Origin: a virus
Length of the DNA stretch: 52,003 bases
Strand: one strand, 5' to 3'
Virus record (IMG/VR): IMGVR_UViG_3300032163_000019
Coordinates: 1-52,003 of that record
In this document: positions 1 to 52,003 of the stretch, piece by piece
How positions within the stretch are numbered: the first letter of the stretch is position 1
Layout of the letters: each line of letters begins with the position of its first letter
Notes under the pieces: generated by a model
Database searches by the model: none
Told to the model about the DNA's origin: nothing
Seen by the model: only the letters and a program-made list of their open reading frames with translations
Made by a program: the position numbers and the translations under genes

Positions 1-308
1 AAAACTGGTCCGTGGATTATGCGTTTGATCCGCTTGATGTGACGGACTATCAGAGTGACGGGGTGCGGGAGGTTATCGCCGGGCGGTCTCAGTGGTCTGG
101 ATCGTTTGACGGCGATAAAGACGGGGCCCCGTTGTCCGTTGGCGTCATTGTTTATGTCGCGTTAAATGAGGATAAATCATCTAATGCGGGTACGTGGGTA
201 GGCCAGGCGTTGTTGACTGGGATTAGCGCGGCGGCGCCCTCCGATGGAGTGGTGACGTACAGCTATAAGTTTGAGGGTACGGGACCTCTTGAAATACCCA
301 CGGCATAA
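1..308 (+). CDS. Tail tube protein, domain-inserted copy (3' part; gene wraps round the contig end)
   Basis: This is the 3' part of the gene that starts at 51416. It opens in frame as NWSVDYAFDPLDVTDYQSDG with no start codon, because the contig was cut inside the gene. Joining 51416-52003 to 93-308 gives an 804-nt gene (267 residues). The segment is about 80% like the complete paralogue at 51029-51400. The first 127 nt are identical, the middle differs (SVGVIVYVALNEDKSSNAGTW against TTIGTVVALVLKESDTANQQ), and the end is again nearly identical (GQALLTGISAAAPSDG). Position between tail-completion and chaperone/tape-measure genes fits a tail tube subunit. Function is inferred from synteny and size. 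Confidence 0.6.
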   Translation, partial: NWSVDYAFDPLDVTDYQSDGVREVIAGRSQWSGSFDGDKDGAPLSVGVIVYVALNEDKSSNAGTWVGQALLTGISAAAPSDGVVTYSYKFEGTGPLEIPTA

Positions 309-311
309 CGT

Positions 312-620
312 ATGGCGTATGCCGGGGAGGGCGAGTATGGAATTCTCCGAGTAAACGGTAACGTAATCGGAGGGTTTATACAGTGGGGGATAGGGATAAC
401 AATTTCGCAAAAACTCGCTATCCCGCATAAATGGAAGGCGTCGGCCAGGTCATGGTTACTAATGGAGGTAGTCGAAGGCAACCTTTGCGAGGCGTCGTTT
501 TACAAAATACAGGAGGATAAAGAAATCTTGTTGAGTAAAGAAAATGTTACTTTCGTTTGTGGTTCAAACGAAAGAGGGAAATGGGTTAACAGCCTATTTG
601 AAATGTATAAAACGGAGTGA
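312..620 (+). CDS. Small hypothetical tail-region protein
   Basis: A 102-residue protein beginning MAYAGEGEYGILRVNGNVIG. It starts 3 nt after the tail tube stop and ends overlapping the GTG at 617, so it is probably translationally coupled on both sides. I recognise no family. The N-terminal part is beta-strand-like and glycine-rich, the C-terminal half charged with two cysteines. Its place between tube and chaperone genes suggests a tail assembly or tube-associated role, which is inference only. No strong ribosome binding site is visible. Confidence 0.6.
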   Translation: MAYAGEGEYGILRVNGNVIGGFIQWGIGITISQKLAIPHKWKASARSWLLMEVVEGNLCEASFYKIQEDKEILLSKENVTFVCGSNERGKWVNSLFEMYKTE

Positions 621-625
621 TTGAA

Positions 626-1108
626 ATGAGCGGTATTTCTAGTAGCGGAAACGGGATAAACGTGGACATTGATTTTGGCGGGAAAATTTATACGATGTCC
701 GCGATGACGATTGGGATTTACAAAAAGATCGCGGGTAAGTTGCAATCGGACAAGCTATCGTTTGTAAGCGGGTTGATTAACGCCATCCCGAAAGACATTC
801 CCGGATACCAAGATATGATTCGCGGGATAATCAAAACTGACGGGAGGAAAGTTACGGACGTTGAAATACGGGATTATCTCGGTACGACGGACGGAGGGAT
901 GTACGCCATGTGGCTTTGTTTTAGTATTAACCATCCCTACTTTACGTTCGACGACTTTATGCGCCTGCTTACGCCTGAAAATATGGATAAGATAAAAATA
1001 GCGCAACTATCGGCCAGTGGCGAGGCCCTGGTTTCAGGTAGTCCGGCGGGAAACGCGGAGGCCGCGGACACAACGGGAAACGCGGGGGCCGGGGTAATCC
1101 CGGCCTAA
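626..1108 (+). CDS. Tail assembly chaperone, short form (gpG-like)
   Basis: A 160-residue protein. I prefer the ATG at 626 (MSGISSSGNG...) over the GTG at 617 because GGAG at 614-617 lies 8 nt upstream. It sits directly before the tape measure gene, as lambda G does. The C-terminal tail is Gly/Ala-rich (SGSPAGNAEAADTTGNAG) and contains two GGGAAAC heptamers in the slippery X_XXY_YYZ phase. A -1 slip there joins it to the downstream frame ending at 1365. By analogy with lambda G/GT, the short and fused forms would coat the tape measure during tail assembly. Sequence similarity to named chaperones was not tested. Confidence 0.7.
   Translation: MSGISSSGNGINVDIDFGGKIYTMSAMTIGIYKKIAGKLQSDKLSFVSGLINAIPKDIPGYQDMIRGIIKTDGRKVTDVEIRDYLGTTDGGMYAMWLCFSINHPYFTFDDFMRLLTPENMDKIKIAQLSASGEALVSGSPAGNAEAADTTGNAGAGVIPA
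1048..1081 (+). promoter_or_regulatory. Programmed -1 frameshift site: two GGGAAAC slippery heptamers
   Basis: GGGAAAC occurs at 1048-1054 and 1075-1081. Both copies are phased G_GGA_AAC relative to the gene starting at 626, which is the correct phase for tandem -1 slippage. Lambda G/GT uses GGGAAAG. After a slip at either copy the -1 frame stays open to 1365. GC-rich sequence follows (1082-1105), which could pause ribosomes. Confidence 0.75.
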
Positions 1109-1365
1109 CTGATTGGGATTTTAACTTCGCGTTATTGAGCCATTGGTATGGGTTTTCCATACCGGACATTGACGCGATGACGTTTGACGCGGTGGATATG
1201 TATTTACAGCAGATATCAAACGTCCACGGTTTGGTTAATGTTAAAAATTTCAGGCCCTCGCGTAAACGTTTATCCGACGATTGTGACGGTAACAAAAGTA
1301 TGACTAAGCATGATATACTAAACTTCATGGTTAATACTATGAAATATTCTTTGCCACAAAAGTAA
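1081..1365 (+). CDS. T-like extension of the tail chaperone (made by -1 frameshift)
   Basis: Reading in the -1 frame after the slippery heptamer at 1075-1081 gives 94 residues. They include TDWDFNFALLSHWYGFSIPD and DAMTFDAVDMY, a pattern (aromatic-rich opening, then a short helix) typical of the T part of phage G/GT chaperones. The only possible independent start is a TTG at 1135 without a ribosome binding site, and the frame is open well upstream of it, so expression as a G-T fusion (626-1365) is more likely. It ends 3 nt before the tape measure gene, the expected location. Confidence 0.7.
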   Translation, partial: RGGRGNPGLTDWDFNFALLSHWYGFSIPDIDAMTFDAVDMYLQQISNVHGLVNVKNFRPSRKRLSDDCDGNKSMTKHDILNFMVNTMKYSLPQK

Positions 1366-1368
1366 CGT

Positions 1369-4300
1369 ATGGCGGAAATACTCGGCGAAGCCGTTGTCCA
1401 GGTTAAGGCGGATTTATCCGCCTTAAGGAAAGATTTTGCCGCGGCCCAAGATGATTTGAAACGCGGCGCGAATGAAGTAGAAGCCAGCGTATCCGCCAGT
1501 TACGCGACGTTGGCGGCGAACGTGGCAAAAATAATGGGCGGGGTATTCACCGTAAAACAGGTAATAGACTTCGCCACTGAAAGTGTAAATGCTTTCGCGG
1601 AACAAGAACTGGCTTTGACGAAACTACAGGCGGTAATCACCGCCACGGGCCATGCGGCTGGGTTTACGACGGCGCAACTATCCGCTCAAGCCGGCGAATT
1701 ACAAAAAACTACCGTGTTTGGCGATGACGCTATTAACAGTATGCAGGCGTTACTCGCTACATTCCGTGAAATTAAGGGGGATCAGTTTAGAGACGCGACG
1801 GTTGCCGCATTAAATTTATCCACAATAATGGGGGGCGATCTGCGGGGGGCCGCATTGCAGTTGGGAAAAGCGCTGCAAGATCCGGAACAGGGGTTGATGG
1901 CCCTCCGCCGGTCTGGCATATCGTTTAACGATACCCAGCAAAGCATGATAGTAGGACTAGTAAACGCGGGCCAGATGGCCGAGGCGCAAGCGTTAATTCT
2001 GAAAGAAATACGTACTGAGATGGAGGGGGCCGCAGTCGCCGCTGGGAGTACGTTTGCGGGCGCTTTAGCGATTGCCAAAAACGCGACGGGGGAATTGAGC
2101 GAGCAGTTAGGCGCCCTGCTAGCCGGGGGATTATTGCCCTTTATACAAAGGAATACCGACGCTACTAATAAGCTTACTGAGTCTGGAGATGCGGCGTTCG
2201 CGTTGGCTGGAGTATTGCAGGCGCTATTGGTGCCGTTAAATTATTTAGCTCTTGCGGCAATTACCGTGTCATCCGCGTTTCAAGGCGCGTGGTCAGTTAT
2301 CCGACGTGAGTTTGACGCCGTCGTTCTGGTTGTGTTAGGCGGCATAAATAAACTGATACAGGGATTCGTTTCGTTGGTGAATTTTACTACCCGCGTGGGG
2401 GACGCCGTAAGGTCCGTTTTGCCTAACTTGCGCTTGATCAAAAAAACGCAACAAGACATGGCCGATAGCGCAAAAATGAATAAAGCCGCAAAAGCGTTTG
2501 GCGATTATGTAGCGGGCGTAAAAATGACCGCGGCGGAAAGTGAGAAAAGCACGGTTAAAATCGCCAATGACTGGGTCACATCAGGCATGAGTATAAATAG
2601 ATCATTTAACGCCGCGGCCACGGGTATCGGGGAAGCCCTGTACGGGACTACCGTGGCGTCGAAAAATGCGGCCGATTCGCGAAAAAAACACTTAGACGAC
2701 TTGGCGATAAAAGAAAAAGATTATAGCTGGTTATTGCAAGGACTATCCAAAGTAAATGCGGATGCTATAATCAGCGATGCTAACAAACGATATATGGCAA
2801 GCAAGAAGTTGGGTGAAAAGGAGATGGCTAAGCTGGCCGCTACATTAGCGTTTGCGGGAGATGTGGCGCGGCAAAAAGCTGCGGCTATGAAAGCCGCTTG
2901 GGCTACCACTCCGGGCTTTTTCGCCGATATGGGGGAGAAAATTAAAACGTCATTGAAGGAAATGATGTCTGGCGGAACGGAGGAAGGGGCGGCCTGGGCC
3001 GCTGGACTTATCGCCACTGTAGGGGAAGTCGCCACGGCGACTCAGGCGATAATCAGCGCGGTAACGGACGTGTTATCTGTGGCGAAAGATGTAGCTGGGG
3101 CCATATTGGGGGTAGTTGGCGCGATGGTGGGAGGTGTGGCATCGCTTCCAGGTATGATTATTAGTAATGTCCAATCGATCATTGATTTACCGAAACAGTT
3201 GATGGATGGGATTACTGGTTTTAGCGATAAGTTAGCGGCGGCCCCGAATATTTTGGGGGATTTAACTTCGCAATTGCCGGAATTTCTGGATACGATAATA
3301 GCGGCCGCCCCGGCGTTTATAGAGTCGTTGACTACTAATATTCCGATATTAATTACCACGCTCGCCGAAAAATTGCCGGAATTAATCCCGGCATTTTTGA
3401 GTATAGTAGATGCTTTTTTGCAGGCGCTAGTTGATAATGCCGGTGTGATAGTGGACATGTTTATTACTATAGCTTTAGCTTTCATCGATAAAGTGATAGA
3501 AATATTGCCGACGTTGATCCCGGTATTAATTGACGCGGCCATTAAATTTATTATCGCGCTGATTTCCCGAATACCCGACGTGATAAAAGCGCTGGTTGAC
3601 GCTTTACCGCTGATAATAGACGGATTAATCGAAGCTTTGCCGGCATTTATAGAAGCGATAATTTTAGCGGTCCCGCAAATTATCATGGCGCTTGTTAATG
3701 GCGCCCCAAAAATTATACTCAAATTAATTTCCGCAATACCGGAGTTGATGAGCAAAATGGCGCAAGGTTTTTGGAACGCTATAAGTAAACTCCTCCCGTC
3801 ATGGCTCACTGATATTTTTGGTGGCGGAGGCGCGGATACGCGCTCACAAGTGGAAAAAGCGCAAGCGGAAGTGGCGGGGGCGGAACAACGAGGTAAACTC
3901 GCCATGAAAGGGAGTGAAGAAGCGAAACAAGCGGCCAAAGATTTGGCGGCCGCGAAACAGGCATTAGCGGACGCGCAAGCGGCGGCCGCGGCGGCGCCAC
4001 CCTCAGGTGATGGTACGATTCCCACTACCGATGGCGGAGGAACTGGTGGCGGAGGCGCGGGTGGCGGAGGCGCGGGTGGCGGAGGCGCGGGTGGCGGAGG
4101 CGCGGGTGGCGGAGGCGCTGGTGGCGGAGGCGCGGGTGGCGGAGGCGCGGGTGGCGGAGGCGCTGGTACGATTGACGTTGCGGCGTGGCAAGCTATCGTC
4201 ACCGCGTTAACTGACATAATAGCGAGTCTTAATGCTACTACCAGCGGGATGGCGAGCGTTATGGGGGCCGCGGCCTCTACCATGGCCGATATCCTCGCGG

Positions 4301-4884
4301 CGGCCGCTACTTCCGCGGCCGCTATTCTCACCGCTAGCGGGGAAACGCTATCGATTATACTAGTCACCGGGGTAACGGATATTATCGATAAATTCATCGC
4401 GGGTGCTAAACTATTTGCGCTTACGATGTACGCTGATATGGAGCCGTTGATAAAGGCGTTAGCGATATTGTTTATCGATAAAATTAACGCCGGCATTAAA
4501 CAGGCGATGGATGATTTAGGGATGTTGGGCAACGATATCGCGGAGGTGATTAAGGCCGCCCTCGCTAGCGGCAAAGGCGCCACGTCCAGTTTCGCGGCTG
4601 GGGGCCTTATCGGCGGGTCATGGAACGGCAAGCTGGATACCAGAGGGGACACAGAGTTGGCGCGCGTTATGCCGGGTGAGTTTATCGTACCGCGCACGGC
4701 TGTTAACGCTACCACGTTACCCGCGCTGGAAACAATGCGACGGACGGGAGAAGTGAGTTCTCCAGGACAAGGACGAAGTTCAAATAATATTACCGTAAAT
4801 ATAGGCGGATCGTTGGTGACGGAATCGGGGTTGATTGATTCGATTGAAGAGGCGTTAACTCGCCGGTTGAGATTGGAGCATTGA
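1369..4884 (+). CDS. Tail tape measure protein
   Basis: The 1171-residue product is the longest in the genome. It determines tail length and is later ejected with the DNA. The N-terminal part is helical (KADLSALRKDFAAAQDDLKR) and is followed by a TMP-like core. Residues about 640-820 hold repeated hydrophobic helices of the type LPxLIxxxIxxI, a known tape measure trait. A (GGGGA)8 linker lies at about residues 893-932. Near the C-terminus is the usual RVMPGEFIVPR motif. If about 1.5 angstrom per residue holds, the tail would be near 175 nm. The ATG is 3 nt after the chaperone stop, which suggests coupling. The poly-Gly/Ala linker is unusual for this family. Confidence 0.92.
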   Translation: MAEILGEAVVQVKADLSALRKDFAAAQDDLKRGANEVEASVSASYATLAANVAKIMGGVFTVKQVIDFATESVNAFAEQELALTKLQAVITATGHAAGFTTAQLSAQAGELQKTTVFGDDAINSMQALLATFREIKGDQFRDATVAALNLSTIMGGDLRGAALQLGKALQDPEQGLMALRRSGISFNDTQQSMIVGLVNAGQMAEAQALILKEIRTEMEGAAVAAGSTFAGALAIAKNATGELSEQLGALLAGGLLPFIQRNTDATNKLTESGDAAFALAGVLQALLVPLNYLALAAITVSSAFQGAWSVIRREFDAVVLVVLGGINKLIQGFVSLVNFTTRVGDAVRSVLPNLRLIKKTQQDMADSAKMNKAAKAFGDYVAGVKMTAAESEKSTVKIANDWVTSGMSINRSFNAAATGIGEALYGTTVASKNAADSRKKHLDDLAIKEKDYSWLLQGLSKVNADAIISDANKRYMASKKLGEKEMAKLAATLAFAGDVARQKAAAMKAAWATTPGFFADMGEKIKTSLKEMMSGGTEEGAAWAAGLIATVGEVATATQAIISAVTDVLSVAKDVAGAILGVVGAMVGGVASLPGMIISNVQSIIDLPKQLMDGITGFSDKLAAAPNILGDLTSQLPEFLDTIIAAAPAFIESLTTNIPILITTLAEKLPELIPAFLSIVDAFLQALVDNAGVIVDMFITIALAFIDKVIEILPTLIPVLIDAAIKFIIALISRIPDVIKALVDALPLIIDGLIEALPAFIEAIILAVPQIIMALVNGAPKIILKLISAIPELMSKMAQGFWNAISKLLPSWLTDIFGGGGADTRSQVEKAQAEVAGAEQRGKLAMKGSEEAKQAAKDLAAAKQALADAQAAAAAAPPSGDGTIPTTDGGGTGGGGAGGGGAGGGGAGGGGAGGGGAGGGGAGGGGAGGGGAGTIDVAAWQAIVTALTDIIASLNATTSGMASVMGAAASTMADILAAAATSAAAILTASGETLSIILVTGVTDIIDKFIAGAKLFALTMYADMEPLIKALAILFIDKINAGIKQAMDDLGMLGNDIAEVIKAALASGKGATSSFAAGGLIGGSWNGKLDTRGDTELARVMPGEFIVPRTAVNATTLPALETMRRTGEVSSPGQGRSSNNITVNIGGSLVTESGLIDSIEEALTRRLRLEH
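4045..4164 (+). repeat. 15-bp tandem repeat encoding (GGGGA)8 in the tape measure
   Basis: Eight copies of a 15-bp unit (GGTGGCGGAGGCGCG with single T variants) encode GGGGA repeated eight times. The unit length keeps frame, so copy number can change without truncation. Confidence 0.9.
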
Positions 4885-4888
4885 CACA

Positions 4889-5980
4889 ATGGCGGTAGGT
4901 AAATGTAGGTTTTTGTATGATGATTTAGTGGTGAAACCTGCGACGATAATCACGCCGAACTCATGGAAACGCGGCCAAATACTGGCGCCATTAAAAAGCG
5001 GTACGGGATCGGCCATCCTCACTCCCGAAGGTATTTATTCTTACGGAAACGACCTGGAATATACCATCGTAATTGATTCTATCACCGCGGGGACGGGAAT
5101 AGGACAGGCCACCTACAAATGGAAAACAAGCCAGAATAGTGGGTGGGCGGCGTCGGGGGTGGCCACATCCTCGGTAGCTACCGCGCTAAATAACGGAGTT
5201 ACCATCAAGTGGACGGCGGGCGGAACTTTTGCGTTAAACGATACTTGGTATTTTAAGGCGATAAACCGTTTTTCCGGAGAGAAACTTAGAGATTATAACA
5301 GGGACACATCGTACAGGTCAGGCGATGTAACGGGGACAAAAACGATAGTATTCGACATGATGTCGGCGATGTCCGCGAACAGTATAATTATTTACGATCA
5401 TAACTTTACGTCCGCCGCTACTATAACGCTAGAAGCTAACGCTACCGATAGTTGGGGGACGCCCGCGTTTACGGAAACGATACCATGGGCCACCTTAAAA
5501 ATACTGCGGTATCTGGCGGCCACGCCTTCGTACAGATATTTCCGCTTATCTATTACGGATAGTAGCAACCCGGATGGGTACATTGAAATAGGGGAACTGT
5601 TTTTAGGGGAGTATATGGAATTGACGCGGACGGCGCTCCCGCAATTTTCGCAAGCCATAACGTTGGCTATAACGGAAGGGCGGAACAGGTACAACGCGGT
5701 CAGGAAACGGTTTCATAATTTTATTAATCGGTTTGACGGTACGCTACAGTTTTTAACGGACGCCGATATCGTAAAGTTGGATGCGCTGGTGAGCGGGATA
5801 GCGGATAGGGAACTGGAAACGATCCGTCCGATATATTTTAATTTAAACGCTAATGATACTAGCGTGTTTCATTTAATGGAATGGGTATCTTACGATAAAC
5901 GGTTGATAGAGCGGAGTGCGAACGTAAATTATTATGCGGTGTCGCTTACATTGAGCGAAGCCAGTAGTAATAAGAGCTAA
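4889..5980 (+). CDS. Distal tail protein with discoidin-like domain
   Basis: A 363-residue protein directly after the tape measure gene, where distal tail or baseplate hub proteins are usually encoded. The central segment, about residues 130-245 (YFKAINRFSGEKLRDYNRD ... YRYFRLSITDSSNPDGYIEI), has the strand pattern of a galactose-binding/discoidin (F5/8 type C) fold. The C-terminal part (residues about 250-355) has the look of a tail-tip domain with alternating strands. It ends 3 nt before the next gene. The tail role is well supported by position. The carbohydrate-binding idea rests on pattern recognition only. Confidence 0.65.
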   Translation: MAVGKCRFLYDDLVVKPATIITPNSWKRGQILAPLKSGTGSAILTPEGIYSYGNDLEYTIVIDSITAGTGIGQATYKWKTSQNSGWAASGVATSSVATALNNGVTIKWTAGGTFALNDTWYFKAINRFSGEKLRDYNRDTSYRSGDVTGTKTIVFDMMSAMSANSIIIYDHNFTSAATITLEANATDSWGTPAFTETIPWATLKILRYLAATPSYRYFRLSITDSSNPDGYIEIGELFLGEYMELTRTALPQFSQAITLAITEGRNRYNAVRKRFHNFINRFDGTLQFLTDADIVKLDALVSGIADRELETIRPIYFNLNANDTSVFHLMEWVSYDKRLIERSANVNYYAVSLTLSEASSNKS

Positions 5981-5983
5981 GCG

Positions 5984-6490
5984 ATGTTGCGTTTTGGGTA
6001 TGAATTTTATAGACGAGTCGTCACGGGGGAACAACCCACTATCTATATAACCGTAACTACCCATGCGGGCATTCGCGTATTCGCGGAAAAACAGCTCAAC
6101 GACCATTTTGATATAGCGTCATTATTGTTAGACGGCTCATTTTTGTTGGGTGGATCGGTTACATTGGGTAGTATGACGGAGTACATGGCGTCGAAAGAGC
6201 CGTTATTAATAGCTTATGACAACATACAGCGCACGATGGCTCCGCGTAAAAAAGATTTACTGAGTGGGTATATGTCAAAACAGCAAAGTTCGTTTACCGC
6301 CGTTTTAAATAATGCGGATAAAGCGCTCGGTAAACTAATGGCCAACGAGCCGTTTATTACGCGGCCACTTGTAGTTTACTTGGGGTATGACGAAATACCG
6401 TATAGCGACCACGTAAAATTATTTAGCGGCGTTATCAACGAAATATTCGTTGATAACATGTCTTTGCGATTAACGGCGGTTGAAAACTAA
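5984..6490 (+). CDS. Tail tip/baseplate protein, hypothetical
   Basis: A 168-residue protein beginning MLRFGYEFYRRVVTGEQPTI. Residues about 46-60 (LLLDGSFLLGGSVTLG) resemble the C-terminus of the next protein (LLDGSSLLDGTWVLGG), so the two may share a strand motif or interact. No catalytic motif is seen. The tight spacing (3 nt after the previous stop, 9 nt before the next start) marks it as part of the tail operon. I do not recognise the family. Confidence 0.6.
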   Translation: MLRFGYEFYRRVVTGEQPTIYITVTTHAGIRVFAEKQLNDHFDIASLLLDGSFLLGGSVTLGSMTEYMASKEPLLIAYDNIQRTMAPRKKDLLSGYMSKQQSSFTAVLNNADKALGKLMANEPFITRPLVVYLGYDEIPYSDHVKLFSGVINEIFVDNMSLRLTAVEN

Positions 6491-6499
6491 ATATTAAAT

Positions 6500-7717
6500 A
6501 TGACGATTCGCCTGGATTCTGTTTTTGTAATGGCTAAAGCCGGACGGTACGCTCAACCGTCACAAACGGGGGATGTACTACCCATAGTATATGGCGATTT
6601 AACGGACGGGATCAAGGGGAACTGGACATTGCCGCGTATTGACGTGGCGAGTAACACGTATTGTTTTGCGGGACACGAAACGTTATCCGTGGCTAACGGA
6701 AACAGCATTAGTATTTACAGTAATGACGTACTGGTTTCCGCGTCGGATTATGCGTTTAGCGCGTCTAATAATTACGCCGGTAAAGGAGTAATTTCCACGA
6801 TTATTTTTTCCACGCCTCCCGCTCAAAACGCTAAAATATCGGCGCGCGGCAAAGGCAAACCATCCGTCAGCGGGGGATCAACGCTGATGGAAAACGTGGT
6901 TGACATGATTTATGATTATATAGTTAACGTTACCGGGGCGGCCAGTATAACGGATTTTGATACGGTATCAAAATCTGTAGCGCGAAATAATTTTGAGTCG
7001 CAGGGCTATACGGCGGCGGGCGTTATAGCGGAGGATGTAGTTGTTTGGGATACCGTGAGCGGTATGATAGCGTCGTTCATGGGGAACGTTTTCGTAAATT
7101 CAGCGGCGCAAATAATTACAAACATTAATACCGGCGCGTTCTCCGGACAAATAGCGGATATCTTCAGCGGGGGAGACGCTGATTTTGTGGGCGCCCGCTT
7201 GCTTGCGATGAACATTATAAACAGGGCCCCGGCATACTATGCGTATAATTACGTCGGTAAACAGTTTAGCGCATATACCAACGATGACTTGCAGGCGGAT
7301 TTAATATCCGCCGTTATCTATGGCGTGTCCCAGCCAATTGATCCGCTTCAACTATTTTTTAACAGAAAATTAGCCGGAGTCAATGCCCTGCAACGATTGA
7401 TAGTATCGGCGCAAGGGGCGCAAGATGGCGTGTGGGAAATTGAGTTTGTGGACAACACGTTAAAACACGCCAACATTGATATAGGCGATTTTATTGTGGC
7501 TAGCGTTGACCTGTTGTACACGCATAACGGGGAGCCGTGGATCAATACCATCTTTAAGGTGCTCGAACTGAACATGGATTTTAACAAAAATACGATACGG
7601 TTTCGCTGTTTGAATACTGGGTATTGGTTATGCGCCGTGGCGCCGTTACTGGACGGGTCATCGTTGTTGGATGGTACGTGGGTATTAGGCGGAGAAAGAG
7701 ACTTGACTTCGTATTGA
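6500..7717 (+). CDS. Tail tip/baseplate protein, hypothetical
   Basis: A 405-residue structural-type protein beginning MTIRLDSVFVMAKAGRYAQP. It follows the distal tail genes, is rich in beta-strand patterns, and has a charged region near residues 135-140 (ARGKGKPS). The C-terminus LLDGSSLLDGTWVLGG echoes a motif in the gene before it. It may be a hub or tail-tip protein, but no domain can be named with confidence. A promoter for the next gene overlaps its last codons. Confidence 0.6.
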   Translation: MTIRLDSVFVMAKAGRYAQPSQTGDVLPIVYGDLTDGIKGNWTLPRIDVASNTYCFAGHETLSVANGNSISIYSNDVLVSASDYAFSASNNYAGKGVISTIIFSTPPAQNAKISARGKGKPSVSGGSTLMENVVDMIYDYIVNVTGAASITDFDTVSKSVARNNFESQGYTAAGVIAEDVVVWDTVSGMIASFMGNVFVNSAAQIITNINTGAFSGQIADIFSGGDADFVGARLLAMNIINRAPAYYAYNYVGKQFSAYTNDDLQADLISAVIYGVSQPIDPLQLFFNRKLAGVNALQRLIVSAQGAQDGVWEIEFVDNTLKHANIDIGDFIVASVDLLYTHNGEPWINTIFKVLELNMDFNKNTIRFRCLNTGYWLCAVAPLLDGSSLLDGTWVLGGERDLTSY

Positions 7718-7731
7718 TTCCGGTATAATAT
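7703..7731 (+). promoter_or_regulatory. Sigma70-like promoter before the tail fibre gene
   Basis: TTGACT (7703-7708), a 17-bp spacer and TAATAT (7726-7731), inside the end of the preceding gene and before the ATG at 7754. An overlapping TATAAT at 7724-7729 would give a 15-bp spacer. The arrangement is almost the same as at 11036. Confidence 0.6.
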
Positions 7732-7753
7732 ATTTTATTAAAGGAAACAGGTA

Positions 7754-9103
7754 ATGACGGACACAAACAGGGTAGCGCAATATACGGAAGAGGCGGTAGG
7801 AGCCAATCATCCGTCTAAATCACAAGTGGTTGACCGCCACAGCGGGTATTTCCACGATAACGCGGGACGGCATAAATGGCGGGGTGGATCGAACGTCGCG
7901 TCCGCGGCGAGCATATCTATTCCTGATAATGAAAATTATTTCATAGTCACCGGGGCGGTGACTATCGCCGGGATAGCCGCTACCACGAGCGGAGGATCGA
8001 CTGTAGATACGGGCGTTACCATCAGGCTAAAATTTAATAGCGCATTAACGTTAACGCATAATGCTACGTCGTTTATAATGCCGCCCGGAAAATCGGTGAC
8101 GGTGTTAGCGGGAAGTTTCGCGGAAGCCATACACCTGGGCTCGGGGAACTGGGCTGTTTTATCCGTCGCCGTATTGGTGGCGGGCTGGACGGGGGCGCGG
8201 GAAGGTTTAGTTAGTATTAATAATGCGACTAACCCTAACTACCAGGTGGATATTACGGCGGACACGCTCACAGTCACGAGTACGGGCGGAACGCGCATAG
8301 ATTTAACCGCGGTTAGCCAGACCGTTGACATTACCGCCGTGGGGGTTAGCGGCAGGGATACGTCGGCCGCGGAGATGGTTTCCGCGTGGTATGAAATATA
8401 TATCATCGCCAAAAATGACGGGACGACCGCATCCCTGTTAAAGTTGGCGTCGTTATCCGGCGCGACGACGGGCGTGACCGCCAACAAACTGGTGGCGTCG
8501 GCCGCTTTATTTGTAACTAACGGAGTGGCCGTTGGCGATCTTGTCATGAACGATACTAGTGGTACAACTACCACGGTTTCCGCGATTGATTCCGAAACGC
8601 AACTGGCATTGGCCGCCGATATATTCACGGGGTCTCCCCGTAATTACCGGGTATTTTTAAATCGACTTCCCGTATTGCCCACGGATTATACTTACAAAAC
8701 TTTCATTGGATATCGGTATAACGATTCAGCCGGGAATTTCCGTAAAATCATACAGTTGGGAAACACTATTCGTTTTGACGAACAGGTTACGGATGGAAGC
8801 GCGTTAACGCCATCAACCACCTGGACAACCGTGATTTTATCGATCCCCCCTAAAGCGCGGCAAGCGTTTATGACGGCGTTTGAGCTCGCCGGGGACGCGG
8901 CTAACGCCACGAGTCAGTGGCGAACAAAAGGGAGCGCCGCTACGACTGGGCATAGCATTACTAATATCGTGACGTCGGGAATGCGCGAGGTAAACTCATT
9001 TATGGCGTTAACCGACGTGTACCAACGGGTGGAGGTTAATTTTAACGGTGCTACCTCGAGCATACTATATTTATACACAGACGGGTATATTCTATCCCTG
9101 TAA
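7754..9103 (+). CDS. Tail fibre / tail spike-like structural protein
   Basis: A 449-residue protein with AAGGA 8 nt before the ATG. It begins MTDTNRVAQYTEEAVGANHP. Residues about 35-135 look like a beta-rich domain found in phage fibre proteins (NYFIVTGAVTIAGIAATTSG, then HLGSGNWAV). The centre is Thr/Ala/Val-rich, and the C-terminal part (about 300-449) resembles a trimeric fibre tip (YTFIGYRYNDSAGNFRK-type segment and a strand-rich end YLYTDGYILSL). Position after the baseplate genes, its own promoter and composition fit a receptor-binding or fibre protein. No enzymatic motif is visible. Confidence 0.6.
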   Translation: MTDTNRVAQYTEEAVGANHPSKSQVVDRHSGYFHDNAGRHKWRGGSNVASAASISIPDNENYFIVTGAVTIAGIAATTSGGSTVDTGVTIRLKFNSALTLTHNATSFIMPPGKSVTVLAGSFAEAIHLGSGNWAVLSVAVLVAGWTGAREGLVSINNATNPNYQVDITADTLTVTSTGGTRIDLTAVSQTVDITAVGVSGRDTSAAEMVSAWYEIYIIAKNDGTTASLLKLASLSGATTGVTANKLVASAALFVTNGVAVGDLVMNDTSGTTTTVSAIDSETQLALAADIFTGSPRNYRVFLNRLPVLPTDYTYKTFIGYRYNDSAGNFRKIIQLGNTIRFDEQVTDGSALTPSTTWTTVILSIPPKARQAFMTAFELAGDAANATSQWRTKGSAATTGHSITNIVTSGMREVNSFMALTDVYQRVEVNFNGATSSILYLYTDGYILSL

Positions 9104-9123
9104 CGATTGGCGGAGAAACTGAT

Positions 9124-9543
9124 ATGAATTACGTGGTAAGGGTGGCGGACGGGGCGGTAGTCGAGGCGGGAAACAGCCCGTTTGAGCGCAGGTCTTTGGA
9201 CGCTAATTATGTTATTGCCACGGGGCCAGATAATCCCGGAGATATACGGCATTTATACGGAGAAACGGGTAGCGCGGGGACGTTAACTATCCGCAAACGA
9301 TCACAAGCGGAGATTGACGCGCTGTATGTTGCGGATGCGGAGTTAGCGGCCCGGCCAGCCACGGCGTTAATGGTAATAAAAACGCAACTAAAAGCGCTGT
9401 TGGAGGAATCGCCTCAACAAATCATGTCCCGAACGGGAGCGTTAGACGCCGCGGGAGTACGCGCGGAAATAGGCCGCATCGAGGTATTGATAAAGTATTT
9501 AATACCGTCGATTAAACGGACGTTACAGGAGGACGTGGCGTAA
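9124..9543 (+). CDS. Hypothetical protein, possible fibre assembly protein
   Basis: A 139-residue protein beginning MNYVVRVADGAVVEAGNSPF. GGAG lies about 10 nt before the ATG. The N-terminal half is strand-like. The C-terminal half (from about residue 70) is a charged helical segment (IDALYVADAELAARPATALM ... LKALLEESPQQIMSR). Location between the fibre and lysis genes is typical of fibre chaperones or small tail proteins, but I cannot assign it. AGGAGG near its end probably serves the next gene. Confidence 0.55.
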   Translation: MNYVVRVADGAVVEAGNSPFERRSLDANYVIATGPDNPGDIRHLYGETGSAGTLTIRKRSQAEIDALYVADAELAARPATALMVIKTQLKALLEESPQQIMSRTGALDAAGVRAEIGRIEVLIKYLIPSIKRTLQEDVA

Positions 9544-9545
9544 CA

Positions 9546-9953
9546 ATGGGCCATACGAATGCGATGAAAAAAGTAATTATAGTTCGGTCATCCCAGGACG
9601 CCGCCGGTACCGCCGGTTATTTGTTGGGCGACGGTGTTATAGTCGCCACGTTAGAGTTGCCCTGGAAAAATAATGAGCGGGCGGTCTCATGTATTCCTGA
9701 TGGCGATTATGTTTGTTCCCCCAATGATACGGGGGCGCATAAATACTATACCGTGGACAACGTACCCGGCAGGACGGACATTGAATTTCATACCGGGAAT
9801 TACGTTAAAGATTCGCAAGGGTGTATTTTAGTCGGGGAGTACACGCGGAACGTTGACGGCAGTTGGATACTGTACGATTCGCTTGGAGGGATGAACAAAG
9901 TCAGGCGTTTTATCGGTAAAAACCAGTTCATGCTGAAAGTAATAACATTATAA
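9546..9953 (+). CDS. DUF5675-like protein, candidate lysis protein
   Basis: A 135-residue protein. LELPWKNNERAVSCIPDGDY, FHTGNYVKDSQGCILVGEY and a closing segment matching MLKVITL are the hallmarks of the DUF5675 family as I recall it. In phages this family often lies next to a holin. The pattern of His followed by a conserved GC could be a catalytic arrangement, but that is inference. A possible alternative start at 9564 (MKKVIIV) would drop six residues. It precedes a small membrane protein by 10 nt, so the two form a likely lysis pair. No other endolysin is visible in the genome. Confidence 0.65.
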   Translation: MGHTNAMKKVIIVRSSQDAAGTAGYLLGDGVIVATLELPWKNNERAVSCIPDGDYVCSPNDTGAHKYYTVDNVPGRTDIEFHTGNYVKDSQGCILVGEYTRNVDGSWILYDSLGGMNKVRRFIGKNQFMLKVITL

Positions 9954-9963
9954 GGAGGATTTT

Positions 9964-10197
9964 ATGTACATTGATAAATCGGCGTGGGACAGTAAAAAAT
10001 TCAAGGGCTACTTGGCGGGTATTTTGAGTATCGTGTTTACCGCCGTGTTGGCTCCGCGATTAGGGCCAGTCACTGGGATTGTGACGGATTATCTTGCTAA
10101 CAACGTCGCCGAGTTACTGCTCACATTTTTGACGGCGGTGTACATTTACGTCCAGGGCCGCATCGATCATGCGATGGCGTCGCCTCCGTCCGCCTGA
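9964..10197 (+). CDS. Small membrane protein, candidate holin
   Basis: A 77-residue protein with a strong AAGGAGG 5 nt upstream. It has two likely transmembrane segments, about residues 16-34 (GYLAGILSIVFTAVLAPRLG) and 46-62 (VAELLLTFLTAVYIYV), with a charged N-terminus and C-terminus. Size, topology and position behind the DUF5675-like gene suggest a holin. Sequence alone does not distinguish it from other small inner-membrane proteins. Confidence 0.6.
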   Translation: MYIDKSAWDSKKFKGYLAGILSIVFTAVLAPRLGPVTGIVTDYLANNVAELLLTFLTAVYIYVQGRIDHAMASPPSA

Positions 10198-10278
10198 GGC
10201 TAACGGGAGGGAAGAATGTTTGACCCAACAGACCGCTAACCCCAAAAGTCACCTCCGTCCGTCGGAGGCTAACGGAGG
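10183..10278 (+). repeat. Imperfect 28-bp direct repeat pair after the lysis genes
   Basis: Two similar segments lie at 10183-10210 and 10252-10278. Both begin CCTCCGTCCG and contain GAGGCTAACGG. The second can fold by itself (CCTCCG/CGGAGG). The first overlaps the end of the holin-like gene, and the second runs into the terminator. Function unknown. Confidence 0.5.
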
Positions 10279-10310
10279 CCGAACCACTTGCCTGGTTCGG
10301 CCTTCCCTTA
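10277..10310 (+). terminator. Rho-independent-type terminator ending the tail/lysis operon
   Basis: A perfect 10-bp stem GGCCGAACCA / TGGTTCGGCC (10277-10286, 10293-10302), a 6-nt loop and a T-rich tail (TTCCCTTATTT). It lies between convergent genes: the late + strand operon and the minus-strand HTH gene ending at 10308. It could therefore stop transcription from both sides. Confidence 0.75.
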
Positions 10311-10529
10311 TTTCGCCACCGGGGCGGGTTCGCTGGTATGAAATCGTTTCAACGTGGAAATATAATCAGATAAATCCACCGGGTTATATCGGACGGATTT
10401 TCCGAGTTTTAAAAATCGTGGGCCACCACCCGCCCACCGGGTTTTAATAACCCATGCCTTCGACATATGAAGGATTGCCGCCGCTTCGGCGGTGTTCAGT
10501 AACTTATTAATATTTAAAGAGTTATTCAT
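10308..10529 (-). CDS. Excisionase-like (AlpA/HTH_17-type) DNA-binding protein
   Basis: A 73-residue protein, and the only clear minus-strand gene. LNTAEAAAILHMSKAWVIKT followed by GGPRFLKLGKSVRYNPVDLS is the typical winged-helix pattern of MerR/excisionase-like small DNA-binding proteins. I chose the ATG whose complement is 10527-10529 (MNNSLNINK...) because GGAG lies about 10 nt upstream. A start three codons earlier would overlap that site. It is transcribed away from the early promoter region. Since no integrase is visible, a role as transcription regulator is at least as likely as excision. Confidence 0.75.
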   Translation of the reverse strand: MNNSLNINKLLNTAEAAAILHMSKAWVIKTRWAGGGPRFLKLGKSVRYNPVDLSDYISTLKRFHTSEPAPVAK

Positions 10530-10571
10530 GATTCCCATCTCCGATTAGAGTTTGTAATGCGTGCCATATGA

Positions 10572-10580
10572 ATATTATCA
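10572..10580 (-). promoter_or_regulatory. Extended -10 promoter for the HTH gene
   Basis: On the minus strand the bases read TGATAATAT, an extended -10 (TG-N-TAATAT), about 43-51 nt before the start codon of the HTH gene. No good -35 is visible. Confidence 0.4.
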
Positions 10581-11035
10581 CCCACCAGCGGAATGATGTA
10601 TACCCACAAATGAGGGGGGGTCTTGTGTGTACTAAAGATGGAGACGGAGGGGAGAGTTTAGCGGGGGAATTCAGACTTGACGTTTTTTATCCGCTTTTTG
10701 ATACGGCTGTAGGCCTCTTCAACCAGGTGTTCGCCTCCCTTTAAACCCCCAAACCCCGTGGCCGCCAACCAGCGGGATGTCGCGCCACCCGTGCGGCGGC
10801 CATATATCCGTATCCCCTGGGATAACACTGCGACGGTATGCGGGCGGTATGCTGAGGTTTGTATACGTATGCAAGAAATCAATGAGTTACTGGTTACATA
10901 CCGCCATATCAGCAATAACGCTACTTTCTAAAAAAAATAAAAATAATTTTTCTAAAAATTCCCCGCGTATATGGTGGCGATATGCGCGCTTCGGGCCGCA
11001 AAAGTAGGTGGGGCGTATTTTTTTAAAAAAAAAAC

Positions 11036-11064
11036 TTGACAACGCGATTTTATTGGGATAATAT
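11036..11064 (+). promoter_or_regulatory. Strong sigma70-like early promoter
   Basis: TTGACA (11036-11041), 17-bp spacer, TAATAT (11059-11064), preceded by an A-tract (UP-element-like). It points to the replication operon starting at 11267. Predicted transcription start is near 11071, exactly where the inverted repeat begins. Confidence 0.8.
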
Positions 11065-11072
11065 ACGCAACA

Positions 11073-11157
11073 TGTGACGCGGTTGCATTTTGAGGCCCTC
11101 GCCGTCTGCTTCCCATCTCCCTCCTTGGTGGGGGCCTCAAAATGCAACCGCGTCACA
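11073..11157. repeat. Perfect 26-bp inverted repeat in the early leader
   Basis: The left arm 11073-11098 (TGTGACGCGGTTGCATTTTG then AGGCCC) is the exact reverse complement of the right arm 11132-11157. The 33-nt loop contains a pyrimidine-rich tract. It begins at the predicted transcription start of the early promoter, so the first 85 nt of the mRNA would fold into one long hairpin. There is no U-tract after it, so it is not a standard terminator. It could be an operator, an mRNA-stabilising 5' hairpin, or a small RNA. Confidence 0.85.
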
Positions 11158-11266
11158 ACCGCAAGTTACCGGTTACGGCGTTTACGCTCATACCGGGAGA
11201 GCCCCTCCTTGTAGGGGGGGCCTTCTTGCGGAAAAATGAATTGTTTGAGAATCAGAGAATGGCAGA

Positions 11267-12736
11267 ATGGCGGAAATAAAATCATCGTTGTTCGGACACC
11301 AACAGATTGCCCTCGAACGGATGGAGGGGAAAGTCGCCTTCGCCCTGTTCCCCGAACCCGGAACCGGGAAGAGCCGCATTATCTTGGAGGATAGCCTGGC
11401 GCTATATCGAGGGAGCAAAATAAATTTACTTGTGGTAATCGCTCCGGCGGGCGTAGATCGAAAATGGCGCGATGAATGCGAGCGCTGGTTGCCAGATTCC
11501 GTCGAATCGCCGTGGAGTTGGCATCTATACCGTAATTCCGCGGCCAAAATAGCCGAAGCGCGCCGCGCCGAATTCGTTGACGACGTAAAACGCGGAGATT
11601 GTTTCTGCATCGTGGCGTTTTCGGTCGATAGTATTATTACCGCCCAAGGGTATACGTTTATCAAAAAACTGTTGGAGGCGGGACCCGCCGTCTTGGCTAT
11701 CGACGAATCAACTAAAATTAAAAACCCGAAGGCGTTGCGTACCAAAGCCGCTTTAAGATTAGGCCAGATGGCGAAATACCGGCGAATTTTGACCGGAACG
11801 CCCCTTACGCAGAGCGTGGCGGATTTATACTCCCAGTTTCAGTTTCTCGACGAGGGAATATTGGGGATAAAATCGTACTTCGCTTACCGAAAGCGTTATC
11901 AAAACATGGCCATTGGGTATGGGCCGGGTGGGCGGACGTTTACCACATTTATGGGGATTCGCAACGAAGAGGGCTTGCTCGCTAAAATAAAACCCTATTC
12001 ATACCGCGTATCTAAAGCGGACTGTCTGGATTTACCCCGAAAAATCTACACTAGCCATTACGTGGAGCTATCAAAAAAACAGCGACTGGTGTATAACCAG
12101 TTAAAAAACGACTTTATAACGGAGCTATCGAGGGAAACGATTATTACGGCGGAAATGGCGTTAACGCGGTTTGGGAAACTACAACAGGTAGTTAGCAATT
12201 TCGTTACGGATAATTTGGGCGTTACGCATACTGTGGATGAGGAGCAATGTCCGCGTGAAGCCGCGCTGGTTGACTTGATCCAGTTACACGCGCCCGGTAC
12301 TAAATTTGTTATCTGGGCGAAATTTAAACGCGAAATAAAAAATATCGTCGCGTATTTGAGAACAAATTTTCCGCATGACAATATTGTTGAATATCACGGC
12401 GATGTGGCTGATGATATGCGTCATGAAAACGTGGTCAGGTTTCAGACCGATCCCGACTGTTTATTTTTCGTAGCGAACGCTATGACGGCTGGGTTAGGCC
12501 TTGACTTGTTCGCGGCGCATAACGTAATTTATTACTCTAACACGTTTAGCCTAGAGGCGCGGTTACAGAGTGAGGATCGGTGTCATCGTCCCGGCCAGGT
12601 AAATTGCGTTACCTACTACGATTTTGAGGCCGTGGATACGATTGATAGTAAGATTTTAGCGGCTATCCACGCTAAAAAATCTTTAGCGGAAACGATTACC
12701 GGTAAGTTGGGTAGGACGTCATCAAACATTTTTTAG
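11267..12736 (+). CDS. SNF2-like superfamily 2 helicase/ATPase
   Basis: A 489-residue protein. Motif I is PEPGTGKSR (about residue 29), motif II is AIDEST (about 146), motif III LTGTPLTQ (about 175), and the C-terminal RecA-like half has TAGLGLD and motif VI QSEDRCHRPGQ (about 438). These are the SF2/SNF2 signatures. It is the first gene of the early operon. Phage proteins of this type act as ATP-driven DNA translocases or helicases in replication or recombination. The exact role here is unknown. Overlapping alternative ATGs upstream are out of frame. Confidence 0.88.
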   Translation: MAEIKSSLFGHQQIALERMEGKVAFALFPEPGTGKSRIILEDSLALYRGSKINLLVVIAPAGVDRKWRDECERWLPDSVESPWSWHLYRNSAAKIAEARRAEFVDDVKRGDCFCIVAFSVDSIITAQGYTFIKKLLEAGPAVLAIDESTKIKNPKALRTKAALRLGQMAKYRRILTGTPLTQSVADLYSQFQFLDEGILGIKSYFAYRKRYQNMAIGYGPGGRTFTTFMGIRNEEGLLAKIKPYSYRVSKADCLDLPRKIYTSHYVELSKKQRLVYNQLKNDFITELSRETIITAEMALTRFGKLQQVVSNFVTDNLGVTHTVDEEQCPREAALVDLIQLHAPGTKFVIWAKFKREIKNIVAYLRTNFPHDNIVEYHGDVADDMRHENVVRFQTDPDCLFFVANAMTAGLGLDLFAAHNVIYYSNTFSLEARLQSEDRCHRPGQVNCVTYYDFEAVDTIDSKILAAIHAKKSLAETITGKLGRTSSNIF

Positions 12737-12745
12737 GAGGCGAAG

Positions 12746-13081
12746 GTGGATAAAATGAACGAAGCATTGCTGAAAAGCGCTCATAAATATTTACGGTTGT
12801 TGTGGGCGGCGCACACGAAGGTGTTTATTACAGTGGCGGAACACGACATCCAAATACTTCTTCATGCTGCGTCTAAAGACGCACAGGACGATAAAGCTTT
12901 GCGAGATTGTGTGTATCAATTGTTTTTAGGGTTGAATGTTGTTTTTGGTAAATCTATAGAGGCGGCATTGGGCCAGACGTTAATGACTGGGGGGCGGGTA
13001 GAGTTTCCGGAGGAGCTACTTTCGCCTGATTGTCCTTCTTCCGCCGCTAAGGAAAACGCCGCTAAATCTACCTATAATTAA
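12746..13081 (+). CDS. Hypothetical early protein
   Basis: A 111-residue, mostly helical protein beginning MDKMNEALLKSAHKYLRLLW. The GTG at 12746 is chosen because AGGAGG lies 5 nt upstream. The next Met is three codons later. No family recognised. It sits between the helicase and other replication genes in a tight operon. The C-terminal third is Pro/Ser/Ala-rich and probably disordered. Confidence 0.6.
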   Translation: MDKMNEALLKSAHKYLRLLWAAHTKVFITVAEHDIQILLHAASKDAQDDKALRDCVYQLFLGLNVVFGKSIEAALGQTLMTGGRVEFPEELLSPDCPSSAAKENAAKSTYN

Positions 13082-13095
13082 GGCGTGAAAATATT

Positions 13096-13542
13096 ATGAA
13101 CAAAATATACCCCACGGCAACCCACTTGTACAAAACGGCGAACGGCGAACTGGCGGAAATGTATGACCTCACCGCGGCGGAGGAATATGGGACATTGCAA
13201 TTGCCGTTGTTCGATCACGTTTTATTGCAACGGGATTTAGCCGCAAGTATTGCGGGAGCGCGATGGCGGATGCGGGCATTCGATAAACATGATTATCTCC
13301 TGCTGGTAGGAGACCCATTAGCCATAGTTTTAGCGTCAATATTCGCGGCATACGCTACCGGCGGGGATTTTCATATTTTGAAGTGGAATCGCCGTTACGC
13401 GGCATATGATAAGATTTTTATTAACATTAACGACATGGAGGGTAACGGAAATGAACAGCGAGGAACGGTTGACGTGGGGGGTGGAAAACGACTCGAAAAT
13501 GTCCGACGACATTTTGGAATCTCCCGCATTATCGGGAAGTGA
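13096..13542 (+). CDS. Hypothetical early protein
   Basis: A 148-residue protein beginning MNKIYPTATHLYKTANGELA. The core includes LLVGDPLAIVLASIFAAYAT (a hydrophobic helix that might pack in a soluble Rossmann-like fold) and FHILKWNRRYAAYDKIFINI. The C-terminus overlaps the next gene by 92 nt in another frame. I do not recognise the family. Confidence 0.6.
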   Translation: MNKIYPTATHLYKTANGELAEMYDLTAAEEYGTLQLPLFDHVLLQRDLAASIAGARWRMRAFDKHDYLLLVGDPLAIVLASIFAAYATGGDFHILKWNRRYAAYDKIFININDMEGNGNEQRGTVDVGGGKRLENVRRHFGISRIIGK

Positions 13543-14056
13543 TTTAGCCGCGGTGACGGCGTTGATCGATGCGTTATCCGCCACGCAGGCGCGGCGAGAA
13601 CGGCTTGAAGAGGAACTTAAGATCACGAACCAGGAGATAATCACGTTGACTGATTCGTTGATCCCGGATAAATTGCGATCGGTAGGTTTGCGAGCGCTGA
13701 CCATGACGGACGGGCGGCAAATAACGATTAAGGCGATGCTTTTCGTCACCATAACGGAGGCGAGAAAAAGTACCGCTTACGCATGGTTGCATACGCACGG
13801 GCTAGGGGATATTATTAAAACGGAGGCCGTCATCCGTTTATTAAATGATTCTCCATTAACATTCGCGAAAGTGAAAGCTGCGATTTCAGCGTTACCGGGA
13901 GGGGCGGGGGAAGTGGAATTGAAAGAGTCTATTCACCCTGCCACCCTCAAAGCCTGCATTAGGGAGCAGGTGGATAATGGGAACGCCGAATTTTATAGCG
14001 AAGAGACGCGGAAATTATTCGGAATGCACGAGATCAATCGTGCGGTAATAAAATAA
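13451..14056 (+). CDS. Hypothetical phage protein with coiled-coil segment, precedes SSB-like gene
   Basis: A 201-residue protein. The ATG at 13451 has GGAGGG about 8 nt upstream. The gene overlaps the previous one by 92 nt. After an acidic N-terminus, residues about 35-70 (TQARRERLEEELKITNQEII) are a likely coiled coil. These are followed by a compact domain (LRALTMTDGRQITIKAMLFV, then AYAWLHTHGLGDIIKTEAVI). Similar arrangements are common in phages just before an SSB-like gene, so a replication-associated role is plausible. No catalytic residues are identified. Confidence 0.65.
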   Translation: MNSEERLTWGVENDSKMSDDILESPALSGSDLAAVTALIDALSATQARRERLEEELKITNQEIITLTDSLIPDKLRSVGLRALTMTDGRQITIKAMLFVTITEARKSTAYAWLHTHGLGDIIKTEAVIRLLNDSPLTFAKVKAAISALPGGAGEVELKESIHPATLKACIREQVDNGNAEFYSEETRKLFGMHEINRAVIK

Positions 14057-14075
14057 ACACTTTAAGGAGGAACAC

Positions 14076-14849
14076 GTGGAAATTCAGAAAACGGAAACAT
14101 TAACGAACATAATCCCGGCGGCGCTTATGGCTGGGATGGAAGCGGATGCTGGGCTAGGGTATGAAACCCTGGACGTTGATAGCAAAGCGAAACCGTTCTT
14201 GATTTTGATTCAGGAAACCACGCCGATGGCCAAGAAGAGTAACGCCGATTACGTGCCCGGAGTGGAAGCCGGTATGTTTTTCAATACCGTGACAAAAGAA
14301 TACGTCACGGGAGAGGCGGGAGTACGCGTGATCCCGTGTGGGTATCGGCGCGTATTCATCGAGCGGGAACGCCCCCTCGATGGGGCCTACATCAGGACTG
14401 TGGATATCGGGGATCAGGCCGTGCGAGACGCCCGCAACGTCGAAGAAAACGGCAAGAAACTGCTGGTTACGCCGAATGGTACAAAGCTGGTTGATACGCG
14501 CTACCATTTTTGTTTAGCGGCAATGGGAGACGGGGCGTTTGAGCCCGTAGTGATAACGCTAAAGTCGAGTCAAATATCAAAAAGCAAAACGTGGAACAGC
14601 ATCATGGAACGTTGCAAAGTTCGCGCGGCGACGGGCGCTATACTCCAAGTAGCTCCGTGGTGGCAAATCTATAACGTCACCAGTAAACCCGAAAGCGCAA
14701 AAGATCATAGCTGGTTTGGGTGGGACATAAAATTCGCCGGGGTTGTCCAGGACGGTAATTTAGCGACGGCTGGGAGGGCGTTTTACAACCTCGTAATTAA
14801 TGGCGGGGTTAGCCCCGATGAAAAACATGAGGACGTCACGCCGTTTTAA
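14076..14849 (+). CDS. Putative single-stranded DNA-binding protein
   Basis: A 257-residue protein with AAGGAGG 5 nt before a GTG start. The layout (an N-terminal 'KPFLILIQETTPMAKK' segment, then a beta-rich domain with aromatic residues such as WNSIMERCKVRAATGAIL and WFGWDIKF) resembles proteins annotated as phage ssDNA-binding proteins. The C-terminus DEKHEDVTPF is an acidic tail ending in PF, as in bacterial SSB (DDDIPF) that recruits partner proteins. The context of primase, helicases and polymerase supports this. Family assignment is from memory of the pattern. Confidence 0.55.
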   Translation: MEIQKTETLTNIIPAALMAGMEADAGLGYETLDVDSKAKPFLILIQETTPMAKKSNADYVPGVEAGMFFNTVTKEYVTGEAGVRVIPCGYRRVFIERERPLDGAYIRTVDIGDQAVRDARNVEENGKKLLVTPNGTKLVDTRYHFCLAAMGDGAFEPVVITLKSSQISKSKTWNSIMERCKVRAATGAILQVAPWWQIYNVTSKPESAKDHSWFGWDIKFAGVVQDGNLATAGRAFYNLVINGGVSPDEKHEDVTPF

Positions 14850-15039
14850 TTTAGCGGAAGCGGTAAGGGGTTAAACGTAAAGGGGGGAAAGGCCAGTCGT
14901 TCCCTCGATTAGATAAAACGCTTACCGGAACGGCGTCGTACGTGGTTATGTATTTATCACCAACAACGCCCGTGGCTCACAACTCGGCATCCCGTTTTTG
15001 GAGTGCGACGCCGTTCCGGTTATTTTTAATGGGTAAATC
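14850..15039. other. Structured intergenic region with long-range inverted repeat
   Basis: 190 nt without an ORF. CCGGAACGGCGTCG (14925-14938) pairs perfectly with CGACGCCGTTCCGG (15006-15019), and the pairing extends to 17 positions with one mismatch. It encloses about 61 nt, followed by TTATTTTTAATGG. A second potential stem is GGGGGGAAA with TTCCCTC (14882-14908). It may be a structured RNA, attenuator or terminator before the primase gene. Confidence 0.5.
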
Positions 15040-16590
15040 GTGACGCAGAATTTGGCGGAACAGTTTTACGACTTGTTCCGCGGGCTGGACAGGGCCCACG
15101 GAAGTTTTGAAATCACGCATAGCGAGGCGGGGAAATTACGGGGAAAGGCGTTTACGCGACAGTCTCCCGTGACAACGCAGTTATGGGAGGATCACCTCGC
15201 GGGGAAACTAGGGTTAGGCGTCGTTCCGTTGAATGATTCCAGCTTGTGCGGATGGGGCGTGATCGACATCGACAAAAAAGAATATAGTGACATTAACCAT
15301 GCGGCAATCGAACGGAAAATAAACGCGAACAAAATGCCGCTGGTAGTATGTCGGAGTAAAAGCGGTGACGCGCATTTGTTTTTATTTTTAGAGACTCCCA
15401 TTGAGGCGGTGCACGTCCGCAAAACACTTCTTGCGTGGGCGTTTGAATTGGGTTTCCCGAAGGCGGAAATATTTCCGAAACAGGACAAACTAGCAGGGGA
15501 AAACGACGTCGGAAATTGGCTGAACATGCCGTATTTCGACGCAAAACAGACGTTACGGTATGGCATAAAAGACGGCGTCCCGCTTTTATCGGCGGAAGAA
15601 TTCGTTCAGTATTGCCGAAGCAAAAAGGCGTCGCTAGATTTTTTGCTGAATTTTAAAGTCGCGTGTGACCCGGAATTTGACGACGCCCCCCCGTGTATAC
15701 AGTATTATGTTAAAAATAAATTCACGAATAATTTGAATAGCGCCTTGTTTTCAATGGGCGTGTTCGCTCGCCAGAAGTTTCCGGATGTGTGGGAAGCGAA
15801 AATAGACGAATACAATATTCGTTTCATGAAGCCTGGTACGTCAAAAGAGGTCCAGACTATCGTCAAAAGTCTCGGTAAGAAAGCTTACTACTATAAATGC
15901 AATGACGAACCGCTCCGTTCCCAATGCAATCGCGTCGTTTGCAAAACGCGGAAATACGGGTTGACACACGCCACAACCGATGATATCGGCATTGTGATTG
16001 ACGGTATGCAAAAATTAAACACGACGCCTCCGATCTGGTTTGTCAACGTACAGGGAACGGACGGGGCGAAACATCGGATAGAACTAGCGGAGACAAAAGA
16101 GTTACTAAACCAAAGAGGATTTAATCAGCGTTGTGTTGACGCTATGAATTTTTTCCCGATATTGTTGAACGCAAAAATATGGCGGGACATAGTCCAAAAA
16201 GCGCTTGATACTTGCCAAACAATCGACGCCCCCGCGGAGGCGTCGGCGGAAGGAGCGTTATCCGATTCCTTGCATATGTTTTTAACAGGTAGGGCGCAAG
16301 GCAAAAGTAGAGAGGATATTCGGACAAATCGTCCATGGTTAAACGATGATGACGGATTTTATTACTTTAAGGCGGAAGCGTTTTTTAACTATATCAAACA
16401 ACAGGGTGGGCAATGGTATGTTGGGTGGACGCGCCAAAAATTCTTTAGCAAACTAAAAGACCAGGGCGTTTCCTCGGATCAACTATTCGGGGTGGGCAGG
16501 GTATGGAAAATTAATTCGGTTAAGGTGGAAAAACAACCGGAAGTTTTGCCGACGCCAAACATGGCGCCTGCTGATGATACGCCTTTTTAA
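15040..16590 (+). CDS. Archaeo-eukaryotic-type primase (TOTE-like AEP domain)
   Basis: A 516-residue protein starting at GTG. The AEP signature is visible: CGWGVIDIDKKEY (metal-binding DID, about residue 70), the sxH-like SKSGDAHLFLFLE (about 105-117), and AEIFPKQDKLA ... GNWLNMPYFD (about 140-170). This matches the primase domain of TOTE conflict systems and phage relatives. A cysteine-bearing segment (YYYKCNDEPLRSQCNR VVC, about 285-305) may bind zinc or iron-sulfur. The C-terminus ends ADDTPF, an SSB-like acidic tip. It presumably makes primers for the family A polymerase encoded downstream. Confidence 0.82.
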   Translation: MTQNLAEQFYDLFRGLDRAHGSFEITHSEAGKLRGKAFTRQSPVTTQLWEDHLAGKLGLGVVPLNDSSLCGWGVIDIDKKEYSDINHAAIERKINANKMPLVVCRSKSGDAHLFLFLETPIEAVHVRKTLLAWAFELGFPKAEIFPKQDKLAGENDVGNWLNMPYFDAKQTLRYGIKDGVPLLSAEEFVQYCRSKKASLDFLLNFKVACDPEFDDAPPCIQYYVKNKFTNNLNSALFSMGVFARQKFPDVWEAKIDEYNIRFMKPGTSKEVQTIVKSLGKKAYYYKCNDEPLRSQCNRVVCKTRKYGLTHATTDDIGIVIDGMQKLNTTPPIWFVNVQGTDGAKHRIELAETKELLNQRGFNQRCVDAMNFFPILLNAKIWRDIVQKALDTCQTIDAPAEASAEGALSDSLHMFLTGRAQGKSREDIRTNRPWLNDDDGFYYFKAEAFFNYIKQQGGQWYVGWTRQKFFSKLKDQGVSSDQLFGVGRVWKINSVKVEKQPEVLPTPNMAPADDTPF

Positions 16591-16615
16591 TGACTGTTTA
16601 ACGGAAGGACGTAGA

Positions 16616-17239
16616 ATGGGAAACGCTAATCCAATCGCTAAAGCGGAGGAAACGAGTCAACATATGGCGGTGTTGATTAAGCAAAAATCTTCCCGCTATT
16701 TTGACGACTTGTTAAAATCAACTTGCGGACCGGATTTACTAGCATTAAGTTTGTTCCCGAACGCCAAAGAAATTACTGAATCGTTTGCGTTATATCACGC
16801 ATACCACAAGTTTTTGCGCAAGACCGTATCGGATCAAACGCAGGTAGTCGTGATAGGCGATGGATCGACGCCGCGAACAGCCGCGTTGTTCGCGTTTAAA
16901 ACTAAACATGTTTGCTCCTCCATTGATCCTGGGTTGCGCGAAGACACTAATTGGGATGGTATTGATAATTTATACACGTATAAAATGCCGTTACGTGGGT
17001 ACTGTTTTCCACGCGGCATTCCGTCACACACCATCATTATCCTCCCGCATAGCCATGTCCCTCACGCGGAATTAACGTCGTTTTTGAAAATGTTACGGCG
17101 ATGGGATTGTATTTCGATGGCGTGTTGCGTGGAAAATGAGGGCGTATTTCAGAGCTCCCCGGACATTGAGTATGCGGATTGGGGCGTATGGAGCCCTCAC
17201 CGCATGATTAAAATCTGGAGGGGTAAGTGCGGCATTTAA
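16616..17239 (+). CDS. Hypothetical protein with Rossmann-like segment
   Basis: A 207-residue protein with GGAAGG about 7-8 nt before the ATG. TQVVVIGDGSTPRTAALFAF, followed by CSSIDPGL, has the look of a nucleotide- or SAM-binding Rossmann motif, and HTIIILPHSHVPHAELTSFL could be a later strand-helix unit. It overlaps the next gene by 13 nt. Methyltransferase-like is the best guess, but no catalytic motif can be named. Confidence 0.6.
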   Translation: MGNANPIAKAEETSQHMAVLIKQKSSRYFDDLLKSTCGPDLLALSLFPNAKEITESFALYHAYHKFLRKTVSDQTQVVVIGDGSTPRTAALFAFKTKHVCSSIDPGLREDTNWDGIDNLYTYKMPLRGYCFPRGIPSHTIIILPHSHVPHAELTSFLKMLRRWDCISMACCVENEGVFQSSPDIEYADWGVWSPHRMIKIWRGKCGI

Positions 17240-18744
17240 TCTTCGGGCCGCCCGGTACGGGTAAAACCACGCGATTGCTCGATGTAGTAGACGCGCGATT
17301 GCAGGCCGGAGTTAAACCGGTTGATATTGGTTATATATCTTACACTAAAAAGGCGGTTCAAGAAGCGGTTTGGCGGGCGAAAAAGAAGTTCGGTTTATGC
17401 GAGGATGATCTTCGTCATTTTCGAACTCTTCATAGCATGGCGTTTCGGGCATTGGGGATGACTACGGAACGCATGTTGGGCAAAAAACATCTGGCCGAAT
17501 TTGGCGATTTAGTCGGCCATGACTTTACGGATAACCGTTACCAAATCGAGGATGGGTTGCCGCAATGCGGCGGGCGTCAGGGGGATTTATTATTATCATT
17601 GGTGCAACTAGCGCGGGCAAAACAACTGCATATATCCACTATATGGCGGATGTACCAGCCGGCCTGTACTCTAGCGGAGCTTACCCAGTTTGACGCGGCA
17701 TACGCTGCATACCGAAAAGAGGCGAGCATATATGATTATACCGACTTGTTAGAGGCGGGGGTGGCGAGTGCGGAGTTTCCGCAATTTGACACGTTGATAA
17801 TCGACGAGGCGCAAGATTTATACCCATTACAGTGGGCGGTCATCGAAAAATTAATGACGAAGGCAAAGGCCGTCTGGATAGGAGGGGATCCGGATCAGGC
17901 CATTTACGAGTGGGCGGGAGCCGATCCGTCATATTTGTTAGCGCTTTACCGCTCGGGTAAATGGCGGGCGGAACAATTGGAACAGAGTTACAGATTACCT
18001 GCGACTGTACACGATGTGGCGTTAACGGTTATACGCCGGTGTGACTATTCATACCCGAAAACATACCGTCCGCGTAATGCGCGGGGGAGCGTTAATTTTA
18101 TTAACTATTGGCCCGATTTGGAGTTTGACAACGGACAGAGTTGGTATCTGCTGGGACGCAACGGGTACTTGCTAAATGATTTTAAAGAGTTTTTGACGGC
18201 GCAAGGTTTGGCCTTTACATATCGCCATGCGCGGGCGGTAAATAGCGCGGAGGTGGCGGGGATATTGGCGTGGGAACGGGGGCGGCGCGGGGAATTAATC
18301 CCGTATGACGATTGTATGAAAATTTATGATTACATGATATCCGGACGGCAGATTAAAAGGGGCGGAAAAATTAGCTTGACAAACGCTCCACAACGCGATT
18401 ACACTTTGGCGGAATTGAAAACAGAATATGGATTGTTGACGTTGGCTCCGTGGTTTGAGAGCCTGATAAAAATACCGGAACAACGGCGAGATTATTATAG
18501 GGCCATGTTACGGCGGGGACAACGACTAACCTCCGCTCCGTTGTTACACATAGACACTATCCACGGGGTAAAGGGGGGCGAGGCGGAAAATGTGTTGCTA
18601 CTAACGGATATGGCGGGGCAAAGTTTTCGCGGATACCAGGAACACGCGGACGCTGAACACCGCGTATTTTACGTGGGTATTACGCGGGCGAAACAGAATT
18701 TGCATATCGTGTCCCCGCAAGGTACGTATTTTTATACCGTCTAA
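17227..18744 (+). CDS. UvrD/Rep-like superfamily 1 helicase
   Basis: A 505-residue protein. Walker A GPPGTGKTTR is at residues 7-16. DEAQDLYPLQW (motif II) is near residue 192, GDPDQAIYEWAGADP (motif III) near 220, SYRLP (IV) near 256, TIHGVKGGEAENV (V) near 443, and YVGITRAKQNL (VI) near 481. The start is GTG with GGAGGGG just upstream. The set of motifs is complete, so it is probably an active ATP-dependent DNA helicase, shorter than UvrD (about 720). It likely serves as a replication or recombination helicase, since no DnaB-type helicase was seen. Confidence 0.9.
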   Translation: MRHLIFGPPGTGKTTRLLDVVDARLQAGVKPVDIGYISYTKKAVQEAVWRAKKKFGLCEDDLRHFRTLHSMAFRALGMTTERMLGKKHLAEFGDLVGHDFTDNRYQIEDGLPQCGGRQGDLLLSLVQLARAKQLHISTIWRMYQPACTLAELTQFDAAYAAYRKEASIYDYTDLLEAGVASAEFPQFDTLIIDEAQDLYPLQWAVIEKLMTKAKAVWIGGDPDQAIYEWAGADPSYLLALYRSGKWRAEQLEQSYRLPATVHDVALTVIRRCDYSYPKTYRPRNARGSVNFINYWPDLEFDNGQSWYLLGRNGYLLNDFKEFLTAQGLAFTYRHARAVNSAEVAGILAWERGRRGELIPYDDCMKIYDYMISGRQIKRGGKISLTNAPQRDYTLAELKTEYGLLTLAPWFESLIKIPEQRRDYYRAMLRRGQRLTSAPLLHIDTIHGVKGGEAENVLLLTDMAGQSFRGYQEHADAEHRVFYVGITRAKQNLHIVSPQGTYFYTV

Positions 18745-18763
18745 CACAAAAGGAGGAACATAC

Positions 18764-19708
18764 GTGTTAACCAGTTACCCGAAGGTTTATAGCCTGGGGC
18801 ATCGTTACATCGCGCAAATTATGGAGGGCGACGTTACGGTTGAGGAGAAAATCGACGGCTCCCAAATTAGTTTTGGCCGCGACGCCGACGGCGCATTAAC
18901 GGCGAGATCGAAGGGACAACAACTTTTTTTTACCGGCGTAACTGGAATGTTTACGCTGGGGCTGGAGCAAATATACGCGCGGAAAGATTTGTTACCGCTC
19001 GGTGTGACTTACCGCGGGGAATATTTGCAGAAACCAAAACACAATACGATAGCGTATAGCCGCATCCCAAAAGATCACATCATCATATATGATATTGAGG
19101 ACGCTTACGGAAACCCCGTAAGCCGCGCGCAAAAAGAAGACATGGCGCATGATATCGGGTTTGAGGTTGTCCCAGGTTTTGTTACGCCCGGTTGGAGCAA
19201 AGGTAGTTTTGAGGCGTTACTAAAAACGACGTCTATCTTGGGAGGTGAAACGATTGAGGGAGTCGTAATAAAAAACTATATGCAGTGTACTGACGATAAA
19301 AAATACATGGTGGGGAAATACGTCAACGACATATTTAAAGAACGACATGGTAAAGAATGGAAAGTGGGCAACCCCAGCGGCAAGGATTTTATCCAGCGCA
19401 TTGGCGATGATTTAAAAACGGATGCGCGATATCAAAAGGCCAAGCAGGCGCTTATAAATGCGGGTACGTGTACCCATAGTCCCGCGGATATCGGGGATTT
19501 TTTGAAAATGCTTCACGCGGATATCGACGCGGAAGACGCGGACGATATAGCCGCGGCGTTAACCGCTCATTTTCTCCCCCAAATAAAACGGCATGTTTGC
19601 AGGGGCGCCGCGGAATGGTATAAACAATCGGTGCGGGTGGAGGTATTTCCGGAGGGCACGGTTGATGATACGTTGATAACAAATAAACAAAAGGAGAGCG
19701 GACAATGA
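18764..19708 (+). CDS. RNA ligase, T4 Rnl2-like
   Basis: A 314-residue protein with AAAGGAGG upstream of a GTG start. The nucleotidyltransferase motif I is VEEKIDGSQ with the adenylated Lys at residue 29. Motif III is YRGEYLQ (about 85), motif IV EGVVIKNY (about 165) and motif V VGKYVND (about 182). These are in the order of Rnl2-type ligases. The C-terminal 110 residues form an extra helical domain. T4-type RNA ligases repair tRNAs cut by host defence nucleases. No polynucleotide kinase was found here. It overlaps the clamp-like gene by 4 nt. Confidence 0.85.
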   Translation: MLTSYPKVYSLGHRYIAQIMEGDVTVEEKIDGSQISFGRDADGALTARSKGQQLFFTGVTGMFTLGLEQIYARKDLLPLGVTYRGEYLQKPKHNTIAYSRIPKDHIIIYDIEDAYGNPVSRAQKEDMAHDIGFEVVPGFVTPGWSKGSFEALLKTTSILGGETIEGVVIKNYMQCTDDKKYMVGKYVNDIFKERHGKEWKVGNPSGKDFIQRIGDDLKTDARYQKAKQALINAGTCTHSPADIGDFLKMLHADIDAEDADDIAAALTAHFLPQIKRHVCRGAAEWYKQSVRVEVFPEGTVDDTLITNKQKESGQ

Positions 19709-20679
19709 CGATGGAATTAAAGCCGGCCATTATTTTGGCGGGCAAGTTTTTGGGAAACGAAGACAGTCCTCATGCGGGGTATGGTTATATTAATTTTACC
19801 GGGGAACGCATTGAGGCGATTAACGGGGTCACGGGGATCAGCATCCCATGTGCCACTGAGGTTAAAGCTACTTGCGAAGGGCGGCGACTCGCCGCGTTCG
19901 CAAAAGATTCCGCGACACTCAGTTTGACGCAAAAAGAACACGGAAGCGTTGTGGCGAAAGACGGCAGAATCAGAGTTACGCTTGATACCATTGACAATAT
20001 CGAGCCGCTGGACTTTTCCCCCCGTGCGACGGTTGTCACGATTCCCGATGATGATTGCGAGAAAATAAAAACCGCGTTCGCCTTTATACTACCGCAAGAT
20101 CAGCGCATGTTTACGTCTACCGTATACATTAATGGCGGGTATATATACACGGCGGACGGCGGTTATGCCAGCCGTCAACCGACGACGTTGGACATACCTG
20201 GCGGGTGGATATTGCCGGTTGAGGCGAGCGTTATTTTTTCCGCATTGGGGAATCCGGAATCTATTAGCTATTCCGAAACGTCATTTTTATTTACTTACGC
20301 CAATGGAGTCGTGGCGGAATGCCGCGCGAAAGAAGGCGCGTGGCCGAAAATCGAAGAGGTCTATGCTCAGAGTACTCCGGCATATACCGCGCTTCCGCCA
20401 TCGTTTCAGGCGGACGTTAAACGCATGGTGTCCTCCGCCCCGAAAAGCGGCATAGCGATAATGACGATAGATAAAACGGGTTTGGCCGTTGGCGAAAGCG
20501 TGATCGTTGATGGGTATGATTTTTTGATGACGGAAGCGGTCACTCTCCAGCTAAAATACATGGGGCTTATGGCCCCATATATCGACGGAATTAGTTTTGA
20601 TCGAAGTGGCGACGCCGCGCTCGCTTGCGGCAAACTGGACGGGAGCTTGGATGCGCTCATCATGCCGTGTCGCAAATGA
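19705..20679 (+). CDS. Putative DNA polymerase sliding clamp (DnaN-like)
   Basis: A 324-residue protein that overlaps the ligase gene through ATGA. It has the size and alternating helix/strand character of a processivity clamp. The ending GKLDGSLDALIMPCRK resembles the terminal LIMPMRL of beta clamps, and YIDGISFDRSGDAALACG resembles the preceding strand pair. The first domain is weakly conserved. Context next to polymerase, primase and helicases supports the idea. The alternative is an unrelated beta-rich replication protein. Confidence 0.5.
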   Translation: MTMELKPAIILAGKFLGNEDSPHAGYGYINFTGERIEAINGVTGISIPCATEVKATCEGRRLAAFAKDSATLSLTQKEHGSVVAKDGRIRVTLDTIDNIEPLDFSPRATVVTIPDDDCEKIKTAFAFILPQDQRMFTSTVYINGGYIYTADGGYASRQPTTLDIPGGWILPVEASVIFSALGNPESISYSETSFLFTYANGVVAECRAKEGAWPKIEEVYAQSTPAYTALPPSFQADVKRMVSSAPKSGIAIMTIDKTGLAVGESVIVDGYDFLMTEAVTLQLKYMGLMAPYIDGISFDRSGDAALACGKLDGSLDALIMPCRK

Positions 20680-22970
20680 GCGCTACTAATATATCCTACA
20701 GGGATATCGTGTTGGCGAAACAATTGGCCAATGCGGAGGGCGTTATGCGCGCGCCTTTCGCCTTGGATAACGCCGCGTATCTTGACCCGTTTCAAAAAGC
20801 GATTGTTTTGTGGGCGTTACGGAAAGGGAAAGCCGCGATATTTGCTGATTGCGGATTGGGGAAAACGAGGATGCAGTTGGAATGGGCGGCGCAAATATGT
20901 AAGGCGAGCCCAGGGGGGAAAGCTCTAATCCTCGCGCCATTAGCCGTGACGGATCAAACGGCGAAGGAGGGGGATAGTATAGAGATACCGGTTAACGTTT
21001 GCGATAGGCAAGAGGACGTTATCGTTGGTATAAATATCACTAACTATGAAAGTCTCCATAAATTCGTTCCCGACGAATTTATCGCCGTCGTACTTGACGA
21101 AAGTAGCATTTTGAAATCGTACATGGGAAAGGTAAAACAAAACATATTGAACGTGTTTTTTGACACGCAATATAAACTGGCGTGTACGGCTACTCCCGCT
21201 CCGAACGATCATTTAGAGTTGGGTAATCATGCGCAGTTTTTAAACGTTATGAACTCGAACGAAATGATTGCTCGGTGGTTTTTAAACGATACTAAACACA
21301 CGGGGAATTACCGGCTAAAACAACATGCCACGGAATCGTTTTGGGAATGGGTGGGGACATGGGCGGTTTGTTTGGGGAAACCATCGGATATAGGCGACTA
21401 TGACGATTCTAAATTTCGTCTCCCCGCGCTGAAAATTAACGAGATCGTTATCGACGTTGACCAGACGGAAAAAGCCCCGCCTGGGCGGATGTTTCGTACC
21501 GTCGATATGTCCGCGACGTCTATCCATACGGAATTGCGTTTGACGGCGGAAGCCCGCGCAAAAAAGGCCGCCGAAATTGTAAACGCTAAAGATGATTATT
21601 TCATTGTTTGGTGTAACACAAACTACGAAGCTGATCTACTTAAAAAATATATTCTGCGGGCGGTTGAGGTACGCGGCTCTGAACCGTCGGACATCAAGAA
21701 GCGAAAGCTAGCGGAGTACGGCGATGCGAAGCATAAAATAATTATTACCAAACCGAGTATCGCCGGGTTTGGGTTGAACTGGCAACATTGCAATAACGTC
21801 GTTTTTGTGGGGTTATCGTATAGTTTTGAGAATTTGTACCAGGCGCTACGCCGATCATACAGGTTTGGCCAAACAGAAACCGTCAACGCTTACGTCATTT
21901 CCGCGTCCACGGAGTTAGACATCAGGGAGTCGATCTGGCGTAAAATGAACCAGCATGACATTATGAGGGAGAACATGGTTATGTCCACGAAGAGTTTTGG
22001 GAATGAAGACGCAAAAAAAGCATTAACGGGATTTACGCACAAGACGGTTACGGGAGATCGCTGGGAAATGCGGCTTGGCGACTGCGTGGAAGTTATGAAC
22101 GGTATGAAAGATAGTACCGTGGACTTCTCCATTTTTTCGCCGCCATTCGCCAACCTATATATTTATTCCGACTCCATGTATGATATGGGTAATTGTAGCG
22201 GAGACGCGGAATTTTTTAATCAGTTTGGGTTTGCCGCGAAAGAACTATATCGCCTTATGCGGCCAGGGAGACTTTGCGCGGTACATTGCAAAGACTTGGT
22301 TGATTACCGAGGGCGTGACGGACGCGCCGGGTTGCGCGATTTTCCCGGTAAAATTATCAGTACGTTCGAGGAACACGGCTGGAAATATCATAGTCGTGTT
22401 ACCATTTGGAAAGATCCGGTGGTGGAAATGCAACGGACCAAAGCGCACGGATTGCTCCATAGGCAGGTATGCGCGGATTCGACTTTTTCTCGGCAAGGCC
22501 TCCCCGATTATTTGCTCATTTTCCGCAAATGGGAAGAATCGGAAAATATAATACCCGTTAATGGCGGTGACGCCGCCCATAGATTTGAATCGTATATCGG
22601 GGAAAACGCTCCGCGAAGTATCGAAGCCGGGAACGATAAACGGACGCATTCTATCGATGTCTGGCAACGGTACGCTTCCCCCGTGTGGTTTGATATCAAC
22701 CAGATGAACGTTTTAAATATCGTCGCGGGGCGGGAATCACGCGATGAAAAACACATCTGCCCATTACAGCTTGACGTAATTAAACGCGCCGTCCACCTAT
22801 GGTCAAACCCCGGTGATACCGTCTTCAGTCCGTTCGCCGGAATCGGAAGCGAAGGCGTTCCCTCGCTGGAAATGGGGCGGAAATTTATCGGGGTAGAGTT
22901 AAAGGAATCTTACTTTGACGCCGCGTGTAAACATTTGTACGCGGCTACAATGCAACCTAAACTCATTTAA
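20676..22970 (+). CDS. SNF2-like helicase fused to a DNA methyltransferase (N4/N6 type)
   Basis: A 764-residue protein starting at the ATGA overlap with the previous stop. The N-terminal helicase has Walker A ADCGLGKTR (about residue 58), LDESS (about 142), CTATPAPNDH (motif III) and SYRFGQTETVNAYV (motif VI region, about 395). The C-terminal part has SPPFANLYIYSDS (catalytic SPPF/Y motif, about 487) before FSPFAGIGSEG (SAM-binding motif I, about 716), which is the beta-class order for adenine-N6 or cytosine-N4 methyltransferases. One protein therefore pairs translocation with methylation. It may protect phage DNA from host restriction, by analogy to helicase-methylase phage proteins. Target sequence unknown. 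Confidence 0.85.
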   Translation: MSATNISYRDIVLAKQLANAEGVMRAPFALDNAAYLDPFQKAIVLWALRKGKAAIFADCGLGKTRMQLEWAAQICKASPGGKALILAPLAVTDQTAKEGDSIEIPVNVCDRQEDVIVGINITNYESLHKFVPDEFIAVVLDESSILKSYMGKVKQNILNVFFDTQYKLACTATPAPNDHLELGNHAQFLNVMNSNEMIARWFLNDTKHTGNYRLKQHATESFWEWVGTWAVCLGKPSDIGDYDDSKFRLPALKINEIVIDVDQTEKAPPGRMFRTVDMSATSIHTELRLTAEARAKKAAEIVNAKDDYFIVWCNTNYEADLLKKYILRAVEVRGSEPSDIKKRKLAEYGDAKHKIIITKPSIAGFGLNWQHCNNVVFVGLSYSFENLYQALRRSYRFGQTETVNAYVISASTELDIRESIWRKMNQHDIMRENMVMSTKSFGNEDAKKALTGFTHKTVTGDRWEMRLGDCVEVMNGMKDSTVDFSIFSPPFANLYIYSDSMYDMGNCSGDAEFFNQFGFAAKELYRLMRPGRLCAVHCKDLVDYRGRDGRAGLRDFPGKIISTFEEHGWKYHSRVTIWKDPVVEMQRTKAHGLLHRQVCADSTFSRQGLPDYLLIFRKWEESENIIPVNGGDAAHRFESYIGENAPRSIEAGNDKRTHSIDVWQRYASPVWFDINQMNVLNIVAGRESRDEKHICPLQLDVIKRAVHLWSNPGDTVFSPFAGIGSEGVPSLEMGRKFIGVELKESYFDAACKHLYAATMQPKLI

Positions 22971-22981
22971 GGAGGGATATC

Positions 22982-23128
22982 GTGGGATTGGATTTACGCG
23001 CGCTATGGACAGATGACGGTGAAACGTATCGAGCGGCGAAAGCTTTGCTTGAAGAAACAGCGGCGGCGCTCGAACCAAAGAAAAACCGTGATGACGATGA
23101 TGACGATGACGATGACGATGCAAACTAA
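22982..23128 (+). CDS. Small protein with Asp-rich tail
   Basis: A 48-residue protein beginning at GTG 22982 with AAGGAGG upstream. It reads MGLDLRALWTDDGETYRAAK, then a helix (ALLEETAAALEP) and KKNR, and ends with ten consecutive Asp and AN. The Asp run is encoded by GAT/GAC triplets (about 23090-23119). The stop overlaps the next gene, whose ATG is inside the Asp run. Unknown function. An acidic tail may mimic DNA or be a linker. Confidence 0.7.
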   Translation: MGLDLRALWTDDGETYRAAKALLEETAAALEPKKNRDDDDDDDDDDAN

Positions 23129-23396
23129 AAAACACAGCGCATACGAGGCTTGCGCAAATACCGCTATAGGGTTTGGCGTATCATGGGCGTTGACCTTTTA
23201 TGTGTTGCCATACTATTTAGGCGTGAGCGCCACGAAACGCACGGCTACCATGATAGTGATAATTTATACTATCGCATCGATAGTCCGTTCGTATTTAATC
23301 CGGCGCGCATTTAACTATGTGAACGGCCCGGCGGAATCCGGGAGTAATAAAAATCAGGAGGAAAAAGATGAACGCAGAAAAAACGAACTCTGCTGA
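23118..23396 (+). CDS. DUF7220-like small membrane protein
   Basis: A 92-residue protein. I place the start at ATG 23118 (MQTKKHSAYEACANTAIGFG) because upstream in-frame codons belong to the Asp-tail gene. CANTAIGFGVSWALTFYVLP is characteristic of the phage DUF7220 family as I recall it. Two transmembrane helices fit residues about 10-33 and 41-61. The C-terminus (GPAESGSNKNQEEKDERRKN) is read through the hairpin element that precedes the next gene and looks like an add-on to the usual family ending. Confidence 0.65.
   Translation: MQTKKHSAYEACANTAIGFGVSWALTFYVLPYYLGVSATKRTATMIVIIYTIASIVRSYLIRRAFNYVNGPAESGSNKNQEEKDERRKNELC
23324..23360 (+). repeat. Cassette hairpin element, copy 1
   Basis: CCCGG-CGGAAT-CCGGG followed by AGTAATAAAAA and a ribosome binding site, before the beta-helix gene at 23368. 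It is translated as part of the previous gene's C-terminus. The same element recurs in the 32-36 kb region, 9 kb away. Confidence 0.8.
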
Positions 23397-24174
23397 ATTT
23401 GATTTCGGCGACGGGAAGGGTCAAGTCCCGGCCCACAAACACACTAATGGCGGAGGCTGGGTGGCCGATACCGCGTCCGTGGCCGACTCCGCATACGTCG
23501 GCCCGGATGCGCGGGTATTTGGCCGGGCGCGGATACGCGGGGAGGCCCGCGTGGATGGCCAATCGATAGTGAGCGAAAATGCCCGCGTGGGCGGCCAATC
23601 GATAGTGAGCGGAAATGCGCGGATAAGCGGGGAGGCCCGCGTGTATGGCCAATCGATAGTGAGCGGAAATGCCTGCGTGGATGGCCAATCGATAGTGAGC
23701 GGAAATGCCCGCGTGTATGGCCAATCGATAGTGAGCGGAAATGCTTGCGTGTATGGCCAATCGATAGTGAGCGGAAATGCCTGCGTGTATGGCCAATCGA
23801 TAGTGAGCGAAAATGCCCGCGTGGGCGGCCAATCGATAGTGAGCGAAAATGCACGGATAAGCGGGGCGGCCCGCGTGGGCGGCCAATCGATAGTGGGGGG
23901 AAATGCGTGGGTGGGCGGAAATGCGCGGATAAGCGGTAATGAAAATAAGGAGGAAACGTTGAACAAGAGAAAAAACATGAAAGAGGATAAAGAAGAGACG
24001 AAGGAATACATAACAGGGATAGAGGTGTTGTTGATAGCATGGCAAAACGCCAAAAAAGCAAGAGTAATGGCGCAAAATGCTCTAATCACCGCGGAAGCGG
24101 CCGCAAAAAAAGCATTTTGGCATGAGGTGGAGGCGGAAGGAAAGTGGAGGCGGGCAAACAACGATGCGGAGTGA
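23368..24174 (+). CDS. Hexapeptide-repeat (left-handed beta-helix) protein fused to an alanine-rich helical domain
   Basis: A 268-residue protein with AGGAGG before the ATG. Residues about 8-45 form the family module (EFDFGDGKGQVPAHKHTNGG, then GWVADTASVADSAYVGPDAR). Residues about 50-190 are hexapeptide repeats in 36-bp DNA units (ARVYGQSIVSGNA-like), expected to fold as a left-handed beta-helix. From about residue 191 the sequence NENKEETLNKRKNMKEDKEE corresponds to a degenerate cassette element read through. It is followed by a helical Ala-rich domain (WQNAKKARVMAQNALITAEA). The gene looks like two cassettes fused by loss of the stop codon. Function unknown. Confidence 0.75.
   Translation: MNAEKTNSAEFDFGDGKGQVPAHKHTNGGGWVADTASVADSAYVGPDARVFGRARIRGEARVDGQSIVSENARVGGQSIVSGNARISGEARVYGQSIVSGNACVDGQSIVSGNARVYGQSIVSGNACVYGQSIVSGNACVYGQSIVSENARVGGQSIVSENARISGAARVGGQSIVGGNAWVGGNARISGNENKEETLNKRKNMKEDKEETKEYITGIEVLLIAWQNAKKARVMAQNALITAEAAAKKAFWHEVEAEGKWRRANNDAE
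23550..23930 (+). repeat. 36-bp coding tandem repeats (hexapeptide)
   Basis: About ten near-identical units containing GGCCAATCGATAGTGAGCGG, alternating GTGTAT, GTGGAT and GTGGGC starts, encode pairs of hexapeptides. Units with the same DNA occur at 34391-34690. They are likely substrates for unequal recombination. Confidence 0.85.
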
Positions 24175-24218
24175 AGGGGTATATTTTAATGAAAACAATT
24201 CAAAGAGAGGCGGCTACT

Positions 24219-24959
24219 ATGAGTATATTCCACCTATTACATATTAGCGATTTACACGGCGTTAACCCGTTCCCGTTGGCGCAACCGCAGTGGGTACAGC
24301 ATACTATTATTACGGGGGATATGGCGGACAACGGCGATTTATCCGAATATGAAACGATAGCGCTTTGGTATAACGCGCAACCCGCGGGGTCTGTTTCGAT
24401 CCTCCCCGGCAACCATGATGTTTGTAAGGGCGGTAATATTTATGATGATAGATGCGTCATGCGATGGAAAAAAACGTTTGGCGATGATTTTTTTATGGGG
24501 AAGAAAATGCCGCTCACGAAAGGACTAAAAGACGAAGTATTATCACATGGCGGCTATCCCATACACATAGTACAACTAAATAGCGTAGCGATGACCGTAT
24601 CGCCGTTTGATTTTGCGCAGGGGGAAATTGGGACCGCTCAATTAAACGCCTTGGACGTCGCGTTGACTATGGCGCAAGACGCGGGGGCCTATATCATTTT
24701 AGCGCTACATCACCACCCGTTTATACACGGAGAGACAACTATGAGACTCATTGATAGTAGCAAGCTACTATCAATCGTCCACGGCCGCGTGAATTTAATG
24801 CTGTTTGGCCATCAACACATCGCGGATCATTGGGTTAATCGCTGGGGAATACCGCATATATTGGCGGCTCCCGGATTTAAAGACGAACGATGGGGATGGC
24901 GAATCGACGTCGATCTCATTAATCGCCGCGTACAAAATATACAGCCGACGTTTGTATGA
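24219..24959 (+). CDS. Calcineurin-like metallophosphoesterase
   Basis: A 246-residue protein. All metal-ligand blocks are present: HISDLHG (residues 7-13), TGDMADNGD (about 32), LPGNHDV (about 63), LALHHHPF (about 163) and LFGHQH (about 195). The layout resembles CpdA-type cyclic-nucleotide phosphodiesterases. I chose ATG 24219 since the motif starts at once. An ATG at 24189 with AAGGGG upstream would add ten residues. In a phage it might hydrolyse signalling nucleotides of host defence or act on nucleic-acid ends. Substrate unknown. Confidence 0.85.
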   Translation: MSIFHLLHISDLHGVNPFPLAQPQWVQHTIITGDMADNGDLSEYETIALWYNAQPAGSVSILPGNHDVCKGGNIYDDRCVMRWKKTFGDDFFMGKKMPLTKGLKDEVLSHGGYPIHIVQLNSVAMTVSPFDFAQGEIGTAQLNALDVALTMAQDAGAYIILALHHHPFIHGETTMRLIDSSKLLSIVHGRVNLMLFGHQHIADHWVNRWGIPHILAAPGFKDERWGWRIDVDLINRRVQNIQPTFV

Positions 24960-25768
24960 CAACGCGCGAAATAACCGAACGATCTAAAACACAATTAAAG
25001 CTACTCGATTTGTTTTCGGGTATCGGCGGATTCAGCCTGGGCATGGAACGCACAGGAGGTTTCCAGACCGTGGCGTTTTGCGAGCAAAGCCCGTTTTGCC
25101 GGGCGGTACTACAAAAGCATTGGCCAACCGTACCCATATATCCCGATATTAAAAACCTTACTTATGATGGACTTAAACGAAATGGTATATCAGCAGTTGA
25201 CATTATTACGGGAGGATTCCCCTGCCAAGACATTTCCCACGCCGGAAAGCAAGCGGGGATTATCCACGGGAAACGCAGTAGTTTATGGAACGAATACCTA
25301 CGCCTCATTGGCGATATACGACCGCAGTTCGCGGTTGTGGAAAATGTCCCAAACTTACTTACCGGAGATCGAGGAAGTTGGTTCGGCCGCCTTTTGGGGG
25401 ACTTGGCCGAAATCGGGTATGATGCGGAATGGCATTGTATATCCGCGTCGCAACTTGGGTATTACCACAAACGCAACCGTATCTGGATTGTGGCCTACCC
25501 CTGCGGCGAGCGACGGCAAAATATATTCACGCAAACTCAAATTAATAAGTTTTTGGAAGCATATAAAAAAGGGTACGCATTGTGCGCCATCCCTCCAATA
25601 CCTCGCATTAATGAGATATACCCCGATGGAATCAGTGGCGATATACGGTTCCATGATGGGGTTTCCGCGCGAGTGGCTCAATTTAAAGCGTTCGGAAACG
25701 CCATCATCCCCGATATCGCCGAACTGCTAGGGCGATTGATAATGAGCACGATTGATAATGCAAAGTAA
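24956..25768 (+). CDS. DNA cytosine-5 methyltransferase (Dcm-like)
   Basis: A 270-residue protein overlapping the previous stop through ATGA. Motif I is LLDLFSGIGGFS (about residue 16), motif IV with the catalytic Cys is GGFPCQDIS (about 86), motif VI is VENV (about 127), motif VIII is KRNRIW (about 172), and motif X is FKAFGNAIIP (about 243). It is short because the target-recognition region between VIII and IX is only about 55 residues. It should methylate C in a short palindrome, probably to block host restriction. A second long frame is nested inside it (25164-25730). Confidence 0.92.
   Translation: MTTREITERSKTQLKLLDLFSGIGGFSLGMERTGGFQTVAFCEQSPFCRAVLQKHWPTVPIYPDIKNLTYDGLKRNGISAVDIITGGFPCQDISHAGKQAGIIHGKRSSLWNEYLRLIGDIRPQFAVVENVPNLLTGDRGSWFGRLLGDLAEIGYDAEWHCISASQLGYYHKRNRIWIVAYPCGERRQNIFTQTQINKFLEAYKKGYALCAIPPIPRINEIYPDGISGDIRFHDGVSARVAQFKAFGNAIIPDIAELLGRLIMSTIDNAK
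25164..25730 (+). CDS. Nested ORF inside the cytosine methyltransferase gene
   Basis: An open frame of 188 codons lies entirely within the methyltransferase gene, in the +1 frame. Its product contains WPKSGMMRNGIVYP, SGLWPTPAASDGK, MMGFPREW and SETPSSP. I remember such motifs from proteins widely annotated beside C5 methyltransferases. Each motif coincides with a methyltransferase motif on the same DNA: DLAEIGYDAEW, WIVAYP and GNAIIP. It may therefore be a true overprinted gene or only the frame-shadow of conserved DNA. The ATG at 25164 has no ribosome binding site. Listed at low confidence. Confidence 0.3.
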   Translation: MMDLNEMVYQQLTLLREDSPAKTFPTPESKRGLSTGNAVVYGTNTYASLAIYDRSSRLWKMSQTYLPEIEEVGSAAFWGTWPKSGMMRNGIVYPRRNLGITTNATVSGLWPTPAASDGKIYSRKLKLISFWKHIKKGTHCAPSLQYLALMRYTPMESVAIYGSMMGFPREWLNLKRSETPSSPISPNC

Positions 25769-27644
25769 TATGTTTACGACTCATAACGCCCCCGCATGGG
25801 AGCCTCCGCGTGACTTGCCAAACTTCGCGCAAGCTAAAATAATATCCATCGATACGGAAACGTTTGACCCGTTTATAAAAGAAAAAGGTCCCGGTTATAT
25901 CCGGAAAGACGGGTATTTATTAGGCGTGTCTATCGCCACTGATGACGGATACAAACAGTATTTTCCCATGCGCCACAAACAGGGTAATAATATTGAGCCC
26001 GCGGTTATACGGCGATGGCTAAACGATCAGTTGTCCGGGGATCAACTAAAAGTGGGAGCGAACATCGCATATGACCTGGGGTGGTTACGCTCCGAGGGGG
26101 TTACGCTCCGAGGGCCGTATCATTGTACACACATATGTGAACGCTTGATTGATGAGAATGCCGATTGGCCTTCCCTTGATCGGCTCGCCGGAAAATATTT
26201 AGGGCTATCTAAAAACGATCATATAATTGCGGAATACGTGGCGAACCGGTTTGGCGGTAAAGCGGAACGCGCGAATTACGGATCGAAAATCCATGAGTGT
26301 CCCGCCGAAATTGTGGGGCTGTATGCGGAGGCGGACGCCCAATTACCGATTGATATTTACCGTAAACAAATGGCGGTTATTGAGGCGGACGCCTTGATGA
26401 CCGTGTACAAATTAGAAATGGGATTAATACCGCTAGTGCAGGATATGCAATGGCGTGGCATTCGCGTGGACATGGAAAAAGCCGCCATTACAAAAGTTAC
26501 CACTAAACAAAAGCTGGCGGAGGCTTACGACGTTTTGGAAAAATTAACGTGGCGCGGAATAAGCGCGGGATCGTCCGATGATTTGGCCAAAGTTTTTGCG
26601 GATGCGGGAGTCGCGGTTAAAAAAACGGAAACGGGACGTCCCGAATTTACGCAAGGGTTTTTGAAACGCTTACATCATCCTACCGCTGACGCTATCCTGG
26701 AGTTCAGACGACTCCAGAAATTTGATTCCACGTTCGTTGACGCGATTATTAATTATACCCTTGACGGGAGAATACATACCCAGCTTAATCAGGTAGGAGC
26801 GAAGACTCGCCGGTTTTCGTCCAGTAACCCTAACCTGCAGAATCTGCCGGCGCGTGACGATGAGTTTGGGCCTTTGATCCGTTCAATATTTTTACCGGAG
26901 GACGGAGAACAATTATACTCATTCGATTACTCTCAAATTGAGTATAGATATTTAGTCCACCTGGGGAACGACGCCGCGGCTAAAAAGTTAAAGGCCGATT
27001 ATACGACTAATAGCGCGACTGATATTCACCAGGTAGTGTCGGATATGTTGGGCGTGGATCGGAAACAGGGGAAGAGCTTGAACTTTGGAATCGTTTACGG
27101 CCTGGGTATCGGGGCCCTGGCCAACAGTTTAAACAGATCAGAGGAGGAGGCCCGTCTGTTGAAAGCGGAGTACAACGCCTGCTTCCCCTTTGCCTCCGCC
27201 CTTACGGATAAAGCCAAAGACAGGGTTAATAAAATCGGGTACATAAAAACTTTACTCGGAGGACGAAGGCGGTTTGACGCATGGGAACCGCGTCAATGGG
27301 GTTTACGGAGCGGGTGTACGCCGTTACAAAAGGAAGCCGCCACGGCGAAATGGGGGGACAACATCCAAAGAGCATATGGATACTCGGCGTTAAACGCGGC
27401 TGTACAAGGGAGCGCCGCCGATATTATAAAGCGAGCGATGCTGGACCTTTACACCAGCGGCAACAAAAATATCGCCGTGCCGTTAATGACAATCCATGAC
27501 GAACTATTATATAGTTTTCCGTTGACAGCGCGCGCGGAAAGCGATATAATTACCGTAAAAAATATCATGGAAACATGCGTCCAACTATCATTACCATTAG
27601 TAGTGGACATGGCGACGGGCCATGATTGGGGCACCCTGAAATAA
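25758..27644 (+). CDS. Family A DNA polymerase with 3'-5' exonuclease domain
   Basis: A 628-residue protein (ATG 25758 preferred; TTG 25752 or ATG 25770 possible). Exo motifs: ISIDTETFD (about residue 29), GANIAYDLGWL (about 96) and YAEADAQLPID (about 193). Polymerase motif A is DYSQIEYR (about 389), motif B is KSLNFGIVYGLG (about 437), motif C is MTIHDEL (about 578). TRRFSSSNPNLQNLPAR is also typical. There is no 5'-3' exonuclease domain. This is the phage replicative polymerase, probably working with the AEP primase and the clamp-like protein. It overlaps the methyltransferase gene by 11 nt. Confidence 0.95.
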   Translation: MQSNMFTTHNAPAWEPPRDLPNFAQAKIISIDTETFDPFIKEKGPGYIRKDGYLLGVSIATDDGYKQYFPMRHKQGNNIEPAVIRRWLNDQLSGDQLKVGANIAYDLGWLRSEGVTLRGPYHCTHICERLIDENADWPSLDRLAGKYLGLSKNDHIIAEYVANRFGGKAERANYGSKIHECPAEIVGLYAEADAQLPIDIYRKQMAVIEADALMTVYKLEMGLIPLVQDMQWRGIRVDMEKAAITKVTTKQKLAEAYDVLEKLTWRGISAGSSDDLAKVFADAGVAVKKTETGRPEFTQGFLKRLHHPTADAILEFRRLQKFDSTFVDAIINYTLDGRIHTQLNQVGAKTRRFSSSNPNLQNLPARDDEFGPLIRSIFLPEDGEQLYSFDYSQIEYRYLVHLGNDAAAKKLKADYTTNSATDIHQVVSDMLGVDRKQGKSLNFGIVYGLGIGALANSLNRSEEEARLLKAEYNACFPFASALTDKAKDRVNKIGYIKTLLGGRRRFDAWEPRQWGLRSGCTPLQKEAATAKWGDNIQRAYGYSALNAAVQGSAADIIKRAMLDLYTSGNKNIAVPLMTIHDELLYSFPLTARAESDIITVKNIMETCVQLSLPLVVDMATGHDWGTLK

Positions 27645-27665
27645 TTTATGCAAAGGAGATACACT

Positions 27666-27827
27666 GTGTACAAACAACGTTCCGTGGCCGCGATTGTGTT
27701 AACCACAGTTAACGCGGTTATTGCGGGCATGATACTACTGTTGATCCTCCTGTTAGGGGGACTATTAGCGGGAACAATAATCGCGGCTGTTGTGGCGCCG
27801 ATCGCATACATGATATCGTGGTTTTAG
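27666..27827 (+). CDS. Small two-helix membrane protein
   Basis: A 53-residue protein starting at GTG with AAGGAG 7 nt upstream. MYKQRSVAAIVLTTVNAVIA is followed by GMILLLILLLGGLLAGTIIA and AVVAPIAYMISWF, which gives two hydrophobic helices with little between them. It overlaps the next gene by 10 nt. It might be a holin-like, superinfection-exclusion or envelope protein. Nothing more can be said. Confidence 0.65.
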   Translation: MYKQRSVAAIVLTTVNAVIAGMILLLILLLGGLLAGTIIAAVVAPIAYMISWF

Positions 27828-28075
27828 TTCGACGTTGTGGCGATTGCCTTGACTGGCATCGCCAAGCCATCTATATCGACGGGGAAGAGCAGGGTATTTG
27901 TGAGGACACCGAACGTATGGCCCGGTTTACCGCATATACCACGCGGCGCGATAAGTGCGAACGGTTTGTCGCGCGTCCGCTGGCCATGCCGGCGAACAGT
28001 ATGCCGGCGAACAACATGTCGATAAAAAAGAGAAGAGGAAAGGGAAAGGGAAAAGGAAAAGGAAAAGGAAAATGA
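27818..28075 (+). CDS. Small Cys-containing protein with Lys/Gly tail
   Basis: An 85-residue protein starting at GTG 27818 inside the previous gene. VRRCGDCLDWHRQ and later ICED and DKCERF place four Cys and one His in a zinc-ribbon-like spacing. The end KKRRGKGKGKGKGKGKGK comes from a GGAAAA/GGAAAG repeat and is strongly basic, perhaps for nucleic-acid contact. The stop overlaps the nuclease gene start (ATGA). Function unknown. Confidence 0.6.
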   Translation: MVLVRRCGDCLDWHRQAIYIDGEEQGICEDTERMARFTAYTTRRDKCERFVARPLAMPANSMPANNMSIKKRRGKGKGKGKGKGK

Positions 28076-28461
28076 AATTCAAGTTCAAATCTGAATCGAC
28101 GTTACGGCGGAAGATACTTGCGGTATTGCGAAAAGATGGATTCGCCGTATGGCCCATGGAAAACACGGTAGCCGTGGGAATGCCGGATATTTACGGCGTA
28201 ACGCCACAGGGGGATTGCTTTTGGATCGAAATAAAAGTAGGAAAAAACATATACGCAAACGATGGGAGCGCGAAACGCCAGCGTATATGGCATAGCGCGT
28301 ATTTGGCGAATGGGGGAAAAAACTTGTTCCGACTGCATTTTATGTCACCGATTACGGGGTTGTGGCGGTTAACCACCATCGTCGACGGAGGACAGTTTGA
28401 CGACTCGGTAAAATCGCGTTGTAAACATACACTCACAAGGAGTCTCGCATGGAGGATCTAA
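28072..28461 (+). CDS. VRR-NUC domain nuclease
   Basis: A 129-residue protein starting MKFKFKSESTLRRKILAVLR. The core FAVWPMENTVAVGMPDIYGV (Asp of the PD motif) and FWIEIKVGKN (E-x-K) match the VRR-NUC (PD-(D/E)xK) fold, which in phages is a Holliday-junction or structure-specific nuclease. AAGG precedes the ATG. The C-terminal 40 residues look less conserved and overlap the next gene start. Near the terminase, it may resolve replication intermediates before packaging. Confidence 0.85.
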   Translation: MKFKFKSESTLRRKILAVLRKDGFAVWPMENTVAVGMPDIYGVTPQGDCFWIEIKVGKNIYANDGSAKRQRIWHSAYLANGGKNLFRLHFMSPITGLWRLTTIVDGGQFDDSVKSRCKHTLTRSLAWRI

Positions 28462-28643
28462 AATTAATACGGCGTATCATTAATTGGTGGCGGGACAAAC
28501 GCCACCAGGTTACGTTGTGGCAAGACAAACGCCGCCGACATAGGCGGCTCATCCAACTCGCTCTGGATGACGCGGCCAAACAACGTCGCGCCAAAACGAC
28601 ATTGCGCGGCCATCGCGTGACCACGAAACAACTAAACAACTAA
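28449..28643 (+). CDS. Small basic hypothetical protein
   Basis: A 64-residue protein with AAGGAG 6 nt before ATG. It is very rich in Arg and Lys (INWWRDKRHQVTLWQDKRRR), so it probably binds nucleic acid. Its last codons run into an 8-bp tandem repeat whose TAA supplies the stop. No family recognised. Confidence 0.55.
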   Translation: MEDLKLIRRIINWWRDKRHQVTLWQDKRRRHRRLIQLALDDAAKQRRAKTTLRGHRVTTKQLNN

Positions 28644-28680
28644 ACAACTAAACAACTAAACAACTAAACAACTAAACAAC
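28626..28680 (+). repeat. 8-bp tandem repeat AAACAACT
   Basis: Six full and one partial copies span the end of the preceding gene and most of the gap to the next. Each copy carries a TAA in one frame. The unit is not a multiple of three, so a change in copy number would change the C-terminus of the preceding protein only within a few residues but would alter spacing to the next ribosome binding site. Confidence 0.85.
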
Positions 28681-28691
28681 GGAGATAAATA

Positions 28692-28898
28692 ATGACAGCC
28701 AGGGAGCTAATGATGCTACTGATGAAGTGTCCGACGGAAACGCCTGTAATGTTGGGGGATCATCCCAAAAGCAAAGCTGGCGCTAACATAATGAGTCCGG
28801 TTTGCGCGGCGGCGCCGTATAAAATCGCCGATACGGACAAGATATATTGTGACGATGACGTATCGTACACGGGAAAGGTGTTTGTACTATGGCCATGA
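28692..28898 (+). CDS. Small hypothetical protein
   Basis: A 68-residue protein beginning MTARELMMLLMKCPTETPVM, with GGAG 8 nt upstream. The pattern of a short helix, then DVSYTGKVFVLWP at the end, is reminiscent of small phage proteins in which a short helical N-terminus leads to a beta domain. The end overlaps the next start by 10 nt. Unassigned. Confidence 0.6.
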   Translation: MTARELMMLLMKCPTETPVMLGDHPKSKAGANIMSPVCAAAPYKIADTDKIYCDDDVSYTGKVFVLWP

Positions 28899-29086
28899 AC
28901 GACGTCGCCGCGTGCCACGGCAAAGATTGCGGTAAAAAACAAACATGCCATCGGTATTTATTAGGCGAGCGACGCATAAAGAGAGCGCTCAAATACCCGG
29001 AGGAAAAAACAAACGGGTATTACGCCTGCTTTGATGACGATCCCACTTGTGACGCTTATGCGGAGGGATATGACGATGGAAAATGA
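28889..29086 (+). CDS. Small Cys-rich hypothetical protein
   Basis: A 65-residue protein. Cysteines in CHGKDCGKKQTCHRYLLGER and YYACFDDDPTCDAY suggest a small zinc-binding fold. No ribosome binding site is obvious. It overlaps the previous gene (10 nt) and the terminase gene (11 nt), so translation is probably coupled. Confidence 0.6.
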   Translation: MAMNDVAACHGKDCGKKQTCHRYLLGERRIKRALKYPEEKTNGYYACFDDDPTCDAYAEGYDDGK

Positions 29087-29861
29087 AAATGAAAATGAAA
29101 ATGAAAATGAAAATGAAAATGAAATGACGGAAGGCGAAAACAATAAACCGGTTTCCCCGCCTAAACGGGTAATAGCGAAACCGATTGAATACCGCCCAAA
29201 CGGAGCGCCTATATTTGCGCGTGACCCAGCGCGGCAAAACCGCGTCATTTGCGGCGCAAAAAAACACAAACAAAACGCTATTTGCCGCAGGTCCCCCGTT
29301 GTTGGCCGAGGCCGCTGTAAATTGCACGGGGGTAAAACATTGCAAGGAGCCGCGGTGCCGGGATACCGGCACGGGCGCCATAGCAAGTATCTCCCCGCCG
29401 GGTTGCTGGTAAAATATGACGTCGCGCAAAACGATCCCAACCTATTATCTTTGCGCGAAGAAATCGTTTTAGTGGACACGCGCTTAAACGATCTGCTCTC
29501 CAAACTACACATCGAGGGGGACGAACCGCTTTGGGGTAAGCTGGGTAAAGCGTGGGAAAACTTTACTTCCGCCACCACGGAGGATAAGGCCGCTTCGGCG
29601 AAAAACGACGTACAAAAAATTATTGATCTCGGTATTCAGGAGACGGGGACATGGCGAGAAATATATTCCGTGGTGGATCAACGCCGAAAACTGGTTGAAG
29701 GCGAAGTGAAACGCTTCCAGGTGATGGGGCAAATGATAACCGCCGAACGGTTAACGATGATCCTGGGTAAATTGGCGGAATCAATAAAAGCAAACGTCAC
29801 TGACCCGCGCCAAATGCGAACCGTTATTACCGATATTACGAATATTATTACCGGTAAATAA
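29076..29861 (+). CDS. Putative small terminase subunit
   Basis: A 261-residue protein directly upstream of the large terminase gene (1-nt overlap). ATG 29076 is preferred since GGAGGG lies about 9 nt upstream. ATG 29070 is too close. The N-terminus is seven Glu-Asn repeats (GAAAAT tandem). A Cys/His cluster CRRSPVVGRGRCKLHGGK, followed by GYRHGRHSKYLP, resembles proteins adjacent to phage terminase genes, possibly a zinc-bearing DNA-binding part. The rest is helical. Small terminases recognise phage DNA. The assignment rests mostly on synteny. Confidence 0.6.
   Translation: MENENENENENENENEMTEGENNKPVSPPKRVIAKPIEYRPNGAPIFARDPARQNRVICGAKKHKQNAICRRSPVVGRGRCKLHGGKTLQGAAVPGYRHGRHSKYLPAGLLVKYDVAQNDPNLLSLREEIVLVDTRLNDLLSKLHIEGDEPLWGKLGKAWENFTSATTEDKAASAKNDVQKIIDLGIQETGTWREIYSVVDQRRKLVEGEVKRFQVMGQMITAERLTMILGKLAESIKANVTDPRQMRTVITDITNIITGK
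29079..29120 (+). repeat. 6-bp tandem repeat GAAAAT encoding (EN)7
   Basis: Seven exact units begin at codon 2 of the putative small terminase gene. The A-rich repeat follows the ribosome binding site and could also affect translation initiation. Confidence 0.9.
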
Positions 29862-31249
29862 TGGAACTCCTTATCGCGAATGACCCGGAAACGCTGGAAC
29901 AACGCGCGTTAAAACAATTCCTCCGCGATTTGGATACGACGCGAATCGATGACAATTTCCATACGTGGCTAAAAACCGTCACGCCATACTGGCATTGGGA
30001 TTGGGATCATCAAATATATCTGTATCCGTATCTGGAGAAAGTCGTTTCCGGCGATATCAAACGATTGATTATTTCGATGCCGCCGCGCCACGGGAAAACA
30101 GAAATGATAACCGTCCGCCTACCCATCTATCTCCTCGAAAGGTGGCCGTATAAAAAAGTTATACTAGGGGCGTACAACCAAACCGTCGCTAACAATTTTT
30201 CGCGCAAAAGTTTGAAGGTGGCGAAAAACCGGTTGAACCTTAGCCGCGATAAGCAGGCCGCCAGCGAATGGGAAACGGCGGAAAACGGCGGATACAGAGC
30301 CGTGGGCGTCGGTTCCGGAATTACCGGGTTTGGCGGAGACCTCATTTTAATTGACGATCCCGTCAAAAATATCGAAGAAGCTCGAAGCAGGCTGTACCAG
30401 GAAAAAACGTTCGACTGGTATAAAAACGATTTAGCCACGCGCCTAGAGCCCGACGGACGGATGATAATAATTATGACCCGCTGGAGTGACGGCGATCTCG
30501 CCGGACGAATTATGGCGAGCGAGGAAGGCCCCGATTTTACGGTGATAAATTTACCGGCATTAGCGGAAACAAACGATCCGTTAGGGCGCGTCGAGGGAAC
30601 GGCGCTTTGTCCCGCTCGATATGACGCCACTGATTTATGGCTTTTAAAACGACGGATGGGGCAAGATTTTTATGCGTTGTACCAAGGGTCTCCCGTCGCG
30701 GCGGAGGGAGCCATGTTCAAGGCGGACTGGTGGAATTACTATAAAGAGCTCCCGGATAAAACGCTGTGGAAGCGGCGGATCGTCTCCATGGATACCGCAT
30801 TTAAAACGGGGAAGGCGTCCGATTATACCGCCATTATTTGCGCCATAGAAACTACAAACGGTAAAATTTATATAACTAATGTCATCCGCGAAAAACTGGA
30901 ATTCCCGGAATTAAAACGAAGGCTGACTTCCATCATCCAGGAATTCCCCGTGGACGCATTGTTGATCGAAGACAAAGCGTCCGGGCAAAGCCTCGTCCAG
31001 GAGTTACAACGCGGTACGGGCCTTCCCGTTTTGCCCATCAAAGTTTCCGCCGATAAAATTAGCAGAGCGGCGGCCGCGGCGCCAACAATTGAAGCCGGTA
31101 ATATTTATATTAAAGACGGAGCCGATTGGGTGGCGGAATTTATTTTCGAGTTATCCAGATTTCCGGCGGGGGCGCATGACGATCAAACCGACGCTCTCAC
31201 GCAACTAATCAACTGGGTTCGAGGCGGATCGGGAGATATGATATGGTAG
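29861..31249 (+). CDS. Terminase large subunit
   Basis: A 462-residue protein. The ATPase has Walker A PPRHGKTE (about residue 72), Walker B LILIDDP (about 160) and coupling motif MTRWS (about 204). The nuclease half shows SMDTAFKTGKASDYT (first Asp, about 310), IEDKASG (about 370) and a final HDDQTDAL (about 448). It cuts and pumps phage DNA into the procapsid. It lies far from the portal gene (7.7 kb), with an accessory block inserted between them, which is unusual since these genes are normally adjacent. Confidence 0.96.
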   Translation: MELLIANDPETLEQRALKQFLRDLDTTRIDDNFHTWLKTVTPYWHWDWDHQIYLYPYLEKVVSGDIKRLIISMPPRHGKTEMITVRLPIYLLERWPYKKVILGAYNQTVANNFSRKSLKVAKNRLNLSRDKQAASEWETAENGGYRAVGVGSGITGFGGDLILIDDPVKNIEEARSRLYQEKTFDWYKNDLATRLEPDGRMIIIMTRWSDGDLAGRIMASEEGPDFTVINLPALAETNDPLGRVEGTALCPARYDATDLWLLKRRMGQDFYALYQGSPVAAEGAMFKADWWNYYKELPDKTLWKRRIVSMDTAFKTGKASDYTAIICAIETTNGKIYITNVIREKLEFPELKRRLTSIIQEFPVDALLIEDKASGQSLVQELQRGTGLPVLPIKVSADKISRAAAAAPTIEAGNIYIKDGADWVAEFIFELSRFPAGAHDDQTDALTQLINWVRGGSGDMIW

Positions 31250-31298
31250 CGTTATACCCACATTACGGGCGCGAGGATTTTGAAGGCGGAGAATTATC

Positions 31299-31595
31299 AT
31301 GGATAGTACGATGAATTACGTTTCCCCGGTTCCTATTCCACCAGGAGAAACGCTTAAAGATGTTTTGGCGGAAAAGAGGATGACCCAGACCGACCTGGCC
31401 ATGCGGATGGGCCGCCCGATAAAGACCATCAATGGCGTCATCAAGGGAGACACGCCGATCACCGCCACAACCGCCGTTCAACTGGAATACGCCTTAAACG
31501 TCCCTGCGTATTTCTGGTTGAACCTGGAATCGGCGTACCAGACGGCGCGGGCGCTCTACCTCCCCCCCCCTCCCATAGGATGCGTACCAATATAA
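31299..31595 (+). CDS. HigA/VapI-family antitoxin-like HTH protein
   Basis: A 98-residue protein with GGAG 7 nt before the ATG. IPPGETLKDVLAEKRMTQTD, then LAMRMGRPIKTINGVIKGDT and LNVPAYFWLNLESAYQ, is the full signature of the XRE-type antidote HigA. No HigB-like toxin precedes or follows, so it is an orphan. It may act as a repressor of the accessory region or neutralise a host toxin. An inverted repeat fitting an operator lies 45 nt downstream, before the first accessory gene. The C-terminus ends in a Pro run (LPPPPIG) encoded by a C10-like tract. Confidence 0.88.
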   Translation: MDSTMNYVSPVPIPPGETLKDVLAEKRMTQTDLAMRMGRPIKTINGVIKGDTPITATTAVQLEYALNVPAYFWLNLESAYQTARALYLPPPPIGCVPI

Positions 31596-31627
31596 TAGAT
31601 TGCAATATCCATGCCGGTCAAATAGCG

Positions 31628-31687
31628 TAACGTTTCGGCTTAACGTTTCGTTCGATGTTTTAACATTTTAGCGCATCGAAACGTTAA
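31628..31687. promoter_or_regulatory. Candidate operator: repeated TTAACGTTTCG
   Basis: TAACGTTTCG (31628-31637) and TTAACGTTTCG (31640-31650) are direct copies, and CGAAACGTTAA (31677-31687) is the exact inverse. The region between HigA and the first accessory gene is A/T-rich and about 200 nt long. HTH proteins such as HigA bind such dyads, so autoregulation or control of the accessory genes is plausible. Confidence 0.55.
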
Positions 31688-31802
31688 AATATTAGCCGCC
31701 CATAAACATAACCCTTTGATTTTATTGCAGTTTTACTTTGGTACGCGGTATGCAATATTAAGGATTGTACGGCGGAATCAAACAAAAGAATGGGAGGGAA
31801 AA

Positions 31803-32069
31803 ATGAAAATGAAAATGACCTGCAGAACCAATAGCACCGGCAAGGTAACCCTCGCATACGCTACTGTGGACGGCCGCGTCGAGAGGAGTTTTTTTACTCC
31901 ACGAAACGGCGGCTACATCTGGGAGGAATTCCTTGGCCGTCCGGGAACGTTAGGCCAGCAGGTGGGTCCCCGGCTGGGGCATAGCGGCAATATGTTATCA
32001 TGTTCCCGGATCGAAAATCTCGCCGTTGTAATTCGCCGAGAATATCGCGCGCTAAGGAGGGGAAAATGA
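31803..32069 (+). CDS. Hypothetical accessory protein
   Basis: An 88-residue protein. The ATG at 31803 has GGGAGGG 3-9 nt upstream. The further upstream frame is noncoding. It begins MKMKMTCRTNSTGKVTLAYA and has beta-strand character, ending in a basic helix (AVVIRREYRALRRGK). It overlaps the next gene by ATGA. No family recognised. It opens the accessory region. Confidence 0.6.
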   Translation: MKMKMTCRTNSTGKVTLAYATVDGRVERSFFTPRNGGYIWEEFLGRPGTLGQQVGPRLGHSGNMLSCSRIENLAVVIRREYRALRRGK

Positions 32070-32302
32070 ACACAAAAAACCTGTTGATAGCCACTATCGC
32101 GGCCAGCCATCCGGAAGGAGGGCGCGTCAAAATCGTATGCCAGCGGGATGGAGACCGGCTCCGCTGGTACGGGGTGGAGGGCGCCGATCTCCAGGATACC
32201 GAGGTATCCGTGGCATTGGCCGCTGGAATCGAAGCCGCCAAGCTGGCTTGCCACGCGGCGTGGGGCGCACCCTGCTGGGAATTGCGGCCAAACTGGAGAT
32301 AA
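32066..32302 (+). CDS. Hypothetical accessory protein
   Basis: A 78-residue protein beginning MNTKNLLIATIAASHPEGGR. AAGGAGGGG is upstream, inside the previous gene. The C-terminal half is an Ala-rich helix (EVSVALAAGIEAAKLACHAA). Codon choice (GCC, CTC, CTG) is richer in G+C than in the core phage genes. Unassigned. Confidence 0.55.
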   Translation: MNTKNLLIATIAASHPEGGRVKIVCQRDGDRLRWYGVEGADLQDTEVSVALAAGIEAAKLACHAAWGAPCWELRPNWR

Positions 32303-32316
32303 TCAGGGCAAGTTGC

Positions 32317-32350
32317 CCACCCGGCCCGGCGATTTCCGGGAGTAATAAAA
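32317..32350 (+). repeat. Cassette hairpin element, copy 2
   Basis: CCCGG-CGATTT-CCGGG and AGTAATAAAAAACAT, placed between the stop at 32302 and the ribosome binding site of the gene at 32371. Confidence 0.8.
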
Positions 32351-32370
32351 AACATAAAGAGGAGGAGGAT

Positions 32371-32628
32371 ATGGACACGACGACGAAAACGAACCGCGCC
32401 TATATAACGCGGGGACTGGGCAACGGTACTGTCTTTGACCAGCGCGTTTTTGGAACGCATAAAAACGCCGTGACGTATGTCGCCCATGTGCGGGCGGAAA
32501 CATGCCAATGCAATAGCGTGGTGGAGGGGCCGGATAGCATCGGCTGCCAACACGTGGGAGTGCACGCTCTGGTTTTCACGTCAAAAATATCCCGGAAACG
32601 GGGCGTGATTTTTGCGGGCGCGTTTTGA
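32371..32628 (+). CDS. Hypothetical accessory protein
   Basis: An 85-residue protein with GAGGAGGA upstream of ATG. Residues include TCQCNSVVEGPDSIGCQHVG (Cys/His pattern C-x-C...C-x-H), which may bind metal. The C-terminus is basic and hydrophobic (SKISRKRGVIFAGAF). Preceded by the hairpin element. Unassigned. Confidence 0.6.
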   Translation: MDTTTKTNRAYITRGLGNGTVFDQRVFGTHKNAVTYVAHVRAETCQCNSVVEGPDSIGCQHVGVHALVFTSKISRKRGVIFAGAF

Positions 32629-32696
32629 TTAAAACTATGAAAAGCGGGGAAAAAACATGTTAGACAAAAAACACAGTCTAAAAGGAAGGGAAAATC

Positions 32697-33158
32697 ATGG
32701 GATGGGAATCGATCACCGCAACATGCGGCCACAGATATAATGAGCAGATGTACGGGCCGCATAAAGGCCGGGATAGCCGGGTGAAGTGGCTCTCCGAGCG
32801 GATATGCCCTGACTGCCTGGCGGCGGAGCGGGCCAGTGAGGCCGCTAAAGCAGGCGAGCGGGCAAAATCGTCCGGCCTGCCGGCCCTCACCGGCTCCCCA
32901 AAACAAATCGTTTGGGCGGAGCAGATCCGCCAGACGGCCCTCCCGCGGATCGCCGAAGCCCTGGCCCAGGCGCGAAGCAGAATCAAAGCCGGACTCAATG
33001 CGGAGCAGGCCACGCGGGCGGACCGCTACTTGGAGATAATCGAGGGTATGGGCGGTAACGCCTCCGCCGTCTGGTGGATCGATCACCGCAATTACCTCCA
33101 GTCCGCCACGATCCAAGCGGACGCCCAAGCCGCCCTCAAAACGGAGCTGGGGTTATGA
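32697..33158 (+). CDS. Zinc-binding hypothetical protein
   Basis: A 153-residue protein. CGHRYNEQ near residue 10 and ICPDCLAAERA near residue 37 form a CxH...CxxC zinc site. SGLPALTGSPKQIVWAEQIR is a pattern seen in phage and plasmid proteins of unknown role. The middle is an Ala/Arg-rich helix (RIAEALAQARSRIKAGLNAE). AAGGAAGGG precedes the ATG. G+C is clearly higher than in the core genes, which suggests recent acquisition. Upstream, 32656-32690 carries a remnant similar to the start of the gene at 33723. Confidence 0.65.
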   Translation: MGWESITATCGHRYNEQMYGPHKGRDSRVKWLSERICPDCLAAERASEAAKAGERAKSSGLPALTGSPKQIVWAEQIRQTALPRIAEALAQARSRIKAGLNAEQATRADRYLEIIEGMGGNASAVWWIDHRNYLQSATIQADAQAALKTELGL

Positions 33159-33213
33159 AGGGCATCCACACTACAAAAACACAAACAGGAACTGAAAAAC
33201 AAGGAGAAAAACC

Positions 33214-33411
33214 GTGGACACGGCAATAGATTGGGCGGCCTGGACGGCGGCCAAGGCGTTGAGGTTGAGGCGGGCGGCGGAACGGGCGGCGGGATCGGCG
33301 GCGGAGGCGATGGCGAGGGCGGAGCAGGCGGAACGGGCGGCGGAACGGGCGGCGGCCAGGGCGCGAGGGGAAATCGTGGACTGGGATTATTGGCAAAACG
33401 AGGAGGACTAG
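33214..33411 (+). CDS. Alanine-rich helical protein, family member
   Basis: A 65-residue protein with a GTG start, AAGGAG 6 nt upstream. MDTAIDWAAWTAAKALRLRR and ERAAGSAAEAMARAEQAER form one long amphipathic Ala/Arg/Glu helix that ends in acidic IVDWDYWQNEED. It belongs to the Ala-rich paralogous group of this region (33415, 33723, 35306, 35556, 37164). Composition, not alignment, supports the grouping. Confidence 0.6.
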   Translation: MDTAIDWAAWTAAKALRLRRAAERAAGSAAEAMARAEQAERAAERAAARARGEIVDWDYWQNEED

Positions 33412-33414
33412 ATT

Positions 33415-33657
33415 ATGGCCGACGATGATGAGGATACTAACTACAACGATAAGCTGAGTGTTTTGGACGACGCGGAAACAGCCTTTGCTACGGCCCTGGC
33501 CGCGGCGGAATTAGCGAACGCCCAGGAAGCGCCGCGTGAAATACAAATAGGACTGTGGCGAAACGCCCGCCAAGCCAGGAAACTGGCGGAGGATGCGGCA
33601 TGGAGTTGTTTTTTGGATGTGGAAAAAGCCGCGGGCCGATGCAACAACGGGCGGTAA
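33415..33657 (+). CDS. Alanine-rich helical protein, family member
   Basis: An 80-residue protein; AGGAGG about 8 nt before ATG and 3 nt after the previous stop. The acidic start (MADDDEDTNYNDKLSVLDDA) leads into an Ala-rich helix (ETAFATALAAAELANAQEAP, RNARQARKLAEDAAW). The W-containing AEDAAW motif recurs in other members. The hairpin element follows its stop by about 6 nt. Confidence 0.6.
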   Translation: MADDDEDTNYNDKLSVLDDAETAFATALAAAELANAQEAPREIQIGLWRNARQARKLAEDAAWSCFLDVEKAAGRCNNGR

Positions 33658-33662
33658 TCGCT

Positions 33663-33699
33663 ACCCGGCCCGGCGGAAACCGGGAGTAATAAAAAACAT
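33663..33699 (+). repeat. Cassette hairpin element, copy 3
   Basis: CCCGG-CGGAAA-CCGGG and AGTAATAAAAAACATGAAAA, between the stop at 33657 and the gene at 33723. The most canonical copy. Confidence 0.85.
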
Positions 33700-33722
33700 G
33701 AAAAGGAAAAGTGAGGAAGAAA

Positions 33723-33959
33723 GTGTTAGACAAAGAACACAACCTAAAAATGCTAAATAAAGCGGCATACGACGCGGAGGACGCCGCGGAAGACGCCAGA
33801 TTAGCCGCGGAAGACGCACTTGACAAACTAAACCTGGCCAGGGCCACGTGGGAGGAAGCGGACCAAGCCTCGTGGGTGGCGGAGCGCGCCGCATGGGCCG
33901 CCAGAATGGGAGTGGAAAAAGCGGAAGACGCGGCTGAGGACGGCGAAAACCGAGAGTAA
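33723..33959 (+). CDS. Alanine-rich helical protein, family member
   Basis: A 78-residue protein. I place the start at GTG 33723, 5-8 nt after GAGGA. A GTG four codons earlier is possible. The sequence reads MLDKEHNLKMLNKAAYDAED, AAEDARLAAEDALDKL and ERAAWAARMGVEKAEDAAED, a long repeat of AAxDA/AAW heptads. The stop TAA lies inside a degenerate hairpin element and overlaps the next ATG by one base. Confidence 0.65.
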   Translation: MLDKEHNLKMLNKAAYDAEDAAEDARLAAEDALDKLNLARATWEEADQASWVAERAAWAARMGVEKAEDAAEDGENRE

Positions 33960-33972
33960 TGAAAAACATGAA
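33940..33972 (+). repeat. Degenerate cassette hairpin element, copy 4
   Basis: GACGGCGAAAACCGAGAGTAATGAAAAACATG keeps the order of the element (CGGCGAAAACCGAGAGTAAT), but the stem is weakened. It supplies the stop of the gene ending at 33959 and the start of the next. Confidence 0.6.
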
Positions 33973-34201
33973 AAAGAAAATAATAGTGGGAATTACCCCC
34001 GCCACCCCCACCGCTTGCTCTTGGTTAGGGTGGAAGGATGATTGCGTCATGGAGGATGATCGACGGGGTTCATATTGCCTGGCGTTTGGGGTCAGGCTGA
34101 AAAGGGAACGGGGCAAAACCTCCCGCCTCGCGGAGTGCGTCAAGGCGGAAACCGGGAGTAATAAAAATCATAAAAACAAGGAGGAAAACGATGGACACTG
34201 A
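33959..34201 (+). CDS. Hypothetical accessory protein, C-terminus read through a cassette element
   Basis: An 80-residue protein beginning MKNMKKKIIVGITPATPTAC. The core (residues about 18-60) is unrelated to the Ala-rich family and contains three Cys. The ending AETGSNKNHKNKEENDGH is the translation of the next hairpin element and ribosome binding site, and the stop lies 11 nt inside the following gene. It may be a small gene that lost its original stop. Confidence 0.5.
   Translation: MKNMKKKIIVGITPATPTACSWLGWKDDCVMEDDRRGSYCLAFGVRLKRERGKTSRLAECVKAETGSNKNHKNKEENDGH
34142..34178 (+). repeat. Degenerate cassette hairpin element, copy 5
   Basis: AAGGCGGAAACCGGGAGTAATAAAAATCAT; the left stem arm is changed while loop, right arm and tail are kept. 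It precedes the beta-helix gene at 34191. Confidence 0.7.
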
Positions 34202-34733
34202 GTTTGATTTCGACGACGGGAAGGGTCCTATCCCGGCTCACAAACATTCCAACGGAGGAGGCTGGGTTGCGGACACCGCGTCCGTGGCCGACACAGCGCA
34301 CGTCGGCCCGGATGCCTGGGTAAGCGAAAATGCCTGGGTGGGCGATAATGCCCGCGTGACGGAAAATGCCCGCGTGGGCGGAACTGCCCGCGTGTATGGC
34401 CAATCGATAGTGAGCGGAAATGCCTGGGTGGGCGATAATGCCCGCGTGACGGAAAATGCCCGCGTGGGCGGAAATGCCTGGGTAAGCGAAAATGCCTGGG
34501 TGACGGAAAATGCCCGCGTGGGCGGAAATGCCTGGGTAAGCGAAAATGCCTGGGTGACGGAAAATGCCTGGGTGGGCGATAATGCCCGCGTGAGCGGAAA
34601 TGCCCGCGTGTATGGCCAGTCGATAGTGAGCGGAAATGCCCGCGTGTATGGCCAGTCGATAGTGAGCGGAAATGCGCGGATAAGCGGGGAGGCCCGCGTG
34701 TATGGAGATATGGAGGAAACGGGACGATTATGA
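34191..34733 (+). CDS. Hexapeptide-repeat (left-handed beta-helix) protein
   Basis: A 180-residue protein with AAGGAGG upstream. The N-terminal module (EFDFDDGKGPIPAHKHSNGG, GWVADTASVADTAHVGPDAW) is nearly the same as in the genes at 23368, 35975 and 36802. The remainder is hexapeptide repeats (VSENAWVGDNARVTENARVG). Some DNA blocks with GTGTATGGCCAATCGATAGT are identical to the gene at 23368. It ends before GGAGGGGG of the next gene. LbH folds occur in acyltransferases and carbonic anhydrases, but no active-site residue is visible, so it is probably a structural or binding scaffold. Confidence 0.75.
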   Translation: MDTEFDFDDGKGPIPAHKHSNGGGWVADTASVADTAHVGPDAWVSENAWVGDNARVTENARVGGTARVYGQSIVSGNAWVGDNARVTENARVGGNAWVSENAWVTENARVGGNAWVSENAWVTENAWVGDNARVSGNARVYGQSIVSGNARVYGQSIVSGNARISGEARVYGDMEETGRL

Positions 34734-34755
34734 ACGGGGAGGAGGGGGAACGCGC

Positions 34756-35019
34756 ATGAAAAAAAGAACGGTAATAAAAATCATTACGGCGAGACAACGA
34801 CTCATCTGGAACATGGCGTGTGAAAAAGCCGAACACGCTATGCAAGAACTCCAAAAACTAATGACTATTATACACTGGGGAACTCGGCGTAAAATAATCA
34901 TCAGACCCCTGGGCCGAACGATTATTGATGATTTTTTGGAACGCGATCTCGCGCGGGACGATAATTATGCGGCCCTGTTCGCATTTATGATCCGCCAAAA
35001 CAGAGTTACAAGGGGATAA
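34756..35019 (+). CDS. Small basic hypothetical protein
   Basis: An 87-residue protein with GGAGGGGG about 7 nt before the ATG. MKKRTVIKIITARQRLIWNM, then a helical segment and RRKIIIRPLGRTIIDDFLER, give a strongly basic protein. No family recognised. It is 2 nt ahead of the next gene. Confidence 0.6.
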   Translation: MKKRTVIKIITARQRLIWNMACEKAEHAMQELQKLMTIIHWGTRRKIIIRPLGRTIIDDFLERDLARDDNYAALFAFMIRQNRVTRG

Positions 35020-35021
35020 TT

Positions 35022-35237
35022 ATGTTTATGTATCACCAACACAGGGCGCTCTCCAGTAGAGTGCTCGCCGTACAATTATTGCATCCAGACGGGTATTGGA
35101 CGGCGTACATCGACGCCGTCGAAGGGCTTAATCACCGCGTCGAGGCCCACGAAGTAGCCAGGACGGGTACAAAACTTTCCATGACATTGGCTTGCGTGGT
35201 GTTCCCCGGTTTTGATCGGTCACTTTACCAAGGGTAA
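35022..35237 (+). CDS. Small hypothetical protein
   Basis: A 71-residue protein, AAGGGG before the ATG. MFMYHQHRALSSRVLAVQLL and WTAYIDAVEGLNHRVEAHEV suggest a small alpha/beta fold. The next hairpin element begins about 13 nt after its stop. Unassigned. Confidence 0.6.
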   Translation: MFMYHQHRALSSRVLAVQLLHPDGYWTAYIDAVEGLNHRVEAHEVARTGTKLSMTLACVVFPGFDRSLYQG

Positions 35238-35250
35238 ATAAACGGTACAG

Positions 35251-35284
35251 CCCGGCCCAGCGGAAACCGGGAGTAATAAAAACC
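35251..35284 (+). repeat. Cassette hairpin element, copy 6
   Basis: CCCGGCCCAG-CGGAAA-CCGGG and AGTAATAAAAACCATGAAAA; the stem has one A-C mismatch. It precedes the gene at 35306. Confidence 0.75.
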
Positions 35285-35305
35285 ATGAAAACAAGGAGGA
35301 AAACG

Positions 35306-35503
35306 ATGGACACGAAGATTAAGATAAGTAAAGAAAAAATATTAGCGGCGCTAAACGACGCTCGCATGGCATATCGCGTGGCCAAGAGTGCCGCGGAAGC
35401 GGCGAAACAAGCGGCTTGGGAGGCGGAGGACGCTGCGTGGAAGGCGGAGGTAACAGTTTGGGAACAGGAGCGAACGCTCCTGGGAGCGGAGCGAAAATTA
35501 TGA
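35306..35503 (+). CDS. Alanine-rich helical protein, family member
   Basis: A 65-residue protein; AAGGAGG 7 nt upstream of ATG 35306. MDTKIKISKEKILAALNDAR, then VAKSAAEAAKQAAWEAED and AAWKAEVTVWEQER form one helix with AAW(E/K)AE repeats. A hairpin-like sequence GAGCGAACGCTCC lies near its end. It belongs to the Ala-rich group. Confidence 0.65.
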   Translation: MDTKIKISKEKILAALNDARMAYRVAKSAAEAAKQAAWEAEDAAWKAEVTVWEQERTLLGAERKL

Positions 35504-35510
35504 TAACGAC

Positions 35511-35540
35511 GGCCCGGCGATATCCGGGAGTAATAAAAAT
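35511..35540 (+). repeat. Cassette hairpin element, copy 7
   Basis: CCCGG-CGATAT-CCGGG and AGTAATAAAAAT, 8 nt after the stop of the gene at 35306 and directly before GGAGG of the next. Confidence 0.85.
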
Positions 35541-35555
35541 ATGGAGGACGGAAAA

Positions 35556-35903
35556 ATGGAAATGAAACAGATAGTGCTGAACGCCATGGGCTGGCCCCAA
35601 TATGAGGGCACCCTGAACCTCTATCGAGCGGCGGCGGATAACCTCGACGCCGCGAATAGCGCATGTGGCGGATATCACCGGGTGGAGGCGGAGGAGGCGA
35701 AGGAGGCATACGATGACGTGGCGCGAGTGGCCAAGCTTTTCCCCGGCGCGGCGGCTTATGCGCAGGCAAGATCATTCCGCGCCGCCGCGAATGCGCTTAG
35801 ATCAGCGGCTGGGTTGCGGGCCATGGAGCGGATCGAGGCCGGAGAAGACCCAGCTTTGGTGGTAGTGGAGATGAAAAGGGAGTGGAGGGCGGCGGCGGAA
35901 TAG
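35556..35903 (+). CDS. Alanine-rich hypothetical protein
   Basis: A 115-residue protein; ATG 35556 has GGAGG 8 nt upstream. MEMKQIVLNAMGWPQYEGTL is followed by helices rich in Ala (NLDAANSACGGYHRVEAEEA, RAAANALRSAAGLRAMERIE). It is more complex than the short Ala-rich proteins and may have a defined helical-bundle fold. High G+C. Element copy 8 follows. Confidence 0.6.
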   Translation: MEMKQIVLNAMGWPQYEGTLNLYRAAADNLDAANSACGGYHRVEAEEAKEAYDDVARVAKLFPGAAAYAQARSFRAAANALRSAAGLRAMERIEAGEDPALVVVEMKREWRAAAE

Positions 35904-35916
35904 GGGCGGTAACGCC

Positions 35917-35954
35917 CACCCGGCCCGGCGGATTCCGGGAGTAAGAAAAAACAT
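35917..35954 (+). repeat. Cassette hairpin element, copy 8
   Basis: CCCGG-CGGATT-CCGGG and AGTAAGAAAAAACATGAAAA, between the stop at 35903 and the beta-helix gene at 35975. Confidence 0.85.
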
Positions 35955-35974
35955 GAAAACAAGGAGGAAAAACC

Positions 35975-36490
35975 ATGAACACAGTTGAGTTTGATTTCGA
36001 GGACGGAAATGGGCCCGTCCCGGCCCACAGACACTGCAATGGCGGAGGCTGGGTGGCCGACTCCGCGTCCGTGGCCGCTACCGCATACGTCGGCCCGGAG
36101 GCTCGCGTCTACGGGAGGGCGGTAGTGCGCGATCACGCGAGCGTGGACGATCACGCGATCGTGTGCGATCAGGCGCTCGTGTGCGATCAGGTGCTCGTGT
36201 GCGATCAGGCGCTCGTGGGCGATCACGCGATCGTGCGCGGAAATGCGATCGTGGGCGGTCAGGCGCTCGTGCGCGAAAATGCGATCGTGTGCGATCAGGC
36301 GATCGTGGGCGATCACGCGATCGTGTGCGATCAGGCGGTAGTGCGCGATCACGCGATCGTGGGCGATCAGGCGCTCGTGTGCGATCAGGCGATCATGCGC
36401 GGCCGCGCGGTAGTAGGCGGGGACTCGCAATTGAGCGAGTGGGATATAGCCGGCGGCAACCACCCCTCGATCATGGGAGAAAATAAATGA
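35975..36490 (+). CDS. Hexapeptide-repeat (left-handed beta-helix) protein
   Basis: A 171-residue protein with AAGGAGG upstream. The N-terminal module is conserved (EFDFEDGNGPVPAHRHCNGG, GWVADSASVAATAYVGPEAR). The repeats differ from the other members: DHAIVCDQALVCDQ-type hexads, coded by 18-bp units with CGATCACGCGATCGTG. The stretch 36127-36410 contains about 20 GATC sites. The end (GGDSQLSEWDIAGGNHPSIM) is non-repetitive. Predicted fold is a left-handed beta-helix. Role unknown. Confidence 0.72.
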   Translation: MNTVEFDFEDGNGPVPAHRHCNGGGWVADSASVAATAYVGPEARVYGRAVVRDHASVDDHAIVCDQALVCDQVLVCDQALVGDHAIVRGNAIVGGQALVRENAIVCDQAIVGDHAIVCDQAVVRDHAIVGDQALVCDQAIMRGRAVVGGDSQLSEWDIAGGNHPSIMGENK

Positions 36491-36678
36491 TATCGCCGGA
36501 GCCGGTTTGCAATGGCGGCGCCCGCCCCTTGGGGACGTGGCTGAAAAGCGACGGCGCTTGCGGCCATCGTGAAAGCGGGCCGGTTCCGGTGATTTATAAA
36601 AAGGAAGACCGGCTGGCCGCCCTCTCACGCCGGTTTTCTTTGCGGGCCGGGCGGGTCCTCACCGTCCGGCCTTTTTAA
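36487..36678 (+). CDS. Small hypothetical protein ending in a terminator
   Basis: A 63-residue frame overlapping the previous stop (ATGA), with GGGAG nearby. MISPEPVCNGGARPLGTWLK, later SRRFSLRAGRVLTVRPF. The last codons form an intrinsic terminator (36647-36676), and the stop is within its T-run. It may be a real short gene or just terminator-proximal sequence. Low confidence. Confidence 0.35.
   Translation: MISPEPVCNGGARPLGTWLKSDGACGHRESGPVPVIYKKEDRLAALSRRFSLRAGRVLTVRPF
36647..36676 (+). terminator. Rho-independent terminator inside the accessory region
   Basis: Stem CCGGGCGG / CCGTCCGG (one G-U pair), 7-nt loop, then CCTTTTT. It should end transcription of the cassettes upstream. Genes after it would then need their own promoter or read-through. 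Confidence 0.7.
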
Positions 36679-36693
36679 CCGCAAAGGATCGGT

Positions 36694-36780
36694 ATGAAAA
36701 TCATAATTATCAGGATCAAATGTAGCGCCAAAGATTGGCGCCGGGCGTGGCTGGCCGCCGTGGCCCGGCTGAACAACTAA
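36694..36780 (+). CDS. Very small basic protein
   Basis: A 28-residue frame, AAAGGA 5 nt before ATG: MKIIIIRIKCSAKDWRRAWL, then AAVARLNN. It ends exactly before the AACAAGGAGG of the next gene. Basic and partly hydrophobic. It resembles a leader peptide or an amphipathic small protein. Confidence 0.4.
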   Translation: MKIIIIRIKCSAKDWRRAWLAAVARLNN

Positions 36781-36801
36781 AACAAGGAGGAAAAACTATC
36801 T

Positions 36802-37122
36802 ATGAACACAACTGAATTTGATTTCAAGGATGGGCAAGGCCCAGTCCCGGCTCACAAACATCCCAGAGGGGGTGGGTGGGTAGCCAATACTGCATATGTG
36901 GCCGATACTGTGTATATCGGACCAGATGCGCGTGTTTTCGACAAGGCATTTGTATGCGGAAATGCGCGGATAAGCGGGGAGGCCCGCGTGTGCGGCCAAG
37001 CGGTAGTGAGCGGATATGCAATCGTGCTTGGGACTGCAATCGTTGGTGGGACCGCGGAAGTTGCTGAGAATGCCCGCGTGGGCGAAGACACCCGCATAGG
37101 CGACGGGAGGGTCATAGAATAG
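36802..37122 (+). CDS. Hexapeptide-repeat (left-handed beta-helix) protein, short
   Basis: A 106-residue member of the family with the same N-terminal module (EFDFKDGQGPVPAHKHPRGG, GWVANTAYVADTVYIGPDAR). It has only about eight hexapeptide turns and lacks the nearly identical tandem units of the others, so it may be the ancestral or least amplified form. DNA AATGCGCGGATAAGCGGGGA is shared with the genes at 23368 and 34191. AAGGAGG lies about 11 nt before the ATG. Confidence 0.72.
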   Translation: MNTTEFDFKDGQGPVPAHKHPRGGGWVANTAYVADTVYIGPDARVFDKAFVCGNARISGEARVCGQAVVSGYAIVLGTAIVGGTAEVAENARVGEDTRIGDGRVIE

Positions 37123-37163
37123 ACTATAACCACAAGTAAGAAAAATAAGAAAAAGGAAAAAGA

Positions 37164-37610
37164 ATGCCGGAAACTAGTACCTCGCTCGACGAGCGCTTGC
37201 GGCGCGCGAAAGAAAACGTTGTGGCAACAACGCACGCGGCCAGCGTCGCCAAGGAAACATTGATCCACTTAATGCGCGAAACGCAAAAAAAATACTGGAA
37301 GCTAAGGCTGGACGCAGGTTCAGCGTTCGCGGAAAAAAGTTACGAAGCGGCGCACGCGGCCATCGTCGCGCAAAAAATGGGGGAAAAGGATTGGGCGGCC
37401 GCGGAAGACGCCGCGCGTCAAGCGGCGTGGGATTTTGCGGAGGCCAAAGAAGAAGCTTGGTTAGCGATGGAAAAAGAAACGCTACAAATAGTTTGGGACA
37501 CGTGGGAAACAAACCACGAAACGGCAACCGCGCAAAACCATGACGACTCAGCCTACTGGCGCGACGCGGAAATCGAAAACAGGAAAACCGATGAACAAAA
37601 TGACAGATGA
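37164..37610 (+). CDS. Alanine-rich helical protein, long family member
   Basis: A 148-residue protein with AAAAGGAAAAAG before ATG. It reads MPETSTSLDERLRRAKENVV, followed by Ala/Glu-rich helices (YEAAHAAIVAQKMGEKDW, EDAARQAAWDFAEAKEEAW). It is the longest member of the Ala-rich group and probably a coiled coil throughout. A degenerate element tail (AAGTAAGAAAAATAAG) precedes it. The stop overlaps the next ATG. Confidence 0.65.
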   Translation: MPETSTSLDERLRRAKENVVATTHAASVAKETLIHLMRETQKKYWKLRLDAGSAFAEKSYEAAHAAIVAQKMGEKDWAAAEDAARQAAWDFAEAKEEAWLAMEKETLQIVWDTWETNHETATAQNHDDSAYWRDAEIENRKTDEQNDR

Positions 37611-37882
37611 TCGTTATGACAAACAGGAGTGATAAAAATAAGGAGGAGGGGAATACGGAGGCTTCATCTGTCGAGTCGGGAATAAAGGGGACAGCCTATG
37701 ATGAGCTTCGCGCCTTCGTTCTCTCCCTGACGGCGATCCAGTCTACAAGTATGATTGCCACTTGGATGGAGGAAATAGCCAGTAGCGAAAAAAAAGGACT
37801 GCATCTAAAATTTGAACACGGACACATTGTGTCCGAACCGGAAAACATAACGCATAACACAAACGAAAGGAACGTAAAATGA
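37607..37882 (+). CDS. Hypothetical accessory protein
   Basis: A 91-residue protein beginning MIVMTNRSDKNKEEGNTEAS. The RSDKNKEE segment is the translation of a degenerate cassette element (AGGAGTGATAAAAATAAGGAGG), so the true start could lie downstream. Then follows a helical core (YDELRAFVLSLTAIQSTSMI). ATGA overlaps on both sides. Unassigned. Confidence 0.5.
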   Translation: MIVMTNRSDKNKEEGNTEASSVESGIKGTAYDELRAFVLSLTAIQSTSMIATWMEEIASSEKKGLHLKFEHGHIVSEPENITHNTNERNVK

Positions 37883-38211
37883 AAACAGTATTATTTTTTC
37901 AAGGCGCCGTGGCGGGATTCCGGACGTGGCTGGAACGGAGCCGCGTCGTCGCGACGTTTGATATTCCTGGAGATTTTGAATGTCATTTTAGACACGCGGG
38001 TCCTTGCCCATTTCTGAAATGTGGGTCAAATATTAACGGGGGAAGATGTGTTATATTCAAGGAGGTAATTTTAATACCGCAAGACGTTAGCTCTGAAGAC
38101 GAGGACGCGGATGATGAAGATTACATCAATACATGGTACGCAAAAGACGCCCGATGTTCCCGCGCATTCGGATTACGCGGGGCCCAGGTTTTTTTGTCGG
38201 TAAAAAAATAA
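37879..38211 (+). CDS. Hypothetical Cys-containing protein
   Basis: A 110-residue protein, AAAGGA before ATG. FECHFRHAGPCPFLKCGSNI provides three Cys and His, perhaps a zinc site. An acidic stretch follows (SSEDEDADDEDY). It is the last gene before the 700-nt control region. No family recognised. Confidence 0.6.
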   Translation: MKTVLFFQGAVAGFRTWLERSRVVATFDIPGDFECHFRHAGPCPFLKCGSNINGGRCVIFKEVILIPQDVSSEDEDADDEDYINTWYAKDARCSRAFGLRGAQVFLSVKK

Positions 38212-38234
38212 CTTATGCTACGCTACGCCATGTA

Positions 38235-38243
38235 TGCTATAAT
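38235..38243 (+). promoter_or_regulatory. Extended -10 promoter
   Basis: TGCTATAAT (TG-N-TATAAT) 24 nt after the accessory operon ends. No clear -35. Would give a leader of about 650 nt before the portal gene. Confidence 0.4.
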
Positions 38244-38528
38244 TGTTAGCGCCGTTTTTACGCGGGCCAGCGCAAACTGGCTCCCTATACGCCCGTAAAC
38301 AGTCTCCGGTTGCGCGCCTTTTTATGGCTGGAAATGTCCCGCGAACGCCGATACTTTTACCCGCAATTCCCTTCCGCAAAAAATATTTTTTACGCCAAAA
38401 TTATCCTCGTTTTACCGCCCAGTTCAGCCCCAAAACTACCCCTCCGCCAGTAGCCGTTTGCCGTACCAAAACGTTTCAGTTTTTTTAGCGGAAACAAGGC
38501 GGTATAAAGGCGTTATGGAGGCGGTATT

Positions 38529-38717
38529 GGTGATATGGCGGGGGAGACAAAAGATGATAAAAGTGGTATAAAAATTAGGACAAATATTTTAACATATTTC
38601 AATAAGCGCCGAAACGTAACGGCTGGTGGGACTTGGTGATATGCTGGTGATATGGATTTTTCCTTTATACGTATAGCAAAAACAATGGGTTATGTACTAG
38701 CATATCACCATATCACC
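38529..38717. repeat. Iteron-like GGTGATATG repeats
   Basis: GGTGATATG at 38529-38537, 38635-38643 and 38646-38654 on the + strand. The inverse CATATCACC is at 38701-38709 and 38709-38717. GGTGATATGCT is repeated as an 11-bp inverse match (38635-38645 and 38699-38709). The copies could fold as a cruciform or bind a regulator or initiator. Confidence 0.8.
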
Positions 38718-38909
38718 TATATCGCTACTTTTAAAAAAAAAAAAAAAAAACTTTTCCCGTACGCGTACGCATAGTGGTATCGCGTTTTTTGCCAGTTTGG
38801 CGCCGACTTAGTTTTGTTTTTTTAACGGCGCCCCCGCAGCCTCCAAAAAGTACCGCGACCGCGGGGCGGTTCTCGCCGCTCCAAAAACTACCGCCGGTAA
38901 AAAAATCAG

Positions 38910-38939
38910 TTGACAACGAAATCGAAATTCGGCAATAAT
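38910..38939 (+). promoter_or_regulatory. Candidate late promoter at the portal gene start
   Basis: TTGACA (38910-38915), 18-bp spacer, AATAAT (38934-38939). It overlaps the 5' end of the portal frame, so transcripts starting near 38946 would not carry the TTG at 38910. Confidence 0.45.
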
Positions 38940-40376
38940 GCGGAAAGTATAAATTTAAACTTATTATGGGTGGGTAAAATCAGCTTGTCTCGATATTGGC
39001 CGTTCGCCACTTCCAAAAGCGCTCCCCCCGTCGCCGTATCGTTCGACGCTAAAATCGCCGCGGCGATTATATCCCCCTGGCAAGAATCAAAACCGCTCTA
39101 CCGCATAAACGATCTGCAAGGCCAGGTCAACGCATATAGCAAATGGGTTTACCGTTGCGTCCAGGTTATCGCCGACGCGGCGTGTAGCGTTCCTTTTCGT
39201 TTGTTCACCGTGCAAACAAATTCTAACCAGGTTAAAGGTTTTCGACACAAGGTTGTCGAAAAGAAAAAGCTGGATTGGATGGAGGCGAATAACCCAGCGG
39301 TTAGAAATGCTATACGCAAAGCAAGCGGCGTGATGGTGGAGGTCCAGGACCATCCGTATTTTGAGCTTATGAGGACGGTTAACCCGTTCATGAATAATAT
39401 CGATATTCAAAAAACCAAGTTCATATCCGATCGGTTAACTGGGAATTCTTACTGGTACAAGGTCAAGGACAAGGCCGGGCGTATAGTTGAGCTATGGCCG
39501 TTGGCGCCGCAGAACATGGCGGTTATACCGTCGAGCAAGAATTTTATTGATGGGTACGAATACCGGAATGGCGGCAAGAAAATTAGGTTTGAGGAGCATG
39601 AGATAATCCATTTCAAGGACCCGTCTCCGTTTGATCCATATTACGGCATGTCCCCTTTGGCGGCCGCGGTGACTCCGGTAACGCTTCAGGCGTATATGGA
39701 TAAATTTAATACCGACTTGTTCGCCAACATGGCGCGGCCAGAGGTTATACTATCGAGTGAGAATACTCTTACCGATGACATGGTGACGAAGATCAAGACG
39801 CGGTGGAAAGAGTTTACGGGGTTTGCGCAAGGCAGGAGCGGAGACGTCGTGGTGATGGGTAGCGGGTTGAGGATTGAACGGTTGACGATGAATCCGCAAG
39901 AATTGAGTTACAATGAATCGGCGGTCATGCGGCGGAATGAGATATTCGGGATTTTTGGAGTGCCATTGACGAAGGCGGACCCATCGCAGATAGCGGCCAA
40001 CAATGAGGCGAGCGATATTCAGTTTTTGCGAGACACGGTATATCCGTTGTTGGTTCGTGACCAGGAAAAGCTCAACGAAAAGTTGCTATCGGAATATGAT
40101 GACAGGTTGTTCGGCGCGTATGATGATCCCATTCCCGCTAACCGTCAGTTTGAAATGACGCGGAACATTGAGTACGTTAAGGCGGGGATTAAAACGCGGA
40201 ATGAGGTGCGGGTAGAAGAGGGATTGGAGCCGTTACCGCCGAGTGAGGGGGATGTTATACCGCCGTTTCAAGGGGCGGGTATACCGGGGGTGGCCCCCAA
40301 TATATCGTCCGCGGCAGGTGTGAAAGATATTGCGGAAGGAGTAAGGAAAGCGTTGTATGGGCGGTATATCCGATGA
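38910..40376 (+). CDS. Portal protein (HK97-type)
   Basis: Up to 488 residues. Portal hallmarks include NAYSKWVYRCVQVIADAACS near the start, NSYWYKVKDKAGRIVELWPL, the EEHEIIHFKDPSPFDPYYGM block, and ILSSENTLTDDMVTKI, RNEIFGIFGVP near the end of the core. It forms the dodecameric DNA gate of the head. The start is unclear: TTG 38910 coincides with a -35 hexamer, there is no in-frame ATG in the first 100 codons, and GTG 38970 has no ribosome binding site. The core domain begins about residue 50 in any case. Confidence 0.93.
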   Translation: MTTKSKFGNNAESINLNLLWVGKISLSRYWPFATSKSAPPVAVSFDAKIAAAIISPWQESKPLYRINDLQGQVNAYSKWVYRCVQVIADAACSVPFRLFTVQTNSNQVKGFRHKVVEKKKLDWMEANNPAVRNAIRKASGVMVEVQDHPYFELMRTVNPFMNNIDIQKTKFISDRLTGNSYWYKVKDKAGRIVELWPLAPQNMAVIPSSKNFIDGYEYRNGGKKIRFEEHEIIHFKDPSPFDPYYGMSPLAAAVTPVTLQAYMDKFNTDLFANMARPEVILSSENTLTDDMVTKIKTRWKEFTGFAQGRSGDVVVMGSGLRIERLTMNPQELSYNESAVMRRNEIFGIFGVPLTKADPSQIAANNEASDIQFLRDTVYPLLVRDQEKLNEKLLSEYDDRLFGAYDDPIPANRQFEMTRNIEYVKAGIKTRNEVRVEEGLEPLPPSEGDVIPPFQGAGIPGVAPNISSAAGVKDIAEGVRKALYGRYIR

Positions 40377-40388
40377 CGGGGGCGTTAA

Positions 40389-41150
40389 ATGTGTTTTGAG
40401 TGTGAGATGACAAAGGCGGTTAGCGGACATCGGCGGGCGGTTACGGCGCGGTTTCTGAGGCGCACGGGGGAATACGAGGATCGGTTGGCGCGTAAACTAA
40501 TACCGTATTTTGGTAAGCAAAAAAAAGTTGTGTTGGCGCTACTACACGCTACGGCCACAAAATCTATTACCGATGTAGAACAGGCGGCCTGGGATGACTT
40601 GGACGCGGAGCTTCAGGCGTTGATAAAACCGTTGTACGATGAGATTATACTATCTACCGGGGGGATCATAGCGGCGGACATAGGCGCGTCGTTTAGCGTT
40701 TTAAACGACCGCGTATTGGCGTTTGTGGAAAGCAAGTTGGCTAAGATCGTTGATTGCAATCGTACAACGCAAGACGCCATTGAAGCCGTGTTGCGAGCGG
40801 GGCTCGAACATGGCGATGATATACAATTTATCGCTAACGGTATTGAGGGCGTGTTTGAGGACGCGATTGGCAACAGGGCGGTTGTCATAGCGCGGACGGA
40901 GGTTATTGGCGCGTCTAACTGGGCCACGTTTGAGGCATACACTCAGAGCGAGGTAGTGGCGCTCAAAGAATGGTTAACTACCGTGGATGGGCGGCAACGT
41001 CCGGCGCATGAGGACGCCAACAACCAGGCGGTGCCGCTGAAAGAGCCGTTTATCGTTGACGGTGAGGAGCTCATGTACCCAGGGGATCCGGCGGGATCGG
41101 CGGAAAATATAATTCAATGCAGGTGTACGCTGGTTGCGGTAATAAAATAA
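40389..41150 (+). CDS. MuF-like head morphogenesis protein
   Basis: A 253-residue protein. VIARTEVIGASNWATFEAYT, then EWLTTVDGRQRPAHEDANNQ, PGDPAGSAENIIQCRCTLVA is the Mu gpF-like domain signature. It follows the portal gene, as in many phages. Minor head protein, possibly ejected. ATG 40389 gives MCFECEM...; ATG 40407 would remove the two unusual cysteines. The last codons are close to the next promoter. Confidence 0.92.
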   Translation: MCFECEMTKAVSGHRRAVTARFLRRTGEYEDRLARKLIPYFGKQKKVVLALLHATATKSITDVEQAAWDDLDAELQALIKPLYDEIILSTGGIIAADIGASFSVLNDRVLAFVESKLAKIVDCNRTTQDAIEAVLRAGLEHGDDIQFIANGIEGVFEDAIGNRAVVIARTEVIGASNWATFEAYTQSEVVALKEWLTTVDGRQRPAHEDANNQAVPLKEPFIVDGEELMYPGDPAGSAENIIQCRCTLVAVIK

Positions 41151-41154
41151 ATGC

Positions 41155-41182
41155 TTGACGTGGGTATTATTTACCGTATAAT
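41155..41182 (+). promoter_or_regulatory. Sigma70-like promoter before the protease gene
   Basis: TTGACG (41155-41160), 16-bp spacer, TATAAT (41177-41182). The transcript would start near 41190, so the GTG at 41189 cannot be used and the ATG at 41219 is favoured. Confidence 0.65.
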
Positions 41183-41218
41183 AATACTGTGCTTGAGTTA
41201 AATGATGAAGGATGGCTT

Positions 41219-42739
41219 ATGAGCGATGATTTTTCTCTTGGCGATAAACGATCCGTTGATTGCCGATCTCGCAAAGAGTTTGACGATGCGGAACGGAGTC
41301 TGGTGGCGTATGCGTCCACGGAGACGGTTGATCGTGACGCCGAAATTGTTAAAGGCGACGCCTGGGATTTTACCCGGTATAAAACTAATCCCGTTGTATT
41401 ACTATCCCACGATAGTAAATCCTTACCCGTGGCCAAGGTTGTTTGGATTAAAAACGGCGTGGACGGGTTGCAGTTTAAAGCGCAGTTCGCGTCTACCCCG
41501 GCGGCGCTGGAGGTATACCAGTTGTATAAGGAGGGTATTTTAAGCGCCTTTTCCGCTGGGTTTATCGCTAAAACATGGGCGGAGGGTAAAACGTTTGACG
41601 ACGCCAGATATAAAAAAGCGAAGCGTGTGTATACCGACGTGGAACTGCTGGAAATCTCTTGTGTGAGTATTCCGTCGTGTCCAGACGCGCTGGTACAGCG
41701 GACGGTTAAGGGGTTCATCAAGGACAAGTTGCTGGAAGCCAGTTTGCGTTCCGTGTTGGCCGAAGTGATTAATAAATCCTATACTCACACTGACGAGGTG
41801 GTGGCGGATGAACCCGATTGGGGGAGCGTTGATAAATCATCGTTGCCGCGTGAGGCGTTTGCCCCTGTACCGGTGGAGGGATCGAACAAAAGTGATTGGA
41901 GTTATCCGCATCATTATGTCGTGGGTGGGGGTAATAAAGATGACGCCGGTATTTATACGGACGGTATTCTTTATTTGCATACGGGGGGATTAAATGCCGC
42001 CTGGGCCGCGGCGCAAGGGGCGCGTTCGGGGGAGCAAGCCGCTGCGGATGTTATCGCGCATTTAGAGGCGCACAGGGAAGCGTTGAAACTGAGCGCGGAA
42101 TCGGCCACGGACGGCGCGGCCACGGCGGAAGCGAAAACGAAACAATACGCTGTTAAAACGATTGGATTGGCGGGTACGCCGTCGGTGTTTGATATCATCG
42201 ACGCGATCAGATATGCTTTGTCTGTAACGCCCGCGGGGTTCAGCGTGATCCATGTGGAGGATATGTTCCCCGTATCAGCGTTGAGCGGGGGATGTATTGT
42301 GGAGCTAGAGACGGCTAATAATCCTACTACTTCTACTTATTGGCATTACGATTACCGGTACGATGTGGCGTCTAATGTGGCGACTATGTTTAACCCAGTC
42401 GCCGTCGAAGAGATGTATGCGCGGAAATTCGCGGGCAATAAAGTTACTAAAGCGGGCCGTGAACTTAGCGCAAAAAATATCGCCACATTGACTGAATGCG
42501 CGTCAACGATGCGCGGTACGGCGGGAATGATTGAGGGGATGTTGAAAGGCAAGGCGCTTATTCCGATTGACACCGCTCCCACGATTGACAGGGCCCCCAC
42601 GATTGACATCGCTCCCACGATTGACATAACCGACTTGCGGCAGTTAATGAAAGCCGCGATTGACAGGGCTACTGTAGCGTTTGATATTAATATCATGATA
42701 CAACGCGCTATTGACAAGCGGATGGGCAGGTTGACGTGA
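41219..42739 (+). CDS. Prohead protease fused to scaffold-like region
   Basis: A 506-residue protein. AAGGA precedes ATG 41219 by 6-7 nt. The N-terminal HK97-type (U35) protease has NPVVLLSHDSKSLPVAKV (catalytic His), ILSAFSAGFIAK (Ser) and LEISCVSIPSCPDA. Residues about 195-295 hold a second domain (WSYPHHYVVGGGNKDDAGIY, LNAAWAAAQGARSGEQAAAD) known from phage protease-scaffold fusions. The helical C-terminus with a DTAPTIDRAPTIDIAPTID repeat (42572-42630) probably serves as scaffold, being cleaved off during maturation. Confidence 0.9.
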   Translation: MSDDFSLGDKRSVDCRSRKEFDDAERSLVAYASTETVDRDAEIVKGDAWDFTRYKTNPVVLLSHDSKSLPVAKVVWIKNGVDGLQFKAQFASTPAALEVYQLYKEGILSAFSAGFIAKTWAEGKTFDDARYKKAKRVYTDVELLEISCVSIPSCPDALVQRTVKGFIKDKLLEASLRSVLAEVINKSYTHTDEVVADEPDWGSVDKSSLPREAFAPVPVEGSNKSDWSYPHHYVVGGGNKDDAGIYTDGILYLHTGGLNAAWAAAQGARSGEQAAADVIAHLEAHREALKLSAESATDGAATAEAKTKQYAVKTIGLAGTPSVFDIIDAIRYALSVTPAGFSVIHVEDMFPVSALSGGCIVELETANNPTTSTYWHYDYRYDVASNVATMFNPVAVEEMYARKFAGNKVTKAGRELSAKNIATLTECASTMRGTAGMIEGMLKGKALIPIDTAPTIDRAPTIDIAPTIDITDLRQLMKAAIDRATVAFDINIMIQRAIDKRMGRLT

Positions 42740-42819
42740 CGTGAATGTGACCCGGCATAAATGACTTTTAGCGGGGTAGTAATAGGATTAGTAACTTAAC
42801 TTTTTTGAGGATACGGAAA

Positions 42820-44076
42820 ATGACTAAGGACGAAACGGACGCTCTCCTGAAAAGCGTAAGCGATAACGTGGGTATGAAATTTCAGGAATACGGCGCCGCG
42901 ATTGGGGAGGCCGTGGACAAAGCCGTGGACGCCCACTTGGGAGGGATGGCTCCTCACAACAGGAAAAACATTCACGGCGGGGCGGTGACGGTGAGGGAAC
43001 CGTTGCCGGATATACTCGCCAACAGGGGTAAGTTTTTTCAGACCGTCCACAAGGCGGCAACCGATGGCGGCGTTAAAATCAAACTGGCGGAAGCGCTGGA
43101 ACTGTATTGGAAAACCAAGGCTCCGAGCGGTATGAATACCGTGATGTCGGCGGACGGCGGCTTTTTGCCCACGGCGGAAATTATGGCGGAGATTAAAGCG
43201 GATACCTATGATACGGGCGGTCTGCTGGCCAGTTGCGACGTAATGCCTCTGGGCGGTAACAACGACTCGCTGATTTGGAAGGAGCTTGTTAATGAGGATC
43301 GGTCTACCGCCGGAGCGTTTGGCGGTATTCGCGCTTATCGAAACTCGGAGGGGGCCACTGTCGCATTCAGCGGTATGAAATTTAGAGAACGCGAAATCCG
43401 GGTAAAAGACATGATGGCGCTTGTCCCGGTGACTAACCAGTTGTTAGGCGACGCCACTTCTTTGGGGGCGTTCATTGGTAATTATACTCCGGCGGCTTTC
43501 AACGATTTGGCGGACGAGGAAATATACCGTGGTAATGGAGCGGGCGAATGTTTGGGCGTGTTGGACGCCGCATGTACCCTTTCCGTGGCCAAGGAAACTA
43601 ACCAGGCCGCGGACACTATCCTGTTTGAAAACATCCAGAAGATGTTTATAAATTTCGATCCCGCTAAACTGGCGGGGGCGAAATTTTATATTAACCCGCA
43701 CGCTCAGGCCCAATTGTGGAAAATGAGTTTGCCAGTTGGTACTGGAGGTAGCGCCGTGTATATCCCCGGCGGTACGATTGACAAAGCCCCGTTTGGTACT
43801 CTTATGGGTATCCCGGTAGTGGCCAATCATACACTGTCCAAGTTGGGGGACAAGGGGGATATCATGCTCGCCAACTTCAAGGATTACCTTGTCGTGGATA
43901 AGGGTGGGATTGATGGCGCGGAATCGATGCACGTTTTGTTCGCCACGAACGAGATGATGTTTCGGTTTGTCTGGAGGATTAACGGAATGCCAAAACCCGT
44001 TGCTACCATTACTCCGAAACACGGCAACACGGGGGACAAGTTGTCTTCGTTCGTGACTTTGGCGGAACGGGCTTAA
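42820..44076 (+). CDS. Major capsid protein (HK97 fold)
   Basis: A 418-residue protein. ATG 42820 has GAGG about 9 nt upstream. TTG 42805 is unlikely. The first about 100 residues are helical and charged, like a delta domain. Then follow GGFLPTAEIMAEIKADTYDT, REIRVKDMMALVPVTNQLLG and the HK97 P-domain pattern (FYINPHAQAQLWKM, GTLMGIPVVANHTL). It builds the icosahedral shell. A hairpin follows its stop. The delta domain may be removed by the protease. Confidence 0.95.
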   Translation: MTKDETDALLKSVSDNVGMKFQEYGAAIGEAVDKAVDAHLGGMAPHNRKNIHGGAVTVREPLPDILANRGKFFQTVHKAATDGGVKIKLAEALELYWKTKAPSGMNTVMSADGGFLPTAEIMAEIKADTYDTGGLLASCDVMPLGGNNDSLIWKELVNEDRSTAGAFGGIRAYRNSEGATVAFSGMKFREREIRVKDMMALVPVTNQLLGDATSLGAFIGNYTPAAFNDLADEEIYRGNGAGECLGVLDAACTLSVAKETNQAADTILFENIQKMFINFDPAKLAGAKFYINPHAQAQLWKMSLPVGTGGSAVYIPGGTIDKAPFGTLMGIPVVANHTLSKLGDKGDIMLANFKDYLVVDKGGIDGAESMHVLFATNEMMFRFVWRINGMPKPVATITPKHGNTGDKLSSFVTLAERA

Positions 44077-44087
44077 CAAGTAACGAT

Positions 44088-44125
44088 CTTATTACCGCAT
44101 GGGTTAAGCGCCTTGCGGTAATAAG
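44088..44125 (+). terminator. Perfect 12-bp hairpin after the capsid gene
   Basis: CTTATTACCGCA (44088-44099) and TGCGGTAATAAG (44114-44125) with a 14-nt loop. No U-tract follows, so it may protect the 3' end of capsid mRNA or partially terminate to give excess capsid transcript. Confidence 0.65.
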
Positions 44126-44145
44126 AATATAAATGGAGATTGACG

Positions 44146-44613
44146 ATGGCTATTTTTACTGAAGAGGCGCAAGTCTCGCAGGGGTTGTCCCCGCAAGAGC
44201 TCAATGGTGGCGCTAAAACTTCTGACTGGATTGGGGTGGGCAATTACGATCACGTGACCGCGTTTGTGTATATCGGGGCGCACGGGGCGGCCACCACGTT
44301 GACCGTCAACGAGGCGTCCGATAACGCCGGTACTGGCCCCACTACCATGGCGTTTAAATATCGCAAAACGGCGACGACTCTGGTTGACGATTGGGGCGCG
44401 GTTATTTCCGTGGCCGCCACGGGCGTGGCCACCAGCGGTTCAGTCGCCGGGCAGATTTACGCTATCGAGATCGATAGTTCCGATCTTTTGGCGGGTAACG
44501 ACTTTGTTCAGATTGGGTTGTCTAACCCAGGGGCGTCCGTCATAGCGAGCGTGATGTTTGTTGGTTCGCACGGCCGCGTTAAACAGGAGGTCCCCGTTTC
44601 GTTGCAATCCTAA
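44146..44613 (+). CDS. Putative head decoration protein
   Basis: A 155-residue protein; GGAG 7 nt before ATG 44146. It is beta-rich and neutral (MAIFTEEAQVSQGLSPQELN, FVYIGAHGAATTLTVNEASD), which fits a capsid decoration protein, and it directly follows the capsid gene. No family is named with certainty. Confidence 0.6.
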   Translation: MAIFTEEAQVSQGLSPQELNGGAKTSDWIGVGNYDHVTAFVYIGAHGAATTLTVNEASDNAGTGPTTMAFKYRKTATTLVDDWGAVISVAATGVATSGSVAGQIYAIEIDSSDLLAGNDFVQIGLSNPGASVIASVMFVGSHGRVKQEVPVSLQS

Positions 44614-44636
44614 TGTGACGTAATAGGGTTATTACT

Positions 44637-44861
44637 ATGGAAAAGGATATTGGGCTTCGCTTGCTGGAAAGCGTTGAGGTGGGCGGAAAACTTATCCCGA
44701 TGGGTACGTTTATCCGGTTGCCGTATGACGCATTTCTGCAAGCGTTTCCGGAGTATAGGACGGCTCCAAAATCGTTCATAGAATCGGCGGTGAATAAAGC
44801 CGTCGATTCTATCACTACTATCAAACGCGGGCGCGGTAGGCCCGCTAAATCATTAATTTAG
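44637..44861 (+). CDS. Small structural-region protein
   Basis: A 74-residue protein beginning MEKDIGLRLLESVEVGGKLI. It has a short strand region (GTFIRLPYDAFLQAFPEYRT) and a basic C-terminus (TIKRGRGRPAKSLI, an AT-hook-like GRGRP). It may be a minor head or connector component that touches DNA. Unassigned. Confidence 0.6.
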   Translation: MEKDIGLRLLESVEVGGKLIPMGTFIRLPYDAFLQAFPEYRTAPKSFIESAVNKAVDSITTIKRGRGRPAKSLI

Positions 44862-44872
44862 GAGACGGTAAT

Positions 44873-45433
44873 ATGCCTGTTACTTTGATCGGCGCCAGGT
44901 GGGTGGGCGGATACCTGGAGTTGTATAATACCGTCACTGGATCGACTATTGTCACGGTTAATACCGCCGGTATTTCCAGGGCGAGCCAAGAGCGTGTGAT
45001 GAACATTTCGGCGAAAGCTGGAGCTACGGCTGGGTGGACCGTTGGTGGCGGGGCGGTTAACGTCGGTATTTTGGCGACGCTTCCTGCGTCGCAAACGTCA
45101 TCGACGTTGGTTGTCCCCATCACAGGGCTTAAGGTGGGAGACACTATCACAGCGTTTAAACTTAACGCTCAGATTGAGAGCGCTGGCGGCGCGGTGACTT
45201 TGGACGCGGACTTGCGGAAACGGACTTGCGCGGCGGGCGACTTTTCGGATGCCTCCGTGGGCGCTATTACTCAGGTGGCGGTGACGGCGGATACGGCGGT
45301 AGCTTCCGCCAAAACCGGGTTGTCCGATACCGTGGCTGCGGATGAGGTATTTTACGTTTTACTTACCGGTACTACCGCGGCGGTGACTGACATTGACCTG
45401 GGATCGATTACGGTTACGGTTACTGAGTCGTAA
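44873..45433 (+). CDS. Structural protein, beta-rich
   Basis: A 186-residue protein; AGGAG about 8 nt before ATG. The sequence is a series of Val/Thr-rich strands (LYNTVTGSTIVTVNTAGISR, LVVPITGLKVGDTITAFKLN), suggesting a jelly-roll or Ig-like decoration protein of the head. Unassigned family. Confidence 0.6.
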   Translation: MPVTLIGARWVGGYLELYNTVTGSTIVTVNTAGISRASQERVMNISAKAGATAGWTVGGGAVNVGILATLPASQTSSTLVVPITGLKVGDTITAFKLNAQIESAGGAVTLDADLRKRTCAAGDFSDASVGAITQVAVTADTAVASAKTGLSDTVAADEVFYVLLTGTTAAVTDIDLGSITVTVTES

Positions 45434-45494
45434 TTATAATGCTTACCGCATTCTCGGTGCGGGACTGAACCATTGAGTATGGGAGTTTAATGTT

Positions 45495-45875
45495 ATGGCT
45501 GGTAGTAGCGCCTCGGTTACATACGAGGAGGAAAACCCGGTTAAAAAGATACTGATTGACTGGGTATCGGATGACGCGACTGGGGCGGTATCCGTGAGTA
45601 CAAAAAAGATTACCGGACGTATAGTCAGGCTAGTCACCGATCCGGGGGCGGCGGCCCCCACGGCGGCGTATGACGTGACGTTAACCGATCCGGAAGGACT
45701 GGATGTATTGAAAGGATTGGGTGCGGATAGATCGGCCACGGTAACGGAGGACGTTAATATTGTTTATACCGGCACGAGTGACCACCCGTATGTCAACGAT
45801 GTGTTGGCGTTGAACATTACTAATGCCGGGAACAGCAAAAACGGGCAAGTAATAATTTACACTATCGGTGGGTAG
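45495..45875 (+). CDS. Structural protein, beta-rich
   Basis: A 126-residue protein beginning MAGSSASVTYEEENPVKKIL. Strand-rich (DWVSDDATGAVSVSTKKITG, VTEDVNIVYTGTSDHPYVND). The 61-nt gap before it has GGGAG. It probably belongs to the same head decoration group. Its stop is 3 nt before the next gene. Confidence 0.6.
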   Translation: MAGSSASVTYEEENPVKKILIDWVSDDATGAVSVSTKKITGRIVRLVTDPGAAAPTAAYDVTLTDPEGLDVLKGLGADRSATVTEDVNIVYTGTSDHPYVNDVLALNITNAGNSKNGQVIIYTIGG

Positions 45876-45878
45876 GGC

Positions 45879-47504
45879 ATGGCCATGCTTGCGGGTAAAT
45901 ATAATTCGCGTTATCAGGTTAAACGCGAATATGTGGGGGTATCGGGAGATGTTAAACCGAATGACCTTGACCTCCCCGTTGGATCGACGTTTTACGAAAC
46001 CGATACAGAACGAGATTATGTTTACACGGGGAGTTACTGGAGACGGCATAGCAAAAATGTAACGATGTCATTGAGCGATTCGTCCGCCGTGGATGCCTTT
46101 GGTAAACTCCGTGTGGCGTCGCCGGTAACGTTGTTCGATGATAAAAATATCCATTCGCGGAACGAGGCGTTGTGGGAAGAGCCGCTTATTGGGGCGGTCA
46201 TCGTCCATGGGGCGGTGACGGGGGGCCCGTTTGTAGCGGGTGAAATCATCACGGGCGGTACTAGTGGGAGTGTGGGGAATATTTCCGCCGTTAACAGTAT
46301 TGCGTCAACGATTACGTATTCCGTAAACCATAATGATTTTATAGTTGGCGAAACCATCACGGGCGGTACTAGCGGCGCTACCGCGGCGGTAATAAGTTTT
46401 GATACTGGATCACATATTTTATACGATAGAAATACGGCGTCCGTGATTTTACAGTGCGGCGCTATCGCGGGGGATCAAGCGGTTCGCCAAACGCACAGAT
46501 ACTTTCCGGGGATATTTGGAAAATCACAAGAGATTTTTGGCACGGTGAATTTTGGCGCCGCCGTGTCGAATGTACGCAAGCGGTGGGGATACTTTGATAT
46601 TAGTAATGGCTTGTTCGTTGAGCAGACGATATCGGGGATATCGTTTGTAGTGAGGTCTAAAACTACGGGGGCGGTGATAGATACGCTTATCCCGCAAGCG
46701 AACTGGAGCGTGGATAAGATGGACGGTGGCGGACCGAGTGGCGCCGCATTAGATTTTACAAAGACGCAACTTATAGTAATAGATTTTCAGTGGGGCGGGG
46801 CGGGGCGTATCCGGTTCGGTTTTTTTTACAAAGGCCGGTTGATTTACGCGCATGAACAGAATTATGTGAACGTGGTGACGTCGGTATATATGTCAACGTT
46901 ATCGTTGCCGCTTCGCGCGGAGGTGGCGAATACCGGCGGTACGGTTGGCGTTAATACTATGCGTATGATTTGCGGAACGATAGTTAGTAACGGCGGTGAA
47001 TCGATGGTTGGAAACGGATATACCGTTTCAAACGATATTGTGGGAAGGGCCGTGACGGCCACGGCGGCGGTTCCAATTATCGCCGTCCGCGTAAAAAGCG
47101 CGCATCCGAACGGCGGTGATAACCGTATCGCGGCGGAGTTGTACGGAATGGGTATATTTTGTACGGGTAATAATATACACTACGAATTACGTCGTATACA
47201 TGATCCATCGTCCATGACCGCCACGTGGGCGGATGTAGGTAACGGTAGCGGGCTGGAATTCAGCGTTAACATCGCCGCTATATCTGGTGGGCGGATGAAT
47301 CTTGTGGAAGAGGGATACGCCGCGGTGAGCCAAGGGGGAAAGGGAAGCGAGACGTTGGTGGCGGTTACCACTAGACGAGACCAATACCGTTATATAATGC
47401 AAAACTATAACTCTACAAACTCGGAAGTGTTCGCCGTATTTGCGCAATCGTTGGGCGGAAACGCTACGGCGTATGCGCATTTAACGTGGATAGAAACCGA
47501 ATAA
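45879..47504 (+). CDS. Large structural protein (head fibre/decoration type)
   Basis: A 541-residue protein. SDSSAVDAFGKLRVASPVTL, FDDKNIHSRNEALWEE near residues 75-105 is a signature I recall from a widespread phage structural protein family. An internal imperfect repeat follows (GEIITGGTSGSVGNISAV and GETITGGTSGATAAVISF). The rest is a long beta-rich body. Its place between decoration and connector genes suggests a head-attached or neck fibre. No enzymatic motifs. Confidence 0.65.
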   Translation: MAMLAGKYNSRYQVKREYVGVSGDVKPNDLDLPVGSTFYETDTERDYVYTGSYWRRHSKNVTMSLSDSSAVDAFGKLRVASPVTLFDDKNIHSRNEALWEEPLIGAVIVHGAVTGGPFVAGEIITGGTSGSVGNISAVNSIASTITYSVNHNDFIVGETITGGTSGATAAVISFDTGSHILYDRNTASVILQCGAIAGDQAVRQTHRYFPGIFGKSQEIFGTVNFGAAVSNVRKRWGYFDISNGLFVEQTISGISFVVRSKTTGAVIDTLIPQANWSVDKMDGGGPSGAALDFTKTQLIVIDFQWGGAGRIRFGFFYKGRLIYAHEQNYVNVVTSVYMSTLSLPLRAEVANTGGTVGVNTMRMICGTIVSNGGESMVGNGYTVSNDIVGRAVTATAAVPIIAVRVKSAHPNGGDNRIAAELYGMGIFCTGNNIHYELRRIHDPSSMTATWADVGNGSGLEFSVNIAAISGGRMNLVEEGYAAVSQGGKGSETLVAVTTRRDQYRYIMQNYNSTNSEVFAVFAQSLGGNATAYAHLTWIETE

Positions 47505-47511
47505 TAATGGT

Positions 47512-47808
47512 ATGGATACAAATACTTTGAGCGATGACAAGCGGCATGGTGGCGGAGCCATTCAAAGCATGACGCTAAAACTGGATATGATGCTGTCGGA
47601 CGTGGCGGCTATCAAAACAGATTTAAAAATCATTGAGACCAAACTAGACATGATCGACGGGCGGGGTTGTTCAAAATCAAATGAACAATTGGAAATGTTG
47701 GACGGGAAAATAAACGCGCTTGGCGCGAAAGTGAGCGCTATGGCCGGAGCCGCGGCGGTAGTGAGTATTATTTTTTCAACCGTATTAGCCAAGCTAGGAA
47801 TGAAATAA
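47512..47808 (+). CDS. Coiled-coil protein with C-terminal membrane helix
   Basis: A 98-residue protein. A coiled coil (IQSMTLKLDMMLSDVAAIKT, KIIETKLDMIDG, EQLEMLDGKINALGAKVSAM) is followed by one hydrophobic helix (AGAAAVVSIIFSTVLAKLG). This topology is typical of XhlA-like lysis accessory proteins, but it lies among the head genes, far from the lysis pair. It could instead be a neck or membrane protein. It overlaps the next gene by one base. Confidence 0.6.
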   Translation: MDTNTLSDDKRHGGGAIQSMTLKLDMMLSDVAAIKTDLKIIETKLDMIDGRGCSKSNEQLEMLDGKINALGAKVSAMAGAAAVVSIIFSTVLAKLGMK

Positions 47809-48647
47809 TGTCGCTACTTAGTTTAACGACGGACGTGTTGCCGTATTTGAAGATGGCCGCGGATGATAGTTACGGGAATGTATCCCGTATCCATCTGGCG
47901 ATGGAGAAATACGCCGAGACTTGCTGTAACAGAGTTTTTGAATCCGATACTTACGAGGAAAAAATACCGTCATTTGTTGGGGGGAACGTCAACCTAAAAA
48001 ACTATCCCATCATTTCCGTTAGTAACGTAACGACGGAACTTTTGCGGGTAGTACGTGTGCGAAACACTAATGCGTACACTACCGCTACGGTACAGGTGAC
48101 TAGTACGGGGGTTATTCTCGCTTATAACGGCGCGGTGAACACGGTTTTATTTTCCGCGTACTCCACGCTAGGAGCGGTAGTAACCCAGATTAATGCCGTT
48201 GGTAGTGGTTGGGACGCGCAAATAGCTAGCTCCGCTTATGCCGGCATACTATCCACGAGTTTAATGCTTGAGTATGGCCAGGCGGCCATTGATAACAGGG
48301 AAGTATGGCTGACTGTACTCGGCGCTAATATTGGTTATACGATACTGGACGCTGACGCTGGGGTACTCAACACGGCGCCGCCGTTTGCGTATACGTCGGT
48401 GGCGCGAACGCTTGATCGCCCGTTGTACGTGGTTTATACGGCTGGATATACCGTGATTCCCAAAGATTTAAAGCAAGCGATACTTACGCTAATAGCGTAC
48501 CAATATGGACGGGTAATGGCTGGGGCAGAAGGCGTAAACTCATTTAGCATCGCCGATTATTCGGTGACATACGATGGTGGCGGTAATAGCGGGATTTTGC
48601 GTTCAGTAATGCGTTTGTTGGACAACTACAAAAACATAGTGTTTTGA
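47808..48647 (+). CDS. Head-tail connector protein (gp6-like) with insertion
   Basis: A 279-residue protein. The N-terminal part (SLTTDVLPYLKMAADDSYGN, AMEKYAETCCNRVFESDTYE) and C-terminal part (KDLKQAILTLIAYQYGRVMA) match head-tail connector helices. The central about 120 residues (VRVRNTNAYTTATVQVTSTG ...) are a beta-rich insertion making it longer than usual gp6-like proteins (about 100-190). It links portal and tail. Confidence 0.8.
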   Translation: MSLLSLTTDVLPYLKMAADDSYGNVSRIHLAMEKYAETCCNRVFESDTYEEKIPSFVGGNVNLKNYPIISVSNVTTELLRVVRVRNTNAYTTATVQVTSTGVILAYNGAVNTVLFSAYSTLGAVVTQINAVGSGWDAQIASSAYAGILSTSLMLEYGQAAIDNREVWLTVLGANIGYTILDADAGVLNTAPPFAYTSVARTLDRPLYVVYTAGYTVIPKDLKQAILTLIAYQYGRVMAGAEGVNSFSIADYSVTYDGGGNSGILRSVMRLLDNYKNIVF

Positions 48648-48649
48648 TT

Positions 48650-48970
48650 ATGGCGTTGATTGGGCCTAAAGTTTCCGTTACGCAACAGCGGGCGACGCGC
48701 GTGGCGGACGGTATTGGCGGATTTACGGAAACGTGGGCCGCCGTGGAAACGATGAACGTAACATTAAGTCCTATGAGCGAAACGGAAAAATTGCAGTACA
48801 GCAAAGATACTACCACGACTATTTATACGTTACACGTGGATCATGGCGGACGGGATATCAGGACGCAAGATAGATTTTTGTATGGGGCAAAAGTTTTGAA
48901 CGTCATTGCGGCGCCCATCCCTATGAGTATGTTATTTATGTACCGGTGCATTTTGATGGAAGTGCGTTAG
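48650..48970 (+). CDS. Head-tail adaptor / head closure protein
   Basis: A 106-residue protein (ATG 48650). VTQQRATRVADGIGGFTETW, ETEKLQYSKDTTTTIYTLHV and GGRDIRTQDRFLYGAKVLNV fit the SPP1 gp16/HK97 gp7-like head closure family by size, order and strand pattern. Located between connector and gp10-like genes as expected, though two extra genes are inserted after it. Confidence 0.8.
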   Translation: MALIGPKVSVTQQRATRVADGIGGFTETWAAVETMNVTLSPMSETEKLQYSKDTTTTIYTLHVDHGGRDIRTQDRFLYGAKVLNVIAAPIPMSMLFMYRCILMEVR

Positions 48971-48991
48971 TTTATTTTGAGAGGATACGCT

Positions 48992-49711
48992 ATGAACTGG
49001 AAATCGATATTGGATTTTATAAAACGGCTGTTGGCGACTTTGCTGAAGGTGAACGCCGCGCCGTCCGTGGTTGCGCCGTCCGTGGTTGCGCCGTCCGTGG
49101 TTGCGCCGTCCGTGGTTGCGCCGTCCGTGGTTGCGCCGTCCGTTGTGGGCGCTGATATTAAATATGGCCCTTTTGAGGGAGGCGAAAGTTATACGTTTGA
49201 TACTCCGCCTAGCGCGCTATCGTTAAACGTCGCATTTTCGTTTGAAGGATTGGACCATCGAAAATGCGCGGATTACGACGCCTGGCTATGGGCTATTAGA
49301 GGCCGGAGCGATTCCGGAGCGGAGTACAACGTTCAGTTGCACGTTTACAGAGAGTCCACGCTTGGCGTGGATATTAGATTTATTACGCAAAACCACGGTA
49401 TCCCTTCCCACGGTAAATCTTTTTCAGAATACCCGGATCATATACCGCGGGTAGAACTATTTCCCGGAAATAGATACGATGTGCGCATCGTGGGGCCAGT
49501 ACGTCATACGGAAAAAGATTACATGGTCTGGAGGATGACGTGGGAGTGCGCGGGAGTGCGCGTGGGCACGTGGGAGGTACTATATATGGGATTGTTTAGC
49601 GCCATAGAATCCATGCGCGTGGGCAATGGAGGTATTTTTGAAGGGAAACACGGCAGGGCCGCTCAAGACGCCCCGCTGACCGTAATTAACCCAGTCGCGC
49701 GCTTCGGCTAA
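48992..49711 (+). CDS. Moron-like protein with (APSVV)6 linker and beta-sandwich domain
   Basis: A 239-residue protein; GAGAGG 7 nt before ATG 48992. The N-terminus MNWKSILDFIKRLLATLLKV is an amphipathic or hydrophobic helix, possibly a membrane anchor. Residues about 22-52 are six APSVV repeats (15-bp units, 49058-49147). The rest resembles a lectin or polysaccharide-lyase-like jelly roll (ADYDAWLWAIRGRSDSGAEY, FITQNHGIPSHG, MVWRMTWECAGVRVGTWEVL). A soluble or surface-exposed binding domain is likely. It interrupts the conserved order of connector genes. Confidence 0.6.
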   Translation: MNWKSILDFIKRLLATLLKVNAAPSVVAPSVVAPSVVAPSVVAPSVVAPSVVGADIKYGPFEGGESYTFDTPPSALSLNVAFSFEGLDHRKCADYDAWLWAIRGRSDSGAEYNVQLHVYRESTLGVDIRFITQNHGIPSHGKSFSEYPDHIPRVELFPGNRYDVRIVGPVRHTEKDYMVWRMTWECAGVRVGTWEVLYMGLFSAIESMRVGNGGIFEGKHGRAAQDAPLTVINPVARFG

Positions 49712-49716
49712 AACCA

Positions 49717-50142
49717 ATGTTTATGATTACTCAACTGGTACTGGCCGCGGTGATGGCGGCCGCCGTCACCACTTCGGCGGTTAAACCCGTGAACTCCACG
49801 GAGGAAGCGGTAAGAGTATTCATACAAAAATACTACCAAGGTGATAAAGCTTATGCCGCCAGGTTTTTAGGCGAATATTGGTATCCGGGCAACCGGAACG
49901 AAATTATGATTCGGGCTTACGCTAACACCGCGTCGAAAGCGACACTTGAAAAAGTGGCCATCGTATTCAGTGATTCCCCGGGGGGAACGTTGATTATTTC
50001 CGTTTCTATCCTGGGTAGTAGGCCGGAAGGTTCGTTCACCGGAACATTTGTTTTTACCGTGTATGAAGGCAAAATACTCAGCCTCTTGCCGGTTGAACGG
50101 ATGAAACGTAACGACAAAACTCCTAAAATATTATACCACTAG
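49717..50142 (+). CDS. Predicted secreted moron protein
   Basis: A 141-residue protein with an apparent signal peptide (MFMITQLVLAAVMAAAVTTS, cleavage near SAV-KP). The mature part (STEEAVRVFIQKYYQGDKAY, FSDSPGGTLIISVSIL, FTVYEGKILSLLPVERM) looks like a small NTF2/DUF4878-like fold. An exported protein among head-tail genes suggests lysogenic-conversion or superinfection-exclusion function. No ribosome binding site, and ATG 49723 is also possible. Confidence 0.6.
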   Translation: MFMITQLVLAAVMAAAVTTSAVKPVNSTEEAVRVFIQKYYQGDKAYAARFLGEYWYPGNRNEIMIRAYANTASKATLEKVAIVFSDSPGGTLIISVSILGSRPEGSFTGTFVFTVYEGKILSLLPVERMKRNDKTPKILYH

Positions 50143-50145
50143 TAT

Positions 50146-50550
50146 ATGGCGGATATAAAATGGTACGGGGAAAAGGAGTATCAGCGCCTGTTTGTCATCG
50201 TACAAAAAAACATGCTTACCGCGGCGATAGTCATCGAAAGCCAGATAAAGCGCGTAATCAACCGGAAAAAGATCGTTGATACCGGGCGGTTATTATCTAG
50301 CATAACGTTTGCGACGGGCGCTGGTGAAAGTAGTAGCGTATCGGGAGCCGCGGCAAAAGCGGGAGACAGCGCCATATCTTCCCCCGGCAATACCGCTACA
50401 TTGATTACGGCGCGGGCGGGAACAAGGGTACATTACGCTCCCCATTTGGAATTCGGAACGGAGAAAATGGCCGCAAGACCGTTTATTCGGACGGGGTTCG
50501 CCGAAGCGAAAGCCCAGGTTGTAAAAATATTACTTCGCCGTAATGTATAA
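50146..50550 (+). CDS. HK97 gp10-like tail completion protein
   Basis: A 134-residue protein. IKRVINRKKIVDTGRLLSSI, GTRVHYAPHLEFGTEKMAAR and PFIRTGFAEA are the typical gp10 blocks (DTGxL, YAxxxEFGT, RPF). It forms part of the head-tail joint. It directly follows the two moron-like genes. Confidence 0.92.
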   Translation: MADIKWYGEKEYQRLFVIVQKNMLTAAIVIESQIKRVINRKKIVDTGRLLSSITFATGAGESSSVSGAAAKAGDSAISSPGNTATLITARAGTRVHYAPHLEFGTEKMAARPFIRTGFAEAKAQVVKILLRRNV

Positions 50551-50553
50551 ACT

Positions 50554-50982
50554 ATGAATGAATCGTTTATTGAACCGTTAACGGCTAGCGTATACGGCAA
50601 ACTCACGGTGTCTAATGCTTTCGCCACGGCGATGGGTGGCCGCATTTTTTATGAGCAGTATAAAAGCGTTGACGGATCATTGCCGGTTACGTTTCCGTAT
50701 GCGATATTTTTTTACGTGGCGGATACGCCGGAATACACGTTTACGTCGAACAAAGAAAACGTGTTGTTACAGATATCCGTTTTCGATACCGCATCGTCCG
50801 CGGTGAGTATGCTCGCATATATTAGCCAGTTGACGGCGTTAATGGATTTTGTTTCGTTAACGCCAACTGGATGGACGTTGATCGAGTGCAGGCGGCAAAG
50901 CATTGACGTCATATCGCCGGACGCGGTTAAAGGAGCGCGGCACGGGGTGGTAACGTATCGGATACTGGGTCAAAAGGTATGA
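50554..50982 (+). CDS. Tail terminator/completion protein
   Basis: A 142-residue protein. YAIFFYVADTPEYTFTSNKE, VLLQISVFDTASSAVSMLAY and IECRRQSIDVISPDAVKGAR match the pattern of tail terminator proteins (DUF3168/gp17-like) that close the tail tube top. It sits right before the tube genes, as expected. Confidence 0.82.
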   Translation: MNESFIEPLTASVYGKLTVSNAFATAMGGRIFYEQYKSVDGSLPVTFPYAIFFYVADTPEYTFTSNKENVLLQISVFDTASSAVSMLAYISQLTALMDFVSLTPTGWTLIECRRQSIDVISPDAVKGARHGVVTYRILGQKV

Positions 50983-50983
50983 T
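50971..50983 (+). promoter_or_regulatory. Possible extended -10 promoter before the tail tube gene
   Basis: Near the stop of the preceding gene, TGATACAAT (TG-N-TACAAT) lies about 40 nt before the tail tube start. No good -35. High expression is expected for a tube protein, hence the note. Weak support. Confidence 0.25.
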
Positions 50984-51028
50984 ACAATAATCGTATGGAT
51001 AATATAACCATTTTAAGGAGATTTTATA

Positions 51029-51400
51029 ATGGCTGCTATCACTGGTAAATCTGGAGCGGTCACTGTGGCCGCTGGCGAGGTTAACGGTATAAAAAACTGG
51101 TCCGTGGATTATGCGTTTGATCCGCTTGATGTGACGGACTATCAGAGTGACGGGGTGCGGGAGGTTATCGCCGGGCGGTCTCAGTGGTCTGGATCGTTTG
51201 ACGGCGATAAAGACGGGGCTCCGCTAACCACGATAGGAACTGTTGTGGCGCTTGTGCTGAAAGAGTCAGACACCGCTAATCAGCAGTGGAGCGGCCAGGC
51301 GTTGTTGACTGGGATTAGCGCGGCGGCGCCCTCCGATGGCGTGGTGACTTACAGCTACAAATTTGAGGGAACGGGCGTTCTCACTTTGGCCACGGCGTAA
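51029..51400 (+). CDS. Major tail tube protein, short form
   Basis: A 123-residue protein with AAGGAG 9 nt before ATG. MAAITGKSGAVTVAAGEVNG, then IKNWSVDYAFDPLDVTDYQS and VTYSYKFEGTGVLTLATA. Small tube proteins of this type are made in many copies and stack in hexameric rings. It is followed 15 nt later by a paralogue with the same start (MAAITGK) and end. The shared 134-bp segment is at 51086-51219. Confidence 0.75.
   Translation: MAAITGKSGAVTVAAGEVNGIKNWSVDYAFDPLDVTDYQSDGVREVIAGRSQWSGSFDGDKDGAPLTTIGTVVALVLKESDTANQQWSGQALLTGISAAAPSDGVVTYSYKFEGTGVLTLATA
51086..51219 (+). repeat. Exact direct repeat shared by the two tail tube genes
   Basis: This 134-bp block is repeated exactly starting at 51905 and continuing across the contig junction through base 127 (99 bp at 51905-52003 including 1-92 overlap, plus 93-127). 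The offset is 819 bp. The contig ends inside the second copy. Confidence 0.9.
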
Positions 51401-51415
51401 CAGGAGGTATTAACT

Positions 51416-52003
51416 ATGGCGGCTATAACGGGTAAAACGGGCAGGCTATACGGCGCTCCGTTACTGGTGGAAGATTGCGAAGACACGTGGGGGGAACATG
51501 TCGAGGGGGGGGTAACGTTATCTACGATCACCGGTAAGGACATTAACGGCGGTAATGCTGTACGCGCTACCGCCGTTACGGTAGGCGCGGGGGCGTTGTT
51601 AATGTCGGAGGCGATTACTAAAAATCTTACCGCATACCACGGTATATCTTTTTGGGTCAGATCGAGCGTGAATACGGCGGCGGGTGATTTACGTTTACTT
51701 TTGGACGATAACGCGGAATGCGTTTCACCGTTGGAAAACTTGCTAATCCCGGCATTGACGGCGAACACATGGAGGTTGTGTAACTTGCGGTTAGCCACCC
51801 CGTCGTTGTTGGGAGCAGTGATATCTGTAGGACTGTATCAGCAGGTAAATTTGGCGGATGGAACATTTGATGTTGATTCCGTGTACGCGCTAAAAGAAGT
51901 CGCGGGTATAAAAAACTGGTCCGTGGATTATGCGTTTGATCCGCTTGATGTGACGGACTATCAGAGTGACGGGGTGCGGGAGGTTATCGCCGGGCGGTCT
52001 CAG
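51416..52003 (+). CDS. Tail tube protein with inserted domain (5' part; continues at base 93)
   Basis: The first 196 codons of the wrapped gene; AGGAGG about 9 nt before ATG. It shares MAAITGK(S/T)G with the short form, then has an insertion of about 150 residues (LYGAPLLVEDCEDTWGEHVE ... SFWVRSSVNTAAGDLRLLLD, ALTANTWRLCNLRL, DSVYALKEV) before rejoining at AGIKNWSVDYAFDPLDVTDY. The insert has the strand order and LLLDD/ANTW pattern of a carbohydrate-binding jelly roll known from phage structural proteins. Such domains could project from the tail surface and bind the host. The total joined length is 267 residues. Confidence 0.75.
   Translation, partial: MAAITGKTGRLYGAPLLVEDCEDTWGEHVEGGVTLSTITGKDINGGNAVRATAVTVGAGALLMSEAITKNLTAYHGISFWVRSSVNTAAGDLRLLLDDNAECVSPLENLLIPALTANTWRLCNLRLATPSLLGAVISVGLYQQVNLADGTFDVDSVYALKEVAGIKNWSVDYAFDPLDVTDYQSDGVREVIAGRSQ
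51905..52003 (+). repeat. Terminal redundancy/second copy of the tail tube repeat
   Basis: 51912-52003 equals 1-92 exactly. This can be assembly overlap of a circular map, lying inside the true intragenic repeat 51086-51219. Confidence 0.9.

Follow-up and report, generated by a model that had tools for sequence, protein, structure and literature searches.

What is a short inverted repeat doing ahead of several unrelated small genes of one phage genome? The window analyzed here is the whole of a 52,003-base IMG/VR record of a tailed phage, with tape-measure, helicase, primase, DNA polymerase, terminase, portal and capsid genes, in which a sequence-only reading had described an array of small-gene cassettes marked by a conserved hairpin element. 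We searched the record by pattern and profile and identified the consensus CCCGG-CGRWWW-CCGGG-AGTAATAAAAA in eight copies, seven of them strong and one degenerate, which all lie on the + strand. The chance expectation was 0.01 copies and no shuffle reached seven, so the claim that the same sequence recurs between genes was borne out. The sites were those originally listed, although the positions had been placed 2-8 bases too early; exact stem starts are 23327, 32325, 33669, 35256, 35513 and 35924. The copies are as follows:

23324..23353, + strand: element copy 1, CGG plus stem, loop CGGAAT and tail; before the beta-solenoid gene at 23368
32322..32351, + strand: element copy 2, loop CGATTT; before the gene at 32371
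33666..33695, + strand: element copy 3, loop CGGAAA; before the Ala-rich gene starting at 33711/33725
33931..33983, + strand: degenerate copy, profile search E 1e-5; provides the start region of the gene at 33959/33968
34138..34167, + strand: element copy 4, 5' arm CAAGG; within the 3' end of ORF 33968-34201 and before the beta-solenoid gene at 34191
35253..35282, + strand: element copy 5, near arm CCCAG with a spare CCCGG; before the gene at 35306 (or 35285)
35510..35539, + strand: element copy 6, loop CGATAT; before the gene at 35556 (or 35541)
35921..35950, + strand: element copy 7, loop CGGATT, tail TAAGAAAAA; before the beta-solenoid gene at 35975

The proposed CCCGG/CCGGG stem was present in most copies but not at 35256, where the near arm is CCCAG, nor at 34141, where the 3' arm and tail are perfect and the 5' arm is CAAGG. 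An intact CCCGG 5 bases upstream (35251-35255) could pair in place of the altered arm at 35256. Each arm motif is frequent in the genome by itself (66 occurrences of CCCGG and 60 of CCGGG), while the inverted pair CCCGG-N(3-12)-CCGGG is confined to these elements genome-wide. The loop, earlier described as six varying bases, does vary, but the changing part is four A/T-biased bases (RWWW) behind a constant CG; 9 of 28 cells were variable in RWWW, and 4 of 161 in the rest of the 27-bp core. As the seven copies are related to one another, the p-value of this contrast is only indicative. Conservation reaches beyond the core, with gaps, as far as the ribosome site and the start context ATG-GACAC, and the whole leader of ~65 bp consists of the GC dyad, the A-rich tail, the ribosome site and this start context. 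All seven of the ribosome-site-linked [AG]TG[GA]ACAC starts of the 52-kb genome fall within the array, and three of these genes are without the hairpin. An in-frame ribosome-site-like stretch inside the 23368 ORF (~23937-23975) was missed by the profile search and was therefore not counted as a copy. As separate observations, CCGG is under-represented in the genome (259 versus 357 expected) though contained in the element, and a C5 cytosine methylase gene (24956-25765) lies near the 23-kb element.

The repeat is restricted to accessory genes: 8 of the ~71 predicted genes bear it and none of them is a core gene. Six strong copies and the degenerate copy lie between the terminase and portal genes, and one strong copy lies at 23327. 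The proteins encoded downstream comprise three beta-solenoids (PHROG 5070/7964, Pfam B_solenoid_ydck), Ala-rich helical small ORFs and one unrelated small ORF. The genes concerned and the flanks of the array are:

29861..31249, + strand: terminase large subunit, left flank of the array
38910..40376, + strand: portal protein, right flank of the array
23368..24174, + strand: beta-solenoid protein (PHROG 5070/7964) with an Ala-rich helical tail joined on in frame
32371..32628, + strand: small ORF with MDT start, behind element copy 2
33725..33959, + strand: Ala-rich helical small ORF, behind element copy 3
34191..34733, + strand: beta-solenoid protein with MDT start, behind element copy 4
35306..35503, + strand: Ala-rich helical small ORF with MDT start, behind element copy 5
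35556..35903, + strand: Ala-rich small ORF, behind element copy 6
35975..36490, + strand: beta-solenoid protein with MNT start, behind element copy 7
36802..37122, + strand: beta-solenoid paralogue that keeps the leader's ribosome site and start context, hairpin part absent

All seven strong copies end 25-40 bases upstream of the start codon. The stem starts 9-22 bases past the preceding stop in five cases; the preceding reading frame extends across the element at 23327 and 34141, and the degenerate copy (33945) provides the stop codon of the upstream gene. We also noted that the beta-solenoid genes (23368-24174, 34191-34733, 35975-36490 and 36802-37122) contain 18-base (6-residue) repeats, very different in number between paralogues. 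An HTH gene of the antitoxin-like XRE type (31299-31595) has a C run near its end (~31562-31571), and the intergenic stretch behind it (region 31299-31690) carries AACGTTTCG/CGAAACGTT repeats and may be a control region of the array. Elsewhere in the record, 13096-14849 encodes homologues of cyanophage Pam3 gp32, gp33 and gp34. The record start (1-309) recurs, partly diverged, near the end (51086-52003), with a 99-base stretch repeated 819 bases apart; permuted ends and an assembly overlap are possible readings of this terminal repetition.

The constant stem with its changing loop had been taken to suggest a selected structure. The sequence pattern held, but it does not prove such a structure. 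A predicted hairpin forms in most copies, and the folding check that had been proposed turned out negative, with fold energies no better than those of shuffles (z -0.67 to +0.47). No covarying stem pairs were detected in the seven sequences, whose small number and close similarity leave a structure possible, and one strong copy is without its 5' arm. Modeled ribosome-site openness, for which some starts are approximate, was 0.70 for element genes, 0.46 for other genes and 0.65 for array genes without the element. Breaking the 3' arm in the model, where several start positions are again approximate, changed ribosome-site access little. An insulator hairpin was rejected because element-free array genes are open in the model too and the 3'-arm mutation has little effect. 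Selection on an RNA hairpin was thus not demonstrated, and the focus of variation on four A/T-biased positions fits an RNA loop and, just as well, the middle of a DNA dyad like that of the cluster O phages.

A search of related phages with the consensus had been recommended, and it revealed no second genome with the element in IMG/VR, GTDB or the GenBank phages. The exact element had no match in other IMG/VR contigs, and the 16-base tail gave only chance matches there, without the stem. The GTDB genomes yielded one lone match, next to a terminator in a Clostridiales MAG; being an isolated single copy in that genome, it was treated as chance. Close relatives were not found in IMG/VR by terminase, portal or DNA polymerase, there was no DNA match among GenBank phages, and no Rfam family exceeded its gathering score. 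Since no relative with the element was found, we examined other phages with the same beta-solenoid family, comparing 78 such loci pairwise. Several of these phages have their own, different repeated leaders ahead of solenoid and unrelated genes, and some of those leaders have sigma-70-like promoters and terminators. A 150-kb phage contig (L032/L049) has 12 exact copies of a terminator-promoter-leader composite with CATGTAAGCGATAG, which precedes solenoid and other genes and is PeSL-like (see below). When the L050/L054 group was compared with L092, the two were 99% identical on both flanks of a 1,227-bp difference. This block spans essentially two solenoid genes, and both of its break points lie inside a 28-bp repeated leader, ATGAATGAAGGAGTGAATGAAATGCTAC, of which the copies at the break points are:

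L092, 8279-8306: 28-bp leader
L054, 9978-10005: 28-bp leader
L054, 11233-11260: 28-bp leader

L096 (92-95% identity) has the same short form as L092. The comparison is direct evidence of cassette-like turnover via leader-to-leader recombination in the L050/L054/L092 phages. Their leader is unrelated in sequence to the present element and the difference may represent a single event; we infer that similar turnover would extend to the element of this phage.

Within the window, the leaders at 34141 and 35256 match at 57 of 65 bases with no gap. The genes behind them match at background level (0.48; background median 0.45), and the gene behind 34141 is related instead to the genes at 23368 and 35975 (0.66 and 0.68, respectively). 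Leader kinship and gene kinship therefore disagree, indicating that leader and gene histories differ. The overrun of upstream genes at 23327 and 34141 and the stop at 33945 fit the footprints expected from recombination at the leader. The overrun at copy 1 is no proof of insertion, because the DUF7220 gene before it varies in C-terminal length among relatives anyway. Some copies may also have come along with duplicated genes, as the three beta-solenoid genes could have done. The suggestion that each element plus ORF behaves like a module was thus supported by the discordant kinship and by the parallel case in other phages, but not in the sense of an integron-like site-specific system.

We favor, with a probability of about 0.6, the reading that the element is a phage-specific start-associated repeat, a leader copied ahead of unrelated accessory genes that probably acts as a passive break point and, less surely, may have a regulatory role. 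Leaders and genes would have spread by duplication and ordinary homologous recombination between leader copies, and the leader would offer a passive break point at which small genes are gained, lost or fused. Recombination of this sort is documented for comparable published repeats (PMC4351075), and cassette shuffling is likely for this element. The dyad and the A-rich tail might also regulate these genes, most plausibly at the mRNA leader through translation start or through transcript end or processing, with a DNA operator as the main alternative to such a role.

An operator or silencer would mean that the CCCGG-N6-CCGGG dyad is bound by a dimeric regulator of phage or host, which switches the accessory genes together, and that the start context is incidental; the L5 stoperators and a proposal for the ESAS repeats are precedents. 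The perfect dyad of 5-bp arms around a variable, A/T-rich centre, like the cluster O repeats, and the XRE-type HTH regulator gene (31299-31595) directly before the array argue for this reading. However, the tail AGTAATAAAAA is invariant on one side only, all copies point the same way and keep within a narrow range of distances from the start codon, and no site was demonstrated in the DNA upstream of the HTH gene. Also against an operator, no sigma-70-like promoter was called at any array copy, other promoter types being outside this prediction. The idea of a promoter for a phage RNA polymerase was rejected, as no PF00940 match was obtained, but this was a weak test as the control likewise gave none. 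We regard the operator as a tentative alternative with a modest chance of being correct. About the same modest chance goes to plain tandem duplication, in which an ancestral unit of leader and gene was duplicated, the genes diverged past recognition and the element persists as a conserved relic, unconnected with shuffling. Paralogy is evident or possible for the four beta-solenoid genes and for several Ala-rich ORFs, as this would predict, but at least three apparently unrelated protein types stand behind the element, copies overrun upstream genes, and the reading is already weakened by the disagreement between leader and gene kinship.

We consider it unlikely that the element is a dual-purpose cassette border, combining an RNA hairpin or processing site, which would hand any incoming small gene a leader for independent expression, with a recombination site for accessory-gene swaps among phages with beta-solenoid arrays. 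A GC hairpin between genes could be a terminator, or a leader common to every gene of the host group, which had been named as the simple alternative to cassettes. This is very improbable: no intrinsic terminator was called at any array copy and neither strand has a T-run behind the hairpin, and the element is not a general leader because only 8 of ~71 predicted genes have it; it is also absent from other IMG/VR contigs, with a single isolated match in GTDB. An integron-like system, in which a recombinase recognizes the hairpin, would account for short inverted repeats at the borders of one-gene modules. Such a system is unsupported, and in our view exceedingly improbable, because no element-specific recombinase was recognized among the proteins searched (small ORFs being partly covered) and no relative with the element was found; by eye, there was no insertion-site duplication either.

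The sequence-only reading knew of no phage element of this form, which proved wrong, since cluster K, cluster O, the Microbacterium clusters EC/EF/EG and the T4-type PeSLs offer close parallels. The SAS/ESAS of cluster K mycobacteriophages are phage-specific oriented repeats before unrelated non-structural genes, rare or absent outside the cluster, with an upstream inverted repeat at about half of the SAS (PMC3203893, PMC11373665). At 3-7 bp from the start, the SAS coincides in part with the ribosome site itself; the ESAS contains a 17-bp imperfect repeat plus a SigA-like promoter and was read later as a promoter plus inverted repeat (PMC3203893, PMC11373665). Like SAS/ESAS, the element is a repeated, oriented motif just upstream of the starts of several unrelated genes; unlike them, its 5-bp dyad lies 25-40 bases from the start and it has no sigma-70-like promoter. 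The 13-bp GGGATAGGAGCCC at the cluster K ribosome site is not this element, which has another sequence and lies upstream of the ribosome site. Cluster O mycobacteriophages have a 17-bp inverted repeat, TGTTCGG-NNN-CCGAACA, in >30 copies with documented indels between them (PMC4351075). Invariant arms, a variable A/T-rich centre and copies between genes are common to both, whereas the cluster O repeat has no clear orientation, lies inside genes in about one third of cases and has no constant one-sided tail (PMC4351075). Among Microbacterium phages, cluster EC has an 18-bp motif (Quhwah) that precedes the ribosome site and stands 21-30 bp ahead of the start, and cluster EG has GATCAACC-NN-GGTTGATC at 14-22 bp (PMC7302621). 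We confirmed four exact EC motifs before annotated genes in a small-gene array of Quhwah between terminase and portal, the same placement as here; the EC and EG sequences are unrelated to the element, and that of EC is non-palindromic.

PeSL cassettes of T4-type phages and HGTV-1 are described as stem-loops between small accessory genes, combining an early promoter with a terminator, for which modular shuffling has been proposed (Arbiol 2010, Comeau 2014, as cited in PMC4503421 and PMC3950731). Unlike PeSLs as summarized there, the copies in the array have no recognizable sigma-70-like promoter or intrinsic terminator, and gain or loss of modules of that type was observed here solely at another leader, that of phages sharing the gene family. 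Start-associated repeats are now linked to beta-solenoid (PHROG 5070/7964) gene arrays, which are widespread but unstudied. In other beta-solenoid phages two genes have been gained or lost precisely from leader to leader, which makes the shuffling idea testable in many phages. Although its sequence is new, the element is of a type of gene-start repeat that several phage groups are known to have, and this phage adds an apparently independent lineage to the actinobacterial phages, T4-types and haloarchaeal virus that carry genome-specific start-associated repeats.
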